From the NCBI GenBank assembly GCA_017381865.1, contig JAFOBJ010000011.1, forward strand, positions 1 to 33,845: a stretch of DNA of 33,845 nucleotides. The letters are read 5' to 3'. A model generated the notes under the pieces. That model had not been told where the DNA came from, did no database searches, and saw only the letters and a list, made by a program, of their open reading frames with translations. The first letter of the stretch is position 1, and every line of letters starts with the position of its first letter. This document shows, piece after piece, positions 1 through 33,845 of the stretch. This DNA comes from Bacteroidales bacterium (GTDB lineage Bacteria > Bacteroidota > Bacteroidia > Bacteroidales > F082). A program made the position numbers and the translations under genes.

Positions 1-16
1 ACCTGCCTATAATCTG

Positions 17-33
17 ACGCCCTTACAGGGCTG
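17..33. repeat. Short dispersed hairpin CCCTTACAGGG
   Basis: GCCCTTACAGGGCT can fold into a short hairpin with a TAC loop. A variant with AACCCTTACAGGGTT lies at about 4397-4411. The outer pair changes from G-C to A-T with pairing kept. Related small hairpins lie near 203-218 and 29823-29870. Function unknown. Confidence 0.4.
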
Positions 34-50
34 TGATTCTGACATAAAAT

Positions 51-86
51 AATAACTTTGATGAAAACGTTTTCATTAAAGTTATT
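51..86. repeat. 36-bp near-perfect palindrome
   Basis: The left arm begins AATAACTTT, the centre is TGAAAACGTTTTCA, and the right arm ends AAAGTTATT. Only one symmetric pair (G against T) fails to match. It lies in an A/T-rich stretch with no gene to its left in the window. It could be a bidirectional terminator for a gene left of position 1 or a protein-binding palindrome; there is no poly-T tract to decide. Confidence 0.6.
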
Positions 87-182
87 ATATTTATCTATGT
101 ACTAATGGGTTATATTGATTTTACCAACCATTTTTGGCAATTATACCTATTTTTTATGTGTAATTGATACGTCTCTACATTG

Positions 183-203
183 TTAATTGTTAATTGTTAA
201 TTG
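183..203. repeat. Heptamer tandem repeat TTAATTG
   Basis: Three consecutive TTAATTG units. It belongs to the family of 7-bp degenerate tandem arrays that fills intergenic gaps through the whole window. Confidence 0.6.
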
Positions 204-228
204 CCAATGGCAACGCCATACGGATAAA

Positions 229-260
229 AAAAAAGACGCCTCAGATTTGAGACGTCTTTT
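229..260 (-). terminator. Rho-independent terminator of tRNA-Val
   Basis: Read on the minus strand, the arms AAAAGACGTCTC and GAGGCGTCTTTT surround a short loop and are followed by a T run. The hairpin starts directly after the 3' end of the minus-strand tRNA. Confidence 0.75.
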
Positions 261-261
261 G

Positions 262-336
262 TGGAAACTGCTGGGGTCGAACCAGCGACCCCCTGCTTGT
301 AAGGCAGGTGCTCTAAACCAACTGAGCTAAGCTTCC
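262..336 (-). tRNA. tRNA-Val (anticodon TAC)
   Basis: The acceptor stem GGAAGCT pairs with AGTTTCC (one G-U pair) and the discriminator base is A. The D-arm has GCTC/GAGC. The anticodon stem CCTGC/GCAGG encloses CTTACAA, giving anticodon TAC. The T-arm contains GGTTCGAACC. CCA is not encoded. A TATCTTTG -7 box lies 32 bp upstream and a terminator follows, so this is a monocistronic tRNA. Confidence 0.95.
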
Positions 337-367
337 ATTCTGTGTAAGAACCTTTCGTTTACGGGTG

Positions 368-396
368 CAAAGATAGGAACTTTTCCATTACGCGCA
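368..396 (-). promoter_or_regulatory. Bacteroidota-type promoter of tRNA-Val
   Basis: On the minus strand TTG is followed after 19 bases by TATCTTTG, matching the Bacteroidota consensus (TTTG, 19-21 bp, TAnnTTTG). The -7 box is at 368-375. Confidence 0.65.
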
Positions 397-559
397 ACAC
401 TTTTTTTAAAATATTTTTTATTTTTCTTAATTTTATTTATATCAATAAGTTACACGAATATTTCCATTATTTTTAAGATATTTTTCTTATTATTTTCAAC
501 AAAAAAGCAAGATTTTTACCCTAAAAATATCACAATTTAGCAAAAGCAACGCTTTTTTC

Positions 560-592
560 AATTCATAATGCATAATTCATAATGCATAATTA
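560..592. repeat. Heptamer array AATTCAT/AATGCAT
   Basis: Four alternating units of AATTCAT and AATGCAT followed by AATTAC. The same words recur around 5257-5335, 11193-11210, 21614-21645 and 31611-31645. Confidence 0.65.
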
Positions 593-691
593 CAATCATT
601 CTTAACTCCTAAAATCCGAACGTTTCTGGATGCGACAAATCACGTCCCTACAATTCCGGTTCAGCGACCTTGTTCATTGCCAGCAGCCCAT

Positions 692-724
692 TTCTCGCAA
701 AGGCGCAAAGGAACGCAAAGTTTA
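692..724. repeat. Dispersed CGCAAAG repeat, copy 1
   Basis: CTCGCAAAGGCGCAAAGG followed by AACGCAAAGTTTAT. Near-identical copies lie at about 21681-21709 (reverse orientation) and 31514-31545. The unit is roughly octameric. No gene is encoded here. Confidence 0.6.
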
Positions 725-789
725 TCATCATCACTTCGACAGACTCTGCAACCTTGTTCTTTGCTCGCGATTCATTGCTCATCGCCAAA

Positions 790-941
790 GCGTTAGGGAT
801 TGGAGCGGCATCCTTTGCGAGCGGAACGGGATTTGGGGACGGGAAATGGGATTGGGATTTGGGGACAGATTTTTTTGAGCGAGATGAAAACTTAGCGAGC
901 AAAGATATAGCGGAAAGCCCGACGGCTTTGCCGGAACGCCC
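790..941. ncRNA. Dispersed structured element, copy 1 (Flavo-1-like)
   Basis: The element starts GCGTTAGGGATTGGAGCGGC, then ATCC, has a long variable middle, and ends AAAGATATAGCGGAAAGCCC, GACGGC, GCCGGAACGCC. GCGTT can pair with AACGC at the ends, GGAT with ATCC, and GGC with GCC. The copy at 21526-21610 shares both conserved halves but has a much shorter middle. The conserved ends and free middle fit a folded RNA or DNA element. It resembles my recollection of the Flavo-1 RNA motif; the family name is unverified. Strand is uncertain. Confidence 0.5.
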
Positions 942-1004
942 ATATAAATTGACCAATGACGAAAGACTAATGGCTAAAGATTTTTTAATTCATAATTGAA
1001 AGTT

Positions 1005-1082
1005 GGCATTTAGCTATCAGCTGTCAGTGTCAGAGTCAGAGTTCAAGGTTCTTAGTTCTTGGCTCTTAGTCCAAAAGCCTTA
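1005..1082. repeat. Degenerate heptamer array at the methyltransferase 3' end
   Basis: AGCTATC, AGCTGTC and AGTGTC words grade into TTCTTAG, TTCTTGG and CTCTTAG words. The array runs into the stop codon of the minus-strand methyltransferase at 1080, whose last codons RKD read like array sequence. Confidence 0.55.
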
Positions 1083-1793
1083 GTCCTTTCTAGTAATTCT
1101 CGCGAGGTAGTCGTAATGCTCGCCACGTCTGACGATTTCCATTTTAAAACCGTGAAGTTCGGCATGATTTCTCAAAGTATTGGCGTCGATATAAAGCCAA
1201 GGGAAAGAATCGCCTCTCACATCGTCGTAGCACATAGTGTATTCGAGTTCGCCGTAATATTTTCCATCGCAAGGCAAATCTATGCTTCCGTCTTCATCTT
1301 CATAAAGATAACAAAGGTCCGACGAGTCGCAAAGGAGCTGTCCATTTTCTGCCAGCACCTTATCTATATGCTTAAAAAAATCCGGAAGCTTATCAATAGT
1401 GCCGACGATTCCGATTCCGTTCATCAGCATCAATATCGTATCAAACTTCTCTTCCAGAGTAAAGAAATCCTGTTCTATCACATTTTTCAGACCTCTTTCT
1501 TTCATCGTCTCGACGGAATAAGGAGAAATATCGATTGCGGTAACATCGGCTCCTTTTTCCTGAAGCCAAATCGAATGACAGCCAGAGCCAGCTCCGACAT
1601 CGAGTATTTTACCTTTCGCCATCTTCAAAGCTTTCTGTTCAAGTTTAGGCATATATCTAAAACTGCGGAATAATGTCGCCAACGGAATCTCATCTTCATC
1701 AAACATCGGTGACAAAACTCTCAAAACGCCATCGCAGCGACCTTTATAAAAATCGGCGATTGCTTTTCCCATTGCATCTTTTTCTTTTTTCAT
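1080..1793 (-). CDS. Class I SAM-dependent methyltransferase
   Basis: A 237-residue soluble protein with a seven-strand Rossmann methyltransferase core. Motif I is ILDVGAGSG at residues 63-71 and the acidic residue that would contact the SAM ribose is in TAIDIS near residue 88. A family-like FDTILMLMNGIGIVG stretch follows at the usual motif IV distance. The N-terminal 55 residues are helical and may shape the substrate site. The substrate cannot be told from sequence: UbiE/Methyltransf_25-like enzymes act on quinones, small molecules or proteins. The gene stands alone on the minus strand. Its final three codons and stop fall in a heptamer repeat array. Confidence 0.85.
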   Translation of the reverse strand: MKKEKDAMGKAIADFYKGRCDGVLRVLSPMFDEDEIPLATLFRSFRYMPKLEQKALKMAKGKILDVGAGSGCHSIWLQEKGADVTAIDISPYSVETMKERGLKNVIEQDFFTLEEKFDTILMLMNGIGIVGTIDKLPDFFKHIDKVLAENGQLLCDSSDLCYLYEDEDGSIDLPCDGKYYGELEYTMCYDDVRGDSFPWLYIDANTLRNHAELHGFKMEIVRRGEHYDYLARITRKD

Positions 1794-1867
1794 ATCTTAT
1801 TTAAGCCGTTAGCACTGAGCTATGAGCCACGAGCATTGTCAATCGCTCACTGTTCATCGCAAAATTA

Positions 1868-1874
1868 TAAATTA
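1868..1874. repeat. Target-site duplication, left copy (TAAATTA)
   Basis: TAAATTA directly abuts the left inverted repeat at 1875. The identical heptamer follows the right inverted repeat at 4472-4478. A 7-bp duplication fits IS982-family insertion. Confidence 0.7.
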
Positions 1875-1966
1875 ACGTGAGTTCGATATAAAATAATTTA
1901 CTAAAAATGAATAACATAACGATATTTTTTGTATCTTTAAAGTGCTAACAAAAAGAACAAAACGTT

Positions 1967-2185
1967 ATGTTATCCGACAGCAAAGTTATTGGAATTTTCT
2001 ATATGGCAGACGACTTCTGCAATTTTTTTAATGAAACAGTTAAAAAACATTCAATCGAAGATGGCAAAAAACATAGGAGCAAGCCAAGTCGTCTCTCCGA
2101 TGCCGAAATGATAACAATTCTCATAATGTTCCATCTAGGAGGATATAAATGTCTGAAGCATTTCTATATCAATTATATATGTAAG
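1967..2185 (+). pseudogene. IS982-family transposase, N-terminal fragment (copy 1)
   Basis: The reading frame from ATG 1967 gives about 73 residues that look like the start of an IS982 transposase: an N-terminal VIGIFYMADDFCNFF segment, then KHRSKPSRLSDAEMITILIM and FHLGGYKCLKHFYINYICKH. The rest of the roughly 300-residue enzyme, including the DDE catalytic core, is missing. The frame is interrupted where the IS1634-type remnant begins near 2186, and the ORF runs on to 2242 in foreign sequence. The fragment is non-functional as a transposase. Confidence 0.8.
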
Positions 2186-2693
2186 CATTGTCATCATCTC
2201 CTGACTTCGTCATTGCGTCACCCAAAAATTTTCATCGAATAATCTTTCGATTGCCTTGTGGCGTTTCATGATCATGACTTTGGATATGACTTCATTGTTC
2301 AACGGCAGTCTTATCTGTAAAGTCGTGATTGTTTTTGCCATACGGAGAACCTTATCTACACTCATATTAATATTGTTCAGTTTCAGTATCCTGTCAAGTT
2401 CCTTGTAAACTTTCAGGGCGACGAAGCAGAGGCAGATATGCGCCTCTATGCGTTTTCTCGTGAAGTGGAACATCGGAATGCCTGTGTATTTTCCACCTCT
2501 TTCCTTTTATTCTCTCGCATACGACAACGCTTGTTGTTTGCGATCTGTTCTTTTTCTTCTTTACATACATATATAAAAATAGTAAAAAAACACTTGCGTA
2601 CCCCAAAACAGGGTACGCAAAAGAGTTAAAACACTGTTTGTTAATAATTTATATTTTTGCTAAAAATAGAGTGACGAAGTCTGGATGACAATG
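2186..2693 (-). mobile_element. IS1634-type element with internal deletion
   Basis: The ends carry inverted repeats: CATTGTCATC at 2186-2195 and GATGACAATG at 2684-2693, each followed inward by ACTTCGTCA-type sequence with a 5-bp length difference. Between them are the start and the end of one minus-strand transposase with the middle missing, leaving about 508 bp. A 10-bp perfect stem, TTGCGTACCC with GGGTACGCAA, lies at 2594-2620 just upstream of the transposase start. No clear target duplication is visible. The family assignment rests on the transposase remnants. Confidence 0.55.
2210..2570 (-). pseudogene. IS1634-type transposase remnant (N- and C-termini fused out of frame)
   Basis: From ATG 2570 on the minus strand the frame reads MYVKKKKNRSQTTSVVV, a typical IS1634/IS4-like N-terminus. 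A second frame, ending at the stop at 2210-2212, carries 87 residues of a typical C-terminus: FHFTRKRIEAHICLCFVAL, then KVYKELDRIL and a final LFDENFWVTQ. The central several hundred residues with the catalytic triad are gone, and the two ends are in different frames. This is a broken gene. Confidence 0.65.
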
Positions 2694-2776
2694 ATGTGGT
2701 TTTATTATTGAGCTTGTTATATTTGGAATAGAGTTCTATAATTTTATATCACGATAGAGTAATATTTTTTTTAATA

Positions 2777-3931
2777 TTACTTAATATTAAGAAAGTCCTT
2801 TAGGTTGCCATTTATATTATAATAGGTAGAATTAGAATTTTTTCTATATATTTCACCATTATTAGCTCTAAATGTTTCATTATCAATGTGTTCGCCATAG
2901 ACTCGATGTCCATTTCCATCCCACATCTCCTTATTAGAATCAGTATGCAAATTGGAACTACCACCTATAAAGGCACAGAAGAGGGTATAAAAGATTATAA
3001 TGACTAAAATAATAACCACAAATTCCCATACAATGATTAAAAAAGCCAAGATAGATATTAAATATACCAATGAGCACATTAAAATTTGTTTCCAACTTCC
3101 ATTAGAATGTAGTCCCTTGTATATCTGGTATATTTGAATGAGTTGGCAAATGGCAAATATTGTAATTAATTCACTATCACTTACTCCAAACAGAGAACTA
3201 ATCAGAAGTAATGCTATTATTCCTATAACTGAAAAAAAACCAAGTTTTATACTAAAATTACCTTTGGCGTAATATTTGAAATCTTCCATTGTTACTTTGA
3301 TACAGAGTATTTGATTGTATAGGATAAATGTTAAAATGATAAATCCAATAGTTCCTTCTATCCATTCAGAATACATGACATTAAAAGATATCATTGAGCA
3401 TCTTCCCATAATTCGATAAATAAGCTCAAGAATTGATAAAGAAAAAAGAGCTATATAGTTAATTATGAATAGATTATATTTTGTTAAAGGACCTTCTCTA
3501 TGTCTAATGAACTTTCGTATAATCCATAAGATAACAGAAAATATTAAAATAGGAATATATAGCCATTGAAGATTATATTGATCTGATACATCCATTCTTT
3601 TAAACGTTTCGTAAATTGCGACATCTTTTTTACTTCTAGCTTGTTTTACATTGTCTTCATCAACCCAAGCATCCATGTCTTTATATTTGATACATACCCA
3701 TCCATCATCGGCATCGTAAAACCCCTTAGCAACAGTATCTCCAGGCATTAGCTGTCCGTATATCTTAGAATTGTTGTTCGCGAAGGCATCTAAACGTGGT
3801 CCTTTGTACTCATACACGTTTATAGGTTTACGATGAGTTACCACATACATTGTTGTTTCATTGCTGGAAAAACATGCTCCTAAAATAAGAATAACAAATA
3901 ACAATATTGTAATAGTAGAAGTTTTTTTCAT
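2777..3931 (-). CDS. Membrane lipoprotein with SH3-like N-domain, unknown function
   Basis: A 384-residue protein. It begins with a lipoprotein signal (lipobox ILGAC, cysteine at residue 20). Residues about 28-95 resemble a bacterial SH3 domain (GDTVAKGFYDADDGWVCIKY, then AWVDEDNV). About six hydrophobic segments follow between residues 120 and 325, and the polar tail is Asn-rich. I recognise no named family. It is more A/T-rich than its neighbours and lies inside the IS982-bounded unit. Its start codon is only 15 bp from the second IS982 left end at 3947, so its original upstream region has been replaced and an outward IS promoter may drive it. It looks like a horizontally acquired passenger. 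Confidence 0.75.
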   Translation of the reverse strand: MKKTSTITILLFVILILGACFSSNETTMYVVTHRKPINVYEYKGPRLDAFANNNSKIYGQLMPGDTVAKGFYDADDGWVCIKYKDMDAWVDEDNVKQARSKKDVAIYETFKRMDVSDQYNLQWLYIPILIFSVILWIIRKFIRHREGPLTKYNLFIINYIALFSLSILELIYRIMGRCSMISFNVMYSEWIEGTIGFIILTFILYNQILCIKVTMEDFKYYAKGNFSIKLGFFSVIGIIALLLISSLFGVSDSELITIFAICQLIQIYQIYKGLHSNGSWKQILMCSLVYLISILAFLIIVWEFVVIILVIIIFYTLFCAFIGGSSNLHTDSNKEMWDGNGHRVYGEHIDNETFRANNGEIYRKNSNSTYYNINGNLKDFLNIK

Positions 3932-3946
3932 AAAATTACTAGATTG

Positions 3947-4215
3947 ACGAAAGTTCGATATAAAATAATTTACTAAAAATGAATAACATAACGATATTTT
4001 TTGTATCTTTTAAGTGCTAACAAAAAGAACAAAACGTTATGTTATCCGACAACAAAGTTATTGAAATTTTCTATATGGCAGACGACTTCTGCAAATTTTT
4101 TAATGAAACAGTAAAAAACATTCAATCGAAGATGGCAAAAAACATAGGAGCAAGCCAAGTCGTCTCTCCGATGCCGAAATGATAACAATTCTCATAATGT
4201 TCCATCTAGGAGGAT
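3947..4215 (+). mobile_element. IS982 left end, second copy
   Basis: The sequence from ACGAAAGTTCGATATAA onward repeats 1875-2144 almost base for base, and the match stops abruptly after AGGAGGAT at 4215. The terminal repeat differs from the outer copies at two positions. It has the same orientation as copy 1, so the passenger gene lies between two direct repeats of about 270 bp that could recombine and delete it. Confidence 0.8.
4039..4215 (+). pseudogene. IS982-family transposase fragment (copy 2, frameshifted)
   Basis: The start ATG and first codons match the transposase fragment at 1967, but one T is missing in the CAGT-AAAAAAC region after about 25 codons, which breaks the frame. Coding similarity ends at 4215. 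Confidence 0.75.
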
Positions 4216-4454
4216 CGAACCTGTTATAGGATACTGTTTTGGGAAAAAGATGAAACGCCTGCCAAACAACGACAGACCATCACACAAGTCCTGTAGGGAC
4301 GGCAGAACTCTGTCGCGCCTACAGCGCTTTGATTGCTCTCGGCTCATCTTTCGCAGAGATTACGCTGACGCTTCATCGTCTGCCTGCTATCTGTAACCCT
4401 TACAGGGTTCAAGTTTATCTGATGAAGATTATTGCTTGATTATTTGATAGTTCC
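4216..4454. other. Gene-free repeat-rich segment inside the IS unit
   Basis: No convincing ORF. It holds an inverted pair CTGTAGG/CCTACAG around 4290-4324 and a small AACCCTTACAGGGTT hairpin near 4397-4411 that resembles the one at 17-33. The last 50 bp probably belong to the IS982 right end. I see no remaining transposase coding sequence. Confidence 0.45.
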
Positions 4455-4516
4455 TTATATCGAACTCACGTTAAATTATTTTCCGTATTTTTCTTTATAA
4501 AAACATAAAAAAATCT

Positions 4517-4524
4517 TATCTTTG
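4517..4524 (+). promoter_or_regulatory. -7 box of the LOG-family gene
   Basis: TATCTTTG lies 26 bp before the ATG at 4551, with TTTA at the -33 position 19 bp upstream. It rules out the longer start at 4524, which falls inside the promoter. The IS982 unit inserted just upstream of it. Confidence 0.6.
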
Positions 4525-4550
4525 TGTGTATTAATTTAAACTTAAAAGAT

Positions 4551-5255
4551 ATGACAGACGAATCAAAAATTAGAGAAGCTTTTGAAGAAAAGAACTGGAC
4601 AGAAATCAAGTCACAAGACTCATGGTCTGTCTTTAAAATAATGTCAGAATTTGTCACGGGTTACGAAACACTTTCCAAGATAGGACCTTGCGTTGCCATT
4701 TTCGGTTCTGCCCGCACGAAACCAGACAGCAAATATTACAAGATGGCTGAAGAAACTGCTTATCTTTTGGTAAAGAAAGGCTTCGGCATCATCACTGGCG
4801 GCGGCCCTGGCATCATGGAAGCTGGCAATAAAGGAGCGCACTTCGGTGGCGGAAAAAGCGTCGGCCTCAACATTGTGCTTCCTCATGAACAACGTCCTAA
4901 CGACTTCATTGACCAGGACAAGAGCATCAACTTCGATTATTTCTATGTAAGAAAAACCATGTTCATGCGCTACGCCCAAGGCTACATCGCTTTCCCTGGC
5001 GGTTTCGGAACACTCGATGAACTTTCTGAAGCCATCACCTTGATACAGACAAACAAACTCATCTCCTTCCCTATCATCATGGTTGGAAAAGATTTCTGGG
5101 AGCCGCTCAACGACTGGTTCTTGAACTCTTTGCTCAAAGAAGGAATGGTGAGCGAAAGCGACTTCAAGATTTTCCATATCGTCGACACAGTGGAAGAAGC
5201 CGTTGCGATAATTGAAGAATTCTATCATAAATACGCATTGAAACCGAACTTTTAA
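4551..5255 (+). CDS. LOG-family protein (TIGR00730-type, putative nucleotide phosphoribohydrolase)
   Basis: A 234-residue cytosolic Rossmann-fold protein. It has both signatures of the LOG/YgdH family: GGGPGIME at residues 83-90 and PGGFGTLDE at 149-157, which in studied members bind the ribose-phosphate and hydrolyse nucleotide 5'-monophosphates to base and ribose 5-phosphate. Older annotations call it a lysine decarboxylase, which is wrong for this family. An N-terminal extension of about 45 residues precedes the core. The start at 4551 fits the promoter at 4517. The gene begins 80 bp from the right end of the IS982 unit, and a heptamer array follows its stop. Confidence 0.9.
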   Translation: MTDESKIREAFEEKNWTEIKSQDSWSVFKIMSEFVTGYETLSKIGPCVAIFGSARTKPDSKYYKMAEETAYLLVKKGFGIITGGGPGIMEAGNKGAHFGGGKSVGLNIVLPHEQRPNDFIDQDKSINFDYFYVRKTMFMRYAQGYIAFPGGFGTLDELSEAITLIQTNKLISFPIIMVGKDFWEPLNDWFLNSLLKEGMVSESDFKIFHIVDTVEEAVAIIEEFYHKYALKPNF

Positions 5256-5256
5256 T

Positions 5257-5336
5257 TAATGCATAATTCATAATGCATAATGCATAATTATGGGTTGTGA
5301 ATTATGAATTGTGAATTATGAATTGTGAATTATGAA
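5257..5336. repeat. Heptamer array running into a start codon
   Basis: AATGCATAATTCAT-type units are followed by strict alternation of GTGAATT and ATGAATT. The final ATGAATT unit supplies the ATG and next codon of the retropepsin-like gene at 5332. Confidence 0.7.
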
Positions 5337-5766
5337 TTACATAGAACTTCCTATTAATATAATAAGCATCGAAGGTGACGGTTTTCATCTTATAGCGGAG
5401 GGCTGTATCAACGGCAAGACTGCTCGTTTTGTCGTTGACACTGGCGCTTCGAGAACTGTCTTCGACAAGGATAAAATATTAAATTATATTAACAATCCTG
5501 AATTTTCCGAAAAAGAAGGTTTATCAGCAGGCATTGGCGGAACCGACATTTCAAGTTTTATATTCAACATTGAAGAACTCTGTTTGGGCGATTTAAAAAT
5601 TACAGATTATCAAGCCGTTGCAATGGATTTATCAAACATAAACAGTTCTTACGCAATGATAAAACTCCCTCCTATTGACGGCGTTCTCGGTGGCGATTTA
5701 CTTGTAAAATATAAAGCTGTAATAAGTTATAGATTAAAGAAAATACGTCTTTTCCCAACGAAATAA
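5332..5766 (+). CDS. Retropepsin-like aspartic protease domain protein
   Basis: A 144-residue protein with the pepsin/retropepsin active-site signature: FVVDTGASRTVFD around residues 33-45, with catalytic Asp36. A hydrophobic GVLGGDLL near the C-terminus matches the second conserved segment of single-domain (dimerising) retropepsins. No signal peptide is seen. The stop lies 2 bp before the ATG of the sigma-54 activator, so the two are almost certainly co-transcribed. The start codon lies in a heptamer array; no other in-frame ATG precedes DTGAS. The substrate is unknown. Confidence 0.8.
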   Translation: MNYIELPINIISIEGDGFHLIAEGCINGKTARFVVDTGASRTVFDKDKILNYINNPEFSEKEGLSAGIGGTDISSFIFNIEELCLGDLKITDYQAVAMDLSNINSSYAMIKLPPIDGVLGGDLLVKYKAVISYRLKKIRLFPTK

Positions 5767-5768
5767 TT

Positions 5769-6932
5769 ATGGCAAGGATTTTAGTCATAGACGACGAAGC
5801 TGCTATTCGTCGCATCTTACGCGAAATTTTAGAGCACGAGCAATATCAAGTCGATGACGCTGCTTCGGCTGTCGACGCTCTTCCTTTGGTCAAGGAAAAC
5901 GAATACGACGCTATTTTGTGCGACATCAAAATGCCTCAGATGGACGGCATTGAATTTCTTGAAGAAGTGAAGAAAATCAACGACGTTCCTATCATCATGA
6001 TTTCCGGTCACGGCACCATCGACACAGCCGTTGAAGCCATAAAAAAAGGAGCCTTCGATTATATTGCAAAACCGCCTGAGCTGAACCGTCTGCTCATCAC
6101 CTTGCGCAACGCTTTGGACAAGTCGAAACTGATGACGGAGACGAAAGTTCTCAAGAAAGCCGTCAGCCGCAAGCATCAGATGATCGGCAGTTCCAAGCCG
6201 ATGATGGAGATTCACGATATGATTGAGAAGGTCGCTCCTACCACCGCGCGTGTACTCATCGAAGGAGAAAACGGAACAGGCAAAGAACTCGTTGCAAGAC
6301 AGCTTCACGAGTTAAGCAACCGCTCCTACGCTCCTTTCATAGAAGTCAACTGCGCTGCGATACCATCAGAACTGATTGAAAGCCAGCTCTTCGGACATGA
6401 AAAAGGCTCGTTCACATCAGCGATAAAGATGAAAAAAGGCGACTTCGAACTCGCCAACAACGGAACTTTATTCCTGGACGAAATCGGCGACATGAGTCTG
6501 CCGGCACAAGCCAAGGTTTTGAGAGCCTTACAGGAAAATAAAATCACTCGTGTAGGCGGCGAAAGCGAAATCAATGTCAACGTGAGAATCATTGCCGCAA
6601 CAAATAAGAATCTCAAAGAAGAGATACAAAAAGGCAACTTCAGAGAAGACTTATATCATCGTTTGAGCGTCATCATCATCAATGTTCCGCCATTGCGAGA
6701 AAGACTCGACGACATTCCAGAGTTAGTCAGTTATTTCGTTGAAAACATTTCAAACGAAATGGGAAAAGCAACGCCTACATTCACGCAAGATGCGATAGAA
6801 GAACTGCAGAAATATCGCTGGACCGGAAACATCCGCGAACTTCACAATGTTATAGAAAGACTTGTGATTTTATGCGGAAATGAAATTAATGGAGATGATG
6901 TGAGGAAATATGTTCAGCCTTTGGTTAGTTAG
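5769..6932 (+). CDS. Sigma-54-dependent response regulator lacking a Fis-type HTH
   Basis: A 387-residue NtrC-class protein. The receiver domain (residues 1-120) has the acidic pair DDE, phospho-acceptor Asp52 in CDIKMPQMDG, and Lys101. The AAA+ domain follows: Walker A GENGTGKE at 165-172, the sigma-54 contact loop written GSFTSA (213-218) instead of GAFTGA, and Walker B GTLFLDEIG at 232-240. The protein ends about residue 387 at the close of the AAA+ C-subdomain, so the usual DNA-binding helix-turn-helix is absent. Similar short forms occur in Bacteroidota. No histidine kinase is adjacent. Confidence 0.9.
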   Translation: MARILVIDDEAAIRRILREILEHEQYQVDDAASAVDALPLVKENEYDAILCDIKMPQMDGIEFLEEVKKINDVPIIMISGHGTIDTAVEAIKKGAFDYIAKPPELNRLLITLRNALDKSKLMTETKVLKKAVSRKHQMIGSSKPMMEIHDMIEKVAPTTARVLIEGENGTGKELVARQLHELSNRSYAPFIEVNCAAIPSELIESQLFGHEKGSFTSAIKMKKGDFELANNGTLFLDEIGDMSLPAQAKVLRALQENKITRVGGESEINVNVRIIAATNKNLKEEIQKGNFREDLYHRLSVIIINVPPLRERLDDIPELVSYFVENISNEMGKATPTFTQDAIEELQKYRWTGNIRELHNVIERLVILCGNEINGDDVRKYVQPLVS

Positions 6933-7005
6933 GAGTTTTTATTTCAAACATATGCTTATAAATAAATTATAATATTGATATGGTTTATTTACAGGCACAT
7001 TTACG

Positions 7006-7446
7006 TTATTTATAGATAAGCAGAATAAAAAGCAAAACTATCAAAGCTAAGAAGATGTAGAAAATAGGTTGGTCAATAATTTTCGACTCAGCTGGTTCTT
7101 GTAACTCTGATTTAACGTCAGTCTTAGTTGGTTCTTTTTCCTGAATTACCGAATCTTTTATTGATTCTTTTTGAACCGACTTATTTTTCTGAGCTTCTAA
7201 TTTTTTCTTGGCTTTTTCTTTTTTCTTTTCTTCTTTTATAATACGTTCGTTTTCTTTTTTCAGTTGTTTAAGATAACGGATAACCTCATCAAGATCATCA
7301 CAATAAGAGTTTGTATTGTTATCTTGCCTGACGTCACTCACACATTCTTCTTCATATTCTTCATATTCATCTTCAAAATATTCCGACAGTTCTCCTGTGT
7401 GCATATAATGGTCATAATCTTGCCACATATCATCTTCCGTACTCAT
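7006..7446 (-). CDS. Acidic, coiled-coil, tail-anchored membrane protein, unknown
   Basis: A 146-residue protein if translation starts at 7446 (MSTEDDMWQDYD). An upstream in-frame ATG at 7512 would add a hydrophobic 22-residue stretch, but that DNA contains a TATCTTTG -7 box at 7472-7479, so it is more likely untranscribed. From the 7446 start the protein has an Asp/Glu/Tyr-rich head (residues 5-35), a Lys/Glu coiled coil (about 50-100), a polar linker, and one C-terminal membrane helix ending ALIVLLFILLIYK. That is a tail-anchored layout with the bulk in the cytoplasm. No family recognised. Confidence 0.6.
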   Translation of the reverse strand: MSTEDDMWQDYDHYMHTGELSEYFEDEYEEYEEECVSDVRQDNNTNSYCDDLDEVIRYLKQLKKENERIIKEEKKKEKAKKKLEAQKNKSVQKESIKDSVIQEKEPTKTDVKSELQEPAESKIIDQPIFYIFLALIVLLFILLIYK

Positions 7447-7471
7447 ATTTTCAGCATTTATGGTTAATATA

Positions 7472-7479
7472 CAAAGATA
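7472..7479 (-). promoter_or_regulatory. -7 box of the tail-anchored protein gene
   Basis: TATCTTTG on the minus strand, 25 bp before ATG 7446. It is the same octamer at almost the same distance as at the LOG gene, and it decides the start codon. Confidence 0.6.
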
Positions 7480-7604
7480 AAAAAAATAAAAGTACAGTCG
7501 CATTTTTGCCAACTTTTGACACCCTTACAACAAAATTTAATTTAATTTTTCTAACATTTTTAACATTTAACTAATTGATTTAAAAATTGTTAGACTGAAT
7601 ATTT

Positions 7605-7656
7605 TTGTCACAAATTTGTCACAGTTTTAAAAATATCTTGTCACAATTTTGTCACA
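7605..7656. promoter_or_regulatory. Four TTGTCACA repeats spaced 11/22/11 bp
   Basis: TTGTCACA occurs at 7605, 7616, 7638 and 7649, all in the same direction. The start-to-start distances are 11, 22 and 11 bp, so all four face the same side of the helix. The flanks are A/T runs. The block lies between the ssrA terminator and the promoter of the tail-anchored protein gene about 125 bp away. This looks like a cooperative operator or upstream activating array; the binder is unknown. Confidence 0.55.
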
Positions 7657-7692
7657 TTTTTAACTAAAAAAACGTACATAAACAAAATAAAT

Positions 7693-7730
7693 AAAACTGC
7701 TGACTTATTGATAATCAGCAGTTTTATTTT
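7693..7730 (-). terminator. Terminator of tmRNA
   Basis: An 11-bp perfect stem, AAAACTGCTGA with TCAGCAGTTTT, sits about 20 bp past the mature 3' end of the tmRNA and is followed by a T-rich tract. Confidence 0.75.
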
Positions 7731-7747
7731 TTAAAAAGATTTAAAAG

Positions 7748-8145
7748 TGGAGCTGGAGGGAGTCGAACCCTCGTCCAAACAAGGAACACCCATGCTTTCT
7801 ACATGCTTATTTTGTTGTTAATTTTCGAGTCATGCAAGGAAACAAACACCCTAAACATGACCTTATCTCCTAAAGTTTCGCTATGCGTACGGAGTTTCCA
7901 CATCGCTATCCTGAATTTGATGAGCACCTCGGACCCGGACCGGAATCAGGAAGGTCCATCCGCGAGATGTCTCGTTCATCTACCTTGTAAATGAATAAAG
8001 CAACGATCTACTGTTCTTCGATCAAGCAGCGAGAGCGTAGTTATTTTCGCCAATTAATTTTTTGCAGTCAAGATTTGTGAGCGTCACTGCGAGGCTCAGC
8101 ATGCTTACATGACCATTCTACAAGCTGTCAAAACCGGTCAACCCC
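7748..8145 (-). ncRNA. ssrA: Transfer-messenger RNA (tmRNA)
   Basis: The 398-nt RNA rescues stalled ribosomes with SmpB. The tRNA-like ends pair: 5' GGGGTTG with 3' CAGCTCC, discriminator A, and the T-arm carries GGTTCGACTCC. The tag frame near 8030-8062 reads GENNYALAA then TGA, with Gly as resume codon, as I recall for Porphyromonas-type tags. A TAATTTTG -7 box at 8174-8181 and a terminator at 7693 make it a single-gene unit. Confidence 0.95.
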
Positions 8146-8173
8146 AAATTTCAATGAACTTTTTTTGAGAGTG

Positions 8174-8181
8174 CAAAATTA
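8174..8181 (-). promoter_or_regulatory. -7 box of ssrA
   Basis: TAATTTTG on the minus strand, 28 bp upstream of the mature tmRNA 5' end at 8145. Confidence 0.5.
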
Positions 8182-8274
8182 CACTTTTTCTTTCACATAT
8201 AAAAGAACAATGTTTAAGAAGTTTTGTTTCATACTCGCGCCAAGGAATTTGTAGCCGCCAATGCGTTGGGGAAG

Positions 8275-8346
8275 CAACCCTGCTGGGAATCGAACCCAGA
8301 TCTAAGGAACCGGAATCCTTTATTCTATCCGTTGAACTACAGAGCC
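8275..8346 (-). tRNA. tRNA-Arg (anticodon CCG)
   Basis: The acceptor stem GGCTCTG pairs with CAGGGTT through several G-U pairs and the discriminator is G. The anticodon stem AAGGA/TCCTT encloses TTCCGGT, giving CCG. The T-arm has GGGTTCGATTCCC. CCA is not encoded. A TATCTTTG -7 box lies at 8377-8384. Confidence 0.93.
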
Positions 8347-8376
8347 AGATAATTGACTGTTGACCGTTTAGGTGTA

Positions 8377-8384
8377 CAAAGATA
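8377..8384 (-). promoter_or_regulatory. -7 box of tRNA-Arg
   Basis: TATCTTTG on the minus strand, 30 bp upstream of the tRNA 5' end. The heptamer array at 8405 occupies the region where a -33 element would lie. Confidence 0.55.
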
Positions 8385-8404
8385 ACATTTTTTCGAATAG
8401 GAAT

Positions 8405-8522
8405 GGGATTTTTTTGGGAGTTGGGACTTGGGACTTGGGAGTTGGGACTTGGGAGTTGGGATTTGGGTCTCCCATGTCCCATATCCCATTCCCCATGTCC
8501 CATTTCCCAACTCCCATTTCCC
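8405..8522. repeat. Opposed G-rich and C-rich heptamer arrays
   Basis: Seven or more GGGACTT/GGGAGTT/GGGATTT units are followed at once by about eight CCCATGT/CCCATTT/CCCAACT units, all with period 7. The halves can pair as a long imperfect hairpin, and either strand has regularly spaced GGG tracts that could form a G-quadruplex. It ends 2 bp from the stop codon of the four-helix-bundle gene. Confidence 0.75.
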
Positions 8523-8523
8523 A

Positions 8524-8922
8524 CTACTTAATACGACTTTTCACTTTCTTTACAACGCTTGTCAATATTTTGATAATCCTTAAACAATCATTCAATAACG
8601 ATTCTGCCAATTCAACAGTTACATAGTGACAATCTCTTAACAACATAAGCCAAAACTCGGTTTCACTAGCTTCTTTAAGAGCAATATTCATTTTACTTAA
8701 ATAATCAGCATCTGACTGCGGATATCGCGATTCAGAAACATTCGCACCTATACTTGTCCCCGACCTTAATATTTGATTTGAAATCACATATTCTTTAGCA
8801 TTATACTTAAGATGCTTGAACAATTCAACAATCCTTTTAGCGAAATCCAACGCCAAATCTTGAATCTTCATAATACGCTTCTCTTCCTCAGAAGCAAAAA
8901 CAATCTTCATACTGGTAGTCAT
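8524..8922 (-). CDS. Four-helix-bundle protein (S23/IVP family)
   Basis: A 132-residue protein of the TIGR02436/23S-rRNA intervening-sequence family. The signature LRSGTSIGANVSES sits near residues 53-66, followed by YLSKMNIALKEASETEFWL. Members are pentameric helical bundles; the related Avd proteins assist reverse transcriptases in diversity-generating retroelements, but no reverse transcriptase lies in this window. A start at Met18 (MKIQDLALDF) is also plausible. The gene is sandwiched by heptamer arrays: a G/C array 2 bp past the stop and CTATTCC repeats about 45 bp before the start. Function unknown. Confidence 0.88.
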   Translation of the reverse strand: MTTSMKIVFASEEEKRIMKIQDLALDFAKRIVELFKHLKYNAKEYVISNQILRSGTSIGANVSESRYPQSDADYLSKMNIALKEASETEFWLMLLRDCHYVTVELAESLLNDCLRIIKILTSVVKKVKSRIK

Positions 8923-8966
8923 AATCTTAATTTTTGGTTAATAATTTTTTGGTTAATAAATCAAAT

Positions 8967-9014
8967 CCCATCCCCTATTCCCTATTCCCTATTCCCTATT
9001 CCCGAATCCCGTTC
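8967..9014. repeat. Heptamer array CTATTCC
   Basis: Consecutive CTATTCC units flanked by CCCATCC and CCGAATC/CCGTTCC variants. It separates the four-helix-bundle gene start from the end of the DUF2027/Smr gene. Confidence 0.65.
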
Positions 9015-9017
9015 CCA

Positions 9018-9052
9018 AAAGAAAAAGGAATTTTAAATTCCTTTTTCTTTTA
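9018..9052 (-). terminator. Possible terminator at the end of the DUF2027/Smr gene
   Basis: An inverted repeat, AAAAGAAAAAGGAATTT with AAATTCCTTTTTCTTTT, overlaps the last codons (KEKGI) and stop of the gene at 9033. The stem is A/T-rich, so termination strength is doubtful. Confidence 0.4.
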
Positions 9053-10121
9053 TCATCACATCAATCGCTCCTACTCCGAACTTCATTATTGACGCCATTC
9101 TGTTGCTGGTGTTGTCGTAATGTTTCAACTCTTCGATGATGGCGTTTTTCAAGACTCCGTTGCCGACGCCGTGAATGAATGTAACCTTATCGTATTCGTT
9201 GGTAATCGCGCTTTCCAACATCTTTTTGAAATAGTTTATCTGTGTTCTGAAGATGTCGTTGCTCGACATACCTAAAATATTATCAACGAGTTCGCCTATG
9301 TGAAGGTCGACGATGGCTTCTCCTGGGGCCGTCTGATGTTTATCGATAGCAGCTTTCTCCTTGACGAGTTTATTGTTAGAAGCGACTGCTTTCTTGTCGT
9401 CGCCTTTCATCAATTTGGAAAAGTCGGCCTCTGTTCCTTTCAAAGCGACAAGACTTGAAAGATTTATCATCACTGCTTTTTCGCCGAGAACGCCCGATTC
9501 GACATAGCTTCCGTCTTTGAAGAACCTGCTGCTTCTGAATGATAATGGCGCATGAAGCGGATGATACAAGAAGTCGGCTTCTTCTTGCGAGAGAATGACT
9601 TGTATGTATCCCTCGCACCAATATTCGATGTCTTCGCGCGAAATCGACTCAATCACGACTTTAGAATGCGGAGCGATGCTGCCGTAATCGACATTGATAT
9701 ACTTATTTTCTTCTTTGATATTGAAGCTATACAAAGCATCGGCTGGAGTATTATTCACTAAAGCCACATCGAGCAGACCTGTGAGCAACCACTGCTGGTC
9801 TTGAGGAATAAATGCGAGATACAATCCTTCTTCCTCGGCATTACGGCCAAAACGACGCAATGCGCTCTTACGGGCCTCGTCCATCTCTTTCTCTTCGACA
9901 ATCTGTTTCTGCTGAATCTCCTTTTGTGTGCTGTCAACAATCTGTTGTCTCTTGTCAGGCTGCGAACGGAAGTCAAGGACGAGGTCGCTCATCAAGACTG
10001 GAATGTCGAAGCCGTCTTCTATTGTCACTTCCACCATTCTAGTGTCGATAATTTTCTTCACTGTTCCACCGCCTGTGGAGTTAAGGAAATTCACTTTATC
10101 ACCTACTTTAAATTTTTCCAT
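9033..10121 (-). CDS. DUF2027 protein with C-terminal Smr domain
   Basis: A 362-residue protein. The N-terminus (1-60) is a small beta-barrel-like segment (FKVGDKVNFLNSTGGGTVKK), then a charged helical linker (60-95). A middle DUF2027 domain spans about 95-250. The C-terminal Smr domain has its VDLHIGELVDN motif near 270 and the FIHGVGNGVLKNAI motif near 318. Smr domains in MutS2-type proteins are nucleases acting on branched DNA or on mRNA in stalled ribosomes. The substrate of this Bacteroidota form is not known to me. The ATG at 10121 is the natural start. Confidence 0.85.
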   Translation of the reverse strand: MEKFKVGDKVNFLNSTGGGTVKKIIDTRMVEVTIEDGFDIPVLMSDLVLDFRSQPDKRQQIVDSTQKEIQQKQIVEEKEMDEARKSALRRFGRNAEEEGLYLAFIPQDQQWLLTGLLDVALVNNTPADALYSFNIKEENKYINVDYGSIAPHSKVVIESISREDIEYWCEGYIQVILSQEEADFLYHPLHAPLSFRSSRFFKDGSYVESGVLGEKAVMINLSSLVALKGTEADFSKLMKGDDKKAVASNNKLVKEKAAIDKHQTAPGEAIVDLHIGELVDNILGMSSNDIFRTQINYFKKMLESAITNEYDKVTFIHGVGNGVLKNAIIEELKHYDNTSNRMASIMKFGVGAIDVMIKEKGI

Positions 10122-10162
10122 TTTATATGATTTTTAAATTATTGATTTCCTAGTATTAATAT

Positions 10163-10195
10163 CATTTTCGTGACTTCACGAAAATGATCATCAAC
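10163..10195. promoter_or_regulatory. Palindrome downstream of dinD, duplicated from the gene
   Basis: A 24-bp near-palindrome (10163-10186, arms CATTTTCGTGA and TCACGAAAATG) plus the flank ATCATCAAC. The same 33 bp occurs with 3 differences inside dinD at 10835-10867. The arms could fold as a hairpin about 20 bp past the dinD stop. There is no T run, so terminator or operator remains open. Confidence 0.5.
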
Positions 10196-10204
10196 TTTTC
10201 TATG

Positions 10205-11062
10205 TTAGTTTCTTGGCAACTTCTTGGCACTTTTTTCCAACTGCTTTTCTTCACGGGAAACGCGACGTTCGACCTTCTTTGTATCTTCAGCAGCTGGTAG
10301 TTCTTCTGGCTTGATACCTCTTTGAAGCAACATATCTCTAACACTTTGATTATTATTTATATGTTCTTTAGTAATAGGCATCTCTCCATTCAAATCTTTT
10401 TCTTCTACATTATAATTCGTCATTTCTGTTGCCAAATTTTTTGCTGCTATTGTCAACGTCGGCAAATGATCCGCCAAAGCTCCACTTTTTACTCCCAAAC
10501 GTTTTTTCATTTGTTCAGTACTCATACCTCCAAATAAAGCCGTATCTCCTTTTGAACGTATCCTGCCAAAACCTTTATCATCAACACCACGTTGATAAAT
10601 ATTTTGACTTAATTGTTTTTCCGAGTTTCTCAACCTTTCACGCGTTTCCAAACGTGATAACAGTTGCAACCGCTCTTCTATCAATTCTGCATTACGAGTC
10701 TGTATCGCAAAATAACTTTGTGCAAATGCTATTTCTTCTTTCTTAGGATCACCATTCTGAGCGATCAAATAACATGCATATCGAGTTAGCATAAAATCCA
10801 TTATGGCACGTTGTGATCCACTTCCCAATACAACCATTTTCGTGAGCTCACGAAAATGGTCATCAACACTGACATTCTGCGTTTTACATGATTCCATTGC
10901 TCGGTGAATTGCAATCACAAAGTTTTCCCACCTAGCATATCCCAAAACACTTTGCAATTCGCGAGCATACCACACCTCCATCACATCACCATTATCATCT
11001 TCGATACTTTTTGAAATAGCATCAAAATTGATTTTGTACAAATTGATCTTTGTAATATCCAT
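10205..11062 (-). CDS. dinD: DNA damage-inducible protein D homologue
   Basis: A 285-residue protein matching DinD: an N-terminal BRO-like region (VWYARELQSVLGYARWENFV near 30-50), then DHFRELTKMVVLGSGSQRAI and RYACYLIAQNGDP, and a C-terminal Lys/Glu-rich tail. E. coli DinD is SOS-induced and modulates RecA filaments. I find no LexA-type box here. A TAAATTTG -7 box at 11109-11116 gives a leader of about 45 nt. The segment at residues 66-76 is encoded by a perfect 24-bp palindrome that reappears downstream of the gene. The distribution of this family suggests lateral transfer. Confidence 0.88.
   Translation of the reverse strand: MDITKINLYKINFDAISKSIEDDNGDVMEVWYARELQSVLGYARWENFVIAIHRAMESCKTQNVSVDDHFRELTKMVVLGSGSQRAIMDFMLTRYACYLIAQNGDPKKEEIAFAQSYFAIQTRNAELIEERLQLLSRLETRERLRNSEKQLSQNIYQRGVDDKGFGRIRSKGDTALFGGMSTEQMKKRLGVKSGALADHLPTLTIAAKNLATEMTNYNVEEKDLNGEMPITKEHINNNQSVRDMLLQRGIKPEELPAAEDTKKVERRVSREEKQLEKSAKKLPRN
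10835..10858. repeat. Perfect 24-bp palindrome inside dinD
   Basis: The arms CATTTTCGTGAG and CTCACGAAAATG are exact reverse complements and encode HFRELTKM. A near-copy lies downstream of the gene at 10163. Confidence 0.7.
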
Positions 11063-11108
11063 AATTGTTTCTTTAAGGTTAAATAAATTTAATTTTAAAT
11101 TCCACTTG

Positions 11109-11116
11109 CAAATTTA
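11109..11116 (-). promoter_or_regulatory. -7 box of dinD
   Basis: TAAATTTG on the minus strand, 46 bp upstream of ATG 11062. No convincing -33 element. Confidence 0.5.
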
Positions 11117-11192
11117 CCTATTTTATCAAAAATATGAAATAAAAAATCGAAAGTTATTAGTAATGTAGTAATGAAGTTATATAGAAATTTAA

Positions 11193-11252
11193 TTATGCAT
11201 TATGAATTGAAAAAAATCTTTAGTCTTTAGTCATTAGCCTTTAGCCTTTTTC
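11193..11252. repeat. Heptamer arrays upstream of the radical SAM gene
   Basis: An AATTATGCATTATGAATT segment and then CTTTAGT, CATTAGC and CTTTAGC units. The array ends at the -7 box at 11254, so repeat words occupy the position of the -33 element. Confidence 0.6.
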
Positions 11253-11253
11253 C

Positions 11254-11261
11254 TATTTTTG
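11254..11261 (+). promoter_or_regulatory. -7 box of the radical SAM gene
   Basis: TATTTTTG, 13 bp before ATG 11275. The leader would be very short. Confidence 0.55.
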
Positions 11262-11274
11262 CAAAAAATAAAAA

Positions 11275-12240
11275 ATGGAACGACGTTTCAACAGTTACAA
11301 CTCATATTTCACTCGTATCTTCGGTGGTCGCGTGCAGAAAATAAGCATCGACGCTGGATTCAGTTGTCCGAATCGTGACGGCAAAATCAGTACTGGCGGC
11401 TGCTCATTCTGCCGCAACGACGCATTCAATCCGTCGTACTGCCGTCCTGAAAAAAGCATACGCCAACAGATTGAAGAAGGCATCGAATTTCATCAAAGAC
11501 GCTATCGTCGCGCCAAACAATATCTCGCTTATTTCCAACCTTTTAGCAACACATACAAAAACGTAGATGAACTTGAAAAAATCTACAAGCAGGCCCTTGA
11601 AGTTGACGGCGTGATTGGCATCGTCGTCGGAACGCGTCCCGACTGCATCGACGAAGAGAAACTCGCTTTGTTAAAAGAATTTAACAAAACGCATTACGTC
11701 ATGATTGAATACGGTGTGGAATCGGTTTATGACGAGACATTGAAACGTATCAACAGAGGCCACGACTTTGAAACAGCGAAAAAAGCCATTTGTCTGACAC
11801 ACGAATTTGGGCTTCCTTGCGGAGGCCATTTCATCTTCGGACTTCCTGGAGAAAGCCGCGAAATGATGATAAATGCCGCTGATATTATTTCCGAATTACC
11901 ATTAACGACAGTAAAATTTCATCAGCTGCAAATTTTCAAAGACACAATCATGGCTGAGGAATATCTCAACAATCCTGAGGCTTTCCATCTCTTCACTTTA
12001 GAAGATTATATAGAATTCGTCATCGACTTCACCGAAAGATTAAATCCTGATTTGGTGATAGAAAGATTCGCTGGCGAAGTGCCGCCTCGTTATCTCATCT
12101 CAAAACCTTGGATGAACCTCCGCTACGACGAAGTCCTTAACCTCATCGAAAAAAGAATGGAAGAACGCGACACTTTCCAAGGGAAAAATTTTAGAACTTT
12201 AGAAGAATTCCTAACTCATAATTCCCAACTCCTAACTTAA
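11275..12240 (+). CDS. TIGR01212-family radical SAM protein (YhcC-like)
   Basis: A 321-residue radical SAM enzyme. The cluster cysteines are Cys31, Cys43 and Cys46 (spacing C-x11-C-x2-C, the wide spacing of the YhcC family). VGTRPDCID, YGVESVYDETLKRINRGHD and GHFIFGLPGE follow in family order. The reaction is not established; radical SAM chemistry with S-adenosylmethionine is expected. The last residues, THNSQLLT, come from heptamer repeat sequence (CCCAACT CCTAACT), so the natural C-terminus has been replaced or extended by an array. It is 6 bp from the next gene and forms an operon with it. Confidence 0.9.
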   Translation: MERRFNSYNSYFTRIFGGRVQKISIDAGFSCPNRDGKISTGGCSFCRNDAFNPSYCRPEKSIRQQIEEGIEFHQRRYRRAKQYLAYFQPFSNTYKNVDELEKIYKQALEVDGVIGIVVGTRPDCIDEEKLALLKEFNKTHYVMIEYGVESVYDETLKRINRGHDFETAKKAICLTHEFGLPCGGHFIFGLPGESREMMINAADIISELPLTTVKFHQLQIFKDTIMAEEYLNNPEAFHLFTLEDYIEFVIDFTERLNPDLVIERFAGEVPPRYLISKPWMNLRYDEVLNLIEKRMEERDTFQGKNFRTLEEFLTHNSQLLT

Positions 12241-12246
12241 AAAAAG

Positions 12247-12789
12247 ATGTACATAAAATCCAACGACTTATTCAAAGAAACTCATCCTGAGAAGATTTAC
12301 GATAATATTTCAAAACCTATTATCATTGCGGATCATCTTCTGACGCCAGATAATATGGGTTCTATGATAAGATTAGCTGATAATATCGGAGCGTCGGAGA
12401 TGTGTTTCCTGGGCATCGCTCCTACTCATAGTCTTTCAAAAGTGAAAAAAGCAGCAGCAAGCAGCAAAGACAACATTAAATGGTATTATACAGAAGATGA
12501 CGATTTACGAAAAATTGTCGGTGATAAAAAGATTGTCGCTATAGAAACATCTGACGACGCGGAATGCATTTACGATTGTGAATTGCCTAGCGACATCGCT
12601 TTCATCGTCGGAAATGAAAGTCGAGGCATAAGAGAAGAGATTTTACAGCAATGCGACAAGATCGTCTACATTCCTGTTCCTGGACCGACTCGTTCGTTAA
12701 ATGTCAGCCACGCTGCCGCAGTAGCCTTGTTCGAATGGCAGAGACAGATGTTGAACTTTGAACTAAAAACTAAGAACGAAGAACTTTGA
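12247..12789 (+). CDS. SpoU/TrmH-family RNA 2'-O-methyltransferase
   Basis: A 180-residue SPOUT-fold enzyme using S-adenosylmethionine to methylate RNA ribose. Motif 1 is NMGSMIRLADN (residues 36-46), motif 2 FIVGNESRGI, and motif 3 IPVPGPTRSLNVSHAAAVALFE, forming the trefoil knot. The target tRNA or rRNA site is not predictable. The natural end is near FEWQRQM; the final LNFELKTKNEEL is written by heptamer words (GAACTTT, GAACTAA, GAACGAA), a repeat-derived tail. It follows the radical SAM gene by 6 bp, and a bidirectional hairpin terminator lies at 12857. Confidence 0.9.
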   Translation: MYIKSNDLFKETHPEKIYDNISKPIIIADHLLTPDNMGSMIRLADNIGASEMCFLGIAPTHSLSKVKKAAASSKDNIKWYYTEDDDLRKIVGDKKIVAIETSDDAECIYDCELPSDIAFIVGNESRGIREEILQQCDKIVYIPVPGPTRSLNVSHAAAVALFEWQRQMLNFELKTKNEEL

Positions 12790-12860
12790 ACTTTTTTTGC
12801 TATGAGCAATGAGTTTTGAGCTGTGAGCAGTTTGATAATAAACTATTGACTGTTATAAAA
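12752..12860. repeat. Heptamer arrays at the SpoU gene 3' end
   Basis: GAACTTT/GAACTAA/GAACGAA words cross the stop codon at 12789. They change to GCTATGA, GCAATGA, GTTTTGA and GCTGTGA units, then to ACTATTGACTGTTA just before the terminator. Confidence 0.6.
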
Positions 12861-12896
12861 AAAGAGTCGTTACATTTTTGTAACGACTCTTTTTTA
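12857..12896. terminator. Strong bidirectional terminator
   Basis: AAAAAAGAGTCGTTACA and its reverse complement TGTAACGACTCTTTTTT form a long perfect stem with A/T tails on both sides. It lies between the convergent SpoU (plus) and T9SS cargo (minus) genes and can serve both. Confidence 0.85.
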
Positions 12897-12918
12897 TCAC
12901 GACTGAAGCTCATTGCCA

Positions 12919-14799
12919 TTACTTAGCAACAACAACGCGTTGTACTGAAGTTTTACCAGCGTTGTCAACAACGTTGAAGAAGTAAACGCCATTGTCGCAA
13001 GCGCTCATATCAACAACATTGTTTTGAGTTTTAACAACTTTAACCAATTGACCAAGTGAGTTGTAAACAGCTACATAGTCGATGTTTTCACCTTCTATTG
13101 TAACCATACCTGTTGTTGGATTTGGATAAATATTGTAATTGTTGCTTAAAATTTCTTCTACATTTTCACCACAAACTTGGAGCAATAATGGTGTTTCAAA
13201 AACTTCTTCTACATTATTAACTGAGAAGACGAGTTTTGCTTCGTATGTTTGACCAGCGCTAAGGCCGAATGTGTTGAAGTTTATTGTCATTGTTGCTGTT
13301 TCACCCATTGGGAGGATACCATCAACTTGATCTAATTCTGCCCAGCCGCCAAATACAGGTTCGCCAGCGCATGTCATACGGATATGAACGTTACCATATG
13401 ATTGTTCGAACATTTCAGCCATTGAATAGAATGCGCCTTCGCCGCCAAAACGGATAACATCGCCATAAGGAGCTAAGTTTTCTGACATACCATCGAGTAA
13501 TAACGGATATGCATTTTGAGCTGGTGACAAGAATTCAACTGTTGCCCATACATTGAAGCCGCTTAAAACGACAGGAGTATCTAATTTTGCTGAGAACCAG
13601 CCTGGTTGTGTTATTTCGCTATAAGCAACGACTTTTTCTGAGAGGCATTCACCTGGTTGGCCATTATAACCTTGTTTGTAAACGCGGAATTTGATGTCAG
13701 AACCTTCTACGATACCATAGCCATTACCTGCTTCAAATTCAAAGAATGGGTAGCTTACATGTGTAACTTTTGTACCAGCGACAGAGCTTGAATAAGCAGC
13801 TGCTGTATACATTGCGCCTAATTCAATCAATGTTGGTTCTTTGAATGTCAAGCCTAAGATTTGTGTTTTTTCTTCTGTTATTTCATCATCATAGTTGATA
13901 ACAGAAACCTTGTTACCGCCTTCACTTACACCATAGTCAATCCATGCTGTATAGTCAGCGACTGATGTACCTGTATTTTCGATTGTAACTTCAACAGAAG
14001 CGAGGTCGTCAACCAATGACCATTGTTTTATTTCGTCTGAGAATGTGATTTCTGGAGCTGTTTCACCACTTGTTTTCTTGAGTGTGAAGTTATCCAAATA
14101 GAATTCTGATGATTTGAGTGGAGGATAGAAATTCATAGCATCGAGTTTACGATTTAATGTTCCATCATCATCGAAGCTGCTTTTGCTCCATTGCCATGAA
14201 ACGATTGTATCTTCTTCAGCTTCTGGCATTTGGCATAACATTGTAGCAAGGTCTCTGTCAATATCAACAATAAAACGTAAGTGCATCCAAGCGTCATAGA
14301 CACATGCGAGGTCTGCTACACTATTACCAGCAGCGTGGATTGTACCATGTCCTGCAGCTGGAACTTGGTTTGTTGAACCATCATCTGTTAAATGGAGGTA
14401 ACCTTGCATTGCCCATACTGAGCTGCTACCTGCGAAATCGTGGAGAATGTTATAATAACCGTTTTTGCCATTAGGAATGTAAACGTCGAATTCAATTTCA
14501 TAACATCCTGTTGTATAACCACCTAAAAGGATAACTTGGTCGTTACCGTTTTTGAAGTGAGCAACTTTGTTGCCATTTAATGTATCAACGAAAGCATCTT
14601 CAGCTCCGCCTTCTTTTGTTGACCATGTTGTCCAGCAATCGTTACCTTTTTCAGCGAGTTTGTTTCCAACTTCATAGTTTTCAAATCTTTCGCAGATTAA
14701 ATAAGTAGAATCTGCATTTGGCTGATCTGGTTCTTGAGCATTTGCTGTTCCAAATAAACCAAGAACACATGCCATTGCGAAAAGTAAATTTTTCTTCAT
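12919..14799 (-). CDS. Secreted T9SS cargo protein with type A sorting domain
   Basis: A 626-residue exported protein. The signal peptide MKKNLLFAMACVLGLFGTANA is followed by a jelly-roll-like region (about 35-245: CERFENYEVGN, then YEIEFDVYIPN), a middle beta-sandwich region, and a C-terminal Type IX sorting domain (about 550-626: NIYPNPTTGMVTIEG, then VAVYNSLGQLVK and VQRVVVAK). The Type IX machinery would carry it over the outer membrane and anchor or release it. No protease or glycosidase motif is seen, so it may bind glycans or proteins. A TAAATTTG box at 14858-14865 gives a leader of about 50 nt. Confidence 0.88.
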   Translation of the reverse strand: MKKNLLFAMACVLGLFGTANAQEPDQPNADSTYLICERFENYEVGNKLAEKGNDCWTTWSTKEGGAEDAFVDTLNGNKVAHFKNGNDQVILLGGYTTGCYEIEFDVYIPNGKNGYYNILHDFAGSSSVWAMQGYLHLTDDGSTNQVPAAGHGTIHAAGNSVADLACVYDAWMHLRFIVDIDRDLATMLCQMPEAEEDTIVSWQWSKSSFDDDGTLNRKLDAMNFYPPLKSSEFYLDNFTLKKTSGETAPEITFSDEIKQWSLVDDLASVEVTIENTGTSVADYTAWIDYGVSEGGNKVSVINYDDEITEEKTQILGLTFKEPTLIELGAMYTAAAYSSSVAGTKVTHVSYPFFEFEAGNGYGIVEGSDIKFRVYKQGYNGQPGECLSEKVVAYSEITQPGWFSAKLDTPVVLSGFNVWATVEFLSPAQNAYPLLLDGMSENLAPYGDVIRFGGEGAFYSMAEMFEQSYGNVHIRMTCAGEPVFGGWAELDQVDGILPMGETATMTINFNTFGLSAGQTYEAKLVFSVNNVEEVFETPLLLQVCGENVEEILSNNYNIYPNPTTGMVTIEGENIDYVAVYNSLGQLVKVVKTQNNVVDMSACDNGVYFFNVVDNAGKTSVQRVVVAK

Positions 14800-14857
14800 G
14801 ATGTTAAATTTTAATTAATAATATGATTCTTGTTTAAATAATCTAGTTTATCACCTG

Positions 14858-14865
14858 CAAATTTA
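14858..14865 (-). promoter_or_regulatory. -7 box of the T9SS cargo gene
   Basis: TAAATTTG on the minus strand, 58 bp before ATG 14799. Confidence 0.5.
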
Positions 14866-14898
14866 ATATTTTTTCTAAAAAAAAGAGAGATTATTTAT

Positions 14899-14906
14899 TA
14901 TTTTTG
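14899..14906 (+). promoter_or_regulatory. -7 box of the HAD nucleotidase gene
   Basis: TATTTTTG, 92 bp before ATG 14999. An octamer array (14942-14972, CTCATAGA/CTTATAGA units) would lie in the transcribed leader. Confidence 0.45.
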
Positions 14907-14998
14907 TAATATATTTTCAAGTCAATAAGTTTTCAAAAAACACTCATAGACTTATAGACTCATAGACTTTAAAACTTTCAACTTCAACACAATTACAA

Positions 14999-15697
14999 AT
15001 GACTAAATATCAACATATTTTCTTCGATTTAGATAATACATTATGGGATTTCGACAAAAGTTCTCTCATGGCTTTTGACAAAATATACGATATTTTCAAC
15101 CTTATTAATTATGGTATTCCTAGCGCAAGTCATTTTCATCACACTTATTTTGAACACAACAACAGACTTTGGGAGCTTTATCGTCAAGGGAAAATTGACA
15201 AAGATTTTTTGAAAACAGAACGTTTTCGACTTCCTTTGAAAGATTATGGTGTGATTGATGAAAAACTTGCCATCGACCTCGGAGAAAGCTACACCGATTA
15301 CGCAGCTCGTCTTGTCGCACTAGTGCCTCACACTTTGGAAGTTCTTAATTATCTTAAAGAGAAAAATTACAAAATCCATCTCATAACCAACGGATTCCTT
15401 GAAGTTCAATCTATTAAGATGCAAGCATCGGGATTAGACAAACTGATTGACAAATCGTTCGTTTCTGAAGTCGTTGGATTTAAGAAACCTGATTATAGGA
15501 TTTTTCATTATGCGATGGAAAATGTTGGAGCAACAATAGAAAACAGCGTAATGATTGGCGACGATTTATCCGTCGACATTATTCCAGCAAAAGAAATCGG
15601 CATGACACACATTTATTTCAACAGAAAAAAAATATCCCATAACGAAAAACTCGATTATGAGATATATGATTTGATTGAAATCTGTGACATTATTTAA
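14999..15697 (+). CDS. YjjG-family HAD nucleotidase
   Basis: A 232-residue HAD-superfamily phosphatase. HAD motif I is DLDNTLWDF with nucleophile Asp10 and acid/base Asp12, motif II is LITNG, motif III is the Lys of FKKPD, and motif IV is MIGDDLSVDI. The length and WDFDKSS opening match the YjjG (TIGR02254) family, which dephosphorylates non-canonical pyrimidine nucleoside monophosphates. It is a single gene with an octamer array on each side. Confidence 0.88.
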   Translation: MTKYQHIFFDLDNTLWDFDKSSLMAFDKIYDIFNLINYGIPSASHFHHTYFEHNNRLWELYRQGKIDKDFLKTERFRLPLKDYGVIDEKLAIDLGESYTDYAARLVALVPHTLEVLNYLKEKNYKIHLITNGFLEVQSIKMQASGLDKLIDKSFVSEVVGFKKPDYRIFHYAMENVGATIENSVMIGDDLSVDIIPAKEIGMTHIYFNRKKISHNEKLDYEIYDLIEICDII

Positions 15698-15698
15698 G

Positions 15699-15766
15699 TC
15701 ACCGAGTCTCCAAGTCACCAAGTTCTTTAATCTTGGTGTCCTATTGTCTTGTTGTCTTATTGTCTC
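15699..15766. repeat. Octamer array at the psd 3' end
   Basis: AGTCACCG, AGTCTCCA and AGTCACCA units, then TCCTATTG, TCTTGTTG, TCTTATTG and TCTCAAAT. The period is 8. It covers the stop codon of psd (15757-15759) and its last two codons. Confidence 0.65.
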
Positions 15767-16419
15767 AAATAAGCAAGTACGCTTATCTTTCCTTTTACCT
15801 TATCGCCTATTTTGACATTTATTTCTGAGTCTATCGGGAGGAAGAAATCCACTCTTGAGCCGAAGCGAATAAGACCGAACTCCTCGCCTACTTTTGCAGG
15901 AGAACCTTTATCGACGAAGCAAACGATGCGACGAGCCATCACGCCTGCTATCTGACGGAAAAGCACTTCTCTTCCTTGTTCATCTTTAACGACCAATGTG
16001 TTACGTTCGTTAAGCTCTGACGACTTTGGATTTATGGCGAACAATTTCTTTCCTGGATGATATTTATAATAACTCACCACGCCATTGATTGGGAACCAGT
16101 TAACGTGAACGTTATATGCCGACATAAATATTGAAATCTGTATTCTCTTGTCATGGAAATATTCCTTTTCTTCCACTTCTTCAATCACGACGACTTCGCC
16201 ATCAGCTGCAGAAACGACAGCATTTTCTTCTATCGTAGTGACTCTGTTTGTAGGAACTCTGAAGAAAGTGAAGCTCCAGAAAACGATTACGGAACAAGCT
16301 ACCGTCATAAATATTTGCAATAATTTAACTGGAACGAAAAGCCAGAACGCCGCTACTATTATAGCAGCGATTAATATTACTGTAGCAATAACTCCGTAAC
16401 CTTTTTTATGTATGTACAT
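15757..16419 (-). CDS. psd: Phosphatidylserine decarboxylase proenzyme
   Basis: A 220-residue protein of the short (PSD-A-like) type that turns phosphatidylserine into phosphatidylethanolamine. Two hydrophobic segments lie within residues 8-55 and anchor it to the inner membrane. The core includes YNVHVNWFPINGVV and ends with the RFGSR motif, where Gly187-Ser188 would self-cleave to create the pyruvoyl group. The start lies 10 bp after the cdsA stop, so both are co-transcribed. The last codons RQ and the stop lie in an octamer array. Confidence 0.92.
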   Translation of the reverse strand: MYIHKKGYGVIATVILIAAIIVAAFWLFVPVKLLQIFMTVACSVIVFWSFTFFRVPTNRVTTIEENAVVSAADGEVVVIEEVEEKEYFHDKRIQISIFMSAYNVHVNWFPINGVVSYYKYHPGKKLFAINPKSSELNERNTLVVKDEQGREVLFRQIAGVMARRIVCFVDKGSPAKVGEEFGLIRFGSRVDFFLPIDSEINVKIGDKVKGKISVLAYLRQ

Positions 16420-16429
16420 GATTGTCGTT

Positions 16430-17275
16430 TTAAATTAATAATAGGTAAATAAAGACGAAAGGCATCGCCATGAAAGTTGCGTCGAAGCGGTCCAGAATTC
16501 CGCCATGGCCAGGAATGATATTACCCGAATCTTTCACGCCTGCATGTCTTTTTATCATCGACTCTGTCAAATCGCCGAGCGTTCCGAACGCAACAACTCC
16601 CAACGCCAAGAAAAGGACTTGTAAATCGCTGATATAATTATCAAAGAAATATACGTTAAGAACAAAGCGATTGAGAAAATATGCGAATAACATTGTAAAC
16701 ACAGCACCGCCGATGCTTCCTTCTATTGTCTTCTTTGGAGAAATTCTTGGGAACAACTTATGTCTTCCTATCGAAACACCAGTGAGATATGCGAAAATAT
16801 CATTGACCCAAATCAACAAGAACGCAAACATCAAAAGCACCCAGCCCTTGTCGGTTCCCATCAAAGTCTCGTTGTAGAACATCGTCATGATTCCGCAAGG
16901 CAAAGCAACGAAAATCATTGAAAGCCATGAAGAACCTACAACATCTACATAATTATGTTTTTTTGAGAAAAGGGCAATCAATAGTGGGATGTTAAAAAAT
17001 ATTGGCAAGACAAAAATACGAGCCTCTATTGAGTCGGGACTTTGAGAATAGAGCGAGAGAAATACGTACAACATTATAGACATAGCTATAACTATGGCAT
17101 TCAATGACTTTCCTTTTTCGTGAGGATATAAATTAGCTATTTCTGCCGAGCCTGCTCCTACTACAGCTGCGAGCATAACCACTGCATAAAATCCGCCTAG
17201 AAATATACATCCTAAAACTATTACGACAAAAAAGAAACCAAATATTGTCCTCTTCCAGAATTCACCCATTTTCAC
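16430..17275 (-). CDS. cdsA: Phosphatidate cytidylyltransferase
   Basis: A 281-residue polytopic membrane enzyme that makes CDP-diacylglycerol from phosphatidate and CTP. The CdsA signature is complete near the C-terminus: SMIKRHAGVKDSGNIIPGHG, then GILDRFD. About seven or eight hydrophobic helices precede and surround it. Translation may start at Met1 or Met3. It leads a two-gene operon with psd, both in phosphatidylethanolamine synthesis. A TACATTTG box lies at 17304-17311. Confidence 0.93.
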   Translation of the reverse strand: MKMGEFWKRTIFGFFFVVIVLGCIFLGGFYAVVMLAAVVGAGSAEIANLYPHEKGKSLNAIVIAMSIMLYVFLSLYSQSPDSIEARIFVLPIFFNIPLLIALFSKKHNYVDVVGSSWLSMIFVALPCGIMTMFYNETLMGTDKGWVLLMFAFLLIWVNDIFAYLTGVSIGRHKLFPRISPKKTIEGSIGGAVFTMLFAYFLNRFVLNVYFFDNYISDLQVLFLALGVVAFGTLGDLTESMIKRHAGVKDSGNIIPGHGGILDRFDATFMAMPFVFIYLLLI

Positions 17276-17303
17276 TCAATGATTTACTTGTAAATATATT
17301 TTG

Positions 17304-17311
17304 CAAATGTA
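17304..17311 (-). promoter_or_regulatory. -7 box of the cdsA-psd operon
   Basis: TACATTTG on the minus strand, 28 bp before ATG 17275. Confidence 0.5.
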
Positions 17312-17345
17312 ACATTATTAATTGAAATAAACCAGAACTTTTTTC

Positions 17346-18248
17346 TTAAAAATTAATAACAACTCCAAGTCCGTAATTCGTTGCTATCGGTTGTATTTCA
17401 ACGCTTGATATATTACCTATTTTCTCGTTAAATTTAACGACGCCGCGACCTATGAAATAACCTAAAGCTGCACCGACAATTACGTCAGAAGCCCAATGTT
17501 CCTTACTAACGACACGACCTAAAGATGTCATCGTCGCCAAGGAATATGAAACGAGTCCGACCCATTTTTTCTCTGGATAAAATCCTGCGACTGTCGTTGC
17601 TAAGGCAAAAGAACGCATCGCATGACCCGAAGGGAACGAAGTGCTTTTGAAAGATTTGAACGGTCCCAACCAAGTTTGACCATTGACCATTGACTGTTGA
17701 CCATTGGCTATTGGCTGTTGGCTGTTGATCATTGATTGTTGACTATTGACTTCCGAAGGGCGGAGACGGCATGAGAGGACTTTCAGTCCAGCTGAGGCGA
17801 CTTCGGCATAGACGAAACTTTGCAATGCCGCCAGCGACATGTTTTTAAGGCGGCAGTCTTCACCTACAGCACCTATAGTGTAAGTCAATGCTAATGAAGG
17901 AAGTATGAAATATTCTTCTCCAAAAACATCAGTACATTTTGAAGCAGTATTCCATTTTTCATTTTCAAACGTGCCGTCAACAAAATCATATATTTCATCA
18001 TCATAAACGAACGCCAATGTGGTTACAGCAGCAACGCCACCAAATACAGTCCAATCTTTCCAATCATAATGCAGAGGCTGCGACAAAACCGTCAATCCTG
18101 AGTTCCAGTATGATTTGAGATAAGTTGCTGAGTTGTTGAGTTGCCGAGTTGCTGAGTCGATTTCAACAGAAGCCGTATCCACAGAAACATTCTGCGAACA
18201 AAGCACTCCAGAAAACAACAAACAAAATACTAATAAAAACCTTCTCAT
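17346..18248 (-). CDS. PAP2-family phosphatase with repeat-encoded inserts
   Basis: A 300-residue protein with a signal peptide (MRRFLLVFCLLFSGVLCSQ), so probably periplasmic or membrane-facing. The three PAP2 motifs are present: K156-x6-RP164, PSGH at 206-209, and R245-x5-H251-x3-D255. Substrates are probably lipid phosphates or pyrophosphates such as undecaprenyl pyrophosphate. Two segments are written by tandem repeat DNA: residues about 31-45 (SATRQLNNSATYLK, 8-residue period) and about 167-191 between the first and second motifs (VNSQQSM/INSQQPI/ANGQQSM, 7-residue period). The insert lies in a loop, so activity could survive. Confidence 0.9.
   Translation of the reverse strand: MRRFLLVFCLLFSGVLCSQNVSVDTASVEIDSATRQLNNSATYLKSYWNSGLTVLSQPLHYDWKDWTVFGGVAAVTTLAFVYDDEIYDFVDGTFENEKWNTASKCTDVFGEEYFILPSLALTYTIGAVGEDCRLKNMSLAALQSFVYAEVASAGLKVLSCRLRPSEVNSQQSMINSQQPIANGQQSMVNGQTWLGPFKSFKSTSFPSGHAMRSFALATTVAGFYPEKKWVGLVSYSLATMTSLGRVVSKEHWASDVIVGAALGYFIGRGVVKFNEKIGNISSVEIQPIATNYGLGVVINF
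17676..17752. repeat. Eleven-unit heptamer array inside the PAP2 gene
   Basis: Exactly 77 bp: TTGACCA twice, TTGACTG, TTGACCA, TTGGCTA, TTGGCTG twice, TTGATCA, TTGATTG, TTGACTA, TTGACTT. It is read on the minus strand as part of the protein. The period is unbroken; the units differ at positions 4, 6 and 7. Confidence 0.85.
18124..18159. repeat. Octamer array inside the PAP2 gene 5' region
   Basis: GTTGCTGA, GTTGTTGA, GTTGCCGA and GTTGCTGA units. Read on the minus strand it encodes the SATRQLNNSATY segment. Confidence 0.75.
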
Positions 18249-18286
18249 AAAACAACTTAGTAACTCAGTAACTTAGTAACTCACTT
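18246..18286. repeat. Octamer array between MazG stop and PAP2 start
   Basis: AACTTAGT, AACTCAGT, AACTTAGT and AACTCACT units. The array supplies the last codons (VSY) and stop of MazG at 18273 and reaches the start of the PAP2 gene at 18248. Confidence 0.7.
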
Positions 18287-19112
18287 TCTTCGCTTCCTCC
18301 CAAAGTTCATTCATCTCATCGAGGCTCATATCTACGAGCGACTTGCCGTTTTCCCTCGCTTTTTCTTCGACATAATTGAAACGGTTTCTGAATTTCTTGT
18401 TCGCCACTTCAAGAGCGTCCATCGGGTTGACTTTTATGAAACGAGAATAATTCACGAGAGCAAACATTAGGTCACCGAACTCTTCAGTGATACGCTCCTT
18501 GTTTCCATCTCCCGTTCCCATTTCTCGTTCCCTGATTTCATCTTTCAGCTCTCTTATCTCCTCCTCGACTTTTTCCCAGACCTGCTCTTTGTTTTCCCAG
18601 TCGAATCCCACGCCCGCAGCTTTTTCCTGCATGCGATAAGCCTTCACGAGTTCTGGCAATGCATTAGGCACGCCGCCTAAAACACTTCTATTCTGTTCTT
18701 TTGTAAGTTTTATCTTTTCCCAATTATCAGCGACTTCCTCTGCACTTTTCACAGAAGTGTCGCCAAAGACGTGAGGATGACGAATTATCAATTTCTCGCA
18801 GATTCCATTGATAACATCGTCGATGGTAAATAAATTTCGGTCTTGTGCGATGCGAGAATAAAAAACGATATGCATGATAATATCGCCGAGTTCTTTCCTA
18901 ACATCTTGATAATCTTCATCAACAATAGCCTGACTTAATTCAAAAACCTCTTCTATCGTAAGATGACGCAGACTTTCAATAGTTTGTTTTCTATCCCAAG
19001 GACATTCCACTCTGAGTCTGTCCATTATATCTAACAATCGTTGGAATGCTTCCATTGAACTTTGACTATTGACCACTGTTTTTTGGCTATTTGTTTCCAT
19101 ATCTTTATTCAT
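18273..19112 (-). CDS. mazG: MazG nucleoside triphosphate pyrophosphohydrolase
   Basis: A 279-residue enzyme that hydrolyses (d)NTPs to NMP and pyrophosphate, clearing abnormal nucleotides. It is a two-domain MazG with the EEVFE and RKELGD metal-binding motifs in the first domain and EFGDLMFALVNYSR in the second. I chose ATG 19112 because a TATTTTTG box at 19126-19133 lies inside the longer frame that begins at 19154. Heptamer arrays encode N-terminal NSQKTVVNSQSSME (before the conserved FQRLLDIMDRLR) and internal REREMGTGDGNKER. The C-terminal VSY comes from an octamer array. PAP2 follows 24 bp on. Confidence 0.9.
   Translation of the reverse strand: MNKDMETNSQKTVVNSQSSMEAFQRLLDIMDRLRVECPWDRKQTIESLRHLTIEEVFELSQAIVDEDYQDVRKELGDIIMHIVFYSRIAQDRNLFTIDDVINGICEKLIIRHPHVFGDTSVKSAEEVADNWEKIKLTKEQNRSVLGGVPNALPELVKAYRMQEKAAGVGFDWENKEQVWEKVEEEIRELKDEIREREMGTGDGNKERITEEFGDLMFALVNYSRFIKVNPMDALEVANKKFRNRFNYVEEKARENGKSLVDMSLDEMNELWEEAKKVSY
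18500..18533. repeat. Heptamer-like array inside mazG
   Basis: CCATCTC CCGTTCC CATTTCT CGTTCCC words, the same vocabulary as the C-rich array at 8470-8522. Read on the minus strand it encodes REREMGTGDGNKE. Confidence 0.5.
19055..19096. repeat. Heptamer array in the mazG 5' region
   Basis: TTGAACT, TTGACTA, TTGACCA, CTGTTTT, TTGGCTA, TTTGTTT: six 7-bp units. It encodes most of the N-terminal residues ahead of the conserved core. Confidence 0.7.
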
Positions 19113-19125
19113 ATCATTTTTTTTG

Positions 19126-19133
19126 CAAAAATA
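19126..19133 (-). promoter_or_regulatory. -7 box of mazG
   Basis: TATTTTTG on the minus strand, 13 bp before ATG 19112. It argues against the start at 19154. Confidence 0.55.
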
Positions 19134-19141
19134 AAAAAATA

Positions 19142-19252
19142 AGTCAACGGTCAACAGCTAACAGACTTTTTGAACTAAGAACATTGAGCTTTGAACTAAG
19201 AACTTTGAATTGTTCGGTCACTGAGCTCACAGCTCATTGCCCATAGCTGATT
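19142..19252. repeat. Degenerate heptamer region between mazG and the acyloxyacyl hydrolase
   Basis: GTCAACG, GTCAACA, GCTAACA units, then TTGAACTAAGAAC words twice, then GCTCACA, GCTCATT and GCCCATA units. No gene. Confidence 0.5.
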
Positions 19253-19305
19253 ATTTTAAAAAAAAATAATCGTTAAAAACATATTAAAATTCCCGTAATT
19301 ATTAC

Positions 19306-19313
19306 TACTTTTG
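19306..19313 (+). promoter_or_regulatory. -7 box adjoining the start codon (probable leaderless gene)
   Basis: TACTTTTG ends 4 bp before ATG 19318. With a start site a few bases downstream, the transcript would begin at or next to the ATG, leaving no room for a ribosome binding site. Confidence 0.5.
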
Positions 19314-19317
19314 CAAT

Positions 19318-20472
19318 ATGAAAAAGGACAAATTATTATTGATTATTTTATGCTTCATTTTTTCATTTAATTTTAGTAATGAAGCATTTGCCAATGGCAA
19401 GAAAGAAGGTGAAAATAAGTCACCTCTCATGGAGAATTTCATGAAAAACATGGAAGTCGATTTAAGACTCAGCTATGGTTTTTACATGCACCATCACTAC
19501 GAAATGGAAGGCTACAGAGCACACTTCCCAATGTTTGAGTTGTCATTACAGAAACAGACTTACGGCACATCTTATTGGCAGCATTGCTTCAATTATCCAG
19601 CCGTCGGTGTTACAGCATTCTACTCTCCTATGGGAAACATTGACGTTTTGGGACAAGCATTCGCCATTTATCCTTACATCTACTTTCCATTCATTAAAGG
19701 AAATACGAATTTCGGCATCCGCTTCGGTTTAGGTCTCGGCTATCTTACTGAAAGTTACGATCACATAGAAAATCCATACAACATATGTATCGGCTCTGCT
19801 TTAAATGCCGCAGCAAGTATTTCTTTCGACATCTCTCATCGTTTCACCGACAGATTTAAAATGTCACTCTTCGGCGGTTTGCAACATTTTTCAAATGGCT
19901 GTACTTCAGAACCTAACAAAGGAACCAACGTACTTAGAGCTGGTCTCAGCGCAGCTTATATGATCAACGAACCTGTCGAACGTATCGACCCTTCACAACT
20001 GACAGAAAAGAGAACCATCGAATATCTCAAAGAATTCAGACCTGAGCTTTACGCTGGATTATCATACGGTTACAAAAGAATCGACTATAACCAAAAAGAC
20101 TATACCACAGTGTTAGACTTTGAAGTTTATGTCATGGAACAACTCACTAGACTCTTCAAATTAGGTCTCGGCTTCGACTTGATTTACGACAGAACCAACA
20201 TACTTCGTAACATTAAAAGTGGCGAGACATGGACAACAGCTCAAATCATGAATCCAGGCGCACATGTCGTCGGTGAATTAGTCATGGGCAAAACATCTTT
20301 CATGTTTGTCGTTGGTAAACACTTCGGCAAATACATGCACACCGAAAAGAATTATCAGAGATTAGGTCTCAAGATAGATTTCCACAAACACATCTACGGT
20401 AAGGTCACTCTTACAGTACACCAATGGCACATTGCCGACTTTCTTAGCTTTGGTGTAGGTTTTAAACTATAA
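19318..20472 (+). CDS. Acyloxyacyl hydrolase-like outer membrane protein (PagL-related)
   Basis: A 384-residue outer membrane beta-barrel protein. The signal peptide ends near EAFA (residue 25). The barrel shows alternating aromatic strands and the family stretch FGIRFGLGLGYLTESYD, then IGSALNAAASISFD. The catalytic pair of PagL-type lipid A deacylases is seen in QHFSNG (His190, Ser192), followed by PNKGTN. The second half (about 230-384) repeats barrel-like strands and is longer than PagL itself. It probably removes an acyl chain from lipid A. It forms an operon with the DUF2807 lipoprotein 17 bp downstream. Confidence 0.82.
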   Translation: MKKDKLLLIILCFIFSFNFSNEAFANGKKEGENKSPLMENFMKNMEVDLRLSYGFYMHHHYEMEGYRAHFPMFELSLQKQTYGTSYWQHCFNYPAVGVTAFYSPMGNIDVLGQAFAIYPYIYFPFIKGNTNFGIRFGLGLGYLTESYDHIENPYNICIGSALNAAASISFDISHRFTDRFKMSLFGGLQHFSNGCTSEPNKGTNVLRAGLSAAYMINEPVERIDPSQLTEKRTIEYLKEFRPELYAGLSYGYKRIDYNQKDYTTVLDFEVYVMEQLTRLFKLGLGFDLIYDRTNILRNIKSGETWTTAQIMNPGAHVVGELVMGKTSFMFVVGKHFGKYMHTEKNYQRLGLKIDFHKHIYGKVTLTVHQWHIADFLSFGVGFKL

Positions 20473-20489
20473 TTATAATTCAAGATATT

Positions 20490-21365
20490 ATGAGAAAAAG
20501 TAGAAGAATTATGAGAAAAGAAAGAAGAATTGCTAGAAGAAACGAGAGAAGAAACAATCGAAAAAACAATAGCAAGCTCAACAAAATGTTTAATGCCATC
20601 CGTCAGTTGTCTGAAATCAACCGTTCATTATACATTATATTAATTGCGCTGTTCGTTTCATCATGCGAACCTGCACCATTGACAAACGGAAAACCAGTAA
20701 CAGAAACTCGTTGGTTTGACGAAGAAATCACAGCCATACATTTTTATAATGACATCAACGTGACTTTGGTAGAAGCCGACACTTTCAGAATTGAGGTGAC
20801 AACAGGCGAAAACCTCATGGAAAAAATCACAAGCACTGTTGAAAACGGAACTTTATATTTAAAGAATGAAAACATCCGTTATTGGTTAAGAAGCTACGAC
20901 TATCCTTTGGAAGTCAAGGTTTATCATAACAGCATCACACGCGTTAATTACGAATCATGGGGCGACTTAAAATCTGAAGGTTATATCAGCCAAGACACAT
21001 TAAACAGATTCGATTTGATTGTATACCACGGTTCTGGCCACATCGACATCGATATTAACTGTAAGACTTTGAACGTAGAAACACACGACGGAACTGCAAA
21101 AGTTACATTATCAGGATCTTCAGATTACACCGAAATATATCATAATGCAAGAAACAATATCTATGCGAAAGAATTGGTTTCTAAAGACGCAAGAGCACGC
21201 GCATATTACGAAGGTTCGATTTACGTCAACAGCACCAATAATTTAGAAGCTTTAGTAAACGACTACGGCAGCGTTTATTACAACAGAGAAGTCAAGAATT
21301 TAAATGCTACAATAACCGAGACGCCAGTTCCAAATTCAAGAGGCGTTATTGAGCCGTACAATTAA
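20490..21365 (+). CDS. DUF2807 (GIN domain) lipoprotein
   Basis: A 291-residue protein with the head GIN/DUF2807 right-handed beta-helix fold (WFDEEITAIHFYNDINVTLV, then repeated short strands to the end), a family annotated as putative adhesins. A lipobox-like LFVSSC at about residues 54-59 marks it as a lipoprotein. The N-region is extraordinary: about 32 residues made almost only of Arg, Lys, Asn and Glu before the hydrophobic segment, far longer than a normal signal n-region. Met33 is a possible alternative start giving a more ordinary signal. It follows the acyloxyacyl hydrolase gene by 17 bp and a hairpin terminator lies at 21414. Confidence 0.8.
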   Translation: MRKSRRIMRKERRIARRNERRNNRKNNSKLNKMFNAIRQLSEINRSLYIILIALFVSSCEPAPLTNGKPVTETRWFDEEITAIHFYNDINVTLVEADTFRIEVTTGENLMEKITSTVENGTLYLKNENIRYWLRSYDYPLEVKVYHNSITRVNYESWGDLKSEGYISQDTLNRFDLIVYHGSGHIDIDINCKTLNVETHDGTAKVTLSGSSDYTEIYHNARNNIYAKELVSKDARARAYYEGSIYVNSTNNLEALVNDYGSVYYNREVKNLNATITETPVPNSRGVIEPYN

Positions 21366-21396
21366 GACCACAAGACTACAAGACTACAAGACACCA
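21363..21396. repeat. Octamer array AAGACTAC
   Basis: AAGACCAC, AAGACTAC, AAGACTAC and AAGACACC units directly after the DUF2807 gene stop codon. Confidence 0.65.
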
Positions 21397-21413
21397 AGTT
21401 ATAGGGGCTGCTT

Positions 21414-21437
21414 TGAATGAAAGGCAGCTCTTTTTTT
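21414..21437 (+). terminator. Terminator of the acyloxyacyl hydrolase-DUF2807 operon
   Basis: The arms GGGGCTGC-TTT and AAAGGCAGCTC flank a short GAATG loop and are followed by seven T residues. One base is bulged. Confidence 0.7.
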
Positions 21438-21525
21438 AAACCAAGAACTAAGAACTAAGGCTTTTGAACTTTTTTCCAGCACCAATGGTTCAAAGGCCAA
21501 CAGCTTTAGTTTTTGGTTCGATTTT

Positions 21526-21610
21526 GCGTTAGGGATTGGAGCGGCATCCTTTTGAAGCGCAGCGGAAAAAGATATAGCGGAAAGCCCGACGGCGATAGCC
21601 GGAACGCCCT
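21526..21610. ncRNA. Dispersed structured element, copy 2 (Flavo-1-like)
   Basis: The same ends as the element at 790-941 (GCGTTAGGGATTGGAGCGGC then ATCC; AAAGATATAGCGGAAAGCCC then GACGGC and GCCGGAACGCCC) with a short GAAGCGCAGCGG middle. GGAT/ATCC, GGC/GCC and GCGTT/AACGC can pair. It sits in a 470-bp intergenic gap after a terminator. Strand and function are unknown. Confidence 0.5.
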
Positions 21611-21613
21611 AAA

Positions 21614-21709
21614 ACAATTCATAATGCATAATGCATAATGCATAATTAAAGTTTAATGGTTAATGGTTGTTGAATTAACTTTGCGTTACGTTGCGACTTT
21701 GCGAGAGGA
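21614..21709. repeat. Heptamer array plus CGCAAAG repeat (copy 2)
   Basis: AATTCAT and repeated AATGCAT units are followed by GTTTAATGGTTAATGGTTG words. Then TTTGCGTTACGTTGCGACTT and TGCGAG, the reverse of the repeat at 692 and 31514. Confidence 0.55.
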
Positions 21710-21747
21710 ACACTAATAACTTCGTGAGTTTTCGTAGATATAAAGAA

Positions 21748-21797
21748 AGAGACGTGTCAACGTGTGTTTATTTTTAAGGTAACGTTGACGCGTCTCT
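21748..21797. repeat. GAGACG hairpin, copy 1
   Basis: AGAGACGTGTCAACGT pairs with ACGTTGACGCGTCTCT over 16 bp with one G-T pair. The copy at 31290-31338 has two compensatory changes and the same wobble position. An octamer array follows up to the proS stop. Confidence 0.65.
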
Positions 21798-21799
21798 AC

Positions 21800-21834
21800 T
21801 TGTTGTCTTGTAGTCTTATAGACTTGCAGACTTT
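21800..21834. repeat. Octamer array next to the proS stop
   Basis: TTGTTGTC, TTGTAGTC, TTATAGAC, TTGCAGAC: 8-bp period. The proS stop at 21836 is 1 bp away. Confidence 0.6.
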
Positions 21835-21835
21835 A

Positions 21836-23308
21836 TCAATAAGCTCTTGCGAATATCACGCGGCGTTTTGAAGGCTGACCTGAGTAGATGCATTTGCCAT
21901 CTTCGTAGTCGTCGTCCAAAGGAATGCAGCGGATAGTAGCTTTTGTTTCTTCTTTAATCTTTTGTTCTGTCTCTGGAGTGCCGTCCCAGTGAGCGTAGAC
22001 GAACATGCTGTTTTCGATTTGAGTCTTGAAGTCTTCCCAAGTATCGACTTTAACAGTTCTTGACTGACGGAAGTCGAGAGCTTTTTGGAAGATATTGTTT
22101 TGGATTTCTTCGAGAAGATTTGTGATGTAATCTTCGATGCCGTCGATTGTGACAGAGCTCTTTTCGAGAGTGTCGCGGCGAGCGATTTCAACAGAGTTGT
22201 TTTCCACATCGCGAGGACCAGCAGCGATACGAACTGGCACGCCTTTGAGTTCCCATTCAGCGAATTTGAATCCAGGTTTCTGAGTGTCGCGGTCGTCGAA
22301 TTTCACGCGCATTCTTCTAGCTTCGAGGCGTTTCTTCAAGTCATCGCAGTAGTTGAGAACTGTTTCTTTTTGTTCGTCTGTCTTGTAGATAGGAACGATA
22401 ACCACTTCGATAGGAGCGATTCTTGGAGGAAGCACGAGGCCGTTATCATCTGAGTGAGCCATGATGAGAGCGCCGATCAAACGAGTTGAAACGCCCCATG
22501 AAGTAGCCCAAACATATTCCAATTTATTTTCTTTATTAAGATATTTAACATCGAAAGCCTTGGCGAAGTTCTGTGCGAGGAAGTGAGAAGTACCAGCTTG
22601 GAGAGCCTTGCCGTCTTGCATCATAGCCTCGATACAGAATGTCTCTTCTGCGCCAGCGAAACGTTCGTTAGCAGATTTGATACCGCGGATAACAGGAAGA
22701 GCCATGTATTTCTCAGCGAATTCTGAATAGACGTCGAGCATTTTACGAGCTTCTGCCAAAGCCTCTTCGCGTGTAGCGTGAGCTGTGTGACCTTCTTGCC
22801 ACAAGAACTCAGCAGTGCGGAGGAAAGAACGGGTACGCATTTCCCAGCGGACCACGTTAGCCCATTGGTTGCACAATATTGGAAGGTCGCGGTAACTCTT
22901 GATCCAGTTGCGATATGTATCCCAAATGATTGTCTCTGAAGTTGGACGAACGATGAGTTCTTCTTCGAGTCTTGCGTCTGGGTCGACGACGACGCCAGCA
23001 CCATTAGGGTCGTTTTTGAGACGGTAGTGAGTTACGACAGCACATTCTTTAGCGAAGCCTTCTACGTGGCTAGCTTCCTTGCTAAAGAAACTCTTAGGGA
23101 TAAACAATGGGAAATACGCATTGACGTGACCTGTGTCTTTAAACATTTTATCGAGAGCATCTTGCATGAACTCCCAAATTGCATAACCGTAAGGTTTGAT
23201 AACCATACAACCTCTAACTGCAGAATTTTCTGCCAAATCAGCTTTAGAAACAAGATCATTATACCATTGGGAATAATTTTCTTGACGAGATGTTAAATCT
23301 TTTGCCAT
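21836..23308 (-). CDS. proS: Prolyl-tRNA synthetase (archaeal/eukaryotic-like type)
   Basis: A 490-residue class II synthetase that charges tRNA-Pro. Motif 2 region [20 protein letters not shown] and motif 3 region [20 protein letters not shown] are intact, as is RPTSETIIW. The anticodon-binding domain spans about 300-400. The C-terminal zinc-type domain (about 410-490, ending RVIFARAY) is of the ProS type without the INS editing domain. Length and domain order match the Bacteroidota enzyme. A TATTTTTG box lies at 23347-23354. Confidence 0.96.
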
Positions 23309-23346
23309 CTTTATTATTGGTATAGTATTTGTATATTTTTAAAGTG

Positions 23347-23354
23347 CAAAAATA
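23347..23354 (-). promoter_or_regulatory. -7 box of proS
   Basis: TATTTTTG on the minus strand, 38 bp before ATG 23308. The divergent lipoprotein gene begins 41 bp to the right. Confidence 0.5.
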
Positions 23355-23394
23355 AAAAAAAATTGTACACATTTATAATTTAAACACTATAAAA

Positions 23395-24681
23395 ATGGAA
23401 CGCTTTAATTTTTTAATCATCGCTTTAGGAATTCTGTTAACATCTTGTTCTTCAAGTAGTAATGTCGTAAAAGACGATGCGTATTATTCTCCTTTCGACA
23501 AAAATGCCAAAGACGGCAAGGAATTAGCCGTATCTGAAAACGGCACTTTCAACACTTCAAGCATCAGCAGCAATTCTCAATATGATTATCAAGCATATTA
23601 CAGCGAAAACACAACGCAAAAACCAAAAGCTGAGCCAACATACGAAAAAACGGAAACAGTGACCGACACAAACGGCGTTGTTTACACCAGTACAGAAATA
23701 TATTACGACGATAGCTACAAAAACGCATCCAATTATGGTTATCTCGAAGATAATTACGATTACTATTACGATGATGACGACGATGACTGGAATACAAGCG
23801 TTTATGTAGGAATAGGTTATCCTTATGGAAGTTATTGGGGATTCAATTACGGATACCCTTATTATTATCCATCTTATTACTACCCTTCCTATTATTATAA
23901 TTGGCATTACAACTGGTGGTGGACTCCTTATTATTATAGTCCATATTACCATCCACATTATTGCTATCCACACTATCATTATCCATTATATCCGCCACAC
24001 AAGCCAGGTCATGGCGGACACAAGCCACATCCAGGTGGAGGCCTCGCCCCTGCTCCAACCAACCCAAGACCAAACGGTCAAGGCGGATTACATGTCGCTG
24101 GCAACAACAGCAGACCTGCATCAGCAGGATTAGCTCCAGCTTCTTCATCAAGACCTTCAAGCGCTTCTAGAAGCAACGATAGACCATCAAGCTCACGCAC
24201 TTCAACAACAGTGCGTCCTTCAAGCAGCTCGCGTCCTTCAAGCGCAACAAGACCTTCAAGCAGCAGTTCATCTGCAAGACAATCATCTTCCGAACGTAAA
24301 TCATACGCTCCAGCAAGTAGCAACAGACAAGTACGTTCAAGTTCAGAATATGTGAGACCAAGTTCTAGTTCTTCATCAAACAGAAACAATACAAGTGTCA
24401 ACAGACCAAGCAGTTCTTCTTCAAGCAGAAGTAGTAGCGTAAGCAGACCAAGCAGTTCTTCTTCAAACAGAAGTAGCAGCGTAAGCAGACCTAGCAGTTC
24501 TTCTTCAAACAGAAGCAGCAGCGTAAGCAGACCAAGCAGTTCTTCTTCAAGCAGAAGTAGCAGCGTAAGCAGACCAAGCAGTTCTTCTTCAAACAGAAGT
24601 AGCGGAAGCTTCAACACTGGCTCTTCAAGCAGAAGCAGCGGAAGCATGGGCGGCGCAAGAGTTAGCGGCGGAAGACGTTAA
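23395..24681 (+). CDS. Lipoprotein with Tyr/His/Pro region and Ser/Arg tandem repeats
   Basis: A 428-residue surface-type lipoprotein. The signal MERFNFLIIALGILLTSC ends in a lipobox with Cys18. An acidic linker (DDDDDD around residue 130) leads into a Tyr/Trp/His/Pro-rich segment (about 140-205), then a Gly/His/Pro stretch, and a low-complexity Ser/Arg/Pro tail (about 240-428) with five 14-residue units of the form RPSSSSSNRSSSVS. The tail is highly basic and disordered and could bind polyanions or cell wall. No enzyme motif. It is 12 bp before the OMPP1/FadL-like gene, so one operon. Confidence 0.8.
   Translation: MERFNFLIIALGILLTSCSSSSNVVKDDAYYSPFDKNAKDGKELAVSENGTFNTSSISSNSQYDYQAYYSENTTQKPKAEPTYEKTETVTDTNGVVYTSTEIYYDDSYKNASNYGYLEDNYDYYYDDDDDDWNTSVYVGIGYPYGSYWGFNYGYPYYYPSYYYPSYYYNWHYNWWWTPYYYSPYYHPHYCYPHYHYPLYPPHKPGHGGHKPHPGGGLAPAPTNPRPNGQGGLHVAGNNSRPASAGLAPASSSRPSSASRSNDRPSSSRTSTTVRPSSSSRPSSATRPSSSSSSARQSSSERKSYAPASSNRQVRSSSEYVRPSSSSSSNRNNTSVNRPSSSSSSRSSSVSRPSSSSSNRSSSVSRPSSSSSNRSSSVSRPSSSSSSRSSSVSRPSSSSSNRSSGSFNTGSSSRSSGSMGGARVSGGRR
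24403..24604. repeat. 42-bp tandem repeat inside the lipoprotein gene
   Basis: Four full copies and a partial fifth, starting at 24403, 24445, 24487, 24529 and 24571. Each encodes RPSSSSSNRSSSVS, with N/S exchange at position 8. A more diverged copy starts at 24355. The near-identity suggests recent expansion and length variability. Confidence 0.8.
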
Positions 24682-24693
24682 AAACCAACAGTT

Positions 24694-26148
24694 ATGAAAA
24701 AGATTTTTTTAACATTATTAGTCTTAGTGCCTTTCTTCGTCAAAGGCCAAAGCATTTATGATGCCTACAATTTATCGGCATCTTATTATCAAGGCACCGC
24801 AAAAAGCATGGCGATGGGAAATGCGATGGGCGCAGTCGGACAAGACTTCTCCTCCATCAGCATCAACCCTGCTGGATTGGGATTGTTCAGAAAGCCAACA
24901 TTCACGTTCACGCCTTCCATCAACACCATATTCACCAATTCCTATGCCAACGGAGGAAAACCGGGTTTTGATTCGAAAGCCAATTTGTCCATTAACAACA
25001 TCGGATATGTAGGCGTCAACAAAAGTGGCGACAACACTGTCACATGGGCCATCGGCATGAACAGAACCAACAACTTAAACAGCAAAACATTCTTTGACGG
25101 ATACAACTATAACAATTCATTAATTGACGCTTATTTTGCAGAAATAATAGCCAACGATATATATGACGAAAAAGAATTAGAATATTATTCTCCTACTTAT
25201 ATATATCCTTTATGGCAAACTTATCTCATCAACTTTGAACAAGATGGAACTTTAAGCACGCCTGTTCCTGCCGGAAATTTACGACAATTAAGAGACGTCA
25301 ATTCCTGGGGCGGAACCAACGAATGGACAGCGAGTTCTAGCATCAACTTCAACGACAAGCTTTTCTTCGGTGTTTCCATCAACTTACCTTACATATCAAG
25401 CAAAAGAGTTAGCGATTATACAGAAACATTCAAACACGAATCAGAAGAATATTTCTGGTCACAAGAAGAAATTCTAGCCACTACAGGATGGGGATTTAAC
25501 AGCAAATTAGGTCTCATCGCCTACCCTTGCCGATGGCTACGCGTCGGAGCAGCTTTCCATACGCCATCTGTTTATAATCTAACTGACAGCTGGAGAACGA
25601 AAACCACTTCAACCCTCGATTCTGGCAGTTTCGAATATGTCGTGCCAACATCTTATTTCAGCTATTCACTAGTAACGCCATGGAGAGCCAACGCCAGTGC
25701 AGCATTCATTTTCGGCAATTTCGGAATGATTACCGCAGACTTTGAATATGTAGATTACAGAAAAATAAAACTATCTGATTCAGAATTCGATTACAGCGAG
25801 TATAATAAATCTATATCAAACACATTCAAACCAACGATGAACTTCAGATTAGGAACCGAATGGCGTTACCAAAACTATTGTTTCAGAGGTGGTTACTCAT
25901 TCTACGGAAGTCCTTATGGCATAACAAAACTCGATTATATGAGAGACGCTATATCATGCGGCTTCGGTTACACACATCATTTCTTGACGATAGACTTCGC
26001 TTATGTCTATATGCTACAAAATCATAATTACAACTTATATTCTCAATACACAAATTATTACGACCAAGTTGTTGAGAATAATATAGAAGTTTATGAAACA
26101 ACAAAATTGCACAGCATCGTCGTTACATTAAGATTAAAATTATATTAA
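24694..26148 (+). CDS. OMPP1/FadL-family outer membrane transport protein
   Basis: A 484-residue outer membrane beta-barrel. The signal peptide ends at FFVKGQ. The N-terminal stretch has the OMPP1/FadL hallmark: AMGNAMGAVGQDFSSISINP followed by AGLGLFR, which in FadL forms the plug and NPA motif for hydrophobic ligands. Alternating beta strands continue to the terminal LHSIVVTLRLKLY with its aromatic end. Bacteroidota versions are sometimes called hemin receptors without proof. It is co-transcribed with the upstream Ser/Arg-repeat lipoprotein and ends at a bidirectional terminator. Confidence 0.83.
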   Translation: MKKIFLTLLVLVPFFVKGQSIYDAYNLSASYYQGTAKSMAMGNAMGAVGQDFSSISINPAGLGLFRKPTFTFTPSINTIFTNSYANGGKPGFDSKANLSINNIGYVGVNKSGDNTVTWAIGMNRTNNLNSKTFFDGYNYNNSLIDAYFAEIIANDIYDEKELEYYSPTYIYPLWQTYLINFEQDGTLSTPVPAGNLRQLRDVNSWGGTNEWTASSSINFNDKLFFGVSINLPYISSKRVSDYTETFKHESEEYFWSQEEILATTGWGFNSKLGLIAYPCRWLRVGAAFHTPSVYNLTDSWRTKTTSTLDSGSFEYVVPTSYFSYSLVTPWRANASAAFIFGNFGMITADFEYVDYRKIKLSDSEFDYSEYNKSISNTFKPTMNFRLGTEWRYQNYCFRGGYSFYGSPYGITKLDYMRDAISCGFGYTHHFLTIDFAYVYMLQNHNYNLYSQYTNYYDQVVENNIEVYETTKLHSIVVTLRLKLY

Positions 26149-26180
26149 AAAAGGCCAGATAAACTTTATGGTTTCAAACA

Positions 26181-26213
26181 AAAAAGGTTGCCAAGTAATT
26201 GACAACCTTTTCT
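26181..26213. terminator. Bidirectional terminator
   Basis: The arms AAAAAGGTTG and CAACCTTTTCTTT flank a CCAAGTAATTGA loop. It lies between the convergent OMPP1-like and zinc-ribbon genes. Confidence 0.75.
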
Positions 26214-26232
26214 TTATATATAATACTTAAAA

Positions 26233-27024
26233 TCAATCTTGTGATTCGTTGTGATACATATCAACGATATCTTGGTCGATTAAGATACGGCCGCAATATT
26301 CACAAACGATGATTTTCTTGTGCATACGAATATCAAGTTGGTGTTGTGGAGGGATTTTGTTGTAGCAACCGCCACAAGCGTCGCGTTCAATCTTAACGAC
26401 TGCCAAACCATTGCGAGCATTTTTTCTGATGCGTTTGTAAGCTGTAAGAAGACGTTCTTCAATAAGTTGTTCACTTTCTTGTGAGCGAACCATAAGTTCT
26501 TGTTCTTCTTTTTCAGTTTCTTCAACGATTGATGACAACTCACCTTTCTTGAGTTCTAAGTCGCCTTTACGTTCTTCTAGGCGAGCATTTGTTTCGCTCA
26601 AAGATATTTTCAACATCTCTGATTTCTTTGTAAAATCATTGATACGTTTTTCGCAAAGTTGAATATCTAATGATTGATATTCAATTTCTTTTGTCAATGA
26701 TTCATACTCACGATTGTTGCGAACATTATTTTGTTGTTCTTCGTATTTTTTAATGAGAGATGTAGCTTCTTTAATTTTGTTTTTATAGTCAGCGATGTCT
26801 TTAGCGAATTTTTCCAATTCCTCATTGAATTTAGTGATACGAGTTTCCATACCAGCTATTTCGTCTTCTAAATCTTGAACTTCAAGAGGCAATTCACCGC
26901 GGATGATACGAATTTTATCTATTTTAGAATCAACCTGTTGTAAAGTATACAATTCAATAAGTTTTCTTTCAACGGTAATTTCTTGTTCTTCTGCGTTGTG
27001 ATTTTTTAAGTTATTGTCTTCCAT
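26233..27024 (-). CDS. C4-type zinc-ribbon coiled-coil protein
   Basis: A 263-residue protein. Residues about 20-190 form a long antiparallel coiled coil (many heptad Glu/Lys/Leu segments). The C-terminus has a four-cysteine zinc ribbon, CGGCYNKI and then CEYCGRIL about 20 residues on. This matches the CT398/YbgI-linked family thought to bind nucleic acid or protein partners. It lies 21 bp downstream of NIF3, a conserved pairing in Bacteroidota and other bacteria. Confidence 0.87.
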   Translation of the reverse strand: MEDNNLKNHNAEEQEITVERKLIELYTLQQVDSKIDKIRIIRGELPLEVQDLEDEIAGMETRITKFNEELEKFAKDIADYKNKIKEATSLIKKYEEQQNNVRNNREYESLTKEIEYQSLDIQLCEKRINDFTKKSEMLKISLSETNARLEERKGDLELKKGELSSIVEETEKEEQELMVRSQESEQLIEERLLTAYKRIRKNARNGLAVVKIERDACGGCYNKIPPQHQLDIRMHKKIIVCEYCGRILIDQDIVDMYHNESQD

Positions 27025-27045
27025 ATATTTATAAAAAATTTAATA

Positions 27046-27858
27046 TTAAACAAAATAATTAACGGAGTTCGTATTCACCCTCGAAATTTGAACTGCAAAT
27101 TTAGGATTTTTTTTGAGAATAATATCAGCAAATAATTGTTTTGTGAATTGTTCTGTTTCAAAATGTCCCGCATCAACGATAAGTATTTCATTATCAGCGT
27201 CAAAGAAATCATGATATTTTAAATCAGCAGTAACATAAACATCTGCTCCACAGCGTTTTGCGTCATTTATCAAGAAAGCTCCAGAACCTCCGCAAATTGC
27301 GACTTTTCTTATAGTTTTATTCTGCAATTCAGAATGGCGAATTGCTCTGACATTTAATTTTTCCTTAATAATTTTTAAGAAATCATTCTCCAACATTTCG
27401 TTTTCAAGAACGCCAATCATTCCACTTCCAACTTGAGTTGCGGAGTTGTCGAGTTGCTGAGTTGCTGAAAAGTTTGGATGCAATATGTTTAAGTTTTTCA
27501 AGCCGAGTTGGTTTGCAAGAACACGATTCACGCCATAGAAACTATTGTCGATATTAGTATGCATCGCAGCGATAGAAATGTCGTGTTTGATTGCTTTAGT
27601 GATAATTCTTCCAGTCGTGTCGTCGACAAGAATATTTTTCAATCCTTTAAAAATCAAAGGGTGATGGCTTATCACCAGATGAAATGAATTTTCTATAGCC
27701 TCGTCAATGACTTTTTCCGTAAGATCCAATGTCAGCAACACTTTATCAACCAAAGCGTTAGCATCACCAACAAGAAGTCCAGAGTTATCATAGCTCTCCT
27801 GCCAATGAATCGGCGCAACTTCTGTTATATAAGACAAAATTTCAGAGACTTTATTCAT
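27046..27858 (-). CDS. Nif3-like dinuclear metal centre protein
   Basis: A 270-residue NIF3/YbgI family protein (formerly GTP cyclohydrolase I type 2). Metal ligands are visible in SHHPLIFKG, HTNID and DAGHFETE. The opening VSEILSYITEVAPIHWQESYDNSGLLVGD is typical and fixes the start at 27858; the in-frame ATG at 27894 adds only a lysine-rich stretch overlapping a TATTTTAG promoter-like box. An octamer array encodes SATQQLDNSATQV in the linker before GSGMIGVL. It lacks the extra PII-like domain of longer members. The precise function is unsettled in the family. Confidence 0.9.
   Translation of the reverse strand: MNKVSEILSYITEVAPIHWQESYDNSGLLVGDANALVDKVLLTLDLTEKVIDEAIENSFHLVISHHPLIFKGLKNILVDDTTGRIITKAIKHDISIAAMHTNIDNSFYGVNRVLANQLGLKNLNILHPNFSATQQLDNSATQVGSGMIGVLENEMLENDFLKIIKEKLNVRAIRHSELQNKTIRKVAICGGSGAFLINDAKRCGADVYVTADLKYHDFFDADNEILIVDAGHFETEQFTKQLFADIILKKNPKFAVQISRVNTNSVNYFV
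27435..27468. repeat. Octamer array inside the NIF3 gene
   Basis: GAGTTGCG, GAGTTGTC, GAGTTGCT, GAGTTGCT, GA. It is read on the minus strand as an 8-residue-period peptide, SATQQLDN/SATQV. The same words encode SATRQLNNSAT in the PAP2 gene. Confidence 0.8.
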
Positions 27859-27900
27859 TTTTATTTTTTTGCTAAAATACGATTTTTTTGTCATTTATAG

Positions 27901-27931
27901 TTTGTTTTTCAAGAAAATAATCGTAAATTTG
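27901..27931 (+). promoter_or_regulatory. Canonical promoter of lpxK-lpxH
   Basis: TTTG at 27901-27904, 19 bp, TAAATTTG at 27924-27931, then 17 bp to ATG 27949. It is an exact fit to the Bacteroidota consensus. Confidence 0.75.
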
Positions 27932-27948
27932 TTCGTCTGTTAATTTTT

Positions 27949-28998
27949 ATGAAAAGGTTATTATTGCCCATATCATTCATCTATTCAATTGTCTTATTAA
28001 TAAGACATAAGCTATATGATTGGAATATTTTAAAATCAAAGAGTTACGATATTCCTAGCATATGTGTAGGCAACTTGAATTTTGGAGGAACTGGAAAAAC
28101 GCCTCATATTGAATATCTTACAGAACTATTATCTGAGAAATACAAACTTGCCATTTTAAGCCGCGGATATGGGCGTAACACTAAAGGATTCGTTTTAGCG
28201 AATGAAAATCATACACATCTAGACATCGGCGACGAGCCACTTCAATATTTCAAAAAATTTAAAGATGCAAAGGTTGCGGTAGATGAAAATCGCTGCGAAG
28301 GTATGGAACGACTTCTTCAAGAAGAAAATCCTCCTCAAATCGTGCTACTCGATGATGCTTATCAACACAGAAAGATAAAGCCAGGATTGAATATTTTATT
28401 AACAGACTATTATAACTTATACAGCAACAACCACTTATTCCCTGCTGGAAATTTAAGGGACATAAAAAAAGCCGCTCAAAGAGCCGACATTATTGTCGCA
28501 ACAAAATCTCCAAACGTGATAACTCCTTATTACAGAAGAGACGTGGAAAGCAGTCTGAAACCACTTCCCCATCAAAAGATTTTTTATTCTTACATAGAAT
28601 ATCTTAACTTCAGGCCTTTCAGCAAAATAAGTTATGAAACCGACATAAAAGAAACAAAAACAGCATTGCTTCTTTGCGGAATTGCTAATACATACTCACT
28701 GGAAGATTATCTAAAGAAAAAATATAATACCATATCAAAAATACAATTCAATGATCATCATAACTTTACAAAAAAAGATATTGACCATATCATTGAAAAA
28801 TACGATAGCATGATAGGTAAAAACAAAGTCATCATTACAACGGAAAAAGATGCGATGAGACTGATAAATTCTTCATTCATGAACAGATTCAACGACATAC
28901 CGGTCTTTGTCTTGCCTATTAAAATTAAATTCCACAAGGAAGCTGAGAATAGTTTCGACGACGAAATCTTAAATTATATTAACAATAATATATCGTGA
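27949..28998 (+). CDS. lpxK: Tetraacyldisaccharide 4'-kinase
   Basis: A 349-residue inner-membrane-associated kinase that phosphorylates the 4' position of the tetraacyldisaccharide lipid A precursor. An N-terminal hydrophobic segment (residues 4-20) anchors it. The P-loop is GGTGKT at 46-51, inside the family stretch CVGNLNFGGTGKTPHIEYL. LSRGYGR and LLDDAYQHRKIKPGLNILL also match LpxK. It leads an operon with lpxH 21 bp downstream, both in the Raetz pathway. Confidence 0.94.
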   Translation: MKRLLLPISFIYSIVLLIRHKLYDWNILKSKSYDIPSICVGNLNFGGTGKTPHIEYLTELLSEKYKLAILSRGYGRNTKGFVLANENHTHLDIGDEPLQYFKKFKDAKVAVDENRCEGMERLLQEENPPQIVLLDDAYQHRKIKPGLNILLTDYYNLYSNNHLFPAGNLRDIKKAAQRADIIVATKSPNVITPYYRRDVESSLKPLPHQKIFYSYIEYLNFRPFSKISYETDIKETKTALLLCGIANTYSLEDYLKKKYNTISKIQFNDHHNFTKKDIDHIIEKYDSMIGKNKVIITTEKDAMRLINSSFMNRFNDIPVFVLPIKIKFHKEAENSFDDEILNYINNNIS

Positions 28999-29019
28999 TG
29001 AATTAATTTTTGAGGAGAC

Positions 29020-29778
29020 ATGACAGAGAAGAAGATTTATTTCATCACCGACCTTCATTTGGGCGTACCGACACTTGAAGACTCGCATCAGAGAGAATTA
29101 AAACTGGTTCGTTTTTTAGATTCGATAAAAGACGAGGCCGAGGCGATTTTCCTCATGGGCGACCTCTTTGACTTCTGGTTTGAATATAAAACAGTAATTC
29201 CTCGCGGATATGTGCGTCTGCTCGGAAAACTATCGCAGCTCATCGACGCAGGAATTCCTATCCATTTATTCGCTGGCAACCACGACCTCTGGACTTTCGA
29301 CTATCTCCAGAAAGAAGTCGGAATCATATTACATCGCGAGCCAATGATAATGACACTGAAAAACAAGACTTTCTTCCTTGTACACGGCGACGGCAGAGGC
29401 CCTGGCGACAAAGGATACAAATTCTTAAAAAAAGTCTTTGAATGTAAGTTCAACCAATTCCTCTTCAGATGGTTTCACCCTGATTTAGGAATCGGACTTG
29501 CCTTGAAATGGTCTCATAATCATAGAGCAAAGAAATTGAAGAAAGAAGCCGAAGGCAATTATTATTCCATCGTTGAAGACACAATGCTTTATAAATATGC
29601 GCAAGAGTGCGTAAAAGAAAACCCAAACATCGATTATCTAGTATTCGGACATCAGCACAAACCGATGCAATATAAAGTCGATAATGGTGCGACAGTGACG
29701 GTAGTCGGCAATTGGATTCGGGATTTCTCTTATGCTGTGTTTGACGGAAAGGATATTAAGTTAGGAGTTAGGAGTTAA
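29020..29778 (+). CDS. lpxH: UDP-2,3-diacylglucosamine diphosphatase
   Basis: A 252-residue calcineurin-like phosphoesterase that cleaves UDP-2,3-diacylglucosamine to lipid X and UMP. The metal-binding motifs are in order: DLH (Asp11, His13), GDLFDFW, GNHDLW, VHGDG and FGHQHKP. The natural end is near FDGKDIKL; the final GVRS and stop are written by TTAGGAG heptamers that continue past the gene. It pairs with lpxK, 21 bp upstream. Confidence 0.92.
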   Translation: MTEKKIYFITDLHLGVPTLEDSHQRELKLVRFLDSIKDEAEAIFLMGDLFDFWFEYKTVIPRGYVRLLGKLSQLIDAGIPIHLFAGNHDLWTFDYLQKEVGIILHREPMIMTLKNKTFFLVHGDGRGPGDKGYKFLKKVFECKFNQFLFRWFHPDLGIGLALKWSHNHRAKKLKKEAEGNYYSIVEDTMLYKYAQECVKENPNIDYLVFGHQHKPMQYKVDNGATVTVVGNWIRDFSYAVFDGKDIKLGVRS

Positions 29779-29791
29779 GAGTTAGGAGTTA
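29761..29791. repeat. Heptamer array TTAGGAG across the lpxH stop
   Basis: TTAGGAG, TTAGGAG, TTAAGAG, TTAGGAG, TT. The in-frame TAA of lpxH is inside the array. Confidence 0.7.
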
Positions 29792-29820
29792 TAATAAAGA
29801 TAAAGAAACAACGTTACCAT

Positions 29821-29872
29821 ATAGCCCGAAGGGCTCAAACATATATAGCATATGGCATTGCCGTATGATAAA
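29821..29872. repeat. Paired short hairpins
   Basis: AGCCCGAAGGGCT and then CATATGGCATTGCCGTATG, two small hairpins about 15 bp apart. Analogues are GCCCTTACAGGGC at 20-32 and ATGGCAACGCCAT at 207-219 near the left end of the window. A/T-rich leader sequence follows to the M20 gene. Confidence 0.45.
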
Positions 29873-29910
29873 AAAGAAACTAGTTAAATTAAAAATATAA
29901 ATTAAAAAAA

Positions 29911-31278
29911 ATGGAAATCACAAATTCTTACATCAAGGAAAACGAAAATCGTTTCTTAGAGGAGTTATTCGGTTTAATCCGTATCCCTTCAATCAGTTCA
30001 CAAACAGAGCATAAAGGCGACATGATAAAATGCGCTGAATACTGGAGAGACAGCATCTTAGCAGCTGGCGCTGACAAGGCTGAAGTTATGCCAACAGAAG
30101 GCAATCCTGTAGTCTACGGCGAAAAAATCATCGACCCAAAACTTCCTACAGTTTTAGTTTATGGTCACTATGATGTTATGCCTGTCGACCCAATCGAATT
30201 ATGGAACACCGACCCATTTGAACCAGTCATCAAAGACGGTAAGATTTGGGCTCGTGGCGCAAACGACGACAAAGGTCAGGCTTTCATGCACGCCAAGGCA
30301 TTCGAGACAATGGTAAAGACAAACACATTGCCATGCAACGTCAAGTTCATGATTGAAGGCGAAGAAGAAATAGGTTCTGGCAGCCTCGCAAAATGGATTG
30401 TAACAAACAAAGATTTAGTCAAGGCTGACATCATCTTGGTTTCTGACACCAGCATGATCGACCACGAAACTCCATCTATCACAACAGGTTTACGCGGCTT
30501 GGCATATTGGGAAGTCGAAGTAACAGGTCCTAATGCTGACCTCCACTCAGGATTATTCGGCGGCGCAGTAGCAAACCCTGTCAACACATTATGCGAGATG
30601 GTCGCTAAGGTCATGGACGAAAACAATCACATCACTATCCCTGGATTCTACGATGACGTCGTCGAGGCAACAGCAGAAGAACGTGAGTTGCTCAACATGG
30701 CTCCATATAGCGAAGAAGAATACAAAGCAGGCGTCGGCGTCAATGCATTACGCGGCGAAAACGGATTCACAACTATCGAAAGAGTTGGTATCCGTCCAAC
30801 ATTCGACCTCTGCGGCATCTGGGGCGGTTACACAGGCGAAGGCTCAAAGACTGTTCTTCCTTCAAAGGCATACGCTAAGATTTCATGCCGCTTGGTTCCT
30901 AACCAAGACCACGAAAAGATTTCTGTATTATTCAAAGAATATTTTGAAAGCATCGCTCCTGAATACGTCACAGTGAAAGTCACTCCAATGCACGGCGGAC
31001 AAGCTTACGGCTGTCCTATCGACTTGCCAGCATACAAGGCAGCAGAAGCAGCTTATATGGACACATACGGCAAACGTCCTATCCCAATGAAGAGCGGCGG
31101 CAGTATCCCAATCATCTCTGCCTTCGAAAGAGTTCTCGGTCTCAAGTCTATCTTGATGGGCTTCGGCTTAGGTTCTGACGCCATCCACTCACCAAACGAA
31201 AACTACAGAGTGGACCACTTCTTCAAAGGAATCGAGACAATCATTGCTTTCTATCAACATTTTGCAAAAATGCAATAA
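29911..31278 (+). CDS. M20-family dipeptidase/metallopeptidase
   Basis: A 455-residue di-zinc peptidase of the M20 family. Metal and catalytic residues are visible in VYGHYDVMPVDP, RGANDDKGQ and EGEEEIGSGS; the dimerisation insert occupies about 200-330. A C-terminal GGSIPIISAFERVLG and HSPNENY complete the active site. No signal peptide, so it is cytoplasmic, probably cleaving dipeptides. It stands alone with no clear -7 box and ends before a hairpin terminator. Confidence 0.92.
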   Translation: MEITNSYIKENENRFLEELFGLIRIPSISSQTEHKGDMIKCAEYWRDSILAAGADKAEVMPTEGNPVVYGEKIIDPKLPTVLVYGHYDVMPVDPIELWNTDPFEPVIKDGKIWARGANDDKGQAFMHAKAFETMVKTNTLPCNVKFMIEGEEEIGSGSLAKWIVTNKDLVKADIILVSDTSMIDHETPSITTGLRGLAYWEVEVTGPNADLHSGLFGGAVANPVNTLCEMVAKVMDENNHITIPGFYDDVVEATAEERELLNMAPYSEEEYKAGVGVNALRGENGFTTIERVGIRPTFDLCGIWGGYTGEGSKTVLPSKAYAKISCRLVPNQDHEKISVLFKEYFESIAPEYVTVKVTPMHGGQAYGCPIDLPAYKAAEAAYMDTYGKRPIPMKSGGSIPIISAFERVLGLKSILMGFGLGSDAIHSPNENYRVDHFFKGIETIIAFYQHFAKMQ

Positions 31279-31289
31279 TAAGACAAAGT

Positions 31290-31338
31290 AGAGACGTATC
31301 AATGTTTTCTTTAAAATAAACACACATTGATGCGTCTC
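31290..31338. repeat. GAGACG hairpin, copy 2
   Basis: GAGACGTATCAATGT pairs with ACATTGATGCGTCTC over 15 bp with one G-T pair. Compared with the copy at 21748, two base pairs are exchanged on both arms with pairing kept. A single arm, ATTGATACGTCTCTAC, is also present at 163-178. Confidence 0.65.
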
Positions 31339-31347
31339 AAAAATAAA

Positions 31348-31390
31348 AAAGGTATGCCACTGATTGTGACATACCTTATTTTTTTTGTCC
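31348..31390 (+). terminator. Terminator of the M20 gene
   Basis: AAGGTATG and CATACCTT arms around a 14-base loop, followed by ATTTTTTTT. Confidence 0.7.
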
Positions 31391-31648
31391 ACGATTTTAA
31401 TCCGCGAAACTGCACGAAATATCACTAAATGATTTCGTGAAAGATTAGTGTTTTTTTAGCGGACATAAAAACGTCCACGAATCTTCACGAATTCGCGCGA
31501 ATTATAAGTTTTCCTCTCGCAAAGTCGCAAAGGTGCGCAAAGTTTATACAACATCCTCAACTCCTAACTCCTAACTAACAAAGCGTTGCCTTATCCTATA
31601 GTTTCGCCCTAATTATGCATTATGAATTATGCATTATGAATTACAAAA
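31391..31648. other. Gene-free intergenic stretch with several repeats
   Basis: It holds CACGAAAT/ATTTCGTG arms (31414-31440), a CACGAATCTTCACGAATTCG segment, the third CGCAAAG repeat (31514-31545), AACTCCT heptamers (31559-31577) and ATTATGCATTATGAATT heptamers (31611-31645). I see no gene. Confidence 0.5.
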
Positions 31649-31690
31649 AAAACTGAGAACCCGATTTCTCAGATTCTCAGTTTTATTATT
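31645..31690 (-). terminator. Terminator of dsbD
   Basis: AAAACTGAGAA and TTCTCAGTTTT form a perfect 11-bp stem with A/T runs on both sides. It lies about 55 bp past the dsbD stop. Confidence 0.75.
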
Positions 31691-31740
31691 TAAAGCTTAA
31701 ATAAGGTTCAATAGCCTTAGTTCAATAGCTTTAGTTCTTT

Positions 31741-33789
31741 TTATTCAAAGATGTTTCTGATTGAAACGCCGTTGTTGAAGTTTTCTACACCTTTCTTCAA
31801 GAAGTCAACGAAAGCGTCTTTATCGAGGTTATATGAACGTGGTTCAACCAAGAGTTCGCCATTGTGACCCATGAGGCAGTAGTAAGGTTGAGCATTTGCA
31901 TCAAATTTAGAGATTTGGAATGCAGAGTTTTTGCTACCTATAGAAGTTTTTTTCTTCTTACCTTTTGAATTTACCATCCATTCGTCTTCTGGGAGAGTAG
32001 TCTTATCGTCTACATAGAGAGCGATGATGACATATTCGTTGCGTAACATTTCGAGGACGCGAGGGTCGCTCCATACGTTAGCTTCCATTTCGCGGCAGTT
32101 AACGCAGCCGTGGCCTGTGAAGTCGATGTAGATAGGTTTATTTTGAGCCTTTGCACAAGCGAGACCTTGTTCGTAATCGTAGTAACCTTTAAGGCCGTGA
32201 GGCAAATGCAAGAAATCTGCATATTTAGGTTCTTCGCACAATACTGAGCTAACTTTTTTGTCAACTTGTTCTGTTTGAACAGAGATGTTAGACATCTTAG
32301 CGTCTACATATTGGATAACCTTATCAGAGTTTTCTTGGTTGATACGTTTGAGGTCAAAGTCCATAGTTTGTTGTGGTGGCAAGTAGCCAGACAAAGCTTT
32401 AAGAGGAGCACCCCACATACCTGGAATCATATAAACTACGAATGTGAAAACTACGATAGAGAGAACGAGACGGAATACTGACAAATGAGGAACGTCAGAG
32501 TCGTGAGCGAATTTGATTTTTCCTAAGAGGTAGAAACCTAACAATGTGAATGTCACGATCCAGATAGCGAGGTAAACTTCGCGGTCGAGGAGACCCCAGT
32601 GGTATGTTTGGTCAGCTACGCTTAAGAATTTGAAACCGAGAGCGATTTCAATGAAACCGAGAACAACCTTAACTGAGTTGAGCCAGCCGCCGCTCTTAGG
32701 CATATTTTGTAACAATGATGGGAACAAAGCGCATAAAGCGAATGGAAGACCGAATGTCATCGCGAATACCAACATTGTGAGAATTGGAGCCCAGAATTCA
32801 CCTGACAAAGATTGAATAAGAGCTGTACCAACGATAGGACCTGTACATGCGAATGATACGAGAACGAGTACCAATGCCATGAAGAATACGCCGCCTAAAC
32901 CTTTGCTTGTGCTTGTCTTGCTATCAGCTTTGTTAACCCATGAACTTGGTAATGTCAATTCGAATGCGCCGAAGAATGAAGCAGCGAATACCATGAATAT
33001 CAAGAAGAACAAGATATTGATCCATGATGTTGAAATCCAGTTAAAGATACTTGCTGTTGTATCTTCACCACCGCCAAATCTAGCAATCAAAATGAGGACT
33101 GCAATTGGGAGTGTATAAAGAGTTACGATGAAAATGTAGTACATGATAGCTTTGAAACGACCTACAGCCTTGCTTTCGTCACCGTGTAAGAAGAATGACA
33201 CTGTCATAGGAATCATAGGGAAAACGCAAGGAGTCATAAGAGCTGCCAAACCCCAGATAACTGCGCCTAACAACATGCCGAAAAGACCTTTACTTCCTGA
33301 TTTTTCAGCTTCATTTGCTGAATCAGTTTCAACTACTGCAGGTTCACCAAGTTGAACTTCAAAGTCATAAGTAATTGGAACACATTGTTCTTTGCAACTT
33401 TGACCAGTGATAACACCAGATACTGTTGCTACGCCGTCTAATAATTTAACTTTTTGTGTGAAAACAGCTTCTTTTTCAAAGAAATGTTCGTCGATTTCAA
33501 AAACGTCGCTATAATGAACTATAGCTTTTGGTTCTGCAACGCCACCAATGCGTTCAATGCCGAGTGTGTCGATGAAGTCGAAATAGAGAGGCATTGGTCC
33601 GCCGAATGGAGTGTTTTGTGAATAAAGATGCCAACCATCTTCGATTTCTGCTTTGAATACGATGTTGTATTCATTCTTGTTTAATTTCTCTGTTTCTACA
33701 GTCCATTGTACTGGTTCAAGGATTTGTGCTTTTGCAACAAAAGGAACCAACATGACTAAGAAAGTAATGAGTCTTAAAAACTTTTTCAT
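31741..33789 (-). CDS. dsbD: Thiol:disulfide interchange protein DsbD
   Basis: A 682-residue inner-membrane protein that carries electrons from cytoplasmic thioredoxin to periplasmic proteins. A signal peptide (ending VAKAQ) precedes the N-terminal alpha domain (about 25-150) with Cys132 and Cys136. Eight membrane helices carry the central pair in MTPCVFPMIP and FACTGPIVG. The C-terminal gamma thioredoxin-like domain has GHGCVNCREME. All six cysteines are present. The ATG at 33789 is near the window edge and its promoter is not resolved. Confidence 0.94.
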   Translation of the reverse strand: MKKFLRLITFLVMLVPFVAKAQILEPVQWTVETEKLNKNEYNIVFKAEIEDGWHLYSQNTPFGGPMPLYFDFIDTLGIERIGGVAEPKAIVHYSDVFEIDEHFFEKEAVFTQKVKLLDGVATVSGVITGQSCKEQCVPITYDFEVQLGEPAVVETDSANEAEKSGSKGLFGMLLGAVIWGLAALMTPCVFPMIPMTVSFFLHGDESKAVGRFKAIMYYIFIVTLYTLPIAVLILIARFGGGEDTTASIFNWISTSWINILFFLIFMVFAASFFGAFELTLPSSWVNKADSKTSTSKGLGGVFFMALVLVLVSFACTGPIVGTALIQSLSGEFWAPILTMLVFAMTFGLPFALCALFPSLLQNMPKSGGWLNSVKVVLGFIEIALGFKFLSVADQTYHWGLLDREVYLAIWIVTFTLLGFYLLGKIKFAHDSDVPHLSVFRLVLSIVVFTFVVYMIPGMWGAPLKALSGYLPPQQTMDFDLKRINQENSDKVIQYVDAKMSNISVQTEQVDKKVSSVLCEEPKYADFLHLPHGLKGYYDYEQGLACAKAQNKPIYIDFTGHGCVNCREMEANVWSDPRVLEMLRNEYVIIALYVDDKTTLPEDEWMVNSKGKKKKTSIGSKNSAFQISKFDANAQPYYCLMGHNGELLVEPRSYNLDKDAFVDFLKKGVENFNNGVSIRNIFE

Positions 33790-33845
33790 GATTAGTTTGT
33801 TGATTTATTATGAATTAAATTTAATTATTCATTAGTTAAAAAAAC

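Follow-up and report, generated by a model that had tools for sequence, protein, structure and literature searches.

The window, by which we mean the whole stretch of 33,845 nucleotides analysed here, carries tandem arrays of 7- and 8-letter words. Sister species can have different words at one and the same site, an observation that goes beyond what had been claimed for this DNA from its letters. Most arrays occupy intergenic DNA, with a preference for the 3' ends of genes, and the in-gene copies stand in frame at protein ends and in internal loops, the loop positions in proteins other than NIF3 being placed by alignment only. In the explanation that we favour, with a probability of about 0.5, these are arrays of limited vocabulary that result from slippage, genome-wide exchange of units and purifying selection, and the copies inside genes would be tolerated passengers with no needed function.

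Repeat content of the window and of the genome sample

When 20-bp stretches of the window were matched against the window itself at fixed shifts (at least 17 places identical), 145 stretches were found at shift 7 and 25 at shift 8, as against 0 in 20 order-2 Markov simulations. Shifts from 2 to 30 were compared, and apart from 7 and 8 themselves only their multiples were prominent, with single stretches at 15 and 26. The repeats in the window are real, and a strict caller delimited 19 arrays totalling 890 bp. Heptamer arrays are built on ATTGTTA (173..213), AATKCAT (559..592), AATTATG (5255..5341, intergenic, with two inverted arms; 21612..21672, where a dispersed element ends; and 31610..31647), TTGGGAC followed by TCCCATN (8411..8503), CCCTATT (8965..9013), TCTTTAG (11215..11258, intergenic, at a junction that holds other words in the sister species G009), TTGAACT (12751..12794, at a gene 3' end) and AGTTAGG (29756..29794, also at a gene 3' end, where G009 has AATGAGG). 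Octamer arrays comprise an intergenic one of ACTCATAG (14938..14970; none is called in G009), those of AAGTCACC (15696..15724) and AAGACAAT (15736..15767), which share a convergent junction, one of AACTTAGT at the mazG end and PAP2 start (18251..18286), one of AAGACTAC at a convergent junction (21361..21401), and one at 21798..21833. By eye, the last of these is inverted relative to the array at 21361, and the AACTTAGT array relative to the one that begins at 18121.

In 393,845 bp of the genome that holds the window (hereafter the host genome, that of a gut bacterium), period 7 accounted for 4,223 bp and period 8 for 1,743 bp, and one third-order simulation gave 0 bp for each; among short periods, 6 (313 bp versus 26 simulated) and 9 (295 versus 0) came next. 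A total of 145 period-7/8 arrays were called in this sample of about 394 kb, which represents 19% of the host genome and whose stretches were picked from contigs already known to have matches, so that densities are biased; if the unsampled rest is alike, the whole genome holds several hundred arrays. The 102 heptamer arrays use 42 words and the 43 octamer arrays 22, where random seeds would lead one to expect 94.8 and 42.6, respectively, and across loci AATTATG accounts for 19 arrays, AACTCCT for 9 and AACAGTC for 6. With respect to genes, called here by a purpose-built hexamer caller, 75 of the 145 arrays are intergenic, 38 run over a gene end and 32 lie within called genes, coding DNA making up 85%. 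Since 23 of the 307 genes called in the sampled DNA, PriA and Lnt included, hold such a segment (about 1 in 13), the proteome is shaped by this process, which can also mislead annotation and homology searches.

Arrays inside conserved genes and their counterparts in sister species

The sequence-only reading had placed the repeat words inside four or five coding positions, and for two positions in PAP2 and one in NIF3 we found strong arrays, with the quoted translations of the repeat segments being correct; the two positions in mazG are weak and fall below the strict caller. All these features are on the reverse strand. The PAP2 superfamily gene (17346..18248; profile match to PF01569) holds a heptamer array of the GTCAAYR family (17676..17751; period-7 match 0.78), encoding VNSQQSMINSQQPIANGQQSMVNGQ, at which it is 42 nt (six 7-mers) longer than its G009 orthologue, and, in its N-terminal region, an octamer array of the AACTCAGC family (18121..18159; period-8 match 0.81), encoding IDSATRQLNNSATY, to which the array caller finds no counterpart in that orthologue. 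In the DUF34/NIF3 gene (27046..27894; profile match to PF01784), an octamer array of the AACTCAGC family (27435..27468; period-8 match 0.85) encodes SATQQLDNSATQ and corresponds to a 24-nt insertion (three 8-mers) missing from 17 single-domain congeners. It lies at a known between-domain insertion point, where relatives of the long form have an additional domain, solved relatives serving as the reference. Both species-level differences, 24 nt in NIF3 and 42 nt in PAP2, preserve the reading frame; in the simple repeats of phase variation, a change in the number of units switches it. The openness of the sense strand of in-gene arrays (60 of 63) was dropped as evidence, because ORF calling presupposes an open frame.

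In mazG (18273..19154; profile match to PF03819), a weak heptamer-like stretch at the N-terminus (19055..19096) has a period-7 match of 0.54, and a second one (18500..18533) a match of 0.48; of 29,563 coding stretches, 0.33% and 1.6%, respectively, scored at least as high. Because the mazG of G009, the closest relative, shows a 27-nt gap covering the first stretch and a 15-nt gap that overlaps or adjoins the second, both may be decayed arrays.

Alignment of orthologues, which the sequence-only reading had proposed as a check, showed the segments to be absent or to differ in unit number in NIF3, PAP2 and nitrilase, and the outcome of shared ancestral sequence was not seen; the in-gene segments compared are mostly lineage-specific insertions or expansions of arrays. 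Purifying selection would be enough here, and a writing mechanism that itself shuns harmful sites would be superfluous. At one loop of nitrilase, the host genome has a AACTCAGC array, one sister species AACAAGAC, and another an AACAGTC heptamer array, the aligned stretch measuring 53, 48 and 59 residues in the three array species versus 35-36 in 13 insert-free congeners.

For G009, array calling covered 707,350 bp out of about 2.7 Mb, in pieces chosen by contig number and size. Across 115 orthologue pairs, in-gene arrays were found in the host genome only at 10 sites (a count that depends on the caller: the N-terminus of the G009 patatin has a similar degenerate stretch, and one pair is 48% identical), in G009 only at 6, and in both at 4. 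The latter are in PAP2, 4-alpha-glucanotransferase, a patatin gene and nitrilase, and the word family is the same in three of them, nitrilase alone differing. Of 69 conserved junctions, 12 have arrays in both species, 9 in the host genome only, 2 in G009 only and 46 in neither, and at 8 of the 12 no common word is present, even with one mismatch allowed. Array sites are common to sister species beyond expectation, and the words there often differ; tolerant spots might, however, have been hit independently in the two species. The different words at the same places hint at a process that rewrites arrays, and with them an old oddity (the choice of heptamers and the identity of their writer) becomes open to testing.

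The heptamer vocabulary differs between sister species, and that of the octamers is largely common to the host genome and G009 rather than species-specific, word likeness being 0.079 between the two genomes, 0.063 within the host genome and 0.113 within G009. The loci of RGIG4154, recorded as Bacteroidales, were picked by an octamer pattern, which biases both the densities and the extent of octamer sharing found there. Among 296 genomes of the same phylum, host genome included, the heptamer pattern occurred in the host genome and two others only, its reversed control (by chance TAACTGA-like) in 15, and the octamer pattern in the host genome and one other only; owing to this scarcity, no phylum-wide vocabulary is claimed. 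An octamer word was present in 93 stretches, with many phyla among the 80 matches listed, and was rejected as proof of transfer, the all-genome scan having covered one word only.

Possible origins of the arrays

In the explanation that we favour, arrays would grow and shrink through slipped-strand synthesis, units would be swapped among arrays genome-wide, through template switching at short homologies or some comparable process in trans, and outcomes that break a gene would be purged by purifying selection. The arrays of one family resemble, for the most part, independent draws from a shared pool of units. Mean shared unit order was not above that of independent draws in five of six families, the exception being AATTATG (mean shared run 16.8 versus 14.2 at random), and the longest run shared by AACAGTC arrays (27) exceeded all 20 simulated maxima (25); judging by these AATTATG and AACAGTC runs, some arrays may be copies. 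Word likeness was independent of distance beyond 300 bp, which is in favour of this explanation; fork-local template switching, however, does not predict exchange on a genome-wide scale. Unit identity was higher within than between arrays in several families (0.16 versus 0.03 for AACAGTC), and local duplication therefore contributes. The octamer words common to the two genomes, and the word family retained at three of the four in-gene sites filled in both, also count against the explanation.

A bolder reading, which we consider doubtful, is that stable array addresses are rewritten wholesale and genome-wide, by a trans-acting process that draws on the lineage's own stock of words of 7 and 8 letters, one loop holding octamers in one species and heptamers in the next. 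It is weakened because the octamer words are largely common to the two genomes and three of the four in-gene sites keep their family; if true, it would mean dispersed concerted evolution of bacterial tandem repeats, with protein loops as recording sites.

Slippage acting only locally, each array having grown in place from a chance seed with 7 bp as the polymerase contact length (a proposal of Mrazek 2007, as relayed in PMC4679880), appears unlikely. It agrees with the greater likeness of units within arrays, with a PAP2 difference made up of whole units, and with the statement that, among genomes rich in 5-11 nt repeats, the majority have heptamers as their most frequent class (PMC4679880). 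However, 42 words for 102 arrays is too small a vocabulary, the words of the sister species differ at 8 of the 12 shared junctions, and no exact unit was seen by eye at the empty NIF3 site.

We would not expect, either, that the arrays owe their existence to a selected function at gene ends, as arms of long imperfect hairpins (terminators or insulators) with in-gene copies as by-products. Arrays were present at 49% of 39 convergent, 27% of 208 tandem and 17% of 41 divergent junctions of the host genome, and at 28% of 65, 17% of 325 and 12% of 67, respectively, in G009, but this 3'-end preference may reflect promoter avoidance. In G009, inverted-repeat scores of at least 18 were obtained at 37% of 65 array junctions versus 8% of 184 array-free ones and 6% of controls; in the host genome, scores of at least 14 were obtained at 41% of 71 array junctions versus 24% of 103 array-free ones and 7% of chimeric controls, but those of at least 18 at only 15% versus 8%. 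At two junctions a strong hairpin is retained although both arms swap words, whereas a clear hairpin is missing at more than half of the array junctions of the host genome, and low scores, in at least one of the two species, are the rule among the 12 shared junctions. Two other measures of orientation were abandoned in favour of a split-point test: (i) fine segmentation of arrays was unusable for the orientation of neighbours (5 inverted and 10 direct in the host genome, 8 and 24 in G009), as 38 of 53 and 35 of 69 degenerate pairs, respectively, were classed as "other", split pieces were counted as direct and periods were sorted apart; (ii) a first flank-alignment test (score 16), weaker since arms are often merged in one call, gave inverted partners for 11 of 113 non-genic arrays in the host genome and 30 of 123 in G009, and direct ones for about 4 and about 9.

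That arrays spread as mobile copies, carried by small dispersed elements of the MITE or REP type, and then decay where they have landed is improbable, given that five of six families share no mean unit order beyond independent draws. In its favour, an AATTATG array forms the end of a dispersed element at 21525-21650 of the window, of which six other stretches have versions that are 88-98% identical over 85-126 bp. The unit order of AATTATG and the longest AACAGTC run are likewise in favour of copying, and at some junctions arrays and palindromic elements alternate, as seen by eye.

Far less credible is writing in trans by an RNA-templated polymerase (telomerase-like, as in DRT10) adding words at breaks or ends, for which we know of no insertion route. 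It would fit the limited word pool, the mostly independent draws and the lack of a distance effect, and DRT10 produces cDNA of tandem repeats whose units measure 9 nt or other lengths (PMC12632851). Nevertheless, the many word families would need equally many templates, and a reverse transcriptase that might act as the writer was not found, a PF00078 search having yielded no RVT_1 match in the host genome (79% complete); such a match was present in 14 of the 29 relatives searched, G009 included. Finally, ancestral protein sequence that is periodic by chance can practically be dismissed in spite of the co-located arrays of PAP2, 4-alpha-glucanotransferase, patatin gene and nitrilase, as 16 of the 20 in-gene arrays in the comparison have no called counterpart in the other species and the short loops of NIF3 and nitrilase congeners refute it for both proteins.

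Relation to known repeat systems

Overall, the kind of repeat is already known, from STRR and from TAACTGA heptamers, some of which are in ORFs. The STRR of heterocyst-forming cyanobacteria are said to have been described by Mazel in 1990 as short tandem heptamers, and work by Vioque in 1997 reportedly concerned, by its title, STRR within a functional RNA gene (RNase P RNA). Our arrays are like STRR in having tandem heptamer units, several per array, and words at many dispersed, mostly intergenic loci. They exceed this heptamer-only class, in which unit length is 7 only, because 43 of the 145 have period 8, and they differ also by their in-frame protein loops, other words and another phylum. 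In Rickettsia, palindromic elements are tolerated as in-frame insertions in conserved genes, as are arrays here in NIF3, nitrilase and PriA; the former are recognisable copies of longer palindromic elements, whereas our arrays are mostly not mutual copies (five of six families, AATTATG being higher).

DRT10 is comparable in that bacteria use it to make DNA of short tandem repeats, with units that vary in length, but its product is the cDNA of a defence system, and the accessible part of the source mentions no chromosomal arrays (PMC12632851). The GGGNATC heptamers of Xanthomonas and Nostoc (Rehm 2015, PMC4692102), as far as the accessible text goes, are likewise dispersed and mostly non-coding, many near stop codons, with array length differing between relatives at the same site; in contrast to our arrays, they are G-rich, quadruplex-forming, of one word type and under-represented in genes.

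Also close are the TAACTGA direct repeats, recorded by MacGregor 2015 (PMC4679880) for Beggiatoaceae, Cyanobacteria and five Bacteroidetes. One set lies within purC, near the gene end, in a Bacteroidetes, and the copies in Beggiatoaceae ORFs are mostly at protein ends, so that the earlier suggestion of an undescribed intrusion into genes is not supported. As here, heptamer arrays occur at many places, mostly intergenic and some in ORFs, with a patchy distribution over phyla, and a junction that carries an array in one genome can be free of it in close relatives (PMC4679880). In the literature searched, we found no description of octamers, large vocabularies or word swaps in conserved loops, and TAACTGA itself is missing from the word list of our sample of about 394 kb, in which arrays are commonest at convergent junctions. 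The TAACTGA system, in what is accessible of PMC4679880, uses one word, near start codons in its main genome, with related heptamers rarely repeated there, whereas the arrays described here comprise many words and octamers, prefer gene 3' ends, swap words at fixed sites and enter internal loops of conserved enzymes.

A small vocabulary of heptamers and octamers

The window (contig C98, 33,845 bp) belongs to a 2.12-Mb genome in 99 contigs (completeness 79%). Self-matching was extreme at shifts of 7 and 8 and slight or absent at other short shifts; array calling was restricted to these two periods, the others being compared separately by self-matching. In a sample consisting of the window and 18 stretches of 20 kb (393,845 bp), we identified 145 arrays (102 with 7-bp and 43 with 8-bp units), or 1 per 2.7 kb. 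The heptamer arrays use 42 of 1,172 possible words and the octamer arrays 22, versus 94.8 and 42.6 distinct words expected from random seeds. G009, a member of the same genus and the closest relative found among 39 searched, harbors 154 arrays in 707,350 bp, 31 of them inside called genes. Several stretches (L080, L087, L091) also carry period-6 arrays of the GACTCT type, probably ordinary coding repeats, and the 42-bp in-frame repeats of a Ser/Arg-rich protein at 24402-24603 look like an ordinary coding repeat, distinct from the 7/8 kind.

Based on a home-made gene caller, 75 of the 145 arrays are intergenic, 38 lie across a gene end and 32 fall in genes (at least 80% of the array inside the called gene). 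Arrays occupied 49% of convergent (n = 39), 27% of tandem (n = 208) and 17% of divergent (n = 41) gene junctions, the corresponding values in G009 being 28% (n = 65), 17% (n = 325) and 12% (n = 67). Many arrays consist of two arms that are reverse complements of each other. With chimeras as control for the best inverted-repeat score per junction, a score of at least 14 was reached in the source genome by 41% of the 71 junctions with arrays, 24% of the 103 without and 7% of chimeras (at least 18: 15%, 8% and 4%), and in G009 by 60% of 65, 31% of 184 and 12% (at least 18: 37%, 8% and 6%), so that inverted arms stand out clearly in G009 and modestly in the source genome.

Arrays inside conserved genes

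The 32 in-gene arrays are distributed over 23 of 307 called genes, coding sequence making up 85% of the DNA. Array-bearing genes include those for PriA, Lnt, 4-alpha-glucanotransferase, nitrilase, a THUMP-like-domain protein and patatin. Twelve arrays lie within a tenth of the called gene's length from one of its ends, and some of these may be outside the true protein. Nine genes carry two arrays (2.0 expected; maximum 7 in 2,000 simulations), as do four in G009 (1.2 expected; simulation maximum 6). Among the five sites singled out by the sequence-only reading, the three in PAP2 and NIF3 stand as strong arrays, while the two in mazG are weak; in mazG of the nearest relative, one gap spans the first weak site and a second overlaps or adjoins the other.

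The check proposed earlier, whether orthologues lack such segments or vary in them, came out positive for NIF3, where congeners lack the segment, and for PAP2, where the array differs in length from that of G009. NIF3 of the source genome (27046-27894) carries 24 additional nt in frame, equal to three octamers, and its aligned loop stretch, fixed flanks included, measures 41 residues versus 33-35 in 17 congeners with a single-domain protein, including G009. The match of the solved relatives 2nyd, 3lnl and 2gx8 to this protein is split in two stretches, query residues 142 and 154 corresponding to chain residues 132 and 239 in 2nyd and 3lnl; the octamer array thus occupies a known insertion point. 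Some congeners (loci L066-L068) have an extra domain of ~100 residues exactly there, the aligned stretch reaching 137 residues in G012, G014 and G022, a gain or loss inside one genus. For PAP2, 4 of the 39 relatives matched, with a close match only in G009, which shares the word family; the array of the source genome is longer by 42 nt.

Across 115 reciprocal best protein pairs with G009 (above 45% identity; median 86.5%), in-gene arrays were found in the source genome only in 10 cases, in G009 only in 6 and in both in 4, the first class being caller-dependent (a degenerate stretch of similar kind is present at the N-terminus of the G009 patatin) and one pair being only 48% identical. The word family is kept at three of the four shared sites (PAP2, glucanotransferase and patatin) and changed at nitrilase (CN_hydrolase). 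Here the aligned stretch over the loop, taken from ten residues ahead of GSF to a point beyond NTLV, spans 35-36 residues in 13 congeners, 53 in the source genome with an octamer array of AACTCAGC, 48 in G009 with an octamer array of AACAAGAC, and 59 with an AACAGTC heptamer array in RGIG4154, a Bacteroidales bacterium from roe deer colon (JAFTUF01; median identity 76% over best matches of 28 source-genome proteins). These three inserts may have a single origin or separate ones.

Fixed sites, changing words

Among 69 junctions flanked by the same gene pair, 12 carry arrays in both species, 9 in the source genome only, 2 in G009 only and 46 in neither (Fisher P = 2e-6). Restriction to source-genome spacers of at least 60 bp, which arrays themselves lengthen, gave 10, 7, 1 and 14, respectively (P = 0.003). 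Eight of the 12 shared junctions have no common word at up to 1 mismatch. Two junctions (L081 junctions 7 and 12) changed word in both arms together and kept a strong hairpin, and at a third (L081 junction 2) the source genome has an array hairpin and G009 a terminator-like one. The probability of drawing the same heptamer was 0.023 between species versus 0.055 within the source genome and 0.062 within G009; for octamers the between-species value (0.079) is near those within the source genome (0.063) and G009 (0.113), indicating that the two genomes share their octamer words to a large extent.

The mean exact run common to array pairs did not exceed random draws from family units in five of six families; it did for AATTATG (16.8 versus 14.2), and the longest single run of the AACAGTC family was 27 versus a maximum of 25 in 20 simulations. 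In several families, not all, units are more alike within than between arrays. Word similarity is flat beyond 300 bp (0.12-0.16 in each distance class for source-genome heptamers), and G009 arrays less than 300 bp apart reach 0.50, as arms would be expected to do. A genome-wide word pool, out of which arrays would be rewritten piece by piece, fits these data; short-homology template switching would be the most likely rewriting route, and selection would decide which places tolerate arrays. A dedicated writer may produce the words instead of template switching; a search of the 79% complete source genome for a reverse transcriptase domain gave no match. Region-bound exchange would not yield distance independence, whole-array copying would not yield mostly independent unit orders, and chance seeds with local slippage would not yield a small common vocabulary.

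A dispersed element of ~125 bp (21525-21650), one end of which is an AATTATG array, recurs in six other genome stretches (88-98% identity across 85-126 bp) and looks MITE- or REP-like.

Comparison with known repeats

Heptamer arrays as such are an established oddity. STRR reportedly lies within the RNase P RNA gene, as described by Vioque in 1997. A reversed, TAACTGA-like control pattern was present in 15 of 296 same-phylum genomes, and the AACTYAGY octamer (4.5 units) occurs, among the matches listed (L168-L247), in Treponema vincentii (complete genome), Exilibacterium, Planctomycetota, Thermoanaerobaculia, Pseudomonas and others, so that such arrays are not merely an artefact of MAG assembly. 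MacGregor 2015 (PMC4679880) reports TAACTGA sets from five Bacteroidetes as well as from Beggiatoaceae and Cyanobacteria, with 11 ORFs bearing reverse-orientation sets in a Beggiatoaceae genome, mainly at the protein periphery, and cites Mrazek 2007 for the view that heptamers form the commonest class; GGGNATC arrays appear in Rehm 2015 (PMC4692102). The earlier statement that no such intrusion had been described in Bacteroidales has to yield to these heptamer sets in Bacteroidetes and in-ORF sets in Beggiatoaceae, and our control suggests that the published heptamer is probably spread in the phylum beyond the five species. Among the open-access PMC papers listed by our literature searches, we found no account of comparable octamer arrays, of large word vocabularies in such arrays or of conserved loops in which words are swapped. 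Word swapping at fixed sites is a striking and testable twist on the known heptamer arrays.
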